Of a stretch of DNA of 64,000 nt, positions 1 to 64,000 are shown one piece after another. This stretch comes from Eubacteriales bacterium mix99 (GTDB taxonomy: Bacteria; Bacillota; Clostridia; Caldicoprobacterales; DTU083). The stretch's first letter is position 1, and every line of letters starts with the position of its first letter. The stretch lies in the NCBI GenBank assembly GCA_038396605.1, contig CP121690.1, positions 3,066,356-3,130,355 of the forward strand. Direction: 5' to 3'. A program made the translations under genes and the position numbers. The notes beneath the pieces are model-generated. The model did not search any database. It was not told the DNA's origin and saw only the letters and a list, made by a program, of their open reading frames with translations.

Positions 1-1190
1 ACCTTTGTCTCCTGGGACGGGGTTTTCGTACGCATTGCATCAATGGACTTCTGGGTATCTGCCCTCATGGATCTCTCACTTAAGTAAAATCCAAATTTCT
101 TATGCCGGTTCAAACTGGAAATGGTGGTATTTTCCCTGACATTCAGGATTTCGAAAATGCCGGTTTCGCGTCGGTCCTCCGTCAGCATCGCAAAGCCATT
201 TTTAATCGAATCCCGCGCATTTCTGTTGGAGACTTCTTTCCCATCCAGCCGAATGATCCCCGATTCTCTTGTGGCAATCCCGAAAATTGCCTCCAGGGTT
301 TCCGTGCGCCCGCTTCCGTCCAGGCCTGCAATTCCCAGGATTTCACCCCTTCTGGCCTGAAAAGAAACTTCCTTCAGAATCGAGTACATTCCGGACAGAT
401 GCTCCACTTCCAAAGTGACTTTCCCGGGATGGTTTGTTTTGGGAGGAAACTGATTTTTCAATTCCCGTCCAACCATCAGACGGATCATATCCGCTTCTTC
501 CATCTGATCTGCCGACTCAGTGGCAACCCACATGCCATCCCGCATAATGGTAATTTCATCCGCTATTTTTTTGATTTCCGCCATTTTGTGAGAAATGTAG
601 ATAATCCCGCAGCCTTTCTTTTTCAGCAACCCAATGATTTGGAACAAATGCTCCACTTCCTGTTCGGTCAGGGAAGAGGTAGGCTCATCGAATACGATGA
701 TTTTTGCATCTGCAGAAACAGCTTTCGCGATTTCCACCATCTGTCTCTGTGATACCGGCATATCTCCCATAATTCGAAAAGGATCCATGGGAATGCCCAG
801 ATCATCGAAAATTTTCTTTGTATCCCGAACCATTTTTTTCTGATGAACTATCACGCCGCCTATTTTCGGATAACGCCCCAGCCAGAGATTATCCATAACG
901 TTGCGCTTCAATGCCTGATTCAGCTCCTGATGCACCATGGCCACTCCATGATCCAAAGCTTCCCTGGCATTTTTAAAATTGATTTCCTTTCCTTCCAGTT
1001 GAATCGTCCCGCTGTCCTTTTCATAAATCCCGAAAAGGCATTTCATCAGTGTGGATTTCCCGGCACCATTCTCCCCAATCAGGGCATGCACGGTACCTTT
1101 CTTCACGGTCAGGGACACATGGTCCAATGCTTTTACACCCGGAAATTCCTTACAGATATCTGTCATCTGCAGTAAAACATCCTGCTCCAT
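1..1190 (-). CDS. mglA: Sugar ABC transporter ATP-binding protein, MglA/RbsA type (3' end outside window)
   Basis: Cytoplasmic ATPase expected to energise uptake of galactose/methyl-galactoside or ribose-type sugars. About 396 codons are visible from an ATG at 1188-1190, preceded by AGGAGG (the family is about 500 aa), and the reading frame runs off the left edge. The first nucleotide-binding domain has a Walker A (GENGAGKST, near residue 40), a Q-loop, and a Walker B followed by an H-loop (VFDEPTSSL, then YISHK). A second domain begins with EVEHLSGMYSILKEVSF and carries GLDGSGRTE in place of a canonical Walker A, as is typical of the duplicated MglA/RbsA/XylG ATPases. It lies 82 bp behind the binding-protein gene on the same strand, so the permease gene probably lies beyond base 1. 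Family call is firm; the sugar is inferred only from the neighbour. Confidence 0.93.
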   Translation of the reverse strand, partial: MEQDVLLQMTDICKEFPGVKALDHVSLTVKKGTVHALIGENGAGKSTLMKCLFGIYEKDSGTIQLEGKEINFKNAREALDHGVAMVHQELNQALKRNVMDNLWLGRYPKIGGVIVHQKKMVRDTKKIFDDLGIPMDPFRIMGDMPVSQRQMVEIAKAVSADAKIIVFDEPTSSLTEQEVEHLFQIIGLLKKKGCGIIYISHKMAEIKKIADEITIMRDGMWVATESADQMEEADMIRLMVGRELKNQFPPKTNHPGKVTLEVEHLSGMYSILKEVSFQARRGEILGIAGLDGSGRTETLEAIFGIATRESGIIRLDGKEVSNRNARDSIKNGFAMLTEDRRETGIFEILNVRENTTISSLNRHKKFGFYLSERSMRADTQKSIDAMRTKTPSQETK

Positions 1191-1272
1191 ATCTGTCCTC
1201 CTGTCCTGTCTTCCGCAACGACGAGTAAGGCGGTCGGCCAATCCGGCCTCCGCCCTCCTCATCCTGCATTCT

Positions 1273-2403
1273 TTATTCTCCGGTATATTCTCCGTAAGGA
1301 ATATAGATCTTGTTGCTTACCTTTTCGGATATATTATAGGAATCGGTCCCATCCATCAGATCCTTGTCATCCGCAGCGTTGCCGGCCAGCTTCGCAATCG
1401 CTTCCGCCATACCCTCTGCGTCCTGTTTGATGGTCCCTGTCATCTTTCCGTCCTTGATAAGCTGCTTTGCGGCATCTGTGGCATCTACGCCGAACACCGG
1501 GATAGTCTTTCCCTCACTGTCGCCTCCAAGGTTGTATCCCTTATCGTTCAGGGCGGAAATTGCGCCTTCTGCCATACCGTCATTATTGCAGATTACCAAT
1601 TCAATCATGTTGTTATTGCCTTCATTGTACTGTGAAAGATTTGTCGTCATATAGTTATTGGATGCTGTGGCACTCCAGTTCCCGTCCTGATCCACCTGAT
1701 ACTTGTCTGTGTTGGATGGGTCAAAGTATTCCAGCTCCGGTTTCCCTGCTTCTTTTAAGATGCCATCCGCATCTTCCACCGCATATTGGGTACGATAGAT
1801 GGCTTCCGCATTGCCAAGCTGACCCATGAACATGGCATAGGAAATCTTGCCGTCCTTATTGAGATCCAATGTGTCAAAGTTCTTGACAATATAATCACCA
1901 ATCAGTTTGCCCTGCATATGTCCGGCCTCAGGAGCATCTGTTCCGACAAACGCGCATTTCTCATAACTGCCAAGAACCTGTCCTTCTGTTTTGTCGTCTT
2001 CGACGGCACGATTAAAGAATACCACGGGAATTCCTGCCGATTTGGCCTTATCCACAATCTGGGAAGAGGCATCTACCGAACCCGAAGTTACAATATTCAC
2101 GATCAACATGGTGGCACCGGTCTGAATTGCTGTATCAATCTGTTCATTCTGAGTGGTCTGATTGCTGTTGGCATCGTAATCCTGGTAGGAAACGCCCAGA
2201 TCATCCAGGCGCTTGTCCAGCACAGAACGTACGGAGGCAATATAGGTATCCGAGTATGTGTAATAGAATACACCAATACCGGCATCCGTTTTTCCTGCTT
2301 TTTTGGATCCTGTTTTCTTACTTTTCCCGCCGCTGCTGCCGCATCCGGCAAGCATTCCCACCGCCAGCACTGCCACAAGCAATACTGCAATCTTCTTTTT
2401 CAT
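1273..2403 (-). CDS. mglB: Galactose/methyl-galactoside-type substrate-binding lipoprotein
   Basis: Extracellular solute receptor of the importer whose ATPase follows it. The 376-aa product starts at the ATG at 2401-2403, which has GGGAGG about 7 bases upstream; an upstream in-frame extension has no ribosome site. It opens with a short lipoprotein signal peptide (MKKKIAVLLVAV, lipobox LAGC, Cys about 20), then a basic Lys/Ser linker. The periplasmic-binding-protein type 1 fold follows, with family-typical NSNQTTQNEQIDTAIQTGA and PVVFFNRAV. Length and these motifs resemble MglB-type galactose receptors of Firmicutes. Transcription probably starts at the strong promoter at 2743-2771, leaving a long leader. 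Whether it binds galactose, glucose or another hexose cannot be read from sequence. Confidence 0.88.
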   Translation of the reverse strand: MKKKIAVLLVAVLAVGMLAGCGSSGGKSKKTGSKKAGKTDAGIGVFYYTYSDTYIASVRSVLDKRLDDLGVSYQDYDANSNQTTQNEQIDTAIQTGATMLIVNIVTSGSVDASSQIVDKAKSAGIPVVFFNRAVEDDKTEGQVLGSYEKCAFVGTDAPEAGHMQGKLIGDYIVKNFDTLDLNKDGKISYAMFMGQLGNAEAIYRTQYAVEDADGILKEAGKPELEYFDPSNTDKYQVDQDGNWSATASNNYMTTNLSQYNEGNNNMIELVICNNDGMAEGAISALNDKGYNLGGDSEGKTIPVFGVDATDAAKQLIKDGKMTGTIKQDAEGMAEAIAKLAGNAADDKDLMDGTDSYNISEKVSNKIYIPYGEYTGE

Positions 2404-2742
2404 AAATATCCTCCCTCTCATAATTCTGAGCATCTCTGCATTCTCAATCACAGGATATCAGCTTTTCCAGAGAAACAACTTCACAGATACTTTACATGGA
2501 CAACGCCCCATTCTGTGACTGGCATGAATATTTATTTTAATCTTCTCCGCAAAACTCTGCCTGGAGGCCTGCTGAAACCGAGCTGCCTTTCTGCCTCTGT
2601 CCGCAAAGAAGCGGGGAAGGAAAAGTGATCTGACAGCGGTACCATACGAACTCTGATCCAAAATTCCTTAACACTTTGACTTGATAGGAAAACATCCAAT
2701 ATTTTAGTAAACATTATTAAATGAATGGTTCTTATCATGTAT
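2404..2742 (-). other. Long untranslated leader of the mgl operon
   Basis: About 330 bases separate the predicted transcription start from the mglB start codon. I see no convincing gene, no riboswitch core I recognise and no clear intrinsic terminator. Short open frames here have no ribosome sites. It is either a regulatory leader of unknown type or simply the scar of the rearrangement seen just upstream. Confidence 0.35.
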
Positions 2743-2771
2743 ATTATAGTCAAATACTATTATTTTGTCAA
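2743..2771 (-). promoter_or_regulatory. Sigma-A promoter of the mgl operon
   Basis: On the minus strand, TTGACA (2766-2771) and TATAAT (2743-2748) are separated by exactly 17 bases. Both boxes match consensus. The -35 region lies inside the last codons of the SGNH-hydrolase relic, so the promoter sits at the edge of the degraded surface-protein locus. Confidence 0.8.
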
Positions 2772-3170
2772 CATATTTGCATCCAGAATTAGTTTCGCTG
2801 TTTTAGCGTAGCTAAGCATATTAAAAATCGCTGAGGTCTCCCAGCTGCCGGTAGTCGCTCCTTGCTTTTCCACCCCCTTAGCGTTTCCCGCAAAACCAAG
2901 ATTGATGAAATCCCCATTCAGCCGGCGGGAGATGATGCCTTCATAGCTCATGCCAGGCCGAGAAGCGGCGGCCCCCTGGGGAATGGAAGAGCCATAATAC
3001 ACTACCGGCTTGCTTACGGCATAGCCCGGATGCGCAGAAAGCTTCGCATCCTTTGAAAGGCCGAGTGTCAGGCGACTTAAGTCGTTGTAAAGCGGCATGT
3101 ATAAGGTGATTTCGTTTACATCTCGGTTTCCGAAGTGAAAACAGCTCTCAAAACCGATCCATGGAATCAA
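2760..3170 (-). pseudogene. SGNH/GDSL esterase fragment fused behind a surface-protein gene
   Basis: A roughly 135-residue frame without its own plausible start. It contains the end of a GxDLY-type N-terminal domain (ITLYMPLYNDLSRLTLGL) and the nucleophile block of Lipase_GDSL_3 esterases (VVYYGSSIPQG, then RPGMSYEGIISRRLN and NLGFAGNAKG). The intact family is about 350 aa; both the start and everything after the second block, including the catalytic Asp/His region, are missing. After NAKG the frame changes to EKQGATT, a string also present in the GH43 domain upstream, then to a tail I do not recognise. It overlaps the end of the preceding frame by 23 bases in another phase. I read it as a recombination relic, not a working enzyme. 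Confidence 0.7.
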
Positions 3171-6100
3171 TATACTGGATCCGGGCGGAACCGGAGAGCT
3201 CCAGATTCCGCGATATGACCACTCCGCGGATACTGCCGCTGCCGGTAACCTTTAATACCGCATTCGGAGCATAAAACACTCCGGCGTCTATCTGCCCATT
3301 ACCTGACAGATTGACTGTATTGCCGCCTGTTACGATAGGACCCGTCATGCCTCCCGAGCCGCCAAGGGTCACATCCGCCTTCTCAGCAAACAAAGAACCG
3401 TTCCATACCGTGCTGCCGCCGAAGTCAAGGGCCTCCCCGCCTGCATAGTACAGAAAGACATCGTCATAACTCCCATCGGGGTTGATTTTCCCGTTATTAG
3501 CCAGCTCGAATCCATCAATAACATACAGGATCAGCCTGCCGCTTCCGGTCCGGTTGACCAGGATGCGTCCGCTACCGGTAACCGACAGATTGTCTGCAAC
3601 GACTTCGATATCCTCGTCGCCGACGTTTATGGTTAATTCATTTGTAACATCAATATTGCCATAGGCGCCGCTTTCGTTGATAACACAGGAGTCTTCCGAC
3701 TGCCACCCGGCTACAAGATCTTCTTTTCCCTCCAGAGCGGGGAACCCCGGAAACTGCGGCAGCAGATATTCTTTCGCCAAAGGAAGAGGTTTGATTTCCC
3801 CTGTTACATTTTCCGCGGGATCGGGTCTCGCGCCGGTCACGACTTTCGTCCAATCCCCGTCCGGACCGATCCACAGATCCCCTTCTATTTCAGCCGACCA
3901 GGAAAAATCCACACTGCCCGCTTCCACGGCATTCGTTCCGATGTTCCCGATAATTTGGGAACTGCCTTTCAGAGATATGCTTTCCGTGGCAAATACACCG
4001 TCGGGAAGCGGCTCCGGCGATCCCGGTGTTTCCGTTGACTCGTCCCAGCCACTGATTTTCTCTGCAAGCGGCATCGGATTAACATCGATTGTCATCTCGG
4101 TTGAAATCGGCTGTGGATGACCGCTTCCGTTCCCAACAATGACGCCCTCGCTCCCCACTGTATACGGTTCGACAAAGACAAACCTGCCGCTCTGTGTGTT
4201 GGTCCCAGTGTAAGCATGGTAGCAAATCCAAAGACTCTTTCCGTCCGGAGATGTCGTGTAAGACGCATGTCCGCAGCCGTTCACCTCATCAGACTTCGAA
4301 AAAATGGGCTCCGGACTTTTTTCCCAGCTATCATAGGAAAGGGGATCGTCCCCAACCAATTTAAGCTGACCAAGAGAATAGAATGTGGTCCAGTAACCGC
4401 TTCCGGAATAAATGATATAAACCCTCCCCGTTGGGGCCATAGACGGCCGTGCCGCCCTCTACAACCTCCGGATAGATTTTATTTCCGCTGGTGGTCGCTC
4501 CTTGCTTTTCCCAATCCAGTGTCGGCTGACAGATCATGGCCTTCTGACCTTTCAGAATCCAAGGTGTACTCATTTCACAGAGGTATTCCACCTGATAGCG
4601 CCGTTGTTCACCGTTTACCGGCTCCTCCCATACTTCATCCACCCACATGGCATAATTCCTGCCTTTGCAGCGAAGAACAGTCTGCCCGGCGCACCATCCT
4701 GTGTTAAATTCCGGATCATCCGGGTTTTTTACCTTAACCGGTACATTTATCTCTCCCGTTTCCGGATTTCCATATGGTCCTTCAGGTGTGCCGCTTAGAG
4801 ATTTGAGTGCATATAACCGATGGTTATTATTATCACCGTCATCGCAGGCAATATATAGATACCATCCGGCATTCTCAGCACCGGCTTCCGCCTCCGAAAA
4901 GTAATGGATCTCCGGCGACCACAAATTCCTGGAATATTCATGTCCTGGCTCGGGCTTAAAGACTACAATCGGAGGCGCGGTGGCCAGATCCTCAAAATTC
5001 ATTGCCTTGAATACACTGATCTGCGTACTGCCTGTAATCGTCAGGTAGTAATATCCGTCGTGAAGAAACAGCCAGGGGTCCGCACCGGAGCGGAGATAGT
5101 TTTGAAAGGCAGTCGTTCCGGTTTCCACTGCGGAAATATCAATAGCCGAACTGGTATTCAGCGTTGATTTCATGTTTCCCTCAAAATTTTTTGTGCCCTT
5201 TACGTCGGTCACGCGCTGATAGTTGCCACCGTTCAGAGCCAGCTCCCAGGTTCCGCTCAACTCCGGTAAAGCCGATGTTGCCGGAGCGATCGCAGAACGA
5301 AAGATTCCGTTATTCAAGGTAGCGGAAAGATGCCCTGAAAATGATTTGCAGTTGTTGCTGGTTCCATAGATTCCGGCATGGAAATCACCGCTGTTGGCGG
5401 TCAGATCAAAGTTGCCGCTAACTTCGCCGTCACCTGTCAGACAGAAATATCCGAAGTATTCGCCGCCGTTCACCTCAACGGTTACATTGGCATTCCGTTG
5501 CGAGGCACGATACCCTCCGTGACTGCTCCACAGCGGGTCGGCGTTCCCACCGCGGACGATGTGATACCTCCCGCTGTTGATGATCAGCGAATAGCTGTCA
5601 TTTTCCACGGCGCGCTCAAATCCACCACCGTTGATGGAAAGGTAATTGGAAACGCCGACCTGCTTTTCGACCCGAATGCCGGTATCAAAAACGGTACTGT
5701 TGCCGTTGCAGTATATACTGCGGGAGGATGCGCGCATTTCAAGGGTAACATCGGCAAAGCGGCTTGGCCCGCCGAGTGCCAGATCTGCGCCTAAATTGAT
5801 CTGTGCAGAGTTTGTCTGGCGGTAGTCTATACCGGCAAAGACACTGGTAACGGTAACGGTTCCTCTATGTGCCGGAAGCTTCACCTCATCCGTGATGGAA
5901 AGCTGTCCGCAGATGACAACGGTACCATCCCTATTATCCAATGCCTGGATCGCACTTCCCAGATTATTTACGGCATCTGTCGGAGAGGAACCCGTCCCCG
6001 TGCCGTCATCTGTAACAAAAACAACACGGCTGCCTTCAACCCGATCAAAGAACGGACGATATCCATCGATTTGCTCTTCTGAATATTTCAGCGAATTGTA

Positions 6101-7435
6101 ATAAAGTGTCCGCTCACCGCTTTTGCTGCCATTGGTATTGTCACCCGCATTTTTCAGCATAATGCTTTCCATCGCCAAAGGTCCGTTTGCACGGTAAACA
6201 GTATCCTTTTCAAAGAGAAGCACGCTGTTTTCTTCGCCGGATAATACGATCCTGCTGTTGTGCGCCGGTTCCTGAAAATGAATGGGAACCGGATATTCTC
6301 CAAGGATCAGGATACTGCCGCCTCCCTGTGAAAGAAGAGAAAACGCGTCTGACAACGAGCCGGTCGGCGTTGCTTCGGAAAGACCGTCGCCTGTGGCGTT
6401 GTTTTTGACATACACACAGCCAAAGGGAATGATATCGTCAAAATCTTTGCCAAGTTCCTGTGCCTGTGCCTCGGAATAAAGAATCGAATTGTATTGAAGC
6501 GTCAGGATTGAATTGGCGCATAGGCTTTCGATCGCAGCACTTCCATAGGACCTGCAAGCTGCGCCGAGAGTTCCGCCGTCCAGGAAAAGCCTGGCATGGC
6601 CGACAACATTGTTAATGTCTACCATATCAACACTGCCGCCTTTTAAGAAGATATCAGCGTCACCGTTGATTCGACGGGTTTTGTCACCGGCAGTAAAGAT
6701 CGTGCCGATCCTGCCGCCATTCACAGTAATTTCCGTGTTGGCGCAATAATGGTTTTCGAGTGCCGCTCCGTATACCTCCCGGATCTCCCCGCCCTCAATG
6801 AGAATATGGGATATCCCGGTATAGGTCTGTGATTTCGTTCCCGATTTCATCTTTCGTGAAAATCCACATAACGCGTAATATGATCCGCTACGGATCGTGA
6901 TTTGGGAATCAAGATCGGTTACAGAGATCTTTTCCGGTTCATAAAAGCCGCCGGCTATATAAATCCCCGTATCAGTGCTTCCCGTATTGACCGTTTCGAC
7001 CCTCTCTCCGAATTCAATCGGGTGGAAGCCTGCCGCAAATGTCATTTGCCCGTTATGCCGAATGGTTACATCTTCAAACAGCGTATTCCCTCCGAGTCTA
7101 TAAAGGTACTTTTCCGGAAAAGTCAATGTCCCGCCGGTTATGGTAACCCTGCCGGAATGTGCCATCTCAGTATACTCCGTATCGGTAAATGTGAACTCCT
7201 CGCCTATACAAACAGTCCCTCCGGAGTCTCCTAAGCTCTCAATTGCTTTGGTCATCGTACGAAAAGCCTGAGCCTCAGATTTGCCGGTGTTGGTGTCATT
7301 GCCCTCATCACTCAGATAAACGATTGAAACGGTCGCATCCGGTTCCGTTGCGGATACCGGAATCCGAAAGCAGCCCATTATGAGCGTCAACAAAATAACA
7401 AACCCAAGGAACATCGGTTTCAAGGTTTTCATCAT
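3148..7435 (-). pseudogene. Secreted beta-helix/GH43 surface protein with an internal frameshift
   Basis: Reading from the ATG at 7433-7435 (GGAGGAG upstream), a 1024-residue frame has a signal peptide (about residues 1-30) and Gly/Asn-rich repeats typical of right-handed parallel beta-helices (for example VNGGRIGTIFTAG). From about residue 785 comes a GH43 five-bladed propeller, with GADPWLFLHDGYYYLT holding the likely catalytic base Asp and VVEGGTAVY the likely acid Glu. The frame then derails at 4426-4429. Removing one G from the minus-strand GGGG there joins it to a 430-codon frame with the rest of GH43 (YGPNGRVYIIYSGSGYW) and a Gly/Ser/Val-rich beta-solenoid tail (SVTGSGRILVNRTGSGRL). 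The combined protein would be about 1430 aa. It lies 23 bp after the epimerase gene. Expected role: extracellular glycan binding or trimming. A base-calling error could also explain the shift. Confidence 0.75.
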
Positions 7436-7458
7436 GTTTTGCTCTCCTCCTGTTCAAT

Positions 7459-8364
7459 TTATCTGCCGGTTGTCACTTCGGTTTGTCGACCGGGCTGAAA
7501 AAATAATTCCCGATAAAATACAGTGCCAGGGGAAAGCCTGTTGCCGGCCGGTTTCTTTTCCCATATATGATCTGTACCAACAAAATCCGACAGCCCGCAC
7601 CATGGCTCGATACAGATCAGACTCATTTGATGGGCAACGCCCCAGAAGGTTATATAAGGGAAGTCCTTAATTCCGATTCGAATGCGATGACCGGATTTTC
7701 TCGACCGAATCTCAATCCAATCAGCGTCATAGCCCTCGGAAAGAATGGGACCTCCGTTAAAAAAGCCTTCAAAAAGCGGTAGCTCGGAGGAATCTTTTAA
7801 CATCGGCTCCCGTGCGGTTGTACAAAGACGCGTATGGGGTTCCAGAATAATTTTGTCCACTGTCTGCGGACGGTCAAACACCAGCAGATAATCCCCGGCA
7901 GACTCGCCCAGAACAATGGGACAGTAAAAGCCGGGATGCGCCCCCAGGCTGAAAAACATGTCTCCCGGACCAGTGTTTCGGACGGAAAAGCGTTGGAAGA
8001 CTGTGTCCCCCTTCAGAGAAAATTCCACTTGAAGGGAAAATGGATAGGGAAACATCCGCAGTGTCTCCTCTGTGTCTGTTAATTCCAGTACCAATATCTG
8101 ATCCGTTTGTTTCACCAGTGTAAAATCCATGTCTTTTGCAAATCCATGCATAGGAAGCGGATATTCCTTTCCGCGGACAAACACCCGGCTGCGGGATATA
8201 CGTCCGGTTGCTGGAAAGAGCAGCAGCGAATGGTTTCCCCAGGCCTCGGGAGCTGCCTGCCATAGATATTCCCTGTCCAGCTTGCGACTGTATATACTTT
8301 GAAGTTCCGCGCCTGCGGTGGAAACCCTTATCGAAAGAGATTCATTATGTAGTTGATAGATCAT
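7459..8364 (-). CDS. Aldose 1-epimerase family protein (LacX-like)
   Basis: Interconverts alpha and beta anomers of aldoses so that later enzymes receive the right form. The start is the ATG at 8362-8364, six bases after GGAGG; a longer in-frame extension upstream lacks a ribosome site. The 301-aa product has the galactose-mutarotase-like beta-sandwich signatures: WGNHSLLLFPATGR near residue 45, PMHGFAKDMDF near 75 with the conserved His, and SLGAHPGFYCPI near 150 with the second His. It is shorter than GalM (about 340 aa) and closer to the LacX/YeaD-like branch. It is the penultimate gene of the long catabolic cluster, 55 bp after the aldolase. The substrate is unknown; a hexose or 6-deoxyhexose would fit the neighbours. 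Confidence 0.82.
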   Translation of the reverse strand: MIYQLHNESLSIRVSTAGAELQSIYSRKLDREYLWQAAPEAWGNHSLLLFPATGRISRSRVFVRGKEYPLPMHGFAKDMDFTLVKQTDQILVLELTDTEETLRMFPYPFSLQVEFSLKGDTVFQRFSVRNTGPGDMFFSLGAHPGFYCPIVLGESAGDYLLVFDRPQTVDKIILEPHTRLCTTAREPMLKDSSELPLFEGFFNGGPILSEGYDADWIEIRSRKSGHRIRIGIKDFPYITFWGVAHQMSLICIEPWCGLSDFVGTDHIWEKKPAGNRLSPGTVFYRELFFQPGRQTEVTTGR

Positions 8365-8419
8365 ACCGACCTCCATTTCACCGCTATTATCGGCGGTATA
8401 AACAGTGATGAATAAGTAT

Positions 8420-9223
8420 TTATCCGTTATATTTTCTGTTACATTTTTCTGTGTATCGCGCATCGAATTGCGCGCGGATTCCGGAGCAGGCATCCTTGAA
8501 GATTCCGACATCCACAGAATAGGACAGATAACGTATGCCGGAATCGACCCAAAGCTTCATCATATCGATACTATCGGTAAAGGTTCCCACAATGGCGCCC
8601 TTTTCCGCGGCACGGGAGACGATCTCCCTCATTTGGTCCAGCACCCTGGGATGGGTGATCTCACCGGGTATCCCAAGGCTCTGGGAAAGGTCGTAGGGTC
8701 CGATGAACACAATATCGACTCCTTCCACATCCAGGATTTCATCCAGATTTTCCATCGCCTGCTGCCCTTCCAGCTGGATAACGACCAATGCCTGATTGGC
8801 CTCTTGAAAATAAGCCGCGGGTTCCGTGGCGGAATAACAGGCTGCCCGAACAAAACGGCAAACCCCACGCTCTCCTTCCGGAAAATACCTGGCCGCCCGA
8901 ACAGCTTCCCGCGCTTCCCGGGCCGATGTAATCTGCGGAATCTGTACTCCGGCCGCGCCGATATCAAGCGCCTGGGAAATCGCAACCTCCGAAAGGGAAG
9001 AAACCCGCACGACAGGAAGCATTCCGGTCAGTTGCGCGGCACGAATATTGTTCTGCATTCCCTGCAGGCTTTCCGGACCGTGCTCCATATCCAGGATGGC
9101 AAAATCATAGCCCGCGTATCCGGCGACTTCCACAAACGCCGGATCTCCTGTCTTCATAAAGGGCCCCAGAACCGCCTCTTTTTGAATTTTGCGTCGAAAA
9201 GAACGGATTACGTCACGATTCAT
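8420..9223 (-). CDS. HpcH/HpaI-family 2-keto-3-deoxy acid aldolase
   Basis: Class II, metal-dependent aldolase expected to split a 2-keto-3-deoxy (sugar) acid to pyruvate and an aldehyde. All family blocks are present in 267 aa: DFAILDMEHGPES (about residues 40-52), GVQIPQITSAREA (about 92), ARYFPEGERGV (about 110), VVIQLEG with the metal-binding Glu (about 147) and DIVFIGPYDLSQSLG (about 170). The ATG at 9221-9223 follows AAAGGAGGAG and overlaps the stop of the preceding gene (ATGA). Relatives include KDR aldolase RhmA and HpaI. With an IlvD-type dehydratase and SDR in the same cluster, a KDR/KDG-like acid is the likely substrate, but this is inference. Confidence 0.88.
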   Translation of the reverse strand: MNRDVIRSFRRKIQKEAVLGPFMKTGDPAFVEVAGYAGYDFAILDMEHGPESLQGMQNNIRAAQLTGMLPVVRVSSLSEVAISQALDIGAAGVQIPQITSAREAREAVRAARYFPEGERGVCRFVRAACYSATEPAAYFQEANQALVVIQLEGQQAMENLDEILDVEGVDIVFIGPYDLSQSLGIPGEITHPRVLDQMREIVSRAAEKGAIVGTFTDSIDMMKLWVDSGIRYLSYSVDVGIFKDACSGIRAQFDARYTEKCNRKYNG

Positions 9224-10125
9224 GATACTCCTCCTTTCGATTTCGTCTTCAAGGCTTCAAGATGCGTCCGGACGGTAAACCGTTCCAGAAAAAGATATTC
9301 CGGCTCCGGACGGCCTTCCTCGCGAATCAATCCGCGTGCCAATGTTCTCTGATCCATTCCGGGGGTTTCCGTAAGCCGGCGGGAAAGATAGTTGTCATAG
9401 CGTTCTGTCACCGCCATGCTGGTCTGCAGATAATCCTGCACGGCTTCCTTTCCCGTTGCCGACGCCCCCTGAGGGGAATAGGAATGCGCCGCCAGCAGAT
9501 TTTCGGCTTGCAGCGCTGCCAGGCGTTTTAAACTGCCGCGATAGGCGTTGAGATCCTGATAAAACGCAAGGCCGGCCCCTGCCGCACCGCTGCCCTGCAC
9601 GGAATCTCCGCTGATCAGTGTATTTGTCTTTTCGTCCAGCCAGCAAACCGTATCCTCATCGTGTCCCGGCGTATGGATCAAACGCAAGCGCCCCGCTAAA
9701 AGCTCCCCTTCTTTCATCAGCCGATCCGGCTCCACACCGAGAAGAACTTTGGCCGGCTCCGGGCTGTCTTCGGGAAAAACGCTCCGGATCAGTTTATTGT
9801 ATTTTAATGGGTTACGGATTTTATCGGCAGAGCCCTCATATACCGCTGTCCGAATTCCGGTCAGCTCCTTTATGCGGTAATGCCCGCCGACATGATCCCC
9901 ATGGCAGTGGGTGCAGGTAAGCCATCCGATTTGCTCCGGCCGGATTTTTTCCGCTTCCAGCGCCGGAAGAATGCAATCATCCACGACTTCCCGATTCGCT
10001 CCGCTGTCAATCAGTACGGTATCTTCGGCGTTCCGGCCGCATACCAGTACGACACCGCTCCAATAGTCCCCAAAGGGCGTTCGAAGCAGCTTAATCCCCG
10101 GCACGATCTCTTCAAAACCAATCAT
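9220..10125 (-). CDS. MBL-fold metallo-hydrolase
   Basis: Metallo-beta-lactamase-fold hydrolase of unknown substrate, 301 aa from the ATG at 10123-10125 (GGAGG seven bases upstream). Metal ligands visible are THCHGDH (the HxHxDH motif, near residue 72), IHTPGHDED (near 150) and an Asp in LISGDSVQG (near 175). There is no signal peptide, so it is cytoplasmic. It is coupled by a 4-base overlap to the aldolase gene and follows the DUF2877 gene by 96 bp. In such a pathway it might hydrolyse a lactone, thioester or acyl intermediate; the sequence does not decide. Confidence 0.85.
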   Translation of the reverse strand: MIGFEEIVPGIKLLRTPFGDYWSGVVLVCGRNAEDTVLIDSGANREVVDDCILPALEAEKIRPEQIGWLTCTHCHGDHVGGHYRIKELTGIRTAVYEGSADKIRNPLKYNKLIRSVFPEDSPEPAKVLLGVEPDRLMKEGELLAGRLRLIHTPGHDEDTVCWLDEKTNTLISGDSVQGSGAAGAGLAFYQDLNAYRGSLKRLAALQAENLLAAHSYSPQGASATGKEAVQDYLQTSMAVTERYDNYLSRRLTETPGMDQRTLARGLIREEGRPEPEYLFLERFTVRTHLEALKTKSKGGVS

Positions 10126-10221
10126 TATCCATCCTCCAATTATCATCCATCTTACTATCATCGTCTTTGTAAGGTTCCAACAGATTTGCTTCCGGTTACA
10201 AGCCTTTCAGATACCTCAAAA

Positions 10222-11091
10222 TCAACCGGTAAAGACCTCCCCACAGGAGCCGCTCATCAAATCAGGGAAAGAGTTTTTTACCTGCCCTGTCCGTAAGGCA
10301 AGAGCAATCCCGAAAAGAGTATCCCGGCCGGAAGTGGACCCGACCGCTGCGACTGCGCCAACTCGTTGGCGCAGCGTCTCCCCGGAGGTTTTATCGAAAA
10401 GTGCGATCAACGGTGCAGAAAATCTTCCTTCCGCCGCACAGCACAGGTATTTCCGGCTGACATCCGTCGTCCGGCCGGAAAGCAAATCCCATAGGCCATG
10501 GGGATCGGGCAGTACAGCTCCGGGCAAAAGACCGGCCTGACAGGCAGCCATGATTCCCACCAGTGCATCATCCGAGCAAGGCGTCAAGCCGCAGCCCAGG
10601 CCGCAACAGGCCAGGAGTGCCTCTGCCGCCGATCCGCAAAAAAGTGCCCGGCAAAAGTTTATAAGCTGCCTGAAAACCTTTTGCCGTAAGAAAGGAGTCA
10701 GACGCAAGAAACCATTGAACAAGAGAAAATCTTTCATCGCATCCATCAGCTGCCGGCGCGGGAATGCAGAACTCCCGGTTCCCGGTATCGTATCCGGGCA
10801 TAAAATCGCTTCATCTAAAAACAGCTGCATCCCTTTGCCGCCTGCAAACAGAATCTGATTTCCTGACTTCACGAATTTCATTCCCTCCGGCAGGGTATTC
10901 AATATGCGAAACGTCGCATCACAAACCCGGATACTGTCAGGCATGCCAGGTACCTTTGCCGTTATCACCGTGATCAGCCGTCCGGGAAATGCCAAATTCA
11001 TCGTGCGGTTAAACTTGGAATGGACATAGCCGCTAAGCTGCGGTCTTGCCATGAAGTCCTCTGTCAGCCGCATTTCCAGCACTGATTTCAT
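10222..11091 (-). CDS. DUF2877 protein, AllH-like subunit
   Basis: A 289-aa cytoplasmic protein of the DUF2877 family. In E. coli the DUF2877 protein (AllH/YlbF) is the third component of the oxamate carbamoyltransferase with FdrA (AllF) and YlbE (AllG). The family signature here is GLGCGLTPCSDDALVG near residue 180 (usually GLTPSGDD, so one residue is altered to Cys), with a second conserved block VAAVGSTSGRDTLFGIALAL near the C-terminus. The start ATG overlaps the stop of the acetate-kinase-like gene by four bases, indicating translational coupling. Co-occurrence with FdrA and DUF1116 on the same strand supports one complex. The substrate of this particular complex is unknown. Confidence 0.82.
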   Translation of the reverse strand: MKSVLEMRLTEDFMARPQLSGYVHSKFNRTMNLAFPGRLITVITAKVPGMPDSIRVCDATFRILNTLPEGMKFVKSGNQILFAGGKGMQLFLDEAILCPDTIPGTGSSAFPRRQLMDAMKDFLLFNGFLRLTPFLRQKVFRQLINFCRALFCGSAAEALLACCGLGCGLTPCSDDALVGIMAACQAGLLPGAVLPDPHGLWDLLSGRTTDVSRKYLCCAAEGRFSAPLIALFDKTSGETLRQRVGAVAAVGSTSGRDTLFGIALALRTGQVKNSFPDLMSGSCGEVFTG

Positions 11092-12269
11092 AGCGACAAC
11101 AGCAAGCTGCGAATATGACTTGCTAAAACCTGTTCCTCATTGGTCCGGATCACCCAGACAGCAATTCCGCTTTCCCGTGTGCTGATTCGACAGTCGTAAC
11201 CCGGATAATCCATATCCGGCATGATCCTTGCCCGAAACATCCCAAGGTTCTCGCAAACGATCTCCCGCAGCTGCCGGCAGTTTTGGCCGATGCCTCCGGT
11301 AAAAGCGATGGCATCCAGTCCTCCCAGGTAAGCCGCAAACATACCGACGAAACCCACTATATTGTCCGCAAACGCACGCACTGCCAGTTCCGCATGCCGG
11401 TTGCCTTCGGCACGGGCCGCCAATACCTCTCTGAGATCGTTGCTGACCCCGCTCAATCCGAGCAAACCGCTCTGCGTACACAGGATTTTCATCACCGCAT
11501 CCACGCTGCCGTATTCCTGCACAAGCCTCGGGATACAGCAAACATCAAAATCGCCGACGCGATTGTTCTGGAACAGCCCCGTCTGCGGGGTGGCCCCCAT
11601 ACTGGAAGCTATGCTTTTCCCGTCCCGGATTGCACAGAGGGAGGAAGATCCTCCCAGATGAATGGAAATGATACGCTTTGCATCCGGATCCAGCTCTCGC
11701 ATCCGTCCGGCAATGTATTCATGACTTGAGCCGTGAAAGCCGTAACGTCGGATGCCCAGCTCTTCCCCCCACCGGTACGGAACGCCGTAGGCAGACCGGT
11801 ACTCCGGAATGGTAGCATGAAATGAGGTTTCAAATCGCACCGCCTGCGTGAGCGACGGATACCTCCGCCGCAAGCTCCGCATCAATTCCAGATACACCGG
11901 ATTATGGGCCGGCGCCAGCGGAACAAAATCTTCCATGGTCTGCAGGAGCTCGTCATCCACCAGCCTGGTTCCGCTGAGCGGTCCGCCGTGGACCGCTTTG
12001 TACCCGACGGCATCCAGATCCTGTATCTCTTTCAGGACGCCTTTTTCCCGCAATATCCCGCCGCAAAGTTCAAAAGCGTCGGTACAGGTTTGGCAGGAAC
12101 AGGCAGAATATGTCTCGCCTTCCGGCCATACGATGCGGCAGGACCCGCTGCCGCCGAGCCCTTCCACCATTCCGCCGGCAATAGCGGTTTCCCCTGTGGA
12201 ATAATCATAGTATTGAAACTTAAAACTGGTGGTGCCCAGATTCAACAGCAGAAGTTTTTGGCAGTTCAT
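11088..12269 (-). CDS. Acetate-kinase-like acyl phosphate kinase with altered active site
   Basis: A 393-aa member of the acetate/propionate/butyrate kinase (ASKHA) family, which makes ATP from an acyl phosphate. The start is the ATG at 12267-12269 with GAGGGG upstream. Family landmarks include LLNLGTTSFKF (phosphate loop, residues 9-18), VHGG (93-96), APAHNP (120-124), RRYGFHGSSHEYI (174-186), NNRVGDFD (235-242) and FTGGIGQN (323-330). Compared with Methanosarcina acetate kinase, several catalytic positions differ: Arg91 is Lys91, Asp148 is Glu147, the Asn of HLGNGSS is Gly, and the Mg-binding Glu384 of GIGEN is Gln329. This predicts a changed acyl substrate or weakened activity. It sits between the DUF1116 and DUF2877 genes, where E. 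coli has a carbamate kinase elsewhere in the all cluster. Confidence 0.85.
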   Translation of the reverse strand: MNCQKLLLLNLGTTSFKFQYYDYSTGETAIAGGMVEGLGGSGSCRIVWPEGETYSACSCQTCTDAFELCGGILREKGVLKEIQDLDAVGYKAVHGGPLSGTRLVDDELLQTMEDFVPLAPAHNPVYLELMRSLRRRYPSLTQAVRFETSFHATIPEYRSAYGVPYRWGEELGIRRYGFHGSSHEYIAGRMRELDPDAKRIISIHLGGSSSLCAIRDGKSIASSMGATPQTGLFQNNRVGDFDVCCIPRLVQEYGSVDAVMKILCTQSGLLGLSGVSNDLREVLAARAEGNRHAELAVRAFADNIVGFVGMFAAYLGGLDAIAFTGGIGQNCRQLREIVCENLGMFRARIMPDMDYPGYDCRISTRESGIAVWVIRTNEEQVLASHIRSLLLSL

Positions 12270-12279
12270 CGTGATCCCC

Positions 12280-13539
12280 TCATTCCGGATAAGTTTCCGC
12301 AAAAGCTTTCAGCGCTTTTTCAAAGCACAGCATCGGAACCCGGGCACTGCCCGCCCCAATCAGTCCGCCGTCATGAGTAAACATACCGCCGTGAATTTCG
12401 GGGGCAATACCGGTTTTCAACACTTTGCGGATGTCAATGCCAACCGGAAGAAATTCAAAATCCAGGTTCGGAATCATGAAATTATGGTTTTTGCCGATGC
12501 AGATTTCACTCATTTCACGTGTCTGCGCAATCGCATCCTTCATCTTCAACCCACGCAGGCTACATACGATAGGGCTGGCAGCTGCTGCCAGGCCCCCCAT
12601 ACCGTAGCATTCCACCACGCAACTGTCGCCGATCCATGGCAGCTGGTCCTTTTCCGTATACTGGCTGGAGGTATAGCGTCCCTTCATCATAGGGGCGGGA
12701 GCGGTAAACCAGCGTTCTCCCAATCCCGCCACCTTGATCCCGAATTCCAGCGCATTGCCGCAGACGGCAGTAACCATAGTTGAATATGGGATTCCGCTTG
12801 CCGCCAACAGGGCGCTGCGTGCCGCGCCCTGGCCAAAGCAGTGGAAGAAACGCGGTGTGTTCACGATATATTCCATCGCCGCATATAGCTTCTCCCTTGA
12901 CACATTGGTCTTCAGCATATCCAGTACGATCTGTTTCAGAAACAGCAGGTCGGCCGCTGTCTGCCGGGTATGATTCTCATCTCCCATCTGCATGCTTTCG
13001 GCAAGAATTGGCTTTAACGGCAGCCCGCCGCGCCGGCGGATCATCTCGCGGATCACCGGGAAGAGATCCTCGCGCATATGACGAAGGTTTTCCGCTATAT
13101 CGCGGCTGAAAAGCCCCCAACCGCAGAAACCGCCCTGAAAGGGGCCCTCTGCCGGAAAGGTTGCTGCCCGTGTGCCGTTTGCACGGTCCTCCACCACAAT
13201 CATAGCGACGGATTTTGTGATAATACCGGTTCCGGCGCCCACTGTGTTGTGATTGAGCGCACTGTCCGTCCGGATCGCTCCGGATTGAATCAAATCAACG
13301 GCTTCCTTCTCTGTATCGGCCCATCCCTCAAAAAGTACGCCGCTGACCATACCCCGCTTGTGCAGCAGGCACATATCCTCATACGCAACCGGCGGTCCGG
13401 AATGAAGGATCATATGATCCTCCAGACCGTCCACCACCTGACCGGCCGGCAAGATATCGATCCACACCGGATCCGAATCCACGATACACGAGACCGCCTT
13501 TTCATTTGCGGCATTGATTTTTTCACGAATTTCCATCAT
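12280..13539 (-). CDS. DUF1116 protein, AllG/YlbE-like subunit
   Basis: A 419-aa cytoplasmic DUF1116 protein. The E. coli homologue AllG (YlbE) is a subunit of oxamate carbamoyltransferase with AllF (FdrA) and AllH. Visible conserved blocks are GMVSGVLFEGWA (about residue 62), ALNHNTVGAGTGIIT (about 94), AESMQMGDENHTRQ (about 186, normally MGDE-H-R-N), TAVCGNALEFGIKV (about 260) and AGSARVPMLCFEKAL (C-terminus). The start pair ATG-ATG follows AAAGGAAAAT. It lies 15 bp after the FdrA-tail gene and 10 bp before the kinase-like gene, so all are one transcript. The substrate is not deducible; the flanking sugar-acid enzymes argue against plain allantoin metabolism. Confidence 0.83.
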   Translation of the reverse strand: MMEIREKINAANEKAVSCIVDSDPVWIDILPAGQVVDGLEDHMILHSGPPVAYEDMCLLHKRGMVSGVLFEGWADTEKEAVDLIQSGAIRTDSALNHNTVGAGTGIITKSVAMIVVEDRANGTRAATFPAEGPFQGGFCGWGLFSRDIAENLRHMREDLFPVIREMIRRRGGLPLKPILAESMQMGDENHTRQTAADLLFLKQIVLDMLKTNVSREKLYAAMEYIVNTPRFFHCFGQGAARSALLAASGIPYSTMVTAVCGNALEFGIKVAGLGERWFTAPAPMMKGRYTSSQYTEKDQLPWIGDSCVVECYGMGGLAAAASPIVCSLRGLKMKDAIAQTREMSEICIGKNHNFMIPNLDFEFLPVGIDIRKVLKTGIAPEIHGGMFTHDGGLIGAGSARVPMLCFEKALKAFAETYPE

Positions 13540-13554
13540 TCCATTTTCCTTTCT

Positions 13555-13731
13555 TTAAAGCAGATCATCCAACAACGATTTGATTTCCGCACTCTGCCGG
13601 ACCGGAGGTCTCCATTCCAGCTGGACCGTCTTGACTTTCTGCGCAACAAGCGCTTCATAGAAGAAGGAGAGTCCGATATTGATGACACGGGGTCTTTTTC
13701 GGCAGGACCGCTGTTCCGACGTTTCTTTCAT
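13555..13731 (-). CDS. 58-aa FdrA-associated small protein
   Basis: Small conserved-looking protein between fdrA and the DUF1116 gene. The ATG at 13729-13731 has a strong AAAGGAG eight bases upstream and begins five bases after the fdrA stop. The core INIGLSFFYEALVAQK followed by VQLEWRPP resembles the short domain sometimes annotated 'fdrA domain protein', which can be a separate polypeptide or the tail of FdrA/YlbE proteins. No membrane segment or signal is seen. The tight spacing suggests it is a structural part of the FdrA/DUF1116 complex. Confidence 0.7.
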   Translation of the reverse strand: MKETSEQRSCRKRPRVINIGLSFFYEALVAQKVKTVQLEWRPPVRQSAEIKSLLDDLL

Positions 13732-13735
13732 ACTG

Positions 13736-15274
13736 TTATCTCCTTTCCGCAAGTTTCGTCATCATGGCGCTTGCAAGGCGCGAACTCTGGTAGTTGCTCG
13801 GCATCACCAGGATACCGGCTTTACGCAATAGCTCCGTCTTCTCCGCCACATTCTGAGGGTCTTCACGGGAACCACAGATACTCGAAATGACCGTCAGACT
13901 TTTTCCCCTGGCAAGCACTGCATCTTCATAGGCATGAACGAACGGCGTGATCGGATCCGGATGGACACCGGGGCCGGTAATAAAATCCAAAAGGATAACT
14001 GCCGTTTCCGGATCTTCCAGTTCCTGATAAAATCGTTTCAGGCGCAGCGCCGGTTCGAAAACCGGATGGGGAGCCTCTGCCGTGAAATCCTCGGCGCCCA
14101 GGTCCAGAATCGTGTTTTCCCTGCTCACCCGGTGATCGGGGAGCTTTTTGGCGTATCGGTTCTCCAGATTGGTGAAGATAGGAACTCCGGAATTGTGGCT
14201 GCTGAAATAGATTAACCCCTCTTCGGTAAAGGTACCTCCGCAGTATAAACCGCGAAAATATCGCTGCTCCGAGCCGAGCAGGGAAAGCTCCTTTTCCGCC
14301 AGGCGATTGATCTCTTCGTCGGAAAGACCGAAGGCCGGCGGTTCCTTTCCCAACAGGCGGACCGCTTCCAGCGCCGCATCCTCCAGGCTGAACACACCGT
14401 GGGCCCTGTGATTCGCAAACAAAGTCCCGTCGCTTCCCAAAAAAACAGCCGTCACCGGTTTGCTCAGAGCGTCTGCCGCTGTCAAAACTTTATTCATAAC
14501 GGCCAAATCAGCCAATTTGGAAACAAGCACAATCACTTTGGTCTCCGGATCCGCTTCCAGCCTTTTCATTCCCTGCAACATGGTAATACCGCCGATCTGG
14601 GGATACAGATCGCGGCCCCCGGTGCCGATGATGGAGGAAACTCCATAACCACATTTTTCGATGATACAGGCGACTTCCTGTGCACCGCTGCCGGAAGCCC
14701 CAACAATACCGATAGGACCGCCGGCGACAATGCTCCCCGCTGCCAGCGCCACACCGCCGATCAGTCCGACACCGCAATCCGGCCCCATAACCAGACAGCC
14801 TTTTTCAACACCCAGCCTTTTGAGAGCCAATTCGTCTTCCAACGGTACATTGTCGCTGAAAATAAACACATCCAGCCCTTTCTCCAGAGCTTCTTCCGCT
14901 TCTGCCACCGCATACTCTCCCGGCAGAGAAATCTGCACCAAATCAAAAGGGTCCTCCTCCAGATCGATTTCCTTCAGCGTGTGGTAGGTTACCCCGGCGT
15001 CCGAATTCGATTTATGGTCAAGGATATCCCGAATCAATTGAAGCGCCTCGTCCATTTTCATTTCCGAATCTGCGCGCACGGCAATTACCAGATCATTGGC
15101 AGTCATATCTTTTGGGAGCTCGAACCCGAGCCCCTCCAGCATTTCCCTGTTTACCGGTGTGCCCATCTGAACCTCCGCCGCATGGATTCCGCCCAGCTGC
15201 TTCACCCTATCTCCGATTGACATCAAACTGACCGAGTCCACAAAACGGTTTTTTTTCACAAATACTTTATCCAT
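13736..15274 (-). CDS. fdrA: FdrA family acyl-CoA-synthetase-like protein (AllF-like)
   Basis: A 512-aa protein related to succinyl-CoA synthetase alpha. In E. coli FdrA (AllF) is the catalytic partner of oxamate carbamoyltransferase. The N-terminal part (LMSIGDRVKQLGGI, ANDLVIAVRA) is FdrA-specific. Next comes a CoA-binding Rossmann region and a ligase region with the phosphate loop GIVGASGSGAQEV (about residue 188), the block SSIIGTGGRDLYP (about 213) and a second lobe VSRENTILDLGAEDF (about 390). The ATG at 15272-15274 directly follows the flavoprotein stop, with GGAGG 12 bases upstream. Complete by length (family about 510-555 aa). Acts in the cytoplasm, probably complexed with the DUF1116, 58-aa and DUF2877 proteins. 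Confidence 0.85.
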   Translation of the reverse strand: MDKVFVKKNRFVDSVSLMSIGDRVKQLGGIHAAEVQMGTPVNREMLEGLGFELPKDMTANDLVIAVRADSEMKMDEALQLIRDILDHKSNSDAGVTYHTLKEIDLEEDPFDLVQISLPGEYAVAEAEEALEKGLDVFIFSDNVPLEDELALKRLGVEKGCLVMGPDCGVGLIGGVALAAGSIVAGGPIGIVGASGSGAQEVACIIEKCGYGVSSIIGTGGRDLYPQIGGITMLQGMKRLEADPETKVIVLVSKLADLAVMNKVLTAADALSKPVTAVFLGSDGTLFANHRAHGVFSLEDAALEAVRLLGKEPPAFGLSDEEINRLAEKELSLLGSEQRYFRGLYCGGTFTEEGLIYFSSHNSGVPIFTNLENRYAKKLPDHRVSRENTILDLGAEDFTAEAPHPVFEPALRLKRFYQELEDPETAVILLDFITGPGVHPDPITPFVHAYEDAVLARGKSLTVISSICGSREDPQNVAEKTELLRKAGILVMPSNYQSSRLASAMMTKLAERR

Positions 15275-16807
15275 CTATTCCGATTCCTCCCTATCGCTGT
15301 GATCTGTCCGGATGTGGCATCCGCAGCTGTCCTTTCGTTCCAGCGCCGCCTGAGTCAAAAGCACAGCTGTATACAGATCGTTTTGCAGGCGGAGCGTCTC
15401 ATAATACTCCTTTGGTGTACCGTTGTCTGCTGCAGAAAAGTTCATCATAAGTTCCTGCAAAGTTTGCAGCGCATGCCGCAGCCCTTTCCTGCACCGAAAG
15501 ATACCCAGATTCTGTTCCAGCTCACGCATCATCATATTACGCATTCTATGCCGTAATTCGCAAGGCACCAGCGGCAGCGATTCTTCCTCAGGCATAAATT
15601 CTGAAATCCGTGGCTCTGCAGACGATGCGGCATATCCTGCAGTCATGCCGAAAACAAAAGTCTCCAACCCGGCATTCCCGCCGATGCGATTTGCACCGTG
15701 AACGCCGCCGGCTATTTCTCCACAGGCAAGCAGTCCGGGAAGAGAAGTGGCACAGTTTTCATCGATCTCGACTCCTCCCAGCGATGTATGGGGGGCCGGC
15801 GCAACCTCCACCGGCTGTGCGGCCAAATCAATGCCGCAGGCTGCATACCGTTCCACATAGGCCGGGTATGTTTTCACCAGCCGTTCTCTGCCTACGGATG
15901 TCGCGTCGAACCACACTCCGCCATTTGGCGTTCCACCGCCCCGTTTGATTTCACGGACAATTTTCCTGCAGAGAACATCCTTATTCAGTCGTTCTCCTTC
16001 CGGATTTTCCGCCAGGAATCGTTCGTAGCGGTGATTTCGGAGACAGGCTCCTTCAAAAAACATCGTAGTGATCAATCCTTTTCCCCGTATCTTGTTCGGG
16101 GAAAGCGCCACGCAGGGTTCAAACTGAATAAATTCCAGATCACATAACGCAGCGCCTGCCATAGATGCCATAGCAATGCCATCCCCGCCAATATCCGATG
16201 TGTTGGTCGAAAACGGGTAAATGCCGCAAAAGCCGCCGCAAGCCAGAATCACCGTATCCGCAGCAAAATGCAGGAACCGGTTCTGCTGCCGGTCAAAAAC
16301 CAATGCACCGGCTACACCCGCCGGGCCGTGAAGCAGACGTAATGCACGAAAGCCTGTTAATAAGGAAGTGTTCCCACGGGCAATCAGCCGCTTTCGCAGT
16401 TTGGCCAACACCACCGCACCGGTATGGTTTCCGGCACTGGCTACACGCGGGACACTTGCGCCCAGCGGGCGCAGCAAGGCAAGGCTTCCGTCCGGATTCC
16501 GGTCCAATGATATGTCAAGTTCCCGAAGCAATGGAGGAACTTCCAGGCTTTCGAATGCCAGATGTTTTTCCAGAGATTCCTTCCCCTGAAACCGCCCGCT
16601 TTCCCGGGTATCCCTGAAAAGCAGCTCCGGTGAATCCCCTTCTCCCGCCGGCAGGCTGAAACCATGTACATAAGGCGAGGCACCGGCGCCGTCAAGGAGG
16701 ACCATGACTTTCTTTTTACTTCCTGTTGCCCAGGCTGCGGTCAGCCCGGAAAGCCCACCGCCGATAATCAGAATATCCGTGGGAATACACTCACTGATTT
16801 TCATCAT
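15275..16807 (-). CDS. Fumarate-reductase/succinate-dehydrogenase-like FAD flavoprotein
   Basis: A 510-aa FAD-dependent oxidoreductase of the FrdA/SdhA/NadB group. The Rossmann dinucleotide motif ILIIGGGLSGLTAAWA lies at residues 13-27, an Arg/His-rich substrate region near 240-300, the block APAPHTSLGGVEID near 335, and the FAD-closing motif GGVHGANRIGGNAGLETFVFG near 365. There is no signal peptide, haem site or flavocytochrome domain, so it is soluble and needs an unknown electron partner. Its start abuts the dehydratase stop and its stop abuts fdrA (no gap), so these three are tightly coupled. It is distinct from the true NadB at 28646-30190. Likely role: oxidation or reduction of a C-C bond in the pathway acid; substrate unknown. 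Confidence 0.82.
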   Translation of the reverse strand: MMKISECIPTDILIIGGGLSGLTAAWATGSKKKVMVLLDGAGASPYVHGFSLPAGEGDSPELLFRDTRESGRFQGKESLEKHLAFESLEVPPLLRELDISLDRNPDGSLALLRPLGASVPRVASAGNHTGAVVLAKLRKRLIARGNTSLLTGFRALRLLHGPAGVAGALVFDRQQNRFLHFAADTVILACGGFCGIYPFSTNTSDIGGDGIAMASMAGAALCDLEFIQFEPCVALSPNKIRGKGLITTMFFEGACLRNHRYERFLAENPEGERLNKDVLCRKIVREIKRGGGTPNGGVWFDATSVGRERLVKTYPAYVERYAACGIDLAAQPVEVAPAPHTSLGGVEIDENCATSLPGLLACGEIAGGVHGANRIGGNAGLETFVFGMTAGYAASSAEPRISEFMPEEESLPLVPCELRHRMRNMMMRELEQNLGIFRCRKGLRHALQTLQELMMNFSAADNGTPKEYYETLRLQNDLYTAVLLTQAALERKDSCGCHIRTDHSDREESE

Positions 16808-18478
16808 TCACCTTTCCCATATGCCGCCCTTGGCCATGGAACCTACGTTTTCCACAAACAAGTTGAGATACCTGGGATATTTCGAAGAATCATGCTTCCA
16901 GTGAATATTCTTCAGGCGGCTTTCCCGCTCCGCATCCGATATTTCCACGGTCACAGATCGTTTTGCCACATCGATGTGAATCTCATCACCGTTCCGAACC
17001 GCCGCCAAAGGTCCGCCCAATGCGGCTTCCGGCGAGATATAACCGATGCTCAGTCCCGAGGTTCCTCCGGAAAAACGTCCGTCGGTCAGAATGGCGCAAC
17101 TGTGATATAATTCCGGATAGCCCTTCAGCTCTTCCTGAAACGGAAAGGCCGTCGTACCAAATCTTCCTTTCAACCCCATGTATCGGAGAACGATTGCATC
17201 ACCGGGGGATATCTTCCCTGCCCGCAGCATGGTGAGCCCTTCCTGCAAAGAGTTGAACACCCTGGCTTTTCCACTGAAATGCCAGAGCTCCGGCGGAACG
17301 GCGGCGATCTTGAGAATCGAACCTTCCGGCGCAAGGTTACCTGTCAGAACACCGATTCCGGGCTCCAGTGACACCGGATTGTCCAGAGAACGAATGACGT
17401 CGTCGTTGTATCTCCCGGACTTTGCTGCATTTTCTTTCAGTGTAGATCCGTTTACCGTTTTGCAGTTCCCGTCCAGACGCGGCATCAGCTCGTGCAAAAG
17501 TGCCTGCAGCCCGCCCGCCAGATCCAGATCCTTCAAGCTGTAAGACCCTCCCGGAGCCAGATTGGACAACAGCGGAATCTCATTGGATGCCTCGTCAAAG
17601 GTTTTCCACCACGGAAGATCGTAGCCTGCCTCGTTTGCAATGGCCGGAATATGAAGGATCAAATTGGAAGAGCCGGCAACCGCCATATCCACCTTAATGG
17701 CATTGAGAAACGCTTCTTTCGTCATAATCTGCCGGGCGGTGACGCCTTCCCCGACCAGCTCCACGATCCGCTTTCCAGCTTGATAGGACAAGCAGCGCAA
17801 TTGGGAGCTGACCGCCGACATCGTGGAGTTTCCAGGCAATGTCATCCCCAGGGCTTCTGCCATCATGCACATACTGTTGGCGGTGGTCATAGAAGTACAG
17901 GCGCCGCAGATGCCCCATGACCCCGCGATCAGTTCTTCATACTCCGATGGATCCATTTTCCCCGACTGAACGGCGCCGACCTTATCCTGTGCGTGGATAT
18001 GCAATACCTCTTTCCCACGTACCTGGCCCAACGGCATATAACCGCCGGCCACAAGGATAGTGGGAATGTCCAGACGGGCAGCCGCCATCAGATGTCCCGG
18101 AACGATGGAATCGCAGGTACTGAGCATAACCATGCCGTCAAAAAAATTGCCTTCCACCGTGATTTCCACCTGATCCGCAATGGAATTACGGCTGGGAATC
18201 TCAATATATCGGGGATCTTTCAGGCACATTCCGTCACAGATACCGGTTGTCATAACCTCCAGCGGAAGACCTCCCGCTTCCCGGACTCCGCTCTTGACCC
18301 GTTCCGCCAGCTCACGCAGATGAACATGTCCCGGATTGAACTCGTTCCAGGAGTTCACAATTCCAATTATCGGCCTCTTTAATTCTTCTTCCGAATACCC
18401 CATACCCCGCATCAGTCCCCGGCGGCATTCGGAGGCTTCACCGAATTCCCACTGACTCCGTAAATGTGTGTGATTCAT
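16808..18478 (-). CDS. IlvD/Edd family dehydratase (dihydroxy-acid or sugar-acid)
   Basis: A 556-aa Fe-S dehydratase of the IlvD/Edd family, which converts 2,3-dihydroxy or aldonic acids to 2-keto(-3-deoxy) acids. Cluster-ligand blocks are present: TTGICDGM (near residue 77), STCDSIVPGH (near 119) and GSWGICGACTSMTTANSM (near 187). Late motifs are APEGSILKIA, TDGRFSGGTSGLSIGYISPEA (catalytic Ser region) and NGDEIHIDV. The start has AAAGGAGGGG. Pentonate/hexonate dehydratases and DHAD look alike at this level. Because the neighbours are an SDR, an HpcH aldolase and an epimerase rather than ilv genes, a sugar-acid dehydratase is preferred. Confidence 0.88.
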   Translation of the reverse strand: MNHTHLRSQWEFGEASECRRGLMRGMGYSEEELKRPIIGIVNSWNEFNPGHVHLRELAERVKSGVREAGGLPLEVMTTGICDGMCLKDPRYIEIPSRNSIADQVEITVEGNFFDGMVMLSTCDSIVPGHLMAAARLDIPTILVAGGYMPLGQVRGKEVLHIHAQDKVGAVQSGKMDPSEYEELIAGSWGICGACTSMTTANSMCMMAEALGMTLPGNSTMSAVSSQLRCLSYQAGKRIVELVGEGVTARQIMTKEAFLNAIKVDMAVAGSSNLILHIPAIANEAGYDLPWWKTFDEASNEIPLLSNLAPGGSYSLKDLDLAGGLQALLHELMPRLDGNCKTVNGSTLKENAAKSGRYNDDVIRSLDNPVSLEPGIGVLTGNLAPEGSILKIAAVPPELWHFSGKARVFNSLQEGLTMLRAGKISPGDAIVLRYMGLKGRFGTTAFPFQEELKGYPELYHSCAILTDGRFSGGTSGLSIGYISPEAALGGPLAAVRNGDEIHIDVAKRSVTVEISDAERESRLKNIHWKHDSSKYPRYLNLFVENVGSMAKGGIWER

Positions 18479-18504
18479 GGAACCCCTCCTTTAAAGTCAT
18501 ACAT

Positions 18505-19302
18505 CTAAAAGTCATACATCATGCTATCGATTGCCCCGTCAATGGACTGCCCGCCGTCCACCACAAAAGTCTGACCAACGATAAAACGTGATTTCTCTTC
18601 ATCCGCCAGCAACAGTGCGACGGGGACAATATCAGACGGCTGTCCCAATACACCTGCCGGGATTTTCCTCTGAAAAGCGGCGATTTGCTCAGCGGTATAG
18701 CGGGTGGTGAGCTTGGTCTGAATAAAGCCCGGTGCAATCCCGTTGACACGAATACCGTATTTTGCAACCTCAACACCCAGTGCCTTGGTGAACATATTCA
18801 TGCCGGCTTTGCCCGCACAATAAGGCAGTGCCTTTCGTTTTACCCAGGTAACCTGGCTATGGACAGAACTGATATTGATAATCCTGCCCTTTGCCTGTTT
18901 ATCGATCATATCCTTCACTGCGAACCGTGCGCAATAAGCGGCGGAGCTGAGATTCAGACGGATCTGACGGTCCCAGTATTCCACCGTCATTTCATCAAAT
19001 CCGCCAGCCGGAATATCCTGGGCGCCGCCGGCGTTATTGATCAAAACATCGATTCTTCCGGTGTCTCCGATAAAAGAATCCAGCATCCGCCGGCAGTCCG
19101 CACTGCTGCTGACATCTGCCTGATAGAGCGCCGCGTCTGCGCCTGCCCCACGTATCTCCTCCGCAACAGTCTGCGCTCCCGGTTCGTCGCTGAAATAGTT
19201 TACCCCCACAAAGGCGTATCCCTCCCGGGCGAACGCTTTTGCCAAAGCTGCGCCGATTCCTCGTGAAGCGCCTGTAATGAGAATGTTCTTTCCGTTGTTC
19301 AT
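18505..19302 (-). CDS. Short-chain dehydrogenase/reductase
   Basis: Cytoplasmic NAD(P)-dependent oxidoreductase, 265 aa from the ATG at 19300-19302 (AAGGAG upstream). Classical SDR motifs are the cofactor loop ITGASRGIGAAL (residues 8-19), LINNAGGAQ (about 90), the catalytic Ser in INISSVHSQ (about 143), the YxxxK pair in LPYCAGKAG (about 158) and the C-terminal VVDGGQSIDG. It lies 26 bp before the dehydratase gene. In the non-phosphorylating rhamnose and fucose pathways, SDRs oxidise a 2-keto-3-deoxy acid or the starting sugar; either step would fit here. Confidence 0.88.
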   Translation of the reverse strand: MNNGKNILITGASRGIGAALAKAFAREGYAFVGVNYFSDEPGAQTVAEEIRGAGADAALYQADVSSSADCRRMLDSFIGDTGRIDVLINNAGGAQDIPAGGFDEMTVEYWDRQIRLNLSSAAYCARFAVKDMIDKQAKGRIINISSVHSQVTWVKRKALPYCAGKAGMNMFTKALGVEVAKYGIRVNGIAPGFIQTKLTTRYTAEQIAAFQRKIPAGVLGQPSDIVPVALLLADEEKSRFIVGQTFVVDGGQSIDGAIDSMMYDF

Positions 19303-19342
19303 CGTTCTCCTTCTTTCCTTGTGACGGTAATCGCTTTCCATG

Positions 19343-21289
19343 TCATTCCATTTTCATGCCTCGATCAAGCTCCGACCAATCATTCAAGGTGCGCAGGATC
19401 TCCATACGAAATGCGCAGGGCCAGGCTACGAGCCATTGTGACGGCTGGAACGGAGTCAGGGTCTTTCTGCCCCAGCGAGTGTGGAAGACCGCTTCATCCT
19501 GGGACCCGGCCGGCCGGACCCGCCCCGCGATGCAAAGCGTTCCGTCCGAAACCAGCTGTGTCGTGCTGCACCAAAACGCCATCGCCCGTTCCTTCCACTG
19601 GATATTCCCTGTATATTTCGCCAGTTCCAGAAAAGAAAGAACATCATGCAATGCATATTGGTCGATTGCGTTGTGAGCAGCGGAAACCGCCGTCATGCCG
19701 AATGTGTCATAATTCATTTCACCTAAAACAGTGTTTCCTGGATAATGAACCTTGTAATGCATCATCCATGTACTGAGGTACCAGGCGACATTTTCCGCCT
19801 TCTCAAGATAAGCGTTTTCCTTTGTCTGGCGATAAAGGGCCAGGGCAGCCGCAAGCAAAGGGCTGGAGGATTCTTTATCTATACAGTAAGTATCCAGGGC
19901 GCCGGCCGTGGTAAAGCCCCTTTCATCCAATTCCCTGTAATAGAAATCGAATCCGCGCCGGGCGCTTTCCAGATAAGAAGCGTCGCCGGTCAACCGATAA
20001 GCCGTAAGCAACGGCGGGATCAGGAAGCAACCGACTGTGCCGCCTTCCCGAGTGATTTCCCCCCGGCGATTCCAGCTTTTTGCAAAGGATCCGTTCGGCT
20101 TTTGCGCGTCACGGACAAAATTACAGATCCCCATTGCCGTTTCCCGATATTCCGGGCGGGAAATCCCCGCCCGGCGCGTCAGTTCCTCCGCTTCAAAAAA
20201 ACCCTGAGCCGCTCCGCCGAGGTTACAGGCATCGATGTGAAATTCCCGGATCCCATTACGGTACATTGCGGCTTCCGGCATATACGAAGTGTCGGCCCGT
20301 TCCTCCGGTTCACCGTCTGTGGCAAGACCGTCCGCCGTCTCCTGCGGGGCCTTATCAAATTTAATCAGCATCAGGCCGTTTGGCAGGCGGGCAAATTTTA
20401 CCCAACTGTCCAGGGCGGTAATCGCCTTGTCCCTGGCATCTTTGTCTCCGTTACGAAGATACTCCCACAAAAGTGCGCAGCTGATGGACGCATTCTGTCC
20501 GACCCAACCGATTTCATATTGGATTTCGTCACGCTTTGCATAATAACAGGTGGACGGATACCATTGCAAGCCGCGGTTAAACGCACAGAAACCGTTTTTG
20601 GCCCCGGTCCAGAGGCTTTTGAAATAAGCAACGCCAAATCGGTACAGATCCCTGGAAGGCATGGAAGGACGCAAAGAATGAGCGTAATGCCTCCACGCAA
20701 AATCCAGCAGGGCAGGATATCGCATTCTGGGTTTACCGCCCTGATGGACATGAATCACCGCCTGAAAATCGCAGCGGGATTTCATTGCGCCCGAATAAGC
20801 TTCCTCCCAATAATGGCGCATCAAAACCCGGGGCCCCTCCTGTTCCGGCCAGATCAAAGCATGTCGGGTGTGCTCGCCTTCGCGCCATTGCGAGCAGCTG
20901 ACCGCGTCATTCTCCTCCGCCATCAGCGCGGCCGACCACTCGCCCCATTCCGAATAGGTACAGGCGGGAATTGTACAGCGATGCCAGGCAAATGTCCATG
21001 GAATGCCTCCGTCGCGGTCACCCAAATATTCCGGACTGTCCCCCCATCCGTTTCCGTTGTAGCTGACTGCCGGAATCATGGTGAACGTGGCGGGAGCATC
21101 CGTATCAAATTCCATGCGCATCTCACTTGTCGGTGCGGAAGTATGACGCTCCCACAACCATGCGCCTGTCTCCAGCACGGTGAAGCGATCCTCACAATCC
21201 TCCCGTGGAAGAACGGTGAGAACCGTTGTTTCACCGCTTTTCAGGACCCAGTTATCTTCGGACCGGTAAAAGCTGATTTTTTGTGTCAT
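19343..21289 (-). CDS. Putative (alpha/alpha)6-barrel glycoside hydrolase
   Basis: A 648-aa protein without signal peptide, so intracellular. The first ~200 residues are beta-rich. From about residue 230 come repeated helical hairpins (SISCALLWEYLRNGD, ITREGGTVGCFLIPPLLTAYRLTGDASYLESA, LAAALALYRQTKENAYLEKAENVAWYL), the pattern of six-hairpin glycosidases and C5-epimerases. I cannot assign a GH family. The ATG at 21287-21289 has AAAGGAG. It is placed between the sugar importer and the SDR, so it probably trims an imported oligosaccharide or glycoside before oxidation. Acidic residues in DACNLGGAAQGFFEAEEL and TYCIDKESSSPL are possible active-site candidates only. Confidence 0.55.
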   Translation of the reverse strand: MTQKISFYRSEDNWVLKSGETTVLTVLPREDCEDRFTVLETGAWLWERHTSAPTSEMRMEFDTDAPATFTMIPAVSYNGNGWGDSPEYLGDRDGGIPWTFAWHRCTIPACTYSEWGEWSAALMAEENDAVSCSQWREGEHTRHALIWPEQEGPRVLMRHYWEEAYSGAMKSRCDFQAVIHVHQGGKPRMRYPALLDFAWRHYAHSLRPSMPSRDLYRFGVAYFKSLWTGAKNGFCAFNRGLQWYPSTCYYAKRDEIQYEIGWVGQNASISCALLWEYLRNGDKDARDKAITALDSWVKFARLPNGLMLIKFDKAPQETADGLATDGEPEERADTSYMPEAAMYRNGIREFHIDACNLGGAAQGFFEAEELTRRAGISRPEYRETAMGICNFVRDAQKPNGSFAKSWNRRGEITREGGTVGCFLIPPLLTAYRLTGDASYLESARRGFDFYYRELDERGFTTAGALDTYCIDKESSSPLLAAALALYRQTKENAYLEKAENVAWYLSTWMMHYKVHYPGNTVLGEMNYDTFGMTAVSAAHNAIDQYALHDVLSFLELAKYTGNIQWKERAMAFWCSTTQLVSDGTLCIAGRVRPAGSQDEAVFHTRWGRKTLTPFQPSQWLVAWPCAFRMEILRTLNDWSELDRGMKME

Positions 21290-21380
21290 GGTTATACTCC
21301 TTTATCCATTGGAAAACACTTACGCAGAATCCCGGCTGTTTCTTCCCAATCCAACCGCCGGGATATAGAGACCGCTGCTG

Positions 21381-22991
21381 TCAGTTTTTCATATAACGAT
21401 CATAAGCGATCTGTGTGATTTCCTTCGCTCTGTCAAAGCTCCTGTCTTTCAGCCCCTGAAGGTATTCATCATACTGATCCAGCGGCTTCGCTCCGGTAAT
21501 AAATTGAAGCATCATTTCCGAAACGTATGAGGATACCTCGGTAATAATCTCCGACCGCTCCTTCGTTTCCTCCGGTGTCAGCTGCAATTCCGGCATGGAA
21601 TAGATGCTGTCTACTTTATCGTCATCGCTCCACAGTTTACGGAAGGCCAGGCTGTCCGCATCCTTGATGACGCCGGGCAGACATTTGGTATCGGGGATGA
21701 CCGCTTTGGGACCAAAATGGATGCGATGTACATAGGCAACCTGAGAAAGCGTCAGACCATCCGGATTGTCCAGCATCAGGTCGGTATACTGTGGTTCGCC
21801 ATCCACCATATTCCAGGCTTCGCCTTCCACACCGTAGTTATAGGTCATCATTCCTTCTTCGGAATAGCCATAATTCAGGAATTTGACCGCCGCTTCCACA
21901 TTTTTGCAGTTGGAACTGATGGCTGTGTCGTAACCCGATGTGGCACGATTCTGGGAAGGACCGTTATGGAGTTGTTGATCCTCCGTTAAACGCGGATTCG
22001 GACAGGAAGTGAACTCAAAATCCTGCAATTGCTGCGCCCGGCTGTATTGGTTGTCTACGGACTGGCTGTAGCAGCCCAGCTTCCCGCTGTCGAACAGGGT
22101 ATTGACTTCTTCCGCCTTCAGGGAGGCAAAATCCTTGGTTAAATAACCCTTATCATACCAATCATGCATTTGAGTCAGGAACGCTTTGAAGTTCTCATTG
22201 TCATAATAATGCTTGACAACTCCGTTATCCACATACCAATCTCCCATCATATCGTACATGCCCATCCAGAGATTGCGATCCCCCCCCGTACCGATAGTGA
22301 AAAAAAACGGCGCGGCATCCGGTTTCTTCTCCTGAATGGCTTGAAAGTATGCTTCATAGTCATCCAGCGTTTTCGGTATGTCCATGTTGAATTCCCGGAG
22401 CCAGTCCTGACGGACCATGGGACGGTAATACGGAATATCAATTTCCGTATCGATTCGGTTAAAGGTGATGACCTTATCGTCTTTATAGATCTCGCGGTGG
22501 ATATCCTCGTCTTCATTGATTAAGGCGAGATAATCCGGCGCGCATTCTTTCAGATATGGCGTCAGGTCAACATAGGCGCCATCCTCGTATCCTTTGTAAA
22601 CACCGCCGTTGTAATAGGACGCATACTGAATCATATCCGGCAGATCGCCGCCGCTCATCAGTACATTAAACTGCTCCTTCGCTTTTCCTACCGCCGGATG
22701 GGTAAACTTGATCTTGACACCCGTTACTTCCTCTGCTTTTTTATATGCGGTATTTTCCGCATAGCTGTCGATTACCTGTAACGCGGGGGCTGCGATCGGC
22801 ATCCAGTATTCCAGGGTTACGGAGCCGTCGGTAACAGCCGGGTACAGTTCCTTTTCCACCTCAGAACTTTCGGCCGGAGTGCTTTCCGGCTGGTCCGAGG
22901 CAGGCGGGGACGACGGCGTCGCGCCTTTTCCACAGCCTCCCAACAGTGCTGTCACTGCGATGAGCGACAGGATTCGATACTTTTTTTTCAT
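21381..22991 (-). CDS. Extracellular solute-binding lipoprotein, LplA-like (system 1)
   Basis: Carbohydrate receptor of a CUT1-type importer, 536 aa, lipid-anchored outside the membrane. Signal peptide with lipobox LLGGCG (Cys about 20) followed by a Pro/Ser-rich linker. The mature protein shows type 1 extracellular binding motifs, for example EYWMPIAAPA, FNVLMSGGDLPDMIQYAS, and the aromatic-rich DRNLWMGMYDMMGDWYV. Large receptors of 500-560 aa with LplB/LplC permeases usually handle oligosaccharides or uronides. The ATG at 22989-22991 has AAAGGAG. It follows the two permease genes on the same strand, so here the order is permease-permease-receptor, unlike systems 2 and 3 where the receptor comes first. 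Confidence 0.9.
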   Translation of the reverse strand: MKKKYRILSLIAVTALLGGCGKGATPSSPPASDQPESTPAESSEVEKELYPAVTDGSVTLEYWMPIAAPALQVIDSYAENTAYKKAEEVTGVKIKFTHPAVGKAKEQFNVLMSGGDLPDMIQYASYYNGGVYKGYEDGAYVDLTPYLKECAPDYLALINEDEDIHREIYKDDKVITFNRIDTEIDIPYYRPMVRQDWLREFNMDIPKTLDDYEAYFQAIQEKKPDAAPFFFTIGTGGDRNLWMGMYDMMGDWYVDNGVVKHYYDNENFKAFLTQMHDWYDKGYLTKDFASLKAEEVNTLFDSGKLGCYSQSVDNQYSRAQQLQDFEFTSCPNPRLTEDQQLHNGPSQNRATSGYDTAISSNCKNVEAAVKFLNYGYSEEGMMTYNYGVEGEAWNMVDGEPQYTDLMLDNPDGLTLSQVAYVHRIHFGPKAVIPDTKCLPGVIKDADSLAFRKLWSDDDKVDSIYSMPELQLTPEETKERSEIITEVSSYVSEMMLQFITGAKPLDQYDEYLQGLKDRSFDRAKEITQIAYDRYMKN

Positions 22992-23054
22992 GATAACTCT
23001 CCTTTTTTGCTTTATTTCACTGCCTTATGGCAGCAATAGCCTTCATTTTCCCGC

Positions 23055-23942
23055 TCATTCCTTGAGCGAGCCCATCATTACCCCTGTAATAAAATAGCGC
23101 TGAGCAAAGGGATATACGCACAGAATCGGAACCGTGGAAACAATGATCGTACAATATTTTATGATCTGGTCCAGGCGGTAGAAATCGTTCCCCGCACCGC
23201 CTTCCCCTCCGAGACCTGTCGGGGAATTTGCCACCAGAATTTCCTGGAGAAAAAGCTGCAGCGGATATTTGGATCGATCCTTTAAATAGATCATCGCATG
23301 GAACCAGCTGTTCCATTTGCCTACCAGATAATAGAGGGCAATGACCGCAAAGGTCGCCTTGGTGACCGGGAAAATAATCCTCCACAGAATGGTCCAGTGA
23401 TTCGCTCCGTCGATTTTTGCCGATTCCTCCAGACTGGCAGGTACCTGCAGGAAAGACGTCCGCATGACAACAAGATTCCATGTGCCGATGGCAGCGGGAA
23501 GGATCAGCGCCAGGCGGCTGTTATACAGGCCCAGAGTCTTAACCAGCAGAAAGTCAGGGATCATCCCTGCGTTGACGTACATGGTCAAAACGAAAAAAGG
23601 GAGAAGAAACTTTCGCAGGTATAAATTCCGCCGGGAAGTTACATAGGCGCCCAGCGTGGTAATAAACATGCTGAAAACAGTCCCGGCGCCGACATAGAAC
23701 AGGGTATTGGTATAACCGGTCACGATATTCTTGTTTTTAAATACCGCTTCATACCCCTCCAGACTAAAACCGTTCGGAAGCAGCAATGCCCCCGTATGCA
23801 CCATCAACTTCGCGGGATTGCTGAAAGATGCCATCAGAACATACCACACCGGGTAAAGAAACAACAGACTCAGAATCCCAACCAACAAATAATTGACGAT
23901 GTCAAACACAAGATCTCCTGCCGTTTTGCTCTTCATTTTCAA
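23055..23942 (-). CDS. Carbohydrate ABC permease, LplC/YtcP-like (system 1)
   Basis: Inner-membrane permease, about 295 aa and six membrane segments. The N-terminal helix is VNYLLVGILSLLFLYPVWYVLMASF. The cytoplasmic EAA loop that docks the ATPase reads VPASLEESAKIDGANHWTILWRIIFP (EESAKIDGA core). The C-terminus RYFITGVMMGSLKE is the family ending. The best start is TTG at 23940-23942, with AAGGAGG seven bases upstream; ATG two codons later is the alternative. No ATPase gene occurs in this system, so a shared MsmX/MsiK-type ATPase encoded elsewhere is expected. Confidence 0.9.
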   Translation of the reverse strand: MKMKSKTAGDLVFDIVNYLLVGILSLLFLYPVWYVLMASFSNPAKLMVHTGALLLPNGFSLEGYEAVFKNKNIVTGYTNTLFYVGAGTVFSMFITTLGAYVTSRRNLYLRKFLLPFFVLTMYVNAGMIPDFLLVKTLGLYNSRLALILPAAIGTWNLVVMRTSFLQVPASLEESAKIDGANHWTILWRIIFPVTKATFAVIALYYLVGKWNSWFHAMIYLKDRSKYPLQLFLQEILVANSPTGLGGEGGAGNDFYRLDQIIKYCTIIVSTVPILCVYPFAQRYFITGVMMGSLKE

Positions 23943-23960
23943 ACTGCTCCCTCCTTTGTG

Positions 23961-24935
23961 TTACCAGAGACTGGCTTCGGTTAATTTTCGTGAAAGACTG
24001 TTGAACAGGATCAGGGACGCGATGTTGACCACAGAGTTAAATAGCCCAACCGCCGTTCCGTAACTGTAATTGGCATTTTGTAAGCCGGCGCGGTAGACAT
24101 AGCTGGAAATGACATCTGCCTTTTCCATTGTCAGAGGATTATACAGAAGGATAACCTTTTCAAATCCGACACTGAGGACACTGCCCAGCCGCATGATCAA
24201 CTGAATGGCAATGACCGGGATAATTCCCGGAAGGGTGATGTGCCAGATCCGCTGAAACCGCCCCGCTCCGTCGATATAAGCGGCTTCGTAAAGATTGGGA
24301 TCAATGGAAGATAATGTCGCCAAATAAATAATGCTGCTCCAACCTATGCCTTGCCAGATGCCGCTTCCGATAAAGATCGTGTAGAACAGATCCGGATCGG
24401 AGAGGAGATCCATACGTTCCGCCGCGCCAAACAGCATGCGGACATCATTGAACAGACCGTTGCTCCGGCAAAAATCAGAAATCATCCCGCAAACAACCAC
24501 CATTGAAATAAAATGGGGCATATAGCTGATGGTCTGGGCTGTCTTTTTATACCATCTGGCCGACAACTCATTGACCATCAACGCAAACAGTATAGGCGTC
24601 GGAAACGAGAAGAGAACGGACAGCATACTGATCGAAAAGGTATTACGAACAACACGCCAACAGTTGGGGCTTTTGAAAAAGCGAAGAAAATTTTCAAACC
24701 CGACCCATTCGCTTCCGGAAAACCCCTTAAACATGTTGTAATCCTGAAAGGCAATCGCCAGCCCGGGCAGCGGGGCGTATTGGAAGAGAATATACCAGAG
24801 GACCACCGGTAGCGCCATCCAATAAAGACCTTTATTCGCAATAAAATCCCTTTTTACCTTTTGAAACACATTCTGCCTGGCTGCGGGCGGACAATAACTG
24901 GCGACCGCATTTTCACCTGTACCGTGCCTTGCCAA
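23961..24935 (-). CDS. Carbohydrate ABC permease, LplB/YteP-like (system 1)
   Basis: Inner-membrane permease of the same importer, about 324 aa. Membrane segments include ALPVVLWYILFQYAPLPGLAIAF and SMLSVLFSFPTPILFALMVNEL. The EAA loop is LYEAAYIDGAGRFQRIWHITLP and the ending SRKLTEASLW is typical of LplB homologues. I place the start at TTG 24933-24935 because AAGGGGG lies about seven bases upstream; a TTG 16 codons earlier has no ribosome site. It is the first gene of the transporter on the minus strand and is transcribed divergently from the AraC sensor-regulator at 25470. Confidence 0.87.
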   Translation of the reverse strand: MARHGTGENAVASYCPPAARQNVFQKVKRDFIANKGLYWMALPVVLWYILFQYAPLPGLAIAFQDYNMFKGFSGSEWVGFENFLRFFKSPNCWRVVRNTFSISMLSVLFSFPTPILFALMVNELSARWYKKTAQTISYMPHFISMVVVCGMISDFCRSNGLFNDVRMLFGAAERMDLLSDPDLFYTIFIGSGIWQGIGWSSIIYLATLSSIDPNLYEAAYIDGAGRFQRIWHITLPGIIPVIAIQLIMRLGSVLSVGFEKVILLYNPLTMEKADVISSYVYRAGLQNANYSYGTAVGLFNSVVNIASLILFNSLSRKLTEASLW

Positions 24936-24990
24936 GAAAAAACCCCCTTCGTTCGTGTGAGATACCTGTGCGCAGGATATCAATGCAATA

Positions 24991-25028
24991 GAATAACTTA
25001 AGAGAATAACTTAAAGAGAATAACTTAA
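24991..25028. repeat. Three direct repeats of GAATAACTTAA
   Basis: Exact 11-base copies at 24991-25001, 25004-25014 and 25018-25028, spaced 13 and 14 bases apart, just upstream of the permease start on the minus strand. The position fits an activator site array or a local slippage expansion. Confidence 0.75.
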
Positions 25029-25304
25029 GTTGTGAAACATGTCTACACTGACGGACCATTGCTGACCATTGCGATTATATTACGATGGACCGCCGGAATT
25101 CAATTTGTTTTGCCTGACCCGATATGTTCTGCAGACAAATATACCGTTCATGCCCCGGCAGACAGAATGTGTTTTCGCAAACCGGATGTGTTTCCGCTGG
25201 ACCTGACAGGTTTGTTCTTCCGTACTTTCATTGAGCCTGAGGCATTTCCCGGTATTTGGGAAGCATCTGTCGTCCAGGGAACTTGTATATGCCTTCCCGT
25301 TGAG

Positions 25305-25333
25305 TTGACAGCTTCTTTCCCACACACTATACT
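25305..25333 (+). promoter_or_regulatory. Sigma-A promoter of the AraC-type regulator
   Basis: TTGACA (25305-25310), 17 bases, TATACT (25328-25333). The predicted start near 25340 leaves a leader of about 130 bases before the TTG start codon at 25470. Confidence 0.75.
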
Positions 25334-25469
25334 AAGTTATAGAAAAAGTACGCGCAATGCCAACCCATTACATCACATTTTTTTCTACGGGCAGAGAGAA
25401 GAATCTTTAATTGAAATGGTGAAAGCATTTCAAATCATCGGCTAAACGAAGAGGAACGGAGGGCTTTGC

Positions 25470-27695
25470 TTGCTGCATGTGGATAAGAGGAAAAGAAATT
25501 CTGTATTTCATTACTGGAAATCCTTTTTGGCGTTTCTTCTGCCTGTCACGTTGTTCGGCGTGTTTATTCTTACATACAATCTGAACTCCAACAGAAATGA
25601 TATCGATCAGATGCGATTGTATTCCTTTCAGCAAGCGTGTACACAACTGGGCTATATCTTTGAACGGTTTAAGAGTCAGGCTGCCGAAGCGCGTTTGGAA
25701 CTGCCTGAAGTGAATCCCGGGGAAAGCCCGGCGATCTCAGAAGAGGAAAGCCTGGTTTTGGAAAAGCTGAACGACCTGGAAAAACGGGCAAATATGGAGA
25801 GCAAAGCATTTTATTATGTGCGCGGCCAATCCGGATTATATAGCACGAAAGGAAAAAGAAGCTATGAGCAAATGCAGTCCGACTATGATTTGTTTGATTT
25901 CACCCAGGCATCTTTCTTCTCCCGGCTGAATACCTCCGTTGCTTCCTGTATCTGCCGGATTCCCTCCAAAGACAATGCAAGCGCCTTGATCGCCGTTATT
26001 TGTCCGATTCCCGGTTCAGACATCTCCCCTTATGCGGATGTGTTTTTCCTGATAGATGAAGATATCCTCATGAGGAAATTTGATGGCTATTTTGGAAATT
26101 CCACCGGCGAAATATGTGTCCTCAATAACACACTGGAAGTTGTCCTCAATACAAAGCAACCTGCCCTTTCCGCCAAATTGCTCCGCCAATATAAGGGAAT
26201 CGGATTGATCTCCGCGCCCGACTCTGACAAAGTGGTATTGCGATACAGCATCGACGGTGATCTGACCGTTATCAGTGTCATGTCAAGGCAGGAATTTTAC
26301 CAGGATATTTTCCCAAACCAGACAGTACTGCTCCTGTTGATCGTCCTGTTGATTCTCTGCTGCATCCTAATGGCTGTTCTTGGCGTGAGAAATACTTATC
26401 AGCCTATCCGAAATCTTGCACAGGATGTTCTTGGCACGGATCAGACCCATATAAATGAATTGGAATCCATCCGGAATGCATTCAATACCTCCCGGGAACA
26501 CAGCCGCAGTCTCATGCAGCAATTAAGCCAGCAGAATCAACTGCTTTCCAAGCAGTTTGTCCTGCGGCTGATCTCCGGCAAGTTCCGAAACATAGAGGAA
26601 ATCAAATATTATGCCCGCTGTTTTGGCATGGATGTCAGCCGCAGGTATTGGGTCGTGATGCAGCTGGTTTTGTCCGATCTTCCGGATTCACGCCGGATAA
26701 CGGATCAGCTGCTGGATGATTTAAATAACTTTAAAGCTCCGAATACCGACTGTCTCTGTACGGAATTCTTACTTCACCCGGGACTTTGCTGTCTGTTTCA
26801 TTTTGACTGTGACGACGACGCAGAAGGATTTTGCAAAGAACTGGCAAATCTTCTTTGCCGGTTTATTCAACAGCAGGGTCCGCCTTCCTTTCATATCGGA
26901 GTCGGTATCCCCTATACCAATCCGCTCGACGCCCGACGTTCCTCCTACGAGGCCGACGCAGCAATGGAAACTGCAAGCAATACGGAAGATCCGTATCTCT
27001 GTTTTTACCATGCGGAGCAACCTATTCAGACAGGAGATATCCGATTGCCGTCAACGGAAAAGTCCATGCTGACCACAGCCATATCTCATGGGGATACCGA
27101 TATCGCTCTTTCTGCGTTGAATTTTCTAATTGATTATATCGAAAACAATGCAAAATCCTTTATTCTGGTACGACTTTTCTGCAATGAGCTTTCGGGCATT
27201 TTGCTGCATGCTGCGCATGAAAACAAAATTTCCTATCGTAAGAATAACTGGACAGCGCTTGTTACCTATGATAATCTGGATGCGTTTCGCTCTTCCAGTA
27301 ATGAACTGGCTGCGAATCTATGCTGCCAGATTTATAGACGCCAGGAATTGGACAGCATTAAAAAGAAAAACGATGTCCTCAGCTTTATCACAAAAAATTA
27401 TACCCGCGAAGATTTTTCACTTGACCTGATCGCTGATTCCTTGAATCTGACAAAATCCAGAATCAGCACAATCCTTAAAGGAGACGTAGGAATGGGCTTC
27501 CCTCAATATATATCCCTGCTGCGAATCAACGAAGTAAAGCGGCAGCTTGTAGAAACGCAGAAGCCAATTAAGGACATCATTCACAATGTCGGATATCTGG
27601 ATGTTCCCAATTTCAGCCGCCGGTTTAAGAGCCTTATGGGGATAACACCCGGACAGTATCGCTGTATGTATCAGAATGAATCCTACAAGATATGA
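25470..27695 (+). CDS. AraC-family membrane sensor-regulator (system 1)
   Basis: A 741-aa one-component regulator that senses outside the cell and binds DNA inside. Membrane helix 1 (about residues 18-37, SFLAFLLPVTLFGVFILTYN), then an extracytoplasmic dCache-like domain of about 240 residues, membrane helix 2 (about 285-306, TVLLLLIVLLILCCILMAVLG), a cytoplasmic linker, and a C-terminal AraC domain from about 645. The AraC domain carries two helix-turn-helices (SLDLIADSLNLTKSRISTIL; QKPIKDIIHNVGYLDVPNFSRRFK). The start is TTG, seven bases after GGAGG. It is divergent from importer 1 and so probably activates it and the catabolic cluster in response to the extracellular sugar. A paralogue serves system 2. 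Confidence 0.88.
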   Translation: MLHVDKRKRNSVFHYWKSFLAFLLPVTLFGVFILTYNLNSNRNDIDQMRLYSFQQACTQLGYIFERFKSQAAEARLELPEVNPGESPAISEEESLVLEKLNDLEKRANMESKAFYYVRGQSGLYSTKGKRSYEQMQSDYDLFDFTQASFFSRLNTSVASCICRIPSKDNASALIAVICPIPGSDISPYADVFFLIDEDILMRKFDGYFGNSTGEICVLNNTLEVVLNTKQPALSAKLLRQYKGIGLISAPDSDKVVLRYSIDGDLTVISVMSRQEFYQDIFPNQTVLLLLIVLLILCCILMAVLGVRNTYQPIRNLAQDVLGTDQTHINELESIRNAFNTSREHSRSLMQQLSQQNQLLSKQFVLRLISGKFRNIEEIKYYARCFGMDVSRRYWVVMQLVLSDLPDSRRITDQLLDDLNNFKAPNTDCLCTEFLLHPGLCCLFHFDCDDDAEGFCKELANLLCRFIQQQGPPSFHIGVGIPYTNPLDARRSSYEADAAMETASNTEDPYLCFYHAEQPIQTGDIRLPSTEKSMLTTAISHGDTDIALSALNFLIDYIENNAKSFILVRLFCNELSGILLHAAHENKISYRKNNWTALVTYDNLDAFRSSSNELAANLCCQIYRRQELDSIKKKNDVLSFITKNYTREDFSLDLIADSLNLTKSRISTILKGDVGMGFPQYISLLRINEVKRQLVETQKPIKDIIHNVGYLDVPNFSRRFKSLMGITPGQYRCMYQNESYKI

Positions 27696-27794
27696 TCCAC
27701 AGATTAGGATGAGCCGGCCATCCTATACAACACTTTCTACACTTTGCCCTTTGCCTTTTTGAAAGCACCTGGAAACCAAATTCCTATTTTTATT

Positions 27795-28631
27795 TCAGCA
27801 GTCAAATTTCAGGCTGATATCCAATGCCCGGACCGAATGGGTGAGGGCACCGCACGAAATATAGTCCACACCGGTTGACGCAATGGCAACAACGCTGTTT
27901 TCCTCCACATTTCCGGAAGCTTCCAGTGTCACACGATGATTTGTAAAGGCAACTGCCTTTCTCATTTCATCGCATCCCATATTGTCCAGCATTACAATAT
28001 CTGCCCCAGCCTGAATGGCTTCCGCCAGCTGCCGCTGGTTCTCCACTTCCACTTCCACCTTCACCGGGAAAGGAGCCTTCTTTTTCGCAAGGGCCACTGC
28101 TTCGGCAATCGAGCCTACTGCAGCAATATGATTGTCCTTGATAAGCACCAGATCAGATAAGTTCATTCTGTGATTCGTGCCTCCGCCCACGATAACAGCA
28201 TATTTATCAAGCATGCGGAACCCCGGAAGCGTCTTGCGGGTATCGGTGATCCGGGCCGGATACTCCCGGATAAGTTCGCACATACGCCGCGTTTTCGTGG
28301 CAATTCCGCTCATACGCTGCAGAATATTGAGCGCCACCCTTTCCCCCTTCAATATGGCACGGGCATTCCCCCTGATTCCGGCAATCCGGTCTCCCGGGGC
28401 AACAGTACTTCCATCGGTCCGTTCTGCTTGAAAAAGAATTCCGGCATTCAGCAGATGAAATGCCCGGGCGGCAACCTCCATGCCGGCCAGCACTCCGTCC
28501 TCCTTTGCATAAAGCCCGCATTCCGACTGCTGGGAAGGGCGGATCAGACTATCTGTCGTCACATCTCCGCAGCCGATGTCCTCCTTCAGGGCCGATGCCA
28601 AAAAATCATCCAAAGCCAGTTCATTCAACAT
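27795..28631 (-). CDS. nadC: Nicotinate-nucleotide pyrophosphorylase (carboxylating)
   Basis: Quinolinate phosphoribosyltransferase: converts quinolinate and PRPP to nicotinate mononucleotide, CO2 and PPi, third step of de novo NAD synthesis. The 278-aa protein has all family marks: KEDIGCGDVTTDSL (residues 16-29), ILKGERVALNILQRMSGIATKTR (about 90-112), TRKTLPGFRMLDKYAV (about 135), GGGTNHRMNLSDLVLIKDNH (about 155) and EASGNVEENSV (about 235). The ATG at 28629-28631 has GGGAGG. It is the last gene of the nrtR-nadABC operon, 14 bp after nadB, and converges with the AraC gene on the other strand. Confidence 0.96.
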   Translation of the reverse strand: MLNELALDDFLASALKEDIGCGDVTTDSLIRPSQQSECGLYAKEDGVLAGMEVAARAFHLLNAGILFQAERTDGSTVAPGDRIAGIRGNARAILKGERVALNILQRMSGIATKTRRMCELIREYPARITDTRKTLPGFRMLDKYAVIVGGGTNHRMNLSDLVLIKDNHIAAVGSIAEAVALAKKKAPFPVKVEVEVENQRQLAEAIQAGADIVMLDNMGCDEMRKAVAFTNHRVTLEASGNVEENSVVAIASTGVDYISCGALTHSVRALDISLKFDC

Positions 28632-28645
28632 AGCAATCTTCCTCC

Positions 28646-30190
28646 CTATTGTTTTTCTTTTTCATCCGCAATAAAATGGCTGCCAATGCTGTGCCGGTTC
28701 TCCGCCGCCGCATGCAGAATCAGGCCGGCGGTCTCATACATATCCGCAGTCTCCCATTCCCTCCGCACCACAAGACGGGAAGAAAAGCACCGGTTCTGCA
28801 TATCCTCCACGACTTCCAGCGCAGAACGAAGATTTCTTCCGTTGCGGAGGATGCCGGCATCGACCTGCATCCGGCTGCGCAGCTGTTCCCGCAAAACCTT
28901 CTCTTCCGACAGTACATGCTTTCGCTCCCCGTCATACCGATAATTTTTCGCCTGTACCGTTTTCTCCGAACACCCTGCAATAGCATCGGCCGCCCGGCTT
29001 CCAAAGACCACAGCTTCCAAAAGGGAATTGCTTGCCAGCCGGTTGGCTCCGTGGACACCGGTGGAAGCGCACTCTCCCACTGCATACAACCCGGCAAGAC
29101 TGGTCCGTCCGTTGGTATCCGTCTGAATCCCGCCCATAAAATAATGTTCGCATGGAGCTACCGGAATCCGGTCCACGGCCATATCGATTCCATTCTTTTT
29201 GCATTCCGCGTAAATGGTTGGAAACCGTGCTGCAAGAAAGTTCCGGCCCTTTCCTGTAATATCCAGATAAACACAGGGGCTGTCTGTCCGGATCATCTGA
29301 TCATAAATGGCCCTTGCCACGATATCCCGGGGCGCCAGTTCCAGCCTTTCATCATAAAGAGGCATAAACCTCTCCCCATTGGAATTCAACAGGATGGCAC
29401 CTTCCCCGCGCACTGCCTCCGATATCAGAAACGCCCGCTCCGGTTTTTGAGCCGTATAAAGTGCAGTCGGATGGAACTGGACAAACTCCATGGAAGTGGT
29501 CCGGGCACCGGCACGATACGCCATGGCAATCCCATCCCCGGTCAGCGTCAGGGAATTGGTGCTGATGGGATAAAGCTGTCCGATGCCTCCCGTGGCCAGC
29601 ACAAAGTGAGCGGCGGTCAGGAAAATCAGCTTTCCCCCGTTTTCAGCCAGCAACCCGATACATCTGCCCTGATCGGTGATCAGATCCAGGGCAAAGGTAT
29701 GTTCCATCATCCGGATATTTTCCCTGTCAGCGCAATCCGCCGTCAGCACATCCATGATGCCTTTTCCCGTCGCATCCCCGTGAACGTGAAGGATGCGCTT
29801 CACGGAATGACCTCCTTCCAGGGAACGAAGAAAAGCACCGTCCGGCCCCCGGTCAAACGGTACGCCCAGATCTGCCAGGCTTCGTATCGCCAATTCGGAT
29901 TCCTTCACCAGAATGCGAACCGCCTGCATATCATTGATCCCGCACCCGGCACGTATCGTGTCCCGGATATGCAGCTCCCGGTCGTCCCTGCCGATACTGG
30001 CTGCGATTCCTCCCTGGGCAAGAAAGGAATCACAGTCTGCCCATTTCCCCTTGCAGAGCACAACGGTTTTCATGGAACGCGGAAGATGCAGGGCACAGGT
30101 GAGTCCCGCAATCCCGCCTCCCACAATCACCGTATCAAAATGCAGCCGTTGCATATCGGCCGTGTCAAAATCGATCAGATATTCCGACAA
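28646..30190 (-). CDS. nadB: L-aspartate oxidase
   Basis: FAD enzyme that oxidises L-aspartate to iminoaspartate, first step of NAD synthesis; in anaerobes fumarate is the usual acceptor. The 514-aa protein shows the dinucleotide motif VIVGGGIAGLTCAL (residues 22-35), SFLAQGGIAASIGRDD (about 55), HVHGDATGKGIMDVL (about 135), EFVQFHPTALYT (about 235), the active-site Arg region in LISEAVRGEGAIL, and GVHGANRLASNSLLEAVVFG (about 370). The start is TTG with GGAGG seven bases upstream. Gaps of 30 bp to nadA and 14 bp to nadC mark one operon. Confidence 0.95.
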   Translation of the reverse strand: MSEYLIDFDTADMQRLHFDTVIVGGGIAGLTCALHLPRSMKTVVLCKGKWADCDSFLAQGGIAASIGRDDRELHIRDTIRAGCGINDMQAVRILVKESELAIRSLADLGVPFDRGPDGAFLRSLEGGHSVKRILHVHGDATGKGIMDVLTADCADRENIRMMEHTFALDLITDQGRCIGLLAENGGKLIFLTAAHFVLATGGIGQLYPISTNSLTLTGDGIAMAYRAGARTTSMEFVQFHPTALYTAQKPERAFLISEAVRGEGAILLNSNGERFMPLYDERLELAPRDIVARAIYDQMIRTDSPCVYLDITGKGRNFLAARFPTIYAECKKNGIDMAVDRIPVAPCEHYFMGGIQTDTNGRTSLAGLYAVGECASTGVHGANRLASNSLLEAVVFGSRAADAIAGCSEKTVQAKNYRYDGERKHVLSEEKVLREQLRSRMQVDAGILRNGRNLRSALEVVEDMQNRCFSSRLVVRREWETADMYETAGLILHAAAENRHSIGSHFIADEKEKQ

Positions 30191-30220
30191 AATCGGTCCT
30201 CCCTTTCTCCAAAAACTTTC

Positions 30221-31141
30221 TCAAACATGCAGCATCCGGTTCAGGCTGAGAAAGGCCTTTTTCCGGACAGGCTCCGGTACCATTACCTCATTATCCATAT
30301 GCAGCAGAACATCGCGGACTTTTTTCAGTGAGGTCTTCTTCATGTTCACGCACAAAAGGTTCCCTGCCAGCATGGTAAAATGTGCGTCCGGTCTCCGAAA
30401 ACGCATTTCTTCCAGAACTCCCATTTCCGTACCGATAATAAAATCCTTCCGATCGGATTCCTCCACATAATCCAGCAGCTGTGCAGTACTTCCTGTAAAA
30501 TCCGCCAACCGCCGGACCTCCGCCGGAACTTCAGGATGAACCAGCAGCAGGGCATCCGGATGCGCCGGCCGCATCTGCCGGACCTGCTCCGCTGTGGTAC
30601 GCGAATGAACGATACATTCCCCGCCCCAGGCAAGAATTCTTTTCTCCGGAACCTGTTCGGCCACATAGGATGCCAGATTCCGATCCGGTACAAACAGGAC
30701 TTCCTTTTCCGGAACCGACTGCACCACCCGAACCGCATTGGACGAGGTACAGCAGATGTCGCTTTCCGCCTTCACCGCCGCACTGGTGTTGATATAGCTC
30801 ACCGCTGCTGCGTCCGGATGCTCTGCCCTGGCCCTGCGCAGCTGCTCTGCCGTAATGGACTCCGCCAGCGGACAGCCTGCATCTTTTGCCGGAAGAAGAA
30901 CGGTTTTCTGTGGGGAGAGAATTTTGGCGCTCTCTGCCATAAAGTAAACCCCGCAAAAGACAATAACGTTTTGCCGCAGGTTCGCAGCCTCCTTGCTGAG
31001 AGCAAAGGAATCCCCCACCAAATCCGCAATTTCCTGTATTTCAGGCGGCTGATAGTTATGAGCCAGCACAACAGCATCCCGCTGGCTTTTGAGCGTTTCA
31101 ATTCCGTCCACAAATGAAAGATCATTTTCATTTTCCATCAT
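30221..31141 (-). CDS. nadA: Quinolinate synthase
   Basis: 4Fe-4S enzyme that condenses iminoaspartate with dihydroxyacetone phosphate to quinolinate. In 306 aa the three cluster cysteines are visible in VFCGVYFMAESAKIL (Cys63), SDICCTSSNAVRVV (Cys131) and NLLCVNMKKTS (about 279). Substrate motifs VLAHNYQPPEIQ (residues 25-36), DAGCPLAESI and FIIGTEMGVLEEM are also present. The ATG-ATG start overlaps the stop of nrtR (ATGATG context), so translation is coupled. Length fits the compact NadA form of Firmicutes. Confidence 0.96.
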   Translation of the reverse strand: MMENENDLSFVDGIETLKSQRDAVVLAHNYQPPEIQEIADLVGDSFALSKEAANLRQNVIVFCGVYFMAESAKILSPQKTVLLPAKDAGCPLAESITAEQLRRARAEHPDAAAVSYINTSAAVKAESDICCTSSNAVRVVQSVPEKEVLFVPDRNLASYVAEQVPEKRILAWGGECIVHSRTTAEQVRQMRPAHPDALLLVHPEVPAEVRRLADFTGSTAQLLDYVEESDRKDFIIGTEMGVLEEMRFRRPDAHFTMLAGNLLCVNMKKTSLKKVRDVLLHMDNEVMVPEPVRKKAFLSLNRMLHV

Positions 31142-32049
31142 ACTTCAAAGCACCCCCAGTTCGTGTTGAATGTATATAATTTTGACGGCCTGTGCCCTTC
31201 ATTCTTTGTCTCCCGATCGGTTTCAATAACCCGGTCCGCAATTTTGCGCCGGAAATTTGCCTTCAGGAGCTCCTTTCCCAGAATCACTTCATAGACCTGC
31301 TGCAGCTCCGTCAGGGTAAAATACGTGGGCATGAGATTGAATGCAATGTCCGTATACTCAATTTTATTACGCAATCGTTCAATGCCGTATTGAACGACAA
31401 AGGCATGGTCAAAGGCGATTCCTTCATTCTTAAGAATACGGCGCTTCACGGTTTTGGATCTTCCCACCACCCGCTTCTTCGTACCGATTACTCCATAAAG
31501 GGTATCTTCCTTGCCGGAAAGCGTTACCCTTACCCGGTTTTCAAAAAGATATCCGCCGGGAATCGTTGTTTTCCTCTCCTCTTCCGTTTCATGGCTTAAC
31601 GTGAACCACTGCGCGTCCCAGGCACCTCCGCCGGCTTTTATTTCCATCCGGGAGCTGTCTGCCAGGGACATATAGGAACAGCTGATGACCCGGGTACGCG
31701 GGTCCCGCCCAACATCCCCCCAGGTATAGAGCTGCTCCATGTAAATGTCACTGACATTCACTTCTTCTTTCAGCTCGCGGTAGGCAGCCTGATCCAGACT
31801 CTCCTCCACGGACATGAATCCTCCCGGCAGCGCCCATTTGCCAATATACGGATGGTTCCCGCGCCGGACCATCAGAACTTTCAGCTCCTTCTGCGGAAGC
31901 TTCCGGTAGTTCAGCTGCGGGCCGTCCACCACGGTAAACAGCAGAATATCAACGGAAACCGATGGCCTTTTGTAAAGACGGACATCGTATTGACCCAGAA
32001 ATTCCTGTTCCGTCAGCCCATCGGCATTTCTCAGCTCATCCTTTTTCAT
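31138..32049 (-). CDS. nrtR: NUDIX-related transcriptional regulator of NAD metabolism
   Basis: Repressor with an N-terminal Nudix-like domain that senses NAD metabolites such as ADP-ribose, and a C-terminal winged helix. In 303 aa the Nudix region spans about residues 30-165, with the box-like segment GGFMSVEESLDQAAYRELKEEV near 80-100; it keeps the REL..EE pattern. The winged-helix part (about 215-290) has YFTLTELQQVYEVILGKELLKANFRRKI, the characteristic NrtR recognition region. The ATG at 32047-32049 follows GAGGTG; a GTG three codons earlier is not needed. As first gene of nrtR-nadABC it probably autoregulates the operon through the palindromes just upstream. Confidence 0.88.
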   Translation of the reverse strand: MKKDELRNADGLTEQEFLGQYDVRLYKRPSVSVDILLFTVVDGPQLNYRKLPQKELKVLMVRRGNHPYIGKWALPGGFMSVEESLDQAAYRELKEEVNVSDIYMEQLYTWGDVGRDPRTRVISCSYMSLADSSRMEIKAGGGAWDAQWFTLSHETEEERKTTIPGGYLFENRVRVTLSGKEDTLYGVIGTKKRVVGRSKTVKRRILKNEGIAFDHAFVVQYGIERLRNKIEYTDIAFNLMPTYFTLTELQQVYEVILGKELLKANFRRKIADRVIETDRETKNEGHRPSKLYTFNTNWGCFEV

Positions 32050-32081
32050 AAAATACACCTCGCTTCTCTTAATACCATTAT

Positions 32082-32107
32082 GTTAATATGAGTATGTTAC
32101 TATTAAC
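32082..32107 (-). promoter_or_regulatory. Candidate NrtR operator
   Basis: GTTAATA and TATTAAC form perfect 7-base arms around a 12-base spacer, located just downstream of the -10 box of the nrtR-nad promoter. An adjacent perfect 16-base AT-only palindrome (32112-32127) overlaps the -10. Placement is right for repression by the first gene product; the exact NrtR consensus differs among lineages. Confidence 0.55.
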
Positions 32108-32118
32108 TTGTTATTATT

Positions 32119-32147
32119 ATAATAATACTATGTATGTAGACTGTCAA
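32119..32147 (-). promoter_or_regulatory. Promoter of nrtR-nadABC
   Basis: On the minus strand, TTGACA (32142-32147), a 17-base spacer and TATTAT (32119-32124). The -10 region lies within the AT palindrome noted above. Confidence 0.75.
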
Positions 32148-32204
32148 TACCCGCTGCTTCCCGGTATTCAACGCGAAAGGTAACAAGCTTATAAACTACA
32201 AAAG

Positions 32205-32233
32205 AAAAAGCAGGCATGAACATACCTGCTTCC
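32205..32233 (-). terminator. Intrinsic terminator after the ABC-2 exporter genes
   Basis: AAGCAGG (32208-32214) pairs with CCTGCTT (32225-32231); ATG/CAT extends the stem inward past one mismatch. On the minus strand the stem is followed by a T-rich tract (TTTTTCTTTT). Confidence 0.65.
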
Positions 32234-32373
32234 TCAACTGTCCCTGGCATAATACAGTCCTTAGATTCCCTGTCTTCCGGCTTTGGAAATGACTGTAACA
32301 GTCAAAGATTTTGATAAAACCGTGTAATGCAAATTTTATCCTTTGCATCAATGCAGATTTTCTTGCGCACGAG

Positions 32374-33270
32374 TCAGCTTTTTATGTTATGCCGCTTTCC
32401 CGGACAATGGCGGATGGGATTGATAAGATACATACTGATCAGCAGCAAACACAGGGCAGTGACCAGCATGACAATGGAATTGCCCATCCAGAAATCCGGC
32501 CCCTGGACTGCCCGGACATTGCCCGAGCCAAATAAGGCAAGCAGCCCGCCATGGAGCTGTCCCAGGAGGATATCTGCCAGACCCACTGCCGGGTTCACAT
32601 AGAGGACATAAGGAATGGACGCCGGCGGCGGATTGGGCCCGGTTTGCTGCCGGCCGAACAGATAGAATCCCAGAATGACGCTGACCAGCCCCAGCAAAAA
32701 CATAGAAAGATAAGACAGAACCGTCGACAGAACCGTTCGTTTCAACAGGGCGGAAAAGAAAATCCCGATGCTGCCTATGGCAAACACGGTAATGATATAA
32801 AACAGAAACAGCTTTGCCATATCCCCCGGCGTCACTCCTCCAAACAGAAAGACCAAGCTGAACAACGGAAGAGAGGTAAAAATCAAAAGGATCATATAGG
32901 ACATGGAGGACAGCAGTTTCCCGAAAATAATCCGAAACGGGGACATCTGGGTGGCAAGCAGCATATCCAGTGTCTGCTTTTCCCTTTCGCCGCTGATGCT
33001 GCCGGCTGTCTGGGCAGGTGTAATCAGCAGAATCAGAACAAACTGCACCACCGCCAGCATGGTATAGATGGATGTCCCCACGCTTTGACGCGCGTTGACG
33101 GAAATATCCCCTATCAGGGACTGCCGTACAAAGGTAAGGTAATACAGGAAACCAATGAGCAGGAGCGATCCCAGATAGGAAATGATCCCCAGAGCCGTTT
33201 TCCACCCTCTCATCCGGGTTTTCAACTCACTGGACAGCACCGGATTATTCCACTTCAGAGTCATCTTCAT
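32374..33270 (-). CDS. ABC-2 type exporter permease
   Basis: A 298-aa integral membrane protein with about six helices (for example LGIISYLGSLLLIGFLYYLTF, YTMLAVVQFVLILLITPAQTAG, IGIFFSALLKRTVLSTVLSYLSMFLLGLVSVILGFYLF in separate segments). The conserved ABC-2 cytoplasmic motif GSISGEREKQTLDMLLATQMSPFRIIFGKL lies near residues 90-118. Its start overlaps the ATPase gene by 26 bases, and it works with that ATPase. Such permeases export lipids, peptides or antibiotics, or drive extracytoplasmic partner proteins. Substrate unknown. Confidence 0.85.
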   Translation of the reverse strand: MKMTLKWNNPVLSSELKTRMRGWKTALGIISYLGSLLLIGFLYYLTFVRQSLIGDISVNARQSVGTSIYTMLAVVQFVLILLITPAQTAGSISGEREKQTLDMLLATQMSPFRIIFGKLLSSMSYMILLIFTSLPLFSLVFLFGGVTPGDMAKLFLFYIITVFAIGSIGIFFSALLKRTVLSTVLSYLSMFLLGLVSVILGFYLFGRQQTGPNPPPASIPYVLYVNPAVGLADILLGQLHGGLLALFGSGNVRAVQGPDFWMGNSIVMLVTALCLLLISMYLINPIRHCPGKRHNIKS

Positions 33271-34186
33271 AGCCTTTTGTCACCTCCATGAATACTTCCT
33301 CCAGGCTGCCTTCCTCCCTGGTATAGGATACAACGGAAACCTCTCCTGCGATCAGAATACGGAGCAGCTCCGCCAGATCTTCCTCCCTGCCGGAAAAACC
33401 GACCTCCAGGGTCTGCCCCTCCACCTGCATTTCTCCCGTGGAAGGCTGCTCCCGTAAAATCCGCACCGCTTTTTCCACATCGGAAAGCACCTCTATTTTC
33501 AGCCATGTCTTTCCGATGATCCTGCGCATGATATCCCCCACTTCACCGGAATAAACCATTTTACCCTTTTCAATAATTCCGATATGGGTACACAGCTCCG
33601 ACAGCTCAGGCAGAATATGGGAACTGATCAAAATGGTTTTCCCCATTTCCTTCAGCGTCCGCAGAATGCCTTTCATCTCAATTCTTGCCCGGGGATCCAT
33701 CCCTGAGGCAGGTTCATCCAAAATCAGCAGGCCGGGATTATGAATGAGGCTCCGTGCCAGACAAAGTCTCTGCTTCATGCCCCGGGAAAGGGAATCCACA
33801 TAATTCTCCTTTTTCTTCTGAAGTTCCACCAGTTCAAGCAGTTCCCCCGTCCGCATCATCCTCTCCTGCCGGGAAAGGCCGTAGCAGCTTCCGTAGAAAT
33901 CCATATATTCACTGACCTTCAGATTATCATAAACGCCGAAGAAGTCCGGCATATAGCCCAGTTTCCCTCGTACTTCCACCGGATGCTCCGCTGCATTGAT
34001 TCCATCCACCCGTACCGTACCGGAATCTGCTTTCATCAGTGTGGCTGCAATCCGCATGGTGGTGGTCTTACCGGCACCATTGGGGCCTACGAATCCGTAA
34101 ATATTTCCCTGCGTAAGTTCCAGATTCAGATGATCCACTGCCGTAAAGCGGCCATATGTCTTTACCAGATTCTCAATTTTCAGCAT
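33245..34186 (-). CDS. ABC exporter ATP-binding protein (CcmA type)
   Basis: A 313-aa ATPase with Walker A GPNGAGKTTTMR (residues 33-44), ABC signature LSRGMKQRLCLAR (about 133), Walker B LLILDEPASGMDP (about 152) and H-loop SSHI (about 190). A 90-residue C-terminal regulatory extension follows, as in Nat/Gld-type exporters. ATG at 34184-34186 with AAGGAGGG. It overlaps the 3' end of the large extracytoplasmic protein gene by 14 bases and the permease gene by 26, so all three genes are translated as a unit. Confidence 0.92.
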   Translation of the reverse strand: MLKIENLVKTYGRFTAVDHLNLELTQGNIYGFVGPNGAGKTTTMRIAATLMKADSGTVRVDGINAAEHPVEVRGKLGYMPDFFGVYDNLKVSEYMDFYGSCYGLSRQERMMRTGELLELVELQKKKENYVDSLSRGMKQRLCLARSLIHNPGLLILDEPASGMDPRARIEMKGILRTLKEMGKTILISSHILPELSELCTHIGIIEKGKMVYSGEVGDIMRRIIGKTWLKIEVLSDVEKAVRILREQPSTGEMQVEGQTLEVGFSGREEDLAELLRILIAGEVSVVSYTREEGSLEEVFMEVTKGYEDDSEVE

Positions 34187-36692
34187 CCTGCAGCCCTCCT
34201 TCCAGAGTCACCGTCGGCAATGTGAACTCCACAGGTTCATCCGTAACAGGCTGAACCTTCAAACGAACCATGCCGCTTTCATCCACATAGCGGCTCAGGC
34301 TGCTCCCATCCAGTGAAAGGACTCCGTCTTCCATCCTGACGTAATCCTTCTTCGACAAATCAAATATCATGACCCTGCTCCTGCCGGAGAGAACGCCCAA
34401 ACCGATTTTGCCCTCCAGATCTTTCCGGTCCCGGTATCGGGACAGGTCCATGGAAAAAACAGCATACCCATGGGGATCGTCAATGCTCACAGCGGTTGGA
34501 TTTCCATATATGCCGGCACCCCTGGACTGTTCCTGCTCCAATCTTCCGTTCAGCATCCCCGGAGGAAGGCTCACATGGCCGTCCTGCTCCGCTTCAAAGC
34601 CCACAGATCCCAGCAGGACGCCTTCCCCCATGATAACATCCGGTTTCCGTCCATTGATTTTGATGGCTTCGTCCGGATCCTTTCCGTAAAAGGCAAAGCA
34701 TTGCAAGCGGCAGGAATCCCCTGTTTGCTTCGGGGAAGATTTTTGCATGCCATCATCGGCAAAAAGGTTCTGCAGAATACGGTATCGATTCCTGTCTCTC
34801 CGGCTGGCCCTTCTTCCTCCTGACCATTCCGGATAAAGACTGTCCAGCATGGACTGATAATCCCCGGGAGCTGCCGCCACGCCTTTTGTGGGAAGCATGA
34901 TCTCCACTTTTTTTGTTTCTCCGGAAGCAATGTTGCCTGCCTTTCCATGGAACGAAGCGTTGTACAGGACAAAATCCTCCAGCGGATAAAGCGTATTGTT
35001 TTGCACGGTTCCGACAATCTTTCCCGCTTCATAGCGGAGATCGGCATGAAGAGAACCATAATCCACCCGGCGGGGATCTGCCCGGAAGGTCTTCATGTTC
35101 CATACGCTGCTGTTACGGAACAAAATACGGGATGGTTTCCCCTGGATCATGTGAACATCCGGGGCTGCATTCCCGGCATGGGGAAACGAATCGTCATTTT
35201 CCCCCCCGTTTGCGGAAAGAAAGACTTCCCGGTCCACATCAACCCGATAGTCCCCCCGCCGGGGAAGGAACACTCCCATATAGTCGGTCCGATCCCCGCC
35301 TCCTGAATCGTCATTCAATTCCACGACGGAAATGGTGTTCAGAATCAACTCGCCGCCCTTGGAGCGGTACCCCAGCCCGTAAATCGCCAGGGCAAAAACC
35401 ACGGACAGTACCGGTATGGTAAACCAGGACCACTCCCGCCTGTCTGCCCTTTTCAGAATCATATAGTTGACGGGCCCGATCAGGACCAGATACAACAGAA
35501 ATATTGGCAGAACCGAAGTGACGGAGGGCAGATGCATTGCTTCGATATTCCCCAGGATCTCCTCCATTCCGCTTCCTTCCCCAATGCTTTGATTCGGATC
35601 CTGCAACAATTGGATGGATTGCTCCGGAAGGCTGCGTTCCAGAAGTTTTTCCCAGAATATTTTATTCCCGGCCCAGCTGAGAACAGGCTCGGTCCCCAGA
35701 TCAAACGCTGCGGTATACATGACCCCGGAGCCCTTCCGGTGCATCCATACCAGACCTCCGGCCTGATCGGCATCCTCCGGGGCGGAGTCAGATCCGGCAT
35801 TCCGGCTTACTGCCACCGTACCGCCTTCGATCCGTACATCCATCACATCCAGGGCAGACGATCCGCGGATGGGTTTACCGGATACCTTCTCCAGTTCCGC
35901 CGCGGCATCCTGCTCCGTCACGTCTCCGGCTGCCGCCGGAACAATCTCCTCCGTCAGACCAGCCAGGGTGCGGCTGCCGTTTCCACCCGTCCCGATAATG
36001 AGAATTCCTCCGCTCTGAATCCAGGCATTCAGGGCACGGATCTGCTCCGGCCGAAAGGAACCGGTATTCACCTGATTCAGAATCAGGATGGAGAAGCTGT
36101 CCAAAACTTCCCGATGATCCGGAAAGTTTTCCGCAGTCAGGGAAACCGGCTGATAATTGGCCAGCAGCAAATCCCCTTCCGACCTTTCCTTCCAATATCC
36201 CAGGGAAGGCTCATCCCCGGTCACCAGCCCGAGAAAATAGTGATCTGCGGATACCGGGTTCAGCTTCTCCGCCTTTCCCTCTTTCACAACTTTCTCCTTG
36301 TCGTCCATCAGGCGAATATCCAGGGAGCGGTTCAATTTTTGCATCTTTACATAAATCGTATATTCCTGGGAAGAGGCATGGGGCAGGCGAACGGGAACCC
36401 CGTAAGCTGTTTTTTTGCCGGATTCCCCGGTGATCGGCACTTCCAGGGTGCCTTCCAGATCGGCCCCTGAATTTTCCAGAAAAATCCGAACCGGCGTCCA
36501 GCAGCCTATCCGATACGTTCCATCAAATCCCACCTCTGCCTTCATGACCGGACCCCCGTTCCCTGCGGAATTCCCCGCTGCCGTATCCTTTTTCGGCGTC
36601 ATATCCGTGCCCTTTGCCAGGCAAACAGCAGGCAGGAAAAACAGGGATCCGATCATCAGCCAGAAGATGACCGCGATCCAGGCCGCTTTCAT
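34173..36692 (-). CDS. Large membrane-anchored extracytoplasmic protein of an ABC-2 exporter
   Basis: An 839-aa protein of no recognised family, starting at the ATG at 36690-36692 (AAGGAAGG upstream). It has a signal/anchor helix (AAWIAVIFWLMIGSLFFLPAVCLA, first ~30 residues), then beta-sandwich-like segments. A central Rossmann-like stretch follows (FSILILNQVNTGSFRPEQIRAL, GGILIIGTGGNG), of the type seen in GATase-like domains of GldG/DUF4350 proteins. Two further helices sit near residues 395-450 (VLPIFLLYLVLIGPVNYMIL; FTIPVLSVVFALAIYGLGY), and a large C-terminal outside domain ends the protein. Paired ATPase and permease overlap downstream. Function unknown; the layout suggests a cell-envelope export or remodelling machine. 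Confidence 0.72.
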   Translation of the reverse strand: MKAAWIAVIFWLMIGSLFFLPAVCLAKGTDMTPKKDTAAGNSAGNGGPVMKAEVGFDGTYRIGCWTPVRIFLENSGADLEGTLEVPITGESGKKTAYGVPVRLPHASSQEYTIYVKMQKLNRSLDIRLMDDKEKVVKEGKAEKLNPVSADHYFLGLVTGDEPSLGYWKERSEGDLLLANYQPVSLTAENFPDHREVLDSFSILILNQVNTGSFRPEQIRALNAWIQSGGILIIGTGGNGSRTLAGLTEEIVPAAAGDVTEQDAAAELEKVSGKPIRGSSALDVMDVRIEGGTVAVSRNAGSDSAPEDADQAGGLVWMHRKGSGVMYTAAFDLGTEPVLSWAGNKIFWEKLLERSLPEQSIQLLQDPNQSIGEGSGMEEILGNIEAMHLPSVTSVLPIFLLYLVLIGPVNYMILKRADRREWSWFTIPVLSVVFALAIYGLGYRSKGGELILNTISVVELNDDSGGGDRTDYMGVFLPRRGDYRVDVDREVFLSANGGENDDSFPHAGNAAPDVHMIQGKPSRILFRNSSVWNMKTFRADPRRVDYGSLHADLRYEAGKIVGTVQNNTLYPLEDFVLYNASFHGKAGNIASGETKKVEIMLPTKGVAAAPGDYQSMLDSLYPEWSGGRRASRRDRNRYRILQNLFADDGMQKSSPKQTGDSCRLQCFAFYGKDPDEAIKINGRKPDVIMGEGVLLGSVGFEAEQDGHVSLPPGMLNGRLEQEQSRGAGIYGNPTAVSIDDPHGYAVFSMDLSRYRDRKDLEGKIGLGVLSGRSRVMIFDLSKKDYVRMEDGVLSLDGSSLSRYVDESGMVRLKVQPVTDEPVEFTLPTVTLEGGLQDAEN

Positions 36693-36828
36693 AGCATCCT
36701 TCCTTCTCAAATTCTCTCCTCCATTCTGCTGCTGCCTCCCCGGACAGCTGCGATATGGACCGAAATCCATCCAGTCCAGATAAATCATTCAAATCATCTG
36801 TCATTTTGTAATCCTTTTCCTTGCCACA

Positions 36829-36837
36829 ATTATATCA
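36829..36837 (-). promoter_or_regulatory. Extended -10 promoter of the exporter operon
   Basis: Minus strand TGATATAAT: a consensus TATAAT (36829-36834) preceded by TG-n. No good -35 box is seen at 16-18 bases, consistent with an extended -10 promoter. Confidence 0.5.
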
Positions 36838-36908
36838 TCAATCTGCTGGAAAAAGTTATAAGATGATCTTAAAAAGTCTAAGAATTTGTTAAAAAGGAAT
36901 CAAAACAG

Positions 36909-36955
36909 AAAAGGCTCGCAGATACAACCGCTGCAGGTGTATCTGCGAGCCTTTT
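36909..36955 (-). terminator. Strong terminator behind the encapsulin operon
   Basis: A perfect 17-base stem (36909-36925 with 36939-36955, GC-rich core GGCTCGCAGATAC) and a 13-base loop, ending in T-runs on both strands. It closes the encapsulin transcript and insulates the exporter operon. Confidence 0.85.
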
Positions 36956-37010
36956 ATGAATTTTTTGGCCATCTTATTTCAAGGGATTTTCAAGAGATCC
37001 TGTGACGGAC

Positions 37011-37853
37011 TTATTCAAAAGTCACCACTGCCTTGTCTCTTTTCAAACGGAACAGAGCCGTCTCAAAAACACGGAAGGTATGATTCATCTTCTCCGGTCC
37101 GATATAGCCGGTGATGATATCCTGTCCGATGGCCAGATCCATATAATGAGGAGAGCAGGCAACCAACACCGCCTTGCCTTTCCCGATCACAGGAGATTGA
37201 TACACTTTACCGCCGACCAGTTCCCGGATCCGGTCAATCAGCAGAACGCCGGTACCTTGCTGGAGCCTCTGCATCTGCAGATAAAGATCCGTTCCGGCGA
37301 TCAGGGCATATGGCTCAAAGATGCCCTCGGAAGTCAGTTTCTCCACTCCCGCTGCCACATCCAGGAACGGATTGTCTCCTTCCGACCAGTTACTCCTGGA
37401 AACCATCTGCCGCTCCTCCGCATTCAGCAGCCCCGGGCAGCCAAACTCCGGACAGCCGTTGAAAATCATGTCATCTTCCTTTTTGGACAGTGCATTTGCC
37501 GCGGCGGCGGCTGCGCTCAAATCCACAGGTACTCCGGTCTGTTTTTCGGTTTCCACATCCCTCCAGGATATCAGGAAATCCTTGTAAAGCATGGGAATCG
37601 CAGCCAGAGTCCGATCCTGAGCCTTTGCCAGGACCGGTTCCTGATCCCCGAGCAGATCGGCACAGGTCTCTTCGTTAAAGTCCAGCTTGTCCAGATGAAT
37701 CCCCTGGATGCCGGCACCCAGCGGGCCGTATATGGGAAGAAATCTTCTGCCGACCAGCTGATCCCTGGCAACCCCGACAACCTGTTGGTCGATTTTCTCC
37801 CATAGATCTGAGGCAAACGGGGCATCACCCCTCAGTAAAAAATCCGTATCCAT
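37011..37853 (-). CDS. Family 1 encapsulin nanocompartment shell protein
   Basis: Self-assembling HK97-fold shell protein that forms an icosahedral protein cage around a cargo enzyme. The 280-aa product (family about 265-285) begins RGDAPFASDLWEKIDQQVVG, the typical N-terminal helix. It contains LVGRRFLPIYGPLGAGIQ (about residue 33), LYKDFLISWRDVE (about 88), LSAAAAAANALSKKEDDMIFNG (about 112) and YALIAGTDLYLQMQRLQQGTG (about 195). It ends with the shell block GKAVLVACSPHYMDLAIGQD. It follows its cargo gene by 13 bp. No phage head genes surround it, so this is an encapsulin and not a prophage capsid. Confidence 0.95.
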   Translation of the reverse strand: MDTDFLLRGDAPFASDLWEKIDQQVVGVARDQLVGRRFLPIYGPLGAGIQGIHLDKLDFNEETCADLLGDQEPVLAKAQDRTLAAIPMLYKDFLISWRDVETEKQTGVPVDLSAAAAAANALSKKEDDMIFNGCPEFGCPGLLNAEERQMVSRSNWSEGDNPFLDVAAGVEKLTSEGIFEPYALIAGTDLYLQMQRLQQGTGVLLIDRIRELVGGKVYQSPVIGKGKAVLVACSPHYMDLAIGQDIITGYIGPEKMNHTFRVFETALFRLKRDKAVVTFE

Positions 37854-37866
37854 ATCACTACACCTC

Positions 37867-38256
37867 CTATTTCTGATCCTTCAGACTTCCCACTGTTAGC
37901 GAAGGTTTCTCCGAGTCAGCCGCTTCCGAGCTGCCGGCCGACGGATCGGCGGTTCCGCCATTGAGCTCTTCCATCATCTCCTGGACTTCCTTCTGACCAT
38001 CCAGGAAAAGATCCGCTTCCCCGGGATCCAGGATACGCATCAGAGTCATCAGCTCTCCGACATGTGCTCTTTCTTCATCCCGGATATCGCTCAGTACTGC
38101 CTTTGCGGCAGGATCATCCGTAGCCTGGACATGCGCATCATACAGATAGATTGCCTCCAGCTCGCCGCCGATATCCAACCGAACCGCCTGAATCAATTCT
38201 TCTTTTGACATTTTTCGTTCCACATTTGCAGTAAACGGGTTTGCAAAACTTGGCAA
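37867..38256 (-). CDS. Encapsulated ferritin-like cargo protein with targeting peptide
   Basis: A 129-aa cargo of the encapsulin cage, expected to oxidise and store iron or reduce peroxide. The start is TTG at 38254-38256 with GGGGAG eight bases upstream; a GTG 17 codons earlier lacks homology and a site. The product opens LPSFANPFTANVERKMSKEEL, then a compact ferritin-like two-helix unit with Glu32 and Glu34 (GELEAIYLYDAH) and the ExxH motif Glu62-His65 (DEERAHVGEL). An acidic flexible linker (about 95-115) leads to the loading peptide PSLTVGSLK at the C-terminus, which matches the LTVGSL-type encapsulin signal. Short EncFtn proteins need to dimerise to complete the ferroxidase site. Confidence 0.93.
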   Translation of the reverse strand: MPSFANPFTANVERKMSKEELIQAVRLDIGGELEAIYLYDAHVQATDDPAAKAVLSDIRDEERAHVGELMTLMRILDPGEADLFLDGQKEVQEMMEELNGGTADPSAGSSEAADSEKPSLTVGSLKDQK

Positions 38257-38355
38257 TTTAACAACTCCCCTTTCTTTTGTTTCCTTCTTTAATATACCCC
38301 CTTCCACCTTCCTTAAAACGCCGTTGGAAGAGAATATTGGAGTACCTCCGGATAC

Positions 38356-40743
38356 CTATATGATATTTACCCCGGTTTGTCCCTTTTGAATAATGCTGCG
38401 GTATTGCGCGGGAGTCACGCCTTCCTTCTTTTTGAACTTCCTGTAGAAGCTGGACTTGTCTACGTATCCCACCTGACGGATGATATCCGCCAGCGGATCG
38501 TTTGTTTCCTTCAACAATCTTTTCACTTCCGTCATCCGAAGCCGATCCACATAATGCATCAGGGAATACCCGGTCTGATCCTTGAAATACCGGCTGATAT
38601 AGGAAGGAGACATATGGAATCTGCAGGCAATGGTATCCAGCGACAGGGCACTGTCCCGATATTCTCTGGTAACCATATCCATGATCTGCTTCTGCAGCTC
38701 AAAGTTTTTACTTTCCTTTTGCTGCTGAATATAACTGCAGATTGTACTGCAGAAGCCGATCATGCGATCCATCAGACCATCCACAGTATCAAACGGCCGG
38801 TAAAAAATATCCTCTTCTTCCTTCGCAGAAAACAGGACGGCATCCAGGTTCAAATCATCCACTACCTTCATAATCGTATTGATGATTCCAAAACAGATAC
38901 ATTGAACCGCTTCAATGGAGGAGGAATGATTCAGGATATGCTCCCGGATTTCCAGCAGAATCGTTTTCGCTTCCCCGCTTTTCCCTCCTTTTATGGCAAT
39001 CACCAGTTTTTGCTCCAGTATGGTGGGATACTGATACTTTTCCTTTTGCTTTTCCCTTATATTTTCATAAAAAATAACATTCCCATATCCTTTGATCAAC
39101 CGATAATAAACCGCCCGGTTGGCTTCCAGACAGGATTCATGAATCCGATCCATGCTGTCATAAATATTTCCTACCCCTACTGTCAGGGTAAATCCAAAAT
39201 ACTTCAGAAAAAAATCTTTGACCCGAAAGGCAAGATCACTGATATACCGATCCATGGCATATCCATTTTTCAGATTCAGCAGCAGCATCACACCTCTGCC
39301 GTCCACCGTTTCAACGCCGAACCCACGGCCGATTTCCTCCGACAATTCCTCTGCGACGTTTTTCAGGTTGAAATTCGCCAGATCCCGGATCTCCCTGTGA
39401 TTTTCTTCTTCCAACTTATCATCGCCTGTCCGGCTGTTCTCATCCGGCAGAAATTCCAGAACCAGAAAATAGGGATAATCAAAGGAAACCCCGTACATTT
39501 CCTGCATGCTGTCCTGTTCTCTGGAATCCGTCCTTTTCCCGTTCAACAGCTTCATTATGAATTGATCCCGAATCAATGCCGTTTTACTCCTCAACTGCGT
39601 CGAAAGATTTCTGTTTTCCGTGGAGACCCCCATAATGGTTTTCGTCATATATTCAAATTCGTTGGAGTAAGACTGCTTCGCGTATTTATTTTCCTGGTTC
39701 GGTATGACATCCATTAATTTCCGTACCGGTTTATACTGCCCATGAGCCAGAAAATAAGCGATAATCAGGCCGGACAGCAGAACAAAAGCCGTCACATATT
39801 GGAATACCCTTTTGCCGGCATTTACATCATGTATCAGCTGATCGGTTTTTCGCAGCACAACATAGGACCAGCCGTTGTATTCGGAAGTAATTCCTGCTGC
39901 GGAATAGCTGCTTCCATCCAGTTCCATATCATCTACATTCTGTTTGGCCAGAATATCCTTCATTTGTTCCATAATGATCTTCCGGTCCAGTGCCGGCTGT
40001 TCCTCTGTATGGCAAAAAACAGGATTTCCCTGCCGGTCCAGGACATACACATATCCGCTGTACTCTCCCAAAGCATTTTTGAGCATATCTGAGAGCGTAT
40101 TATTCTCAATGAAAAAGACAACGTCCAGATAGGGCCGGACGGCATTGACCGGCAAAGGATAGACATAAGCCGCCAGCTCATTTTTATAGGAGCGATTGAT
40201 CCAGACGGGACGGGCGGAATACATTTTCGGAGTATCCAGGGACTTCACCATGTCCAGAAAATCATCCACGCCCCTGTCCTCGTAATGATAGAGGATATTG
40301 AAAAACGTCTCCGGAGCAGCGCTTGCCGTAGACGTATAGATCCGATTTCCCGAAGAGGATTCCGAAGTGCCATAATTGTAATACATGGCAATGTCGTAAA
40401 TGAATCCGCTGCTGGATTTATACTTCTTCAGTTCTTTGACTGCCTGCTTCGACTCATAATTGTCGTCGCTGATTTTATAGTGCCTGAGATTATCGTTGTA
40501 ACTGATATTCAGCGCAATGCGTTCCATTTCCTGCAGTCTGGTATCCATCAGATCCCGGATCTGAACCACGGAAGTACGGTTGGATCGCCTTACTTCCCTT
40601 TGCATCGTCAATTTGAAGTTTCGCTGCACTGCTGCGCCCAAAATGGACAGAACCAATATCAGGAACAAAACATAGGACAGGAAATACTTATAAAAATAAG
40701 AAAAGTATCTCCTGGAATGTTTGCTGCCTTTTACATCCCCCAT
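38356..40743 (-). CDS. AraC-family membrane sensor-regulator (system 2)
   Basis: A 795-aa regulator with the same plan as the one at 25470. Helix 1 is near residues 14-38 (YKYFLSYVLFLILVLSILGAA), followed by an extracytoplasmic Cache-like domain to about 300, helix 2 (TAFVLLSGLIIAYFLAHG), a linker and GGDEF-like-fold segment, and a C-terminal AraC domain from about 695. The AraC domain has SLDTIACRFHMSPSYISRYF and DPLADIIRQVGYVDKSSFYRKF. The ATG at 40741-40743 follows GGGGTGG. It lies 106 bp after importer 2 on the same strand and is its likely regulator. The encapsulin operon begins 100 bp behind it; read-through is possible. Confidence 0.88.
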   Translation of the reverse strand: MGDVKGSKHSRRYFSYFYKYFLSYVLFLILVLSILGAAVQRNFKLTMQREVRRSNRTSVVQIRDLMDTRLQEMERIALNISYNDNLRHYKISDDNYESKQAVKELKKYKSSSGFIYDIAMYYNYGTSESSSGNRIYTSTASAAPETFFNILYHYEDRGVDDFLDMVKSLDTPKMYSARPVWINRSYKNELAAYVYPLPVNAVRPYLDVVFFIENNTLSDMLKNALGEYSGYVYVLDRQGNPVFCHTEEQPALDRKIIMEQMKDILAKQNVDDMELDGSSYSAAGITSEYNGWSYVVLRKTDQLIHDVNAGKRVFQYVTAFVLLSGLIIAYFLAHGQYKPVRKLMDVIPNQENKYAKQSYSNEFEYMTKTIMGVSTENRNLSTQLRSKTALIRDQFIMKLLNGKRTDSREQDSMQEMYGVSFDYPYFLVLEFLPDENSRTGDDKLEEENHREIRDLANFNLKNVAEELSEEIGRGFGVETVDGRGVMLLLNLKNGYAMDRYISDLAFRVKDFFLKYFGFTLTVGVGNIYDSMDRIHESCLEANRAVYYRLIKGYGNVIFYENIREKQKEKYQYPTILEQKLVIAIKGGKSGEAKTILLEIREHILNHSSSIEAVQCICFGIINTIMKVVDDLNLDAVLFSAKEEEDIFYRPFDTVDGLMDRMIGFCSTICSYIQQQKESKNFELQKQIMDMVTREYRDSALSLDTIACRFHMSPSYISRYFKDQTGYSLMHYVDRLRMTEVKRLLKETNDPLADIIRQVGYVDKSSFYRKFKKKEGVTPAQYRSIIQKGQTGVNII

Positions 40744-40849
40744 TCTGACCACCCCTGCCTCCAAAATCCATCGCCGTCTCCTATCGAATCCATATGGACT
40801 GTCTATAGTGTACCGTAATGGAGGGCTCCCGTCCAGCTTTTTGGGATTT

Positions 40850-41740
40850 TTATCCTTTTATGGCCCCCACCATGACGCCTTTTACAAAATACTTCTGTAA
40901 AAAGGGATACAACAGCAGCACAGGGACACTGGCCACCACGATTACGGCGTATTTGATTCCCTCGGACAGCATTTGCTGATCCACCAGAGATGCCCCTTCT
41001 CCCGTCATGTCATTCATATCGCTCTTAATCAGAATTTCCCTCAGTATCAGCTGCAGGGGGAATTTTCCCCTGTCCTGAAAATAAATCATCGCATTGAAAT
41101 AGGCATTCCAATGTCCGACTCCGTAATACATCACCATGACCGCAATCACCGGAGCGGAAAGGGGAAGCACAATCCGGAGCAGAATGCCAATGTTGGAACA
41201 GCCGTCAATAAACGCAGCCTCCTGCAGTTCCACCGGTATACTGTTCTGAAAAAAAGTCCTCATAATAAACATATTCCATACGCTGACTGCCCCCGGTAAA
41301 ATCATGACCCAGAAATTATTGACCAGGCCCAGCTGGCTGTTTACCAGATAGGTTGGTATCAATCCTCCGCCAAAAAACATGGTGAAGGTATAAAACAAAG
41401 TCAGGGCCTTTCTCCCGCGGAAATCCTTCCTGGAAATGGGGTAGGCCCCCGCAATGGTCATGATCAGGTTGATCACGGTACCGACCACCGTATAGAGTAT
41501 GGTGTTCTTATATCCCGTCATAATATCCTCATTGGCAAACACTGCCTTGTACGCACTCAGGGAAGGGGATTTCGGCAGCAGGACAACCTCCCCTTTCATG
41601 ACAGCCATGGTATCACTGAACGATGCGCTTACAACATAAACTAAAGGATACAGGGCAATCACCAGGATAACCATTAGAAGCAAACCATTGATAACATTGA
41701 ATATAATATCGCTCCTGCTTTCCCTCACACTGGTTTTCAT
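40850..41740 (-). CDS. Carbohydrate ABC permease, LplC-like (system 2)
   Basis: A 296-aa, six-helix permease. Helix 1 is VINGLLLMVILVIALYPLVYVVSASF; the EAA loop is VELQEAAFIDGCSNIGILLRIVLP and the ending KYFVKGVMVGAIKG is family-typical. ATG at 41738-41740 with AAGGAGGG, 12 bp behind the partner permease. No ATPase is encoded nearby; a shared MsmX-type ATPase is expected. Confidence 0.9.
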   Translation of the reverse strand: MKTSVRESRSDIIFNVINGLLLMVILVIALYPLVYVVSASFSDTMAVMKGEVVLLPKSPSLSAYKAVFANEDIMTGYKNTILYTVVGTVINLIMTIAGAYPISRKDFRGRKALTLFYTFTMFFGGGLIPTYLVNSQLGLVNNFWVMILPGAVSVWNMFIMRTFFQNSIPVELQEAAFIDGCSNIGILLRIVLPLSAPVIAVMVMYYGVGHWNAYFNAMIYFQDRGKFPLQLILREILIKSDMNDMTGEGASLVDQQMLSEGIKYAVIVVASVPVLLLYPFLQKYFVKGVMVGAIKG

Positions 41741-41752
41741 TTCTGTCCCTCC

Positions 41753-42709
41753 TTACCACAAACTGGTTTCTGTTGTCTTCTTGGATATCCTGTTGACCGC
41801 AACCAATAAGATTAAATTGATAATGGAATTGAACAAGTTCACTGCTGTGGAAAAACTGTACTGCGCTTGTATCAGCCCGGCTTTATAAACATAAGTGGAA
41901 ATAACTTCCGAAACAGTGAGGTTCAATCCATTTTGCATCAGAAACACCTTTTCATATCCGACACTCATTACTTTTCCGGTATTCATAATCAGCAGTACAA
42001 TTGCCGTAGGAAGGATTCCGGGAATGGTAATATGCCAGATCCGCTGCCACTTTGAAGCGCCGTCTACAATTGCAGCTTCATATAAACTTGGGTCAACTCC
42101 TGACAATGCCGCCATATAAATAACAGAGTCCCAGCCCACATTCTGCCATACACCGGACCAGACATAAAGACTGCGAAACCAGGAAGGCTCTCCCATAAAA
42201 TAGACAGAAGAAATGCCCAGTTGATTCAAAAATTTGTTTATAATCCCTGTTTTGGGAGACAGCATGGAGGTCATCATCCCCACCAGTACCACCGTAGACA
42301 GAAAATGAGGGGCATACGTAACGGTTTGTACCGTCTTCTTGAATGACTTGTTCTGCACTTCGTTCATCATCAGAGCCAAAAAAATCGGAAAGGGAAATCC
42401 TATCAAAAGGGAATAAATACTGATGCCCAGGGTATTCTTAATTAAAGATTCAAAATGATAACTGTTGAAAAACCGGTTAAAATGTTTCAGGCCCACAAAC
42501 GGACTTCCCCAGATCCCTTTGGTGGCAAAAAAGTCCTTGAAAGCAATCTGTACCCCATACATGGGCCAGTAATGAAAAATAAGGAAGTATATCACTACCG
42601 GAAGAGACAATAAATACAAATCCCAATTCTTTGACACCGTTCCGGGAATGATACGGTTCTTCGTTCCGAGCTTGTTTTTTTTCTGTTTCTTCATCGGCGT
42701 CTGCAGCAT
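41753..42709 (-). CDS. Carbohydrate ABC permease, LplB-like (system 2)
   Basis: A 318-aa permease with helix LYLLSLPVVIYFLIFHYWPMYGVQIAF near residue 30, segment SLLIGFPFPIFLALMMNEVQ, EAA loop LYEAAIVDGASKWQRIWHITIP and ending SKKTTETSLW. ATG at 42707-42709 with GGAGGG. It follows the receptor gene by 106 bp; the receptor-permease-permease order equals the classical lplABC operon. Confidence 0.9.
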   Translation of the reverse strand: MLQTPMKKQKKNKLGTKNRIIPGTVSKNWDLYLLSLPVVIYFLIFHYWPMYGVQIAFKDFFATKGIWGSPFVGLKHFNRFFNSYHFESLIKNTLGISIYSLLIGFPFPIFLALMMNEVQNKSFKKTVQTVTYAPHFLSTVVLVGMMTSMLSPKTGIINKFLNQLGISSVYFMGEPSWFRSLYVWSGVWQNVGWDSVIYMAALSGVDPSLYEAAIVDGASKWQRIWHITIPGILPTAIVLLIMNTGKVMSVGYEKVFLMQNGLNLTVSEVISTYVYKAGLIQAQYSFSTAVNLFNSIINLILLVAVNRISKKTTETSLW

Positions 42710-42815
42710 CTCTCACCCTCCGTAATTATTTATCAGTTTCTTTTCCGCATCGTAAAACCAGAAGGATGAGAATACAGCCGATGATGGCCCGGCTGTATTC
42801 CGCTTCTGTCCAAAC

Positions 42816-44498
42816 TCACCTGGAATAACGTTTATATCCTTTGGTGTAGATATCCATGTATTCATCCAGTCCCATTTTTTTGATCTGATCCACATAGCTG
42901 TCCCATTTCTTAAAGGATACTTTTCCCTGGATAAACTGCGGATACATTTGGCTGATATATCCATTGATATCACTTTCCAATGCTGCCTTTCGATCGATTT
43001 CCTCCAGGGTATAGTTGAATTTGTTCCACATTTCCTTGGGGGTATAGGGAGCCATGTCTTCAGCAGCTTTCAGCGCCACCGGATGAGTTTCCCCGCCTTT
43101 GAAGTATTCTGTTCTCTGCAGGGCAGGAATGCCGCCGCCGGTATAGGTAACATATTTTGAAATCACCTGATCAAAGGAAGATCCTTCCGGAATATCGTTT
43201 ACAATCTCATCCAGAAATTCATAGGATCCATCCGGCTTTTTTTCATAGGATTTTCCTTCCACTCCCAGAAACGGCAGCTTTCCTCCCTCTTCGCTGTAGA
43301 AATAATCGATCCATCTTACCGCTGCCTCCGGATACTTGCATTTATCCGTGATGACGAAAGCTCCTCTGGCCCCTACGCTGCCTCTTTTTGCCCACAGCTT
43401 GTCTCCATGTGGTCCTTCCAGAGCTTCATGCAGTCCTTCAAAACTCTTTTCTCCGGTATGTCCGATCTGCTCCGTATTGGTAAAGGAAAACGCGCCAACC
43501 TGATTTTGATCTCCTTTTGCCACCAGCTGCGGCACATCCATAGTGAAGATTTCCTGATCAATCAGGCCTTCTTTATAAAGCTTGTTCAGATATTGAAGCA
43601 TTTCCTTGTATTCCGGCTGAACCGGGATGAATCTCAATTCTCCGGTTTCTTCATTCATATCTACATATCCGTGATCGGTGCCCCGGTTTCGCAATCCAAA
43701 AGCACCATACAGGGAATTCAGGATCAGATCCAGGCTGTTTGCAGACCATGGAATCTCATCTGCCTTGCCATTCCCGTTGGGATCGCCTTCCTTGAATGCC
43801 TTCAGGACGTCATACAGTTCCTCTGTGGTCGTCGGCATTTCTTTTCCGACCTTTGCCAGCCATTCCTTGTTCAGAAACAGTTTCGGGTTGATCTGAACCG
43901 GGTCGGAGTCCGTATACTGCACAAAGCTGTATGCGTTTCCGTCCACCGCATAGGCTGCTTTTTCGGCAGCCGGATTATCCTCCATCATTTTCTTGTAATT
44001 GGGAGCATATTGTTCGATCAGGTCATTCAATGAAATAAAAACGCCCTGAGACCCGTATTTCAGGAGCTCAGTATCCGGTACACTGGCCCGATAAAACAAA
44101 TCCGGGTATTTTCCGGATGTCAGTACAAGATTCCTTTTTTCCGTCAGCTCTGAGGAAACTTCCTGCCATTCCATCTTGATCCCGGTCATTTTCTCATATT
44201 CCTGCCAGCACAGCATCTCTTTCCAAGCCGGCTGCGAAACATGCTGGGAAACCATTGCCGTTAAAGTAATCGGCTCCTTTGCAATGGGGAATCCGGATTT
44301 GTTCAAATAATCCGGCACGGACTTTTTCTTGCTGCCTTCCTTATCCTTTCCCTTGTTCCCGGATGCATCATCTGACGCGACCTCCTGCCCATTTTTTCCG
44401 TTGTCAGCCCCTTTCTTTTCCCCGCTGCAGCCAGCCAATATCCCGACTGTCAGCACCATCGCCAACGTCACGGACAAAATCCGCTTCAACCATTTCAT
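42816..44498 (-). CDS. Extracellular solute-binding lipoprotein, LplA-like (system 2)
   Basis: Receptor of importer 2, 560 aa. Signal peptide with lipobox LAGCSG (Cys about 24), then a long Lys/Asp/Gly-rich spacer, then the binding fold (KNLVLTSG-like RNLVLTSGKYPDLFYRAS, IPWSANSLDLILNSLYGAFG). Its ligand pocket region (RNRGTDHGYVDMNEETGELRF in two segments) and length of about 500 mature residues suggest an oligosaccharide ligand. ATG at 44496-44498 with GAGGAGGG upstream. It is the first gene of its operon. Confidence 0.9.
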   Translation of the reverse strand: MKWLKRILSVTLAMVLTVGILAGCSGEKKGADNGKNGQEVASDDASGNKGKDKEGSKKKSVPDYLNKSGFPIAKEPITLTAMVSQHVSQPAWKEMLCWQEYEKMTGIKMEWQEVSSELTEKRNLVLTSGKYPDLFYRASVPDTELLKYGSQGVFISLNDLIEQYAPNYKKMMEDNPAAEKAAYAVDGNAYSFVQYTDSDPVQINPKLFLNKEWLAKVGKEMPTTTEELYDVLKAFKEGDPNGNGKADEIPWSANSLDLILNSLYGAFGLRNRGTDHGYVDMNEETGELRFIPVQPEYKEMLQYLNKLYKEGLIDQEIFTMDVPQLVAKGDQNQVGAFSFTNTEQIGHTGEKSFEGLHEALEGPHGDKLWAKRGSVGARGAFVITDKCKYPEAAVRWIDYFYSEEGGKLPFLGVEGKSYEKKPDGSYEFLDEIVNDIPEGSSFDQVISKYVTYTGGGIPALQRTEYFKGGETHPVALKAAEDMAPYTPKEMWNKFNYTLEEIDRKAALESDINGYISQMYPQFIQGKVSFKKWDSYVDQIKKMGLDEYMDIYTKGYKRYSR

Positions 44499-44640
44499 TT
44501 AATAAGCCCTCCTCATTTTTCGTTTCCAAACAGCCTGACCATATGGTATGGAAAGCAGACATGGATCCCCCAACGTGAACCACTTTCCACTTTATTCCCT
44601 TACGGATGAACAGACAGGCTATTGATACCTTACTAAAAAA

Positions 44641-44669
44641 ATCATATGGCTTTCGTAAGGTTTTGTCTA
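44641..44669 (-). promoter_or_regulatory. Candidate promoter of importer 2
   Basis: Minus strand TAGACA (44664-44669), 17 bases, TATGAT (44641-44646). The spacer is flanked by an imperfect CCTTAC/GTAAGG inverted repeat that might be an operator. Confidence 0.5.
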
Positions 44670-44754
44670 TTTGTTATTTTGTCCGGGAGTTGCTTTCCTT
44701 TACATTTCACGCATTATTGCCCGCCTTCCTGCGCTTTTTTGATGCAGACAGATA

Positions 44755-44794
44755 AAAAGCCGGCGCCCGGGATCCGCTCCACTGACGCCGGTTT
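44755..44794 (-). terminator. Terminator behind the NYN-domain gene
   Basis: CCGGCG (44760-44765) pairs with CGCCGG (44786-44791); on the minus strand the stem is followed by CTTTTTATC. The loop of 20 bases is long for an intrinsic terminator. Confidence 0.55.
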
Positions 44795-44825
44795 CCTTCT
44801 TTCCTTTCCCCGCCCGATATCCGAA

Positions 44826-46466
44826 TCAGGATTCGTTCAGTGCGAGGATAAACCGCCGATTCTTCTTTTTATCTGTCGTGATCACCAATCGCAGCCCGTT
44901 TTTCAGATATCGGTTGTAATAAATCCCCTTATTCCTTGCAATTTGCTTTTCCGTCCCCGAAAAACGACATTCTGCAAAAATATCTTCCACCAGAGCATCC
45001 GGATCAAAATCTCTCCAGATACCCTGGGAATTGAACCGGTCAATTCTCTCCTGAAGCCGGGACTGAAAAACAGCAGACTTAAACCGGTCAATATTCCCCT
45101 TGCTGAAATCATCCAGAGCGCAGTAGTAAATCTGACGTTCCGACATGGCATCCCGGATGGCCTGTCCGCATTTGCTGTATTCAATCAAAACAAGGAAATC
45201 CGCGTCGGGCAGGGAAGACACAATTCCCCAGCAATCCGAATCGGAAGTCGCCAGAATAAACGAATCCACCCCATTTTCATAATACTCCTGACAGGAACCG
45301 GCTGTCATCCGGATATCCACCAGACTTTTTCTTTCCGCGACGCGGGCGACATAAACATGCTCCACCGGTACGGAAACATATTTTGAAAGCATATTCCAGG
45401 CAGGTGTCGTATGGGAATCATCATATAGTATAATCTTTGTAATTTTACGGATATATTCTTCGTTCAGGTTGTGAAGTGTGGCATATAGTTTATACACATC
45501 CGAGTTTTCACAGTCCACAATCAGGACAACTTTCCGGCTGTTGCCGATAAATCCATATATATTGTTTTTTGTTTCCGGAGCGGCATCCTGTACATACCCC
45601 CGCTCCGAAAATTCAATATTTCGTGTGCCATATAATAAGGTCAGAAACTTCTGGTCGTTATACAGGATGTTTCCATTGTCCTCCATCTGACCCGCCGGCC
45701 AGTCGATATACACCTGAAACGGATAGAATATGGAGTTGTTCCAATATTTAATTTTTGCCCGATCCAGAGGTGTTTTCAGGGCAATCCGCTCACTGGTCTT
45801 CACTCTGGATGTACTGGCATAACAACCTGGCATGAGAAACAGCGCACGCAGGAACTTCCACTCCACCCAATCCGGAAACAGATTTCTGCAATGATCGATC
45901 CGGTCATATATCAGCTTATTCAAAACAGGAAGATATTGATTGACAGAAGAATTTGCCTGATAGATTTCAATCCCGTTTGCCCGCAGCCACTGTACATCCT
46001 CTGGATTGATATATTCCGGCATGGATTCAATATTGATCAGATTCATTCTGAGATTCATATCGATTTGCTTATAATTCCGCAGCATGGATGTCCGGATCAT
46101 ACTCAGCAGCCGTATGGTTTTGGCTTCCCCATTCCTTTGCAGGGATTCCAGCAGATCCGGGCAATCCGGTTTATATACCGTACTCATCATATCATCTTTT
46201 ACGCCAAGCAAATAAGCCATTCCCGTAACCACATTTCTGGTTGGAGCCCTGTAGTGGGATATGTTTGTATTCTTTTCGGCTTCATTTATTCCTTCATTTG
46301 GATCAGCAGGATCTTTTATGATATCCCGATGATTCGCATCACTCTCCTCTTTTTCTTCGTATGGATGCGGCTTGCTGCGTTCCATATCCTGCTGCTGTAT
46401 CTCATGAATTCCCAAATCATCCTGCGCCTCATAATTGCCATTGCCCAATTCCTGAATGTCCGTCAT
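44826..46466 (-). CDS. NYN (PIN-like nuclease) domain protein
   Basis: A 546-aa cytoplasmic protein. The first ~75 residues are acidic and probably disordered. The middle (about 80-310) has no recognised domain. A NYN/PIN-like nuclease domain runs from about 318: VVLIVDCENSDVYKLYATL supplies the first acidic pair (DxEN), SFILATSDSDCWGIVSSL the second acidic cluster (SDSD), and ADFLVLIEYSKCG follows. Four acidic residues of this type bind Mg2+ in NYN RNases. The ATG at 46464-46466 has AAGGAGG. It stands alone with its own terminator. Likely role in RNA processing or defence-like RNA cleavage; unproven. Confidence 0.72.
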   Translation of the reverse strand: MTDIQELGNGNYEAQDDLGIHEIQQQDMERSKPHPYEEKEESDANHRDIIKDPADPNEGINEAEKNTNISHYRAPTRNVVTGMAYLLGVKDDMMSTVYKPDCPDLLESLQRNGEAKTIRLLSMIRTSMLRNYKQIDMNLRMNLINIESMPEYINPEDVQWLRANGIEIYQANSSVNQYLPVLNKLIYDRIDHCRNLFPDWVEWKFLRALFLMPGCYASTSRVKTSERIALKTPLDRAKIKYWNNSIFYPFQVYIDWPAGQMEDNGNILYNDQKFLTLLYGTRNIEFSERGYVQDAAPETKNNIYGFIGNSRKVVLIVDCENSDVYKLYATLHNLNEEYIRKITKIILYDDSHTTPAWNMLSKYVSVPVEHVYVARVAERKSLVDIRMTAGSCQEYYENGVDSFILATSDSDCWGIVSSLPDADFLVLIEYSKCGQAIRDAMSERQIYYCALDDFSKGNIDRFKSAVFQSRLQERIDRFNSQGIWRDFDPDALVEDIFAECRFSGTEKQIARNKGIYYNRYLKNGLRLVITTDKKKNRRFILALNES

Positions 46467-46576
46467 TTGTTCCCCCTCCTTGTCCCGTGCTATATCAATA
46501 TAACAGTCACACTATATAATATAACACATTCCATGAGACAGGAAAAGGAAAACTACATTTTATAACATTTTTGGAA

Positions 46577-46771
46577 TCAGGATGCTCTCTTCCATGTTTC
46601 CCCCTCAGATGCCGGCAAATCGATGGATTTCGCTGCTTCACTGATGGACCCGGTCATGCTGAGAGTCAACATCTCGCTTATGGCGACGATCGTTGTGAGC
46701 AAAACGAAAAGTAACCGTTCCCGTCTATATCCCGGCATGCATCGACGAATCAGACACAGGAGCTTTTTCAT
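46577..46771 (-). CDS. Small membrane protein, possibly a truncated ABC exporter
   Basis: A 64-aa protein starting at the ATG at 46769-46771, which has a good AAAGGAG site. A basic N-terminus (MKKLLCLIRRCMPGYRRERL) is followed by one membrane helix (LFVLLTTIVAISEMLTLSMTGSI). This looks like the first helix of a type 1 ABC exporter whose remainder is absent, or a genuine small membrane protein. It starts 21 bp after anmK on the same strand and ends 110 bp before the NYN gene. Confidence 0.45.
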   Translation of the reverse strand: MKKLLCLIRRCMPGYRRERLLFVLLTTIVAISEMLTLSMTGSISEAAKSIDLPASEGETWKRAS

Positions 46772-46792
46772 ATGCCATCTCCTTTTTCCCAC

Positions 46793-47983
46793 TTACTGTA
46801 AGGGAAACGTTCCGGACGGCATGGCCAGCTTTCCCATCACCACGGGGCGGGAAGCCCCTGTGGCAGCCGGAATATTATTTGTATTTCCGGACAGCATCTC
46901 ATTCCCCAATACCGCAAAAGCCACCGCTTCCCTGGCGTCTCCTGAAACCCCCAATGCCTCCATGGAAAGAACCGCATGGGAAAATCGCTTTTCCAGCCGA
47001 TCCCGCAGGTACCGGTTCTGATACCCGCCTCCGCTGACATAAATCTCATCCGGCTGAAACGAAACAAACCGCTTCACTGCCGAGGCAAGAACCAGAGCGG
47101 TATAGTCCGTTACGGTTGTAAGAATATCCTCAAAGGACAGTCCCATGTCCTGACCACGTTCCAGCAGACGCTCCGCAAAGGCAGAGGTGTAATGCTCGCG
47201 TCCGGTGCTTTTGGGCGGTGTCCGGGAAGGAAAGGGATCTTTTTTGATCATGTCTGCCAGGAATGTATCGCTTCTCTGTCCCCGGGAAGCCAGAACTCCA
47301 TCCCGGTCATATGTCCGGGCACCGCCGGTATGCAGCCGGACAAGATGATCCATCAGCACATTGCCGGGGCCAGTATCAAAAGCTGCCACATCCTGCTCCC
47401 CTGCATTCTTCTTCAATGCGGTCAGGTTCGCAATTCCTCCGATATTGATCAGAATTCTGGAAACCGTGTTGCTCCGGTACAAAAGATAATCCACATAAGG
47501 AACCAGAGGAGCGCCCTGCCCTCCATAGGCCATATCCGAAGGACGGAAGTCTCCGACAGTCACCGTATCCGTAATGGCGGCAATATCCGCAAGCTCACCA
47601 ATCTGAAGCGTTGCGCCTGCCGCCGGGATATGCCGGACCGTCTGACCATGGGAGGAGACAAAGTCCACTTCATTCATGGAAATCCCGGCCCGTCCGGCTA
47701 CCTGGACAATCGCCTTTCCGATCTCCACACCCAGCTGTTTATTCAGGAGGCAGACTTCGTCCACTCTCCCCTTTTCCGCATCGCATACGAAAAAAAGCCG
47801 GGCCCGGAAGTCCGGGGTATAGGGTATGGTCTCAAAATGCAGCAGCTTCACGCAGGTTTCCGTGCCGCTGCCGGTTATGCTGCAAAATGCAACATCGATG
47901 CCATCCAGCGAGGTGCCGGACATGACTCCCACTCCGATACGGGTTTTCTTGTGAATGATTTTCCCGATACCATCCGTTATCAA
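46793..47983 (-). CDS. anmK: Anhydro-N-acetylmuramic acid kinase
   Basis: Cleaves and phosphorylates 1,6-anhydro-MurNAc to MurNAc-6-phosphate in cell-wall recycling. The family motifs are clear: GVMSGTSLDGIDVAF (ATP-binding start), SSHGQTVRHIP, LQIGELADIAAIT, TVGDFRPSDMAYGGQGAPLVP (catalytic Asp and substrate loop), ILINIGGIANLT, AFDTGPGNVLMDHL and EIYVSGGGYQN. I choose TTG at 47981-47983 because GGAGAGGGA precedes it; a TTG 12 codons upstream has no site. The product is then 396 aa. It is the fourth gene behind the LplA-LplB-LplC genes of system 3, which hints that this importer brings in muropeptide sugars. Confidence 0.93.
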   Translation of the reverse strand: MITDGIGKIIHKKTRIGVGVMSGTSLDGIDVAFCSITGSGTETCVKLLHFETIPYTPDFRARLFFVCDAEKGRVDEVCLLNKQLGVEIGKAIVQVAGRAGISMNEVDFVSSHGQTVRHIPAAGATLQIGELADIAAITDTVTVGDFRPSDMAYGGQGAPLVPYVDYLLYRSNTVSRILINIGGIANLTALKKNAGEQDVAAFDTGPGNVLMDHLVRLHTGGARTYDRDGVLASRGQRSDTFLADMIKKDPFPSRTPPKSTGREHYTSAFAERLLERGQDMGLSFEDILTTVTDYTALVLASAVKRFVSFQPDEIYVSGGGYQNRYLRDRLEKRFSHAVLSMEALGVSGDAREAVAFAVLGNEMLSGNTNNIPAATGASRPVVMGKLAMPSGTFPLQ

Positions 47984-48102
47984 TCCCTCTCCCCCAATCC
48001 CAATAAAGAATCTGTACAATTTTCCAAATATCAGTTTTCTTTATTCTACCTTAGATTGCGGCAAAAAGAAAGGGATTCGGGAATGGAACTTTCACCGGGT
48101 GC

Positions 48103-49020
48103 CTACCCTTTCAGCGACCCTACGGTCAATCCCGCAATGAAAAAGCGCTGCAGCATGGGATACAACAGGATGATGGGCAATGTGGAAACAATGATAACAG
48201 CGGATTTTACGGAAATGCCCAGGCTGCTGCGGTCAGCGGAACCTGCCCCGTCCGCCACCATGGTTGTGCCCTGTACGATATTGCGCAGAAACAGCATGAC
48301 CGGGTATTGCTCACTGTTCAGATAAATCAGGCTGTTAAACCAGTCGTTCCAGAAAAATACAGCATAATACAGGCCGATGGTAGCCAGTGCGGATGTGGAC
48401 AGCGGCAGAACAATCCGGCATAGGATACCGAAATATCCCAGGCCGTCGATCCTGGCGGCATCTTCAATTTCTGCTGGAGTTCCCTTGAAAAAATTGATCA
48501 GGATAATTAGATTAAAGGGACTGATGGCAAACGGCAGCAGCATGGCCCAGCGCGTACCCGTCAGATACAGGTTGGAAATGATTAAATAGGTCGGGATCAG
48601 CCCGCCATTGAAAAACATGGAGAAGACAACAATTTTCATGAAGATTTTGTTGCCGCGCAGAAAGGTTTTGGAAAGGGGATAGGCAAACAGGATGGTCATG
48701 GCCAGAGCAATGCCTGTCCCTGCCAGGGTATAAAGAAAAGTATTCCCATAGGCATGAAAAAACTGCGGATAATGGAAAATCTGTCGGTAGGACTCTGTTT
48801 GGAATCCTACCGGCCAGAACGAGACCCGAAAATTCATGATAGCCCTGGGACTGGAAAAGGAAAGCGCCAGCATATACATAAACGGCAGAATACAGATCAA
48901 CAGTGTCAGTATCATGACGAGATAAATCACTGCATCAAACCATGTGCGCCGCTTCCGGTTCCCGGTCCCCGATATTCTGCCTGACTTCCGCATATCCCTT
49001 TCCTCCCCTGCCATCTGCAT
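48103..49020 (-). CDS. Carbohydrate ABC permease, LplC-like (system 3)
   Basis: A 305-aa permease. The start is ATG 49018-49020 with GGAGGGC upstream; a longer in-frame extension runs into the neighbour. Helix 1 is AVIYLVMILTLLICILPFMYMLALSF. The EAA loop is AEIEDAARIDGLGYFGILCRIVLP and the ending RFFIAGLTVGSLKG fits the family. It is 13 bp downstream of its partner permease. Confidence 0.9.
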   Translation of the reverse strand: MQMAGEERDMRKSGRISGTGNRKRRTWFDAVIYLVMILTLLICILPFMYMLALSFSSPRAIMNFRVSFWPVGFQTESYRQIFHYPQFFHAYGNTFLYTLAGTGIALAMTILFAYPLSKTFLRGNKIFMKIVVFSMFFNGGLIPTYLIISNLYLTGTRWAMLLPFAISPFNLIILINFFKGTPAEIEDAARIDGLGYFGILCRIVLPLSTSALATIGLYYAVFFWNDWFNSLIYLNSEQYPVMLFLRNIVQGTTMVADGAGSADRSSLGISVKSAVIIVSTLPIILLYPMLQRFFIAGLTVGSLKG

Positions 49021-49033
49021 ATTCCTGCCCTCC

Positions 49034-49951
49034 TCAGTATATGGATTCGCCGGTGGCCTTCCGGCTGACCGCATTGGCGCCGCTGACCAGGATCAGGCCG
49101 ATCAGCCCGGAAAAAAGCCCGATGGCTGCCGCATAGGAGTAGTTCTGATTCATCAGCCCGGTCCGATAGACCAAAGTGTCCAGAATGTCGCTGACATTGG
49201 AATTGGCCGGCGTATAAAGCAGCAGAACCTTTTCAAAGCCCAGAGTGAGCATGTGCCCGATCTGCAGAATCAGCATCACCATGATGGTGGGCATGATGGA
49301 AGGAATCGTTACATGCCGCATTTTCTGAAACCGGGTGGCGCCGTCCATCTCGGCGGCTTCATACAGGTCGCTGTTGATATTCGTAATGGCGGCCAGATAA
49401 ATAATGGCCGTCCAGCCGGTAAATTGCCAGCTGTCTGTCAGCACATAGATGGCCCGGAAATATTTCGGCTCATTGACGAAATAGATGGGCTTCCATCCAA
49501 ACGCACTTCCCAGAAACCGGTTCAGTAAGCCGCCGGAAGGGGACAGAATCTCATGCAGTATGGCAATCACCACAACCGTGGAAATAAATCTCGGCATATA
49601 GCTGACGGTCTGCACCGTCTTTTTGAACTTGCCCCCAGGCAACTCATTCAGCAAAAGGGCAAACAAAATGGGGAGAGGAAAATTGATGACCAGATTGCAG
49701 ACGGAAAGCAGGAGCGTATTTTGAAGGGCCCCCCAGAAAGCGGGATCCCGAAAAAAACGCTGGAAATAGTGAGATCCCACCCAGCCGGTGCCAAAGGCAC
49801 CCATACCGGGCCGATATCGGCGGAATGCCAAAATGTTTCCAAACATGGGCAGATATTTAAACAAAATAAAATACGCCATGGGAAGGATCATCATTGCATA
49901 AAGAGACCAGTATTTATGAAAATGCGCACGGAAGGTTTCCTTCTTGTGCAT
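49034..49951 (-). CDS. Carbohydrate ABC permease, LplB-like (system 3)
   Basis: A 305-aa permease starting at ATG 49949-49951 (AAAGGAGGAG upstream). Segments include LYAMMILPMAYFILFKYLPMFGNILAF and NLVINFPLPILFALLLNEL; EAA loop LYEAAEMDGATRFQKMRHVTIP; ending SRKATGESIY. It follows the receptor gene by 44 bp. Confidence 0.9.
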   Translation of the reverse strand: MHKKETFRAHFHKYWSLYAMMILPMAYFILFKYLPMFGNILAFRRYRPGMGAFGTGWVGSHYFQRFFRDPAFWGALQNTLLLSVCNLVINFPLPILFALLLNELPGGKFKKTVQTVSYMPRFISTVVVIAILHEILSPSGGLLNRFLGSAFGWKPIYFVNEPKYFRAIYVLTDSWQFTGWTAIIYLAAITNINSDLYEAAEMDGATRFQKMRHVTIPSIMPTIMVMLILQIGHMLTLGFEKVLLLYTPANSNVSDILDTLVYRTGLMNQNYSYAAAIGLFSGLIGLILVSGANAVSRKATGESIY

Positions 49952-49995
49952 ATTCCGCTCCTCCTTTCCCAATCCTGAATCTTCCCCAACCTTAT

Positions 49996-51624
49996 TTACA
50001 TGTTGTCATTGTACATCCTGCAGAATTCCCTGATCTTCAATGCCTCCATCTCGGCAACATAGGCATCCCAGTCTCCTTCGATGCTCTTTGCGCCGGTGAG
50101 AAACGCATCGTTCCAGCGTTCAAAGGCATCTGCCAGCGGCGTCTGCAGGCTGGCAGCCTCTTCCGCGCTCAGATCGTCAAACAGCGGTGTGGGCGGAACA
50201 TACTGAATGACATCTTTCATTTGGTTAACTTTTTCGTTGATGGTGCGGTAATTGTCGTCGTATTTGCTCATCTCCCGCTTGTTGATCCAGACTTTCTGCG
50301 TCACATCGCTGCCGGCACCATACTGAATCTGCATGTATTTATACACACCGTCCTTTGCCGAGGTGATCTCCTCCGGATAAACAATCTCCTCGCCATTCAT
50401 GGTGTATGTTTTCCCTTCCACCCCGATGCACCAGATCTTTGCAGCCTCTTCCGAAAAGAACATGGCGTCCACGGTCCGCACCACACGTTCAAAATCATCA
50501 CGCTTTGCCGTGGCGGACGGAAACAGGATACCTGTCCCGGTTCTGCTCTTTGGCTGATGATGGGCACCGGCAGGGCCTTCCAGGGCAGGATACATGTTCA
50601 GGGAAAAGCCATTGATTTCGCTGGCTGCCTCCACGCCGCCGATCTGGTCATAATAGGCATATGTCGCCATGGAAGTGCCTGTGGCCAGCTTCTGGTTCCA
50701 CTTGTCGGCATCGATGGGATCCGCCATTTCCGGATCCAGGAGCCCCTCTTTGTACAACTTTGCAAAGAATTGCATGTACTCCCGATACTCTTCGCTGACC
50801 GCACCTGCGAAATATTCCTTCCTGCCATAGTCCCAGCTCAGCACATTGCTTCCGGATGAGGAATTCTTATGCAGGCTGATGCCCCAGGCGGGCATGGTCA
50901 TGCGATACAGCACCCGGGGACCGGAAAGAATGGTCAGCGGATAGGAGGATGGATTGTCCTGCTTATAGGATTTCAGGATTTCATACAGATCCTCATAGGT
51001 TACCGGATCCTGCAAACTTTTTTTTGCCAGATAGTCGTCCCGCAGGATCAGACCGCCGTCATAAAACGAAAGGTCATACAGGGACGGCAGATAATAACGT
51101 TTGCCATCCTTCAGGTTCAACATATCCACATCTTCCTGCAGGCCAAACTTCTTCACAGCTTCATTGAAATTCGGTGTCCACCCGGAATGGTCGCTGATGG
51201 GTACAATGGCGCCGTTCAGTGCCAGCGACGCATTTTCTCCGGTGGTGCTGGAATACAGGATTACATCCGGTGCGTTGGTTCCTGTGTTCAAAGCCAGGGA
51301 AACCTTGGTGGTGTAATCCGCGATCGGAATAATCTCCCATTTGATATCCACGTTGTACTTTTCTTCAATGGTTTGAACGGTAAGCCAGTCTTCCTTGAAA
51401 GGCAAAGTCGCATTGTCCGAATAATACATGGATATTTTGACTGGCTTTTCAGATTTCCCATCATCCTCCTTTGATGCATCCGCATTGCCCTGTTTCGAAT
51501 CAGAAACGGATGAAGTGCCGGCAGGTTTTGGCTGCGAGGCCTGCTTCCCTGTACACGACGATGACAACACACAAACCAGGCATAGGGAAAGTACCCAGGC
51601 AAGCGCCTGCTTTCCTCTTTTCAT
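49996..51624 (-). CDS. Extracellular solute-binding lipoprotein, LplA-like (system 3)
   Basis: Receptor of importer 3, 542 aa, with signal peptide and lipobox LSSSC (Cys about 24), a Ser/Asp/Lys spacer and the type 1 binding fold (VSLALNTGTNAPDVILYSS, WIQ-type aromatic residues in RMTMPAWGISLHKN). ATG at 51622-51624 with AGAGGAGGAAAG upstream. First gene of an lplA-lplB-lplC-anmK unit. It differs from the other two receptors over most of its length, so the three systems probably recognise different sugars. Confidence 0.88.
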   Translation of the reverse strand: MKRGKQALAWVLSLCLVCVLSSSCTGKQASQPKPAGTSSVSDSKQGNADASKEDDGKSEKPVKISMYYSDNATLPFKEDWLTVQTIEEKYNVDIKWEIIPIADYTTKVSLALNTGTNAPDVILYSSTTGENASLALNGAIVPISDHSGWTPNFNEAVKKFGLQEDVDMLNLKDGKRYYLPSLYDLSFYDGGLILRDDYLAKKSLQDPVTYEDLYEILKSYKQDNPSSYPLTILSGPRVLYRMTMPAWGISLHKNSSSGSNVLSWDYGRKEYFAGAVSEEYREYMQFFAKLYKEGLLDPEMADPIDADKWNQKLATGTSMATYAYYDQIGGVEAASEINGFSLNMYPALEGPAGAHHQPKSRTGTGILFPSATAKRDDFERVVRTVDAMFFSEEAAKIWCIGVEGKTYTMNGEEIVYPEEITSAKDGVYKYMQIQYGAGSDVTQKVWINKREMSKYDDNYRTINEKVNQMKDVIQYVPPTPLFDDLSAEEAASLQTPLADAFERWNDAFLTGAKSIEGDWDAYVAEMEALKIREFCRMYNDNM

Positions 51625-51793
51625 ATTCTTTCCTCCTCTTATTGCCTTTTATTGGTTATCCTTTGTATTGCCCATTTTCGGGGATTCTTTTTTCCTTATC
51701 TCATTTCATCTTATGCTGACAAGTCCTATTGTATGCGGGTCCGATTTCCCGCATCCATTTCACATACAGTATCACACAAGGCATCAATGTCCT

Positions 51794-52084
51794 CTACTTT
51801 TTTCGAAGCTCCCGGATCCTCTCCTCCAGATCGTCCAGCTCGCCATCAGAAAGGTGTTCGCTCTGGACAATACCGGCAACCATATCGGACACGGAACCAT
51901 AGTATTTGTTCATCACATTGCCTGTCTTGTCCGCAGCAGACTCCTTCCTGGAAACAGCGGGGAAGTAATGATACAGCCGCTTCTTTATTTCCTCTGCCCT
52001 CACAAGGCCCTTGTCCATCAGCCGGGCCAGGATTTCGCAATGCTGAACCTTACCCCACGGCGATTGTTCCGGTTGCTAATACAT
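51794..52084 (-). pseudogene. BlaI/MecI-family repressor relic with an early stop codon
   Basis: An ATG at 52082-52084 with a strong AAAGGAG is followed by TAT and then a TAG stop. The frame continues open for 93 codons to 51794. The C-terminal part (LYHYFPAVSRKESAADKT, then YYGSVSDMVAGIVQSEHLS and DDLEERIREL) is the dimerisation region of BlaI/MecI repressors, which control beta-lactam or copper responses. The N-terminal winged helix is largely missing (intact proteins are about 125 aa). No BlaR1 partner is near. Confidence 0.65.
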
Positions 52085-52098
52085 AAAAACTCCTTTCC

Positions 52099-52123
52099 AC
52101 TTCGGGCCAACTTGGCCCGAAGT
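52099..52123. repeat. Palindrome copy 1
   Basis: A perfect 25-base inverted repeat: 12-base arms ACTTCGGGCCAA and TTGGCCCGAAGT around one central C. An identical copy lies at 54848-54872 and a diverged one at 55349-55373. It sits 14 bases upstream of the BlaI relic start on the minus strand. Confidence 0.9.
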
Positions 52124-52306
52124 TATCCTGTGGGGTTAATGCGTACCAAAAATGGATTTGGCAACGCCCCCGGTAGGTTGCGGATAAGGGAGAATACTCC
52201 GGGATTCCAGAACGGGTATTGTCAAGGGGTTAAATGATATTTAGGCAAAAACAAGGCAGGGCGTGAATTTCCCTGCTGCCTTATACGCGGGTGAGCCGCT
52301 CTGACA

Positions 52307-52335
52307 TTGTTTTGGACGGGTGGCTATGGTATAAT
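52307..52335 (+). promoter_or_regulatory. Promoter of the small membrane protein gene
   Basis: TTGTTT (52307-52312), 17 bases, TATAAT (52330-52335). The predicted start near 52342 favours the TTG start at 52356 over the ATG at 52341. Confidence 0.75.
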
Positions 52336-52355
52336 TTACTATGAGGTGTTTTACT

Positions 52356-52682
52356 TTGAATGACAACAAACAATCAAGGTCAATAATCAAGGTGTTAGAC
52401 ATATTTATAGAATCAGTTAATTTTATTGTAATCAGCTACTTGTTGCTAAACGTCATGTATGCTTTCAAGACAAATGTTTTATGGGTTCTGTTCTTCGCTA
52501 CAAATGTTTGGCTGGTTCAAAAATATTGGCATATACTACGTTCAGCCTTAGGAAAACGCATTTTATGCTTTTCGATTATTGCTGCAAGTTTGCTCGTCCT
52601 TGCAGGTGTATTTTTGATTTTTGGTTATTTTTCTAGAGGATTGCTACGGGGCAATCCTCTTTCGGTTATTATGCCCCAATGA
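52356..52682 (+). CDS. Small membrane protein of unknown function
   Basis: A 108-aa protein with about three membrane segments (DIFIESVNFIVISYLLLNVMY, VLWVLFFATNVWLVQKYWHIL, ILCFSIIAASLLVLAGVFLIFGYF in separate helices). The TTG start has GAGGTG seven bases upstream; the in-frame ATG at 52341 would lie at or before the transcription start. The last 16 codons overlap a terminator-like hairpin. I do not recognise the family. It lies in the mobile-element region and is cargo-like. Confidence 0.6.
   Translation: MNDNKQSRSIIKVLDIFIESVNFIVISYLLLNVMYAFKTNVLWVLFFATNVWLVQKYWHILRSALGKRILCFSIIAASLLVLAGVFLIFGYFSRGLLRGNPLSVIMPQ
52635..52663 (+). terminator. Hairpin overlapping the end of the small membrane protein gene
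   Basis: AGAGGATTGC (52635-52644) pairs perfectly with GCAATCCTCT (52651-52660) around a six-base loop, followed by a weak T-rich stretch. It lies inside the last codons of the preceding frame. Confidence 0.5.
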
Positions 52683-52789
52683 CGCCCACTTCAAGAACCG
52701 GGGGAAGCAGCTTGCTGATCAAACACGGAAGGAGATTTAACTAAAATTTTCTGATTCCGTGTTTTAACAGAGGGGAGCATTATATTGAC

Positions 52790-53233
52790 TTAATATTTCT
52801 TATTTAGATACCTAAATATAAGTATTCCTGCAATATACTGAAAAATAGCATACGCACCTAAATATAAAATCAAGACCTTCGTATTTTGCATAATTCCTAA
52901 AGAAGATAGTACAGAAAAAACTACAATGGAAATACAAATAGTTATTAGCCCTAATATATAAGCATATCGACCTGATTGGTTTCTAAACTTTTCTTTGCGC
53001 TCATCATGCAGATTGATTTTTTCTTTTTCCATTTTTTCTGCATACTTCGTAGAGTTTTGGGGGCGTGTCCAGTAAAAATATTTGTAAATCATGGAAAGAC
53101 CGGGCACAATCCCACCACCTGCAAATCCCCAAAACAAACTATTTAATTTTGTGTCCAGAAAAATCCCACATAGCAAAAATGCAAGACCAACAAGGACATA
53201 CAGAAGTCCCGACATAAGCATATTTTTCTTCAT
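52790..53233 (-). CDS. Membrane protein paired with an XRE regulator
   Basis: A 147-aa protein with four predicted helices in two pairs (LLYVLVGLAFLLCGIFL, LFWGFAGGGIVPGLSMIY, YILGLITICISIVVFSVL, VLILYLGAYAIFQYIAGILIF), separated by a charged loop with KINLHDERKEKFRN. This arrangement (DERN-type loop between two hairpins) is common in small proteins encoded behind XRE regulators in Firmicutes. The ATG overlaps the regulator stop (ATGA). Function unknown; it may sense or relieve a stress controlled by the regulator. Confidence 0.7.
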   Translation of the reverse strand: MKKNMLMSGLLYVLVGLAFLLCGIFLDTKLNSLFWGFAGGGIVPGLSMIYKYFYWTRPQNSTKYAEKMEKEKINLHDERKEKFRNQSGRYAYILGLITICISIVVFSVLSSLGIMQNTKVLILYLGAYAIFQYIAGILIFRYLNKKY

Positions 53234-53436
53234 TTTATAGCACTCCTCTCATTGATAAAAATTTCTTCAATAGCCATTTCAAAAAAATCTGAAATGGTAA
53301 AAGCTAACTCTAAAGACGGATTATATTTTCCGGTTTCAATAGAACTAACAGTTTGCCTTGACACCCTTATCGCTTTTGCAAACTCATCTTGGCTCAATTT
53401 GCGTGCCTTTCTCAATTCTTCAACTCGATTTTTCAC
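53230..53436 (-). CDS. XRE-family transcriptional regulator
   Basis: A 68-aa DNA-binding protein consisting almost only of an HTH_3 domain: ELRKARKLSQDEFAKAIRVSRQTVSSIETGKYNPSLELAF (split at the turn), with the recognition helix SRQTVSSIE. The GTG start has GAGGTGG seven bases upstream. It is transcribed from a consensus promoter flanked by two direct repeats and probably represses itself and the membrane protein gene. Confidence 0.88.
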   Translation of the reverse strand: MKNRVEELRKARKLSQDEFAKAIRVSRQTVSSIETGKYNPSLELAFTISDFFEMAIEEIFINERSAIK

Positions 53437-53455
53437 AATATTACCACCTCGATTT

Positions 53456-53518
53456 TTGACAAGTTACCTTTACATTAATTATATTCGCCTCATCACTTAT
53501 TGTCAAGGTTCCTTTACA
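53456..53518 (-). promoter_or_regulatory. Consensus promoter between two direct-repeat operators
   Basis: Minus strand TTGACA (53501-53506), 17 bases, TATAAT (53478-53483). Two 19-base direct repeats of the form TTGwCAAGkTwCCTTTACA lie at 53456-53474 (just past the transcription start) and 53500-53518 (over the -35), three mismatches apart. This is the layout of an autorepressed XRE operon. Confidence 0.78.
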
Positions 53519-53543
53519 CATATTTCTGTTTTTATTTAAATGC

Positions 53544-54556
<1,013 letters not shown>

Positions 54557-54567
54557 AGGCTAACCTC

Positions 54568-54780
54568 TTAAAACAGACCGGACAGCAGAGGAACAAGCGT
54601 CGTACCTAAAAGGATAATTCCACCGCCCGCCATAAGCTGTTTCATGCCCTGCGATTTTGCGCCGGGATTGTCGGACCCGTAACCTTCCAAAAGGTTGATA
54701 ACTCCCCACACCGCAAGGCCCGCACCAAGCGCAACAACAAGGGTTTGTAAGGTGCTAACTGCACTTGTAAAAAATCCCAT
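54568..54780 (-). CDS. Maff2 family membrane protein of conjugative elements
   Basis: A complete 70-aa protein with two membrane helices (VSTLQTLVVALGAGLAVWGVINLL; LMAGGGIILLGTTLVPLLSGLF) and the linker GYGSDNPGAKSQGMKQ, diagnostic of the Maff2 family (a VirB2/pilin-like conjugation component). ATG at 54778-54780 with GGAGG ten bases upstream. It is intact but stranded among broken transfer genes. Confidence 0.85.
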   Translation of the reverse strand: MGFFTSAVSTLQTLVVALGAGLAVWGVINLLEGYGSDNPGAKSQGMKQLMAGGGIILLGTTLVPLLSGLF

Positions 54781-54820
54781 AATCTAATTACCTCCATTTT
54801 TTCGTTTTGTTTTCGGGTAC

Positions 54821-54843
54821 AAAAAAACCGCCATTTCCGGCGG
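54821..54843 (-). terminator. Terminator upstream of the Maff2 gene
   Basis: CCGCC (54828-54832) pairs with GGCGG (54839-54843), loop of six, followed on the minus strand by seven T. Probably ends the gene that preceded Maff2 in the intact element. Confidence 0.7.
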
Positions 54844-54847
54844 CTCC

Positions 54848-54872
54848 ACTTCGGGCCAACTTGGCCCGAAGT
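54848..54872. repeat. Palindrome copy 2
   Basis: Identical over 25 bases to the copy at 52099-52123; here flanking C and G extend the arms to 13. It lies five bases from the CCGCC/GGCGG terminator and just upstream of the VOC gene promoter. Confidence 0.9.
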
Positions 54873-54877
54873 GATTG

Positions 54878-54906
54878 TTGTTTTCAATACATGCGAATGC
54901 TATAAT
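54878..54906 (+). promoter_or_regulatory. Promoter of the VOC gene
   Basis: TTGTTT (54878-54883), 17 bases, TATAAT (54901-54906). The boxes equal those of the promoter at 52307. Confidence 0.75.
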
Positions 54907-54941
54907 TGTCATAAATAGCGAATATAAAGGGAGAATAGCAA

Positions 54942-55313
54942 ATGTTAATTTCACTAAGCTGTATCTTCCCGTCAGACGATGTTAAAAAAACTGCGGCTTA
55001 TTATGAACAGAAGTTAGGCTTCTCCGCTGTGGCATACTTAAACAGTATGGAGCCACATATTTGTCTGTACCGGGATTCCACAGAAATTATTTTGACCCAA
55101 ACAAAAGGCAGTAAATTTGCACCTCATCACATTCTTTACGATTATGGCTATGATGCTTATTTCTATACCCGGCATCAGCAAGCATTGTTAGATGAATTTA
55201 TAAGCAAGGGTGTTTATGTCGTAAAACCTCTTTCTGTCACGGACTATAAAAATAATGAGTTTGTAATTGAAGATATTGACGGAAGATGGATTGGCTTTGG
55301 AATCAAAGAGTAA
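54942..55313 (+). CDS. VOC (glyoxalase/bleomycin-resistance) family protein
   Basis: A 123-aa single-unit VOC protein, a fold used by antibiotic-binding proteins, glyoxalases and extradiol dioxygenases. The first beta-alpha-beta unit is LSCIFPSDDVKKTAAYYEQKLGFSAVAY; the second is centred on YDAYFYTRHQQALLDEFISKG and ends FVIEDIDGRWIGFGI. Potential metal-ligand positions are His in PHICLY and Asp/Glu near the end; they do not form a clear metal site. ATG with GGGAG. It lies between palindrome copies 2 and 3 in the mobile region, so it may be resistance cargo. Confidence 0.8.
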   Translation: MLISLSCIFPSDDVKKTAAYYEQKLGFSAVAYLNSMEPHICLYRDSTEIILTQTKGSKFAPHHILYDYGYDAYFYTRHQQALLDEFISKGVYVVKPLSVTDYKNNEFVIEDIDGRWIGFGIKE

Positions 55314-55348
55314 TCGTCATTGCGATGTTATGTGTCACATACCCAAAG

Positions 55349-55373
55349 ACTTCGGGCCAATTTGTCCCGAAGT
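55349..55373. repeat. Palindrome copy 3 (diverged)
   Basis: Same 25-base element with two changes (ACTTCGGGCCAA then TTTGTCCCGAAGT), which break one G-C pair. Located 35 bases after the VOC gene stop. Confidence 0.85.
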
Positions 55374-55392
55374 ATCGCTATCCAGATACAGA

Positions 55393-55425
55393 GATACCGC
55401 CCATCTTATCCAATTGGGCGGTATC
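55393..55425. repeat. Hairpin after the VOC gene
   Basis: GATACCGCCC (55393-55402) pairs perfectly with GGGCGGTATC (55416-55425) with a 13-base loop. No T-run follows on either strand, so it is not a standard terminator. Confidence 0.6.
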
Positions 55426-55749
55426 CTGTGTAATGCGATATCTCATATTTTATTTATTGCCCTTATACCGGGCTATTTTGCAGTTTCCTATTATAAACGT
55501 CCCTACCTCCGCCACCGGTATGGCACCAGCCGGTTCCGTTACCTTTGCATTAATATCTATGGATACCTTTTTATCCGCCCCGGGAAAGGAGGCAGGCATC
55601 CTCCTGTGATCCAGATCACGGCCGCAGCTGTCAAAATGGGATCCGGCTTCTTTCCGGCCGTTTTTATATCCTTTCCGGCGGAAGGCATCCCTTCAGGCGA
55701 AAGAATCACGGGAGCAGCCGACTTCCGGCAGGACGTCCGTACCGAGCCC

Positions 55750-56736
55750 TTATATTTCGTTTTCCAGTATTCTTGTCAGCAATTCAACGGAATGCTCCAA
55801 ATCGCCGCTGTCCACCATCTCATGGGGGCTGTGGACATATCGGCAGGGAACGGAGAGGACGCCGGAAGGAACACCTGCCCGGGACAGATGAATAGCTCCG
55901 GAATCGGTGCCGCCGGCCGTCAGGACTTCCAGCTGACAGACAATGCCTGCCTCCTCCGCTCTGCGGATCATGAGCTCCTTCACCATGGGATGGGCAATGA
56001 CGGAAGAATCCATGACCTTGATCGCCGGACCGGCTCCCAGACGAATGGCGGACGGACTGGATTTCGGCGTGTCGCCTGTGGGAGTCACATCCAGTGCGAT
56101 GGCAATGTCGGGAGCGACGGAATACGCTGCTGTCCTGGATCCTCTCAGGCCCACTTCCTCCTGTACGCTGAATACATAAACCAGTTCATTGGGAGACTGC
56201 TTCACCGCCTTGATGGCTTCCACCAATACGGCACAGCCGGCCCGGTTATCCATGGAGCAGCCGAAATACCGCCCGTTGCTTTCCGCCATGGGTGCGTAAT
56301 AAGCCGCCACATCGCCAATATTTACGCATTTCCGTGCTTCTTCCCGGCTACCGGCTCCGATATCGATAAACATACGATTTCGCTTCAGGCTCTTCATGTC
56401 CTCCATTTCCGTTTCATAGCCTACCGTTCCGGCTGTTCCGTTTCCGAAGATCACTCTCCTGTGAATCAGGTTAAACGGTGAAACTCCTCCCACATTGGTA
56501 AAACGCAGAAAACCGTTTTCGTCAATATTGGTTACAATCAGCCCGATCTGGTCCATGTGGGCTGCCAGCATGATTTTTTTGCCGGACCCTTTTTTCACCG
56601 CAATCAGGTTGCCCAGTGCGTCTGTATGCATTTCATCCACGTAATCCCGGATTTCGTTTTCAATAGCCTCCCGGATCCTCTGTTCATTGCCCGAAGGGCC
56701 ATAAATTCCCGTCAGGTTCATCAGCAATTCCTTCAT
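55750..56736 (-). CDS. M42 family aminopeptidase (third of three)
   Basis: A 328-aa dinuclear metallo-aminopeptidase that forms tetrahedral dodecamers in studied relatives and trims peptides in the cytosol. Metal and catalytic residues: His in LAAHMDQIGLI (about 58), bridging Asp in FGCSMDNRAGCAV (about 168), the Glu pair in SVQEEVGLRG (about 200), Asp in ALDVTPTGD (about 222) and His in YVHSPHEMVD (about 307). The ATG overlaps the preceding stop (ATGA). Its sequence class is YsdC/FrvX-like. Together with its two neighbours it may form mixed complexes, as archaeal TET proteins do. Confidence 0.93.
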   Translation of the reverse strand: MKELLMNLTGIYGPSGNEQRIREAIENEIRDYVDEMHTDALGNLIAVKKGSGKKIMLAAHMDQIGLIVTNIDENGFLRFTNVGGVSPFNLIHRRVIFGNGTAGTVGYETEMEDMKSLKRNRMFIDIGAGSREEARKCVNIGDVAAYYAPMAESNGRYFGCSMDNRAGCAVLVEAIKAVKQSPNELVYVFSVQEEVGLRGSRTAAYSVAPDIAIALDVTPTGDTPKSSPSAIRLGAGPAIKVMDSSVIAHPMVKELMIRRAEEAGIVCQLEVLTAGGTDSGAIHLSRAGVPSGVLSVPCRYVHSPHEMVDSGDLEHSVELLTRILENEI

Positions 56737-57752
56737 CTGGTTTCACATCCTTTCAAAAATTCTTTCATCAGCTGCAGGGTATCGGAATAATCCTTCAGAT
56801 CCATCACCGAGGACGGGGAATGAATATAGCGGCAGGGAACGGACACCACCAGCGTCGGCACTCCGCCCCTGGATTTCTGAATGCTGCCTGCGTCATTGCC
56901 GCCGGCTACATTTTCCTTTATCTGATAGGGAATGGAATGGCTTTCCGCCGTCTCCACCATCCGGCGGAACAGCCCCCTGTCGGAAATGGAACTGTTGTCC
57001 ATAAAGGAGATTGCAGGCCCTTTGCCCTGCCGGGTGGTCTGCATATGATCGGGTACATCGGGAATATCCGCACAGGTGGTCCCTTCCAGGGATACGGCCA
57101 GATCCGGCTCTACATGCCAGGCAGCCACCTCCGCTCCCCGCAGTCCGATCTCCTCCTGCACCGAAAAGCAGGCCACCATGTCAAAATCATAGGTGTTCTT
57201 CAGCAGTTCCAGTAAGATCCCGCAGCCGACGCGGTCATCCAGCGACTTTGCCTTGACCTTGTTGTCCCCGAACCGGACAAACCGGCTGTCAAAGGAGGCA
57301 TAATCCCCGATCTCAACCAATTCCTCCGTGTCCTCCCTGCAGGAAGTGCCAATATCCATATACATCTGCTTTTGCCGGACGACCTTGTCCCGTTCCTCCG
57401 GTTCCTGCAAATGAATCGCCTTCACGCCGATGACGCCGGGAATCCGGCTTTCTCCGACCAATACTCTTTTGGACAGCAGAAGACGCTGATCGATGCTGCC
57501 GATGGTTTTGAACTTCAGCATGCCATTGTCGAGAATGCCGGAGATCAGAAAGCCCACTTCATCCATATGGGCTTCCAGCATAACTTTTTTGCCACCCTTC
57601 TGGCCGGCCTTTTCCGCAAGAACATTGCCCATCCGATCCACAGACACCCGGGCGCCGGTTTGTCCTGCCAGCTCCCGGATGATGGCCCGAACCTCATTTT
57701 CATTTCCGGAGACGCCTGCGGCCTCCGTCAGACGTTTCAATACTTCAACCAT
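56733..57752 (-). CDS. M42 family aminopeptidase (second of three)
   Basis: A 339-aa paralogue. Key residues: His in LEAHMDEVGFL (about 60), Asp in KSLDDRVGCGIL (about 170), Glu pair in SVQEEIGLRG (about 204), Glu instead of Asp in SLEGTTCADIP (about 226, a normal variant of one subclass) and His in YIHSPSSVMD (about 312). I prefer ATG 57750-57752 because AAGGAGGG lies nine bases before it, whereas the ATG three codons earlier is almost on top of that site. It overlaps the upstream M42 gene by 16 bases. Confidence 0.92.
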   Translation of the reverse strand: MVEVLKRLTEAAGVSGNENEVRAIIRELAGQTGARVSVDRMGNVLAEKAGQKGGKKVMLEAHMDEVGFLISGILDNGMLKFKTIGSIDQRLLLSKRVLVGESRIPGVIGVKAIHLQEPEERDKVVRQKQMYMDIGTSCREDTEELVEIGDYASFDSRFVRFGDNKVKAKSLDDRVGCGILLELLKNTYDFDMVACFSVQEEIGLRGAEVAAWHVEPDLAVSLEGTTCADIPDVPDHMQTTRQGKGPAISFMDNSSISDRGLFRRMVETAESHSIPYQIKENVAGGNDAGSIQKSRGGVPTLVVSVPCRYIHSPSSVMDLKDYSDTLQLMKEFLKGCETR

Positions 57753-58789
57753 TCCTGCCATCCCTCCTTCAATGAAGCAATAAACAATGCAATAAGCCTA
57801 GCCCCCATTTTCAAGTGATCCAGATTCAGGGTCTCCACCGTTGTGTGCATGTAGCGCAGTGGGATTTCCACCAGAATCGAGGGGACACCGGCGCGGGAAA
57901 CCTGTATGGACCGGGCATCCGTTCCCGTCGGACGTGCGGAAGTGCTGATCTGGTATTCGATGCCGTATTCCCGGGCGGTCTCCAGTATTTTCTCCGTTAA
58001 GCCGGGATGCATATTGGGCCCTTTGCAGATCACAATGCCTTTTTCCATGGAATAGGTATCGTCCGGGGAAGCGTCCGGGGTTTCCCCGTGCGTCACATCA
58101 ATGGCAATCCCAATATCCGGCTCCGCCTGAAAGGCACTGAGAATGGCGCCTCTGGCACCAACCTCTTCCTGAACCGTCGCCACGGCACAGACCTCCGCCT
58201 CAAACGGGAGCCTGTCCAGCTCCTGCAAAACCCCCTTCAGCATGGCAACACCGGCGCGATCGTCAATGGATTTGCCATTCACCATGGATCCCTGCATGGA
58301 AACCATCGGATTGCAGAAGGTAATCAAATCCCCGATCCGGACCAGCTTCCGCACCTTTTCGGCACAGTAACCCACATCCACGCTCAGATCTTTCATTTTC
58401 ACAACTTTGCGGGTGTCGCCGGTTTCCTGAAGGTGGGGCGGCACCGTTGTAATCACGCCATGCAGCTTTTCCCTGCCATGAACCGTTACTTCCTGGGCAA
58501 GCAGGATCCGCTGATCCACACCGCCCACTTTGGTAACCTTTAGAAATCCGTTTTCATCAATATCCCGCACCATAAGGGCAATTTCATCCATATGGGCCGC
58601 CAGCATCACCTTCGGTACAGGATTTTCCCCGGATGTCCTGCCCTTCTTGATTCCATAAACATTGAAAAACCGATCCGTACGGACCTCATCGCAATATTCG
58701 GAGAACTCTCCTGCGATACGCTTTGCCACTTCCTCCTCCTGCCCGGATACACCAGGCAGGTCCATCAATTCCGCAAGAAATTCCTTCAA
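57737..58789 (-). CDS. M42 family aminopeptidase (first of three)
   Basis: A 350-aa paralogue, nearest in look to CelM/YtoP-type members. Key residues: His in LAAHMDEIALM (about 65), Asp in KSIDDRAGVAML (about 175), Glu pair in TVQEEVGARG (about 208), Asp in AIDVTHGETP (about 230) and His in RYMHTTVETL (about 320). The start is TTG with GGGAGG eight bases upstream. It follows mgtC by 21 bp and overlaps the next M42 gene. Confidence 0.92.
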   Translation of the reverse strand: MKEFLAELMDLPGVSGQEEEVAKRIAGEFSEYCDEVRTDRFFNVYGIKKGRTSGENPVPKVMLAAHMDEIALMVRDIDENGFLKVTKVGGVDQRILLAQEVTVHGREKLHGVITTVPPHLQETGDTRKVVKMKDLSVDVGYCAEKVRKLVRIGDLITFCNPMVSMQGSMVNGKSIDDRAGVAMLKGVLQELDRLPFEAEVCAVATVQEEVGARGAILSAFQAEPDIGIAIDVTHGETPDASPDDTYSMEKGIVICKGPNMHPGLTEKILETAREYGIEYQISTSARPTGTDARSIQVSRAGVPSILVEIPLRYMHTTVETLNLDHLKMGARLIALFIASLKEGWQEWLKY

Positions 58790-58810
58790 TCTTTCAGCCT
58801 CCCTTGTCCT

Positions 58811-59485
58811 TTAAACATCGTCATCTTCCTCCGTCAGCCTGACATCATCCAGCCCATATAATTCACCTATGAGGGATTTTCTATCCAGAGCCGGCGGATA
58901 GACCACCTTGAAACATATCCGGGTCCATTCCTCATCGCCGGCAGCCACATCAACATGCCGGACTTTTACATTGAGGGCAGCAAGGACATTTGTAATCTGT
59001 ATCATCTGTTCCGGTACGTTCCGCACATCCATAACGATATCATGCTCCCGGATGCCGGACATGTGTGCCTCAAATTTTTTCAATACAAACAACGTAACAT
59101 AGGAAAAAAATGTAGCTACGACAGCTCCCCAATAAAATCCGGCTCCGATGGCAAGACCGATGCACGCCACCACCCAAAGGCTGGCAGCTGTTGTCAGCCC
59201 CCGGATCCGGAACCCATCCTTCATAATGGCACCTGCGCCGATGAAACCGATTCCGCTGATCACCTGCGCACTCAGGCGGCCCGGATCCATATTGGTGACC
59301 GTGTGGTATTCGTCAAACAAATATTCTGCAGTCATCATTACCAGTGCAGATCCCATGCATACCAGCATATGGGTGCGGAAACCGGCGGGCTGGTTCCCGA
59401 TTTCCCTTTCCAGGCCTATGACTCCTCCCAAAGCCATGGCCAGAAGAGTTTCCAGTACAACCTCCCAGTCGATTGCCTTCACCAT
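58811..59485 (-). CDS. MgtC/SapB family membrane protein
   Basis: A 224-aa protein with four to five N-terminal helices and the MgtC signature ALGGVIGLEREIGNQPAGFRTHMLVCMGSALV in two adjoining blocks (about residues 13-45), plus ISGIGFIGAGAIMKDG and RGLTTAASLWVVACIGLAIGAG. A soluble C-terminal domain of about 85 residues follows. MgtC proteins act in magnesium limitation and modulate ATP synthase or phosphate uptake in some bacteria. Start ATG 59483-59485 with AAGGAAAGG. It leads the operon with the three M42 peptidases, an uncommon pairing. Confidence 0.9.
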   Translation of the reverse strand: MVKAIDWEVVLETLLAMALGGVIGLEREIGNQPAGFRTHMLVCMGSALVMMTAEYLFDEYHTVTNMDPGRLSAQVISGIGFIGAGAIMKDGFRIRGLTTAASLWVVACIGLAIGAGFYWGAVVATFFSYVTLFVLKKFEAHMSGIREHDIVMDVRNVPEQMIQITNVLAALNVKVRHVDVAAGDEEWTRICFKVVYPPALDRKSLIGELYGLDDVRLTEEDDDV

Positions 59486-59640
59486 CCTTTCCTTACCGGT
59501 CCTTTCACAAAAATTCATAAAACATGAAATAAAGCCGATGAAATTTTAACCAAACCGTTTATTGAAATCAGTATACTATCTTACCTGATAATTTACAAGT
59601 TCCAAAGGGACTGAAAAAAAGATGCGCAAAAGAAACGTAA

Positions 59641-59721
59641 CTTGCCTTTGGCTACACACTTCCCACTACCAGGGCGTGCCCGGGACTTTCACCCGTTAGA
59701 TTGCGCCCATGCCGGGCGTAC
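59641..59721 (-). mobile_element. 5' stub of a bacterial group II intron
   Basis: On the minus strand the stretch begins GTACGCCCGGCATGGGCGC, continues with GGGTGAAAGTCCC and later GGGAAGTGTGTAGCC and AAAGGCAAG. These are the landmarks of the first ~80 nucleotides of group II intron domain I (usually GTGCGCCC... and GTGAAAGTCCCG). The rest of the ribozyme and the reverse transcriptase are absent. A relic. Confidence 0.6.
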
Positions 59722-59725
59722 CAAA

Positions 59726-59757
59726 AAAAGGGCACGGAAGAATTTCCGTGCCCTTTT
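59726..59757 (-). terminator. Terminator behind the alcohol dehydrogenase gene
   Basis: A perfect 14-base stem (59726-59739 with 59744-59757, core GGGCACGGAA) with a four-base loop. The minus strand continues with a run of seven T. It ends the secondary-alcohol dehydrogenase transcript. Confidence 0.88.
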
Positions 59758-59859
59758 ATCTGCTGTCCTGCCGAGACGTTCACAGTTCGGCCCTATACTT
59801 TCGTTCAGCAGCGGACGCCATAAAAGCTGATGCAGCATCTACTTCTCTACTTCCGCCTG

Positions 59860-60912
59860 TCAGTCCACAAAAACAACGGGCTTGATCAAATCCCTGGGCT
59901 TCTCATCCATCATATGGAAAGCGTCTTCGATCTTCTCAAATCCATTGAACCGATGGGTAATCAGTTTTGTGGTATCTACGCGGCCGTATTTTACGATTTC
60001 CAGCATTTTGCGAATTCTCCGCGCACCACCCGGGCAGAATCCGCCGCGTATGGTTTTATCGGCCATCCCCAGCCCCCAGGAAAAAGCGGGCATGGAAAGG
60101 GTATCCTTGATATCAAAGAAGTTTATATTGGAAATATATCCGCCGGGCTTTGTCATGTCCACTGCCTGCCGGAAAGAGTCCTGATTCCCGCCTGCGATAA
60201 TGACGCAGTCCGCGCCTCCGCCTGTCATATCCAATATCTGCTTTACAGTATCGCCGTTTTTGTAGCTCACAATATCCGTTGCTCCGTATTCCTTCGCCAC
60301 TTTGACGCAATTCGGACGGGTCCCGATGGCCAGGATCCTGCCGGCTCCCTTCAGCTTCGTACCTGCCACAGCCATCAGTCCAACGGGTCCGATTCCAATG
60401 ACCACAACGGTATCGCCGAACTGTATGTTGGCATTCTCCACTCCATGAAAGCCGGTGGACATCATATCCACTGTCATAACGGCCGCTTCCGGAGATACGC
60501 CTTCCGGGAGACTCACGAGGTTGGCATCCGCATCATTTACATGAAAATATTCGGCAAAGGTCCCGTCTTTGGAGCCCAGGAATTTAAAACTGGCCATCAG
60601 GCCTTCATCATGTGCAGTATATTCTCCCTGTACATTCTCTGCGAGCCAGTTGGGTGTGGTGCAGGGTACCACAACGGTGTCGCCCTCCTTGAATTTTTTC
60701 ACGAGGCTGCCGGTTTCAACCACTTTTCCGACTGCTTCATGACCTAAAATCAAATTTTTATTTTCTCCAAAACCACCATGCATCACATGGACATCCGAAG
60801 AACACGGTGCCAATACAATTGGATGGACAAGCGCATCCAGCGGACCACACTTCGGTTTCTCCTTTTCAATCCATCCGGGTTGATTCAAAGATAATACTCC
60901 ATATCCCTTCAT
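59860..60912 (-). CDS. NADP-dependent secondary-alcohol dehydrogenase
   Basis: Zinc enzyme of the Thermoanaerobacter/Clostridium beijerinckii sADH type that interconverts ketones or aldehydes and secondary alcohols. 350 aa (relatives 351-352) from ATG 60910-60912 with GGAGG. Catalytic zinc ligands Cys37 (APCSSDVH), His59-Glu60 (GHEAVG) and Asp150 (TVDMMSTGFHG) are present, and the structural-zinc loop is absent as in this subfamily. Cofactor site: VVIGIGPVGLMAVAG followed by AIGTRPNC; the GTR replaces the GSR that binds the NADP phosphate, so NADP(H) is likely. It is divergent from adhE and shares its upstream region. Confidence 0.92.
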   Translation of the reverse strand: MKGYGVLSLNQPGWIEKEKPKCGPLDALVHPIVLAPCSSDVHVMHGGFGENKNLILGHEAVGKVVETGSLVKKFKEGDTVVVPCTTPNWLAENVQGEYTAHDEGLMASFKFLGSKDGTFAEYFHVNDADANLVSLPEGVSPEAAVMTVDMMSTGFHGVENANIQFGDTVVVIGIGPVGLMAVAGTKLKGAGRILAIGTRPNCVKVAKEYGATDIVSYKNGDTVKQILDMTGGGADCVIIAGGNQDSFRQAVDMTKPGGYISNINFFDIKDTLSMPAFSWGLGMADKTIRGGFCPGGARRIRKMLEIVKYGRVDTTKLITHRFNGFEKIEDAFHMMDEKPRDLIKPVVFVD

Positions 60913-60950
60913 AAACAAAACCTCCAACAAGATGTATTTGATTCCATACC

Positions 60951-60978
60951 ATTATAACATCGGTTAAATATTTGTCAA
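60951..60978 (-). promoter_or_regulatory. Promoter of the secondary-alcohol dehydrogenase gene
   Basis: Minus strand TTGACA (60973-60978), 16 bases, TATAAT (60951-60956). The stretch 60961-60978 also resembles a degenerate Rex site (TTGACAA, four bases, TTAACCG), matching 10 of 14 consensus positions. Confidence 0.7.
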
Positions 60979-61152
60979 TGCGGAAATGCTTCTTTCTTTT
61001 TTGCTTTCCTTCAGCTTTATCTGCATTATCCAGGCGAAAATGAGGGAGTGGCTGTTACAAGGCATATGGAAAGCCGGATTATATGGGAGCCGGCTGTTCC
61101 CTCCCCCGGTCTGACCGTACATATATGCCGGAAATTATCCTATAAATTTTAC

Positions 61153-61170
61153 TTGTTAAATTATTGACAA
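61153..61170 (+). promoter_or_regulatory. Rex operator of adhE
   Basis: TTGTTAA, four bases, TTGACAA: one mismatch from the Rex consensus TTGTTAA-n4-TTAACAA. It overlaps the -35 box of the adhE promoter, so Rex binding at low NADH/NAD ratio would block transcription and high NADH would release it. Confidence 0.85.
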
Positions 61171-61192
61171 ACTCCGACTACTTTGGTATGAT
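61164..61192 (+). promoter_or_regulatory. Sigma-A promoter of adhE
   Basis: TTGACA (61164-61169), 17 bases, TATGAT (61187-61192). The first box is part of the Rex operator. Confidence 0.85.
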
Positions 61193-61303
61193 TGATGTCA
61201 AGAAATTTACGGGAATCAAATTTCCGGAAAACCTCTGTACCGCCTTATGATATGTCCAGACGCGCACACATGGTTCCCGGAAGCGCTTTCGATTCCAGTT
61301 CGG

Positions 61304-61335
61304 TATTTGATGGAATAAGTATTTGATGGAATAAG
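61304..61335 (+). repeat. 16-base tandem duplication before adhE
   Basis: TATTTGATGGAATAAG occurs twice without a gap (61304-61319, 61320-61335), directly upstream of the adhE ribosome site. Confidence 0.85.
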
Positions 61336-61352
61336 GAGAGGGAGGACATTTT

Positions 61353-63980
61353 ATGGAAAAGGAAAATAAAGCAATGCAAAATGCGAAAGCCACTTCCACA
61401 GACATCGGGGAAATGGTGGATCGTCTGGTAGCCAATGCGCAGCAAGCCCTGAAGGAATATATGAAACTGGACCAGAAGCAGGTGGACCGGATTGTACAAG
61501 CCATGACCCTGGCCGGGCTGGACCAGCATATGTATCTGGCACATCTTGCCGTGGATGAGACAAAAAGAGGCCTGTTCGAAGACAAGGTCATCAAGAACAT
61601 TTTTGCCACGGAATATATCTATCACAGCATCGAACATCAGAAAACCGTAGGTGTGGTTGAGGAAAATGAGCTGGAGGATTACGTGGAAATTGCCGAACCG
61701 GTGGGAGTCGTTGCCGGCATTACCCCGGTTACCAATCCCACTTCCACCACCATATTCAAATCCCTGATTTGCGCAAAAACCAGGAATCCCATTATATTTG
61801 CGTTTCACCCTTCCGCTCAGAAATGCTCCTCGGAGGCGGCCCGCATTGTCAAAAAGGCCGCTATTCAAAATGGCGCGCCGGAACACTGCATCCAGTGGAT
61901 CGAGACCCCTTCCCTGGAAGCCACCACAGCGCTGATGAAGCACAAGGGAATCTCCCTGATCCTGGCCACCGGGGGTGCCGGTATGGTCAAGTCGGCTTAC
62001 AGCTGCGGAAAACCCGCTTTGGGCGTCGGCCCCGGCAACGTTCCCTGCTATATCAACAAAAATGTGGATATCGGCAGGGCCTGCACGGACCTTATGATCT
62101 CCAAAACCTTTGACAACGGCATGATCTGTGCATCGGAACAGGCTGTTATCGTGGATGAGGAGATCCATGAGGCATTTGAATCATATATGAAGGAAAACAA
62201 CTGTTATTTTACCAATGAAGAAGAAACCGCCCGGCTCAGCCGTTATGTCATCAATACGGAAAAAATGGCAGTGAATCCTGCCGTGGCAGGGCAATCTGCC
62301 GAAACCATCGCAAAAGGCGCGGGACTGGATGTCCCGGCAGAAACCAAAATTCTGCTGGCAAGGCTGCCGCGGCCTTCCCGGGAATATCCCCTTTCCCTGG
62401 AAAAGCTGTCCCCCGTACTGGCCTATTTCGTCTGCAGGAATGAAAAACAGGGCTTTCAGTATGCGAAGGATATGCTGAAGCTGGGCGGTCTGGGACATTC
62501 CGCCGTGATTCATTCCAATGACCGGGAGCTCTGCAGAAGATTCGGGGAGGAAATGCAGGTGGGACGTATTATTGTCAACACGCCGTCTTCCCAGGGAGCC
62601 ATCGGGGATATTTACAACACCAATGTTCCTTCCCTGACCCTGGGCTGCGGATCCTTCGGCAGGAATTCCACCACTGCCAATGTTTCCACCGTGAATCTGA
62701 TCAACAAGAAGCGCATCGCAAGGAGGCGGGTCCGTATGCAGTGGTTTAAAATTCCACCCAAGATCTATTTTGAAAAAGATTCGGTTCAATACCTGAGGGA
62801 TATGCCTGATATTCATCGGGCCTTTGTCGTAGCAGATCCCGTGATGGTGAAGCTGGGATATGTGGATAAGGTTCTGTATTACCTGAGAAAAAGGGAACAG
62901 TACTGCCACAGTGAGATCTTCTCTGAAGTGGAACCGGATCCGTCGGTGGAAACCATTCAAAAGGGCGTCACGGCCATGAAAGCCTTCCAGCCGGATGTGA
63001 TTATCGCGCTGGGCGGCGGCTCTGCCATTGATGCGGCAAAGGGGATGTGGCTGTTTTATGAACATCCGGATACCAGCTTCGACGGGCTGAGGCTGAAATT
63101 CATGGATATCCGCAAACGCGCCTTCCATTTTCCGAATCTGGGGACAAAGGCAAAGATGGTTGCCATCCCCACCACATCTGGAACCGGCTCGGAAGTAACT
63201 TCCTTTTCCGTCATTACCGACAAAAAGAACGGAAATATCAAGTATCCCCTCACCGACTACGAACTTACCCCGGATGTGGCAATCATCGATCCCCAGTTTG
63301 TCTCCACCATGCCGAAGTCCATTACCGCAGACACCGGTATGGATGTCCTGACGCATGCCATTGAAGCTTATGTGTCCGTGATTGCTTCGGATTATACCGA
63401 TGGGCTGGCCATGAAAGCCATCGAGATGGTGTTCCGGTATCTGCCCCGAAGCTACGAAAACCCCAGTGATGAAGAAGCCCGGGAAAAAATCCATAACGCT
63501 TCCTGCATTGCCGGCATGGCCTTTTCCAATGCGTTCCTGGGAATCAATCACTCCCTGGCACACAAACTGGGTGGGGAATTCCATATTCCGCATGGCCGCG
63601 CCAACGCCATTCTGCTCCCCTACACCATCGATTACAATGCGCAGAAGCCCTATAAATTTGCCATTTTCCCGAAATACAGCGAATTCGTGGCAGACGCCCG
63701 CTATGCGCAGATATCCCGTCATATGGATTTTGGCGGCAGTACCACGGAAGAACAGATCACAAGCCTGATCCGGGCCATACAGGACCTGATGAAGCGCCTG
63801 AACGAGCCTGCATCCATTCAGGAATGCGGTGTGGACGAAAACGATTTTCTGGCGGCTCTGCCGAAACTTTCGGAAAAGGCCTTTGAAGATCAATGCACCA
63901 CGGCCAACCCCCGCTATCCCCTGGTAAGCGATCTGAAGGAACTGTACCGCAAAGCCTATTACGGGGAACCGATCCGATGA
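61353..63980 (+). CDS. adhE: Bifunctional acetaldehyde-CoA/alcohol dehydrogenase
   Basis: Converts acetyl-CoA to acetaldehyde and then ethanol, using two NADH; cytoplasmic and spirosome-forming in relatives. 875 aa, full length, ATG with GGAGG. N-terminal aldehyde dehydrogenase domain (about residues 15-440): AEPVGVVAGITPVTNPTSTT, the cofactor loop LATGGAGMVKSAYSCGKPALGVG, and the catalytic Cys in NGMICASEQAVIV (about 250). Linker near 450. C-terminal iron-dependent alcohol dehydrogenase (about 465-875): IALGGGSAIDAAKGM, TSGTGSEVTSFSVI, ADTGMDVLTHAIEAY and the His ligands in GINHSLAHKLGGEFHIPHGRAN (two blocks). Expression is predicted to be under Rex. Confidence 0.97.
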   Translation: MEKENKAMQNAKATSTDIGEMVDRLVANAQQALKEYMKLDQKQVDRIVQAMTLAGLDQHMYLAHLAVDETKRGLFEDKVIKNIFATEYIYHSIEHQKTVGVVEENELEDYVEIAEPVGVVAGITPVTNPTSTTIFKSLICAKTRNPIIFAFHPSAQKCSSEAARIVKKAAIQNGAPEHCIQWIETPSLEATTALMKHKGISLILATGGAGMVKSAYSCGKPALGVGPGNVPCYINKNVDIGRACTDLMISKTFDNGMICASEQAVIVDEEIHEAFESYMKENNCYFTNEEETARLSRYVINTEKMAVNPAVAGQSAETIAKGAGLDVPAETKILLARLPRPSREYPLSLEKLSPVLAYFVCRNEKQGFQYAKDMLKLGGLGHSAVIHSNDRELCRRFGEEMQVGRIIVNTPSSQGAIGDIYNTNVPSLTLGCGSFGRNSTTANVSTVNLINKKRIARRRVRMQWFKIPPKIYFEKDSVQYLRDMPDIHRAFVVADPVMVKLGYVDKVLYYLRKREQYCHSEIFSEVEPDPSVETIQKGVTAMKAFQPDVIIALGGGSAIDAAKGMWLFYEHPDTSFDGLRLKFMDIRKRAFHFPNLGTKAKMVAIPTTSGTGSEVTSFSVITDKKNGNIKYPLTDYELTPDVAIIDPQFVSTMPKSITADTGMDVLTHAIEAYVSVIASDYTDGLAMKAIEMVFRYLPRSYENPSDEEAREKIHNASCIAGMAFSNAFLGINHSLAHKLGGEFHIPHGRANAILLPYTIDYNAQKPYKFAIFPKYSEFVADARYAQISRHMDFGGSTTEEQITSLIRAIQDLMKRLNEPASIQECGVDENDFLAALPKLSEKAFEDQCTTANPRYPLVSDLKELYRKAYYGEPIR

Positions 63981-64000
63981 AATCGGCCGTGGAATAAAAT

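Follow-up and report, generated by a model that had tools for sequence, protein, structure and literature searches.

The window analysed here, a 64,000-nucleotide stretch of the Eubacteriales bacterium mix99 genome, contains two adjacent and intact open reading frames on the minus strand, a cargo gene (37867-38256) followed after an intergenic gap of 13 nt by a shell gene (37011-37853). Both frames are uninterrupted, as the first-pass annotation of this DNA had described in calling shell and cargo adjacent and complete. The shell gene encodes a 280-aa family 1 encapsulin with the HK97 fold, identified through NF041155, PF04454 and phmmer, and the cargo gene encodes a 129-aa encapsulated ferritin-like protein (EncB_fam / FLP-TP), identified through NF058679, the solved EncC structure 7s8t, a structural model and Foldseek. 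The cargo starts at a TTG codon and carries a C-terminal loading peptide, LTVGSL, at residues 120-125 (37882-37899, minus strand). Reading the sequence, we placed the Shine-Dalgarno element of the cargo, GGGGAG, at 38265-38270 on the minus strand, 8 nt 5′ of the TTG, and that of the shell, AGGAGG, at 37863-37868 on the same strand, where it overlaps the cargo stop codon. On the 3′ side of the shell lies a strong intrinsic terminator (36909-36955, minus strand), a 47-base hairpin with a U-rich tail whose fold of -35.2 kcal/mol (z -6.7) was equalled in stability by 0 of 200 shuffles; a hairpin and T run also follow the shell in genome G002 (L053).

The open reading frame list gives the cargo as 146 aa from a GTG at 38307, which bears out the earlier warning that automated calls may add 17 wrong residues. 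Most cargo orthologues begin with ATG-CCA or ATG-CCT at the residue of this TTG (MPSFANPF...). In the sister species, Firmicutes bacterium UBA4874 (G001, locus L007), the cargo likewise starts at TTG, and the 19 in-frame codons upstream to the stop include no ATG, GTG or TTG; the middle of this sister-species gene is masked with N, and both ends are present. Given the orthologue starts and the lack of an upstream in-frame start in the sister species, we regard the 17 additional residues as spurious and the TTG as the true start. The ribosome site AAAGGGGAG, including the GGGGAG element, is also identical in the sister species.

Shell and cargo proteins

The shell passed the NCBI family 1 equivalog model NF041155 (274.6 bits against a cut-off of 100, E 7.7e-82) and matched Pfam PF04454 at 1.3e-70. 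Among solved shells, phmmer ranked 9i8e (1.1e-66), Myxococcus xanthus EncA (1.2e-62) and that of Quasibacillus thermotolerans (5.8e-62) as nearest, with a much weaker match to the T=1 shell of T. maritima (about 1e-20). A T=1 shell is not supported by this ranking, which favours EncA and 9i8e over T. maritima, and the nearest solved relatives point to a cage of T=3 or T=4. Within the family to which the window's genome belongs, all three genomes have a long E-loop like that of EncA and 9i8e, and the loop is 7-8 residues shorter in most other shell members outside that family. Comparison with the sister species indicated purifying selection on the shell (dN 0.033, dS 0.35). A structure prediction of the shell from three sequences reached a pLDDT of 33.6 and was set aside.

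For the cargo, the NCBI EncB_fam model NF058679 was passed with 156.6 bits (cut-off 90, E 2.3e-46), and TIGR04535 ferrit_encaps scored 105.5 bits, under its curated cut-off of 125; the protein was therefore filed under EncB_fam. Its nearest solved counterparts by sequence are M. xanthus EncC (7s8t, 1e-16) and the ferritin domain of P. furiosus (4.9e-14). A single-sequence AlphaFold2 model (mean pLDDT 76.8) placed helices at residues 7-10, 18-45, 49-76 and 78-100, followed by a low-confidence floppy tail. This arrangement agrees with the published description of FLP-TP cargos (PMC11202242): a short H1, two long helices, a short fourth helix and a disordered tail. Foldseek placed the P. furiosus domain 5n5e at rank 1 for this model, followed by EncC and EncB. 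An IMEF cargo is not supported, given the two long predicted helices together with the EXXH motif, which is present as E62-R-A-H65.

Alignment of complete cargo orthologues revealed that E32, E34, Y39, E61, E62 and H65 are invariant (20/20) and that position 31 is glycine in all but one (19/20). The four residues singled out in the first-pass annotation, E32, E34, E62 and H65, are accordingly present, but Glu34 is not among the three ferroxidase-centre ligands reported for this family, Glu32, Glu62 and His65 (PMC11202242). The predicted C-terminal loading signal also held up: LTVGSL matches the targeting peptide of EncC and EncB (PMC11202242, Table 2), and T[VI]GSL or RVGSL, followed by a few further residues, closes each of the 20 complete orthologues. 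The description of the cargo as minimal did not survive this comparison, since the 20 aligned cargos of the class span 114-129 aa and the present protein, of normal length for the class, is the longest of them.

A genome-wide search for a second TVGSL-tailed cargo returned 44 pattern sites, none convincing, and no iron-release cargo was found. Of the candidates, one preceded by a long open frame was discarded as lying antisense to another gene, and a permease in the window that ends in TVGSLKG was rejected as a membrane protein.

Conservation of the gene pair

A survey of 391 genomes from the same class yielded 22 full-length shells of this clade, spread over 21 genomes, and in all 22 cases the cargo gene lies directly 5′ of the shell. 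Moreover, the evolutionary distances of shells and cargos are correlated (Mantel r 0.71, 0 of 5000 permutations, 13 pairs). The original identification of an encapsulin shell with a ferritin-like cargo that bears a loading peptide is backed by profile, structure, synteny and conservation tests alike. The shell could instead be a prophage major capsid protein and its neighbour a chance open reading frame, a reading for which one may cite a weak Pfam match to Major_capside (6.4e-07) and the HK97 fold common to encapsulins. We consider this extremely improbable: the family 1 equivalog model is passed, no phage gene cluster was recognised among the surrounding open reading frames, no relative was found in viral contigs, and the cargo-shell pairing is fixed in 21 genomes. 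The locus is genuine and intact, and as an encapsulin it is ordinary, belonging to a kind already known.

Several relatives in the survey show other arrangements. Two close cargo homologues (L031, L033) lack the TVGSL tail, and no shell was found in the same genome. Separate cargo relatives of about 105 aa that start with MPDFG (L034, L036-L040) have neither a loading peptide nor an adjoining shell of this clade. In three further cases (G065:C1:2120240-2121299, G092 and G119), a cargo-like gene lies 3′ of the shell, opposite to the cargo-first order.

Neighbouring genes and control of the operon

Upstream of the operon lies a block of AraC and ABC-transporter genes (38301-44822), comprising an AraC gene at 38356-40764, permeases and a binding protein, which we place outside the encapsulin system. 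The AraC gene encodes a membrane sensor joined to an AraC DNA-binding domain, and the first-pass annotation had raised it as a sugar-sensing candidate controller; such control would tie iron storage to carbohydrate supply. The gene is on the strand of the operon, 99 bases upstream of it, and no intrinsic terminator was detected in between: a hairpin located there (z -1.4, no U run) was not called a terminator. Read-through transcription from AraC into the operon is possible. Nevertheless, the adjacency, although real in this genome, is not that of a conserved partner. When the sister contig was aligned to the window with blastn, the match jumped from 44823 to 38300, leaving a 6.5-kb block, 38301-44822, without counterpart. 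The sister-species operon comes straight after an NYN-domain gene, with 151 differing bases between the aligned stretches, and still keeps the ribosome site and the GGGGTATAT block described below; the top-ranking AraC match there is only 23% identical, so that no close orthologue is present. In G002, the operon is preceded by a row of peptidase genes. The AraC gene of the window, for its part, adjoins ABC transporter genes of its own. Control by AraC was thus ruled out as the leading idea by synteny, and we regard it as highly unlikely. A narrower version, in which the arriving carbohydrate-transport/AraC block put the operon under sugar control in this species only, has a slimmer chance still; if true, iron storage would answer to carbon supply. 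Because the block is absent in the sister species and other neighbours are found in G002, we conclude that the AraC gene is probably unrelated to the operon, a neighbour specific to this lineage that goes with its own transporter.

A candidate promoter for the operon, the weak and putative TTTTAA-16-TATATT at 38291-38318 on the minus strand, fell below the threshold of the consensus scan. Its GGGGTATAT block, 35-45 bases 5′ of the TTG and at the border of the region shared with the sister species, is kept in that species and may represent the -10 region, although the scan did not list it. Transcription would most likely begin between AraC and the cargo gene and stop at the terminator 3′ of the shell.

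Other features of the surroundings are recorded here in their own right. On the 3′ side of the shell, before an ABC-2 ATPase/permease pair, the window encodes an 871-aa membrane-type protein (34173-36788, minus strand) that had no match in a Pfam search and occurs in 3/3 shell-bearing family members; in G002, too, this large membrane protein and the ABC pair are retained downstream of the operon. Three tandem peptidase-like genes at 55750-58789 (minus strand) are conserved in G002, where they directly precede the encapsulin operon. An AT-rich palindromic stretch at 32108-32131, with four overlapping PerR-box-like matches, lies just 5′ of a NUDIX-like gene that stands before NAD synthesis genes. 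By eye, the end of a 1024-aa open reading frame (4361-7435, minus strand), which appears secreted and glycoside-hydrolase-like, meets a 430-aa frame (3148-4440, minus strand) in another reading frame; the latter looks like a continuation of the former, possibly reflecting a frameshift in one large gene.

Probable iron storage and relation to known encapsulins

An encapsulin cage loaded with a tagged iron-oxidising enzyme is a well-known bacterial iron-storage compartment. In such systems, the cargo oxidises Fe2+ and the shell keeps the mineral (PMC11202242, PMC8346489), and encapsulins with ferritin-like cargo have already been reported as widespread in Firmicutes (PMC8346489). The two-gene operon described here very probably specifies an iron-storage compartment built from a family 1 encapsulin with cargo of the EncB/EncC (FLP-TP) type. 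By analogy with solved relatives, the cargo would pair into dimers and then decamers, forming a di-iron ferroxidase site from Glu32, Glu62 and His65 with Tyr39, and its floppy tail would dock LTVGSL in an interior cleft of the shell, itself assembled into a cage of T=3 or T=4. Through the shell pores, Fe2+ would enter, be oxidised by the cargo and form mineral inside.

The same compartment could serve mainly in oxidative-stress protection, taking up free Fe2+ with peroxide as the oxidant and storing iron only secondarily. Oxidative stress induces the encapsulins of M. xanthus and T. maritima, and such a role has been proposed for them (PMC11202242); the genome studied here has two Fur/PerR-family regulators as well as rubrerythrins. 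However, a search for Fur-like and PerR-like boxes found none in range of the operon, and no ferritin was detected in the genome to act as the store; we hold stress protection as the main job to be a credible but less likely reading. Returning to iron storage, the PF00210 matches in this genome were rubrerythrins only, with no ferritin detected, while G002 has a true ferritin, so that here the compartment may be the main iron-mineral store. This does not extend to the class: ferritin is equally common with and without this shell (12/21 genomes against 170/370 others; Fisher p 0.37), which rules out the idea that the encapsulin generally replaces it. Among the genes adjoining the operon, we saw neither a ferredoxin nor a reductase.

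The locus adds one well-defined EncB/EncC-type encapsulin from Bacillota, with its start codon corrected, and shows that a striking AraC neighbour is probably incidental. Furthermore, as the genus has an encapsulin where ferritin was not found, knock-outs could reveal the role of the cage without ferritin back-up, and the system could show how a cage oxidises iron in a probably anaerobic lineage.

The known systems closest to this locus include that of M. xanthus, whose EncA (4pt2, 7s20) is alike in shell clade and E-loop length and whose EncB and EncC (7s5c, 7s8t) are alike in the N-terminus (NPF...RKM), in Glu32, Tyr39, Glu62 and His65, and in the LTVGSL tail. M. xanthus has three native cargos, EncB, EncC and EncD (PMC5959871), whereas here a single cargo lies directly before the shell, and no EncD-like reductase was seen beside the operon. 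The EncFtn of Rhodospirillum rubrum (5da5) has the same fold and ferroxidase residues as the present cargo, but shows only 26-32% identity in Foldseek alignments and differs in its loading tail, SLGIGSLK as opposed to LTVGSL, and at position 31, which is glycine here. The fusion encapsulin of P. furiosus (2e0z, 5n5e) supplies one of the nearest solved cargo domains, yet in that system cargo and shell form one fused protein, whereas here the two are encoded by separate genes and the cargo carries a loading peptide. Finally, the IMEF encapsulin of Q. thermotolerans (6nj8, 6n63) has a related shell and a TVGSL-type tail in common with the present system, but its cargo has four helices and lacks EXXH (PMC11202242), in contrast to the EXXH motif and two-long-helix fold found here.
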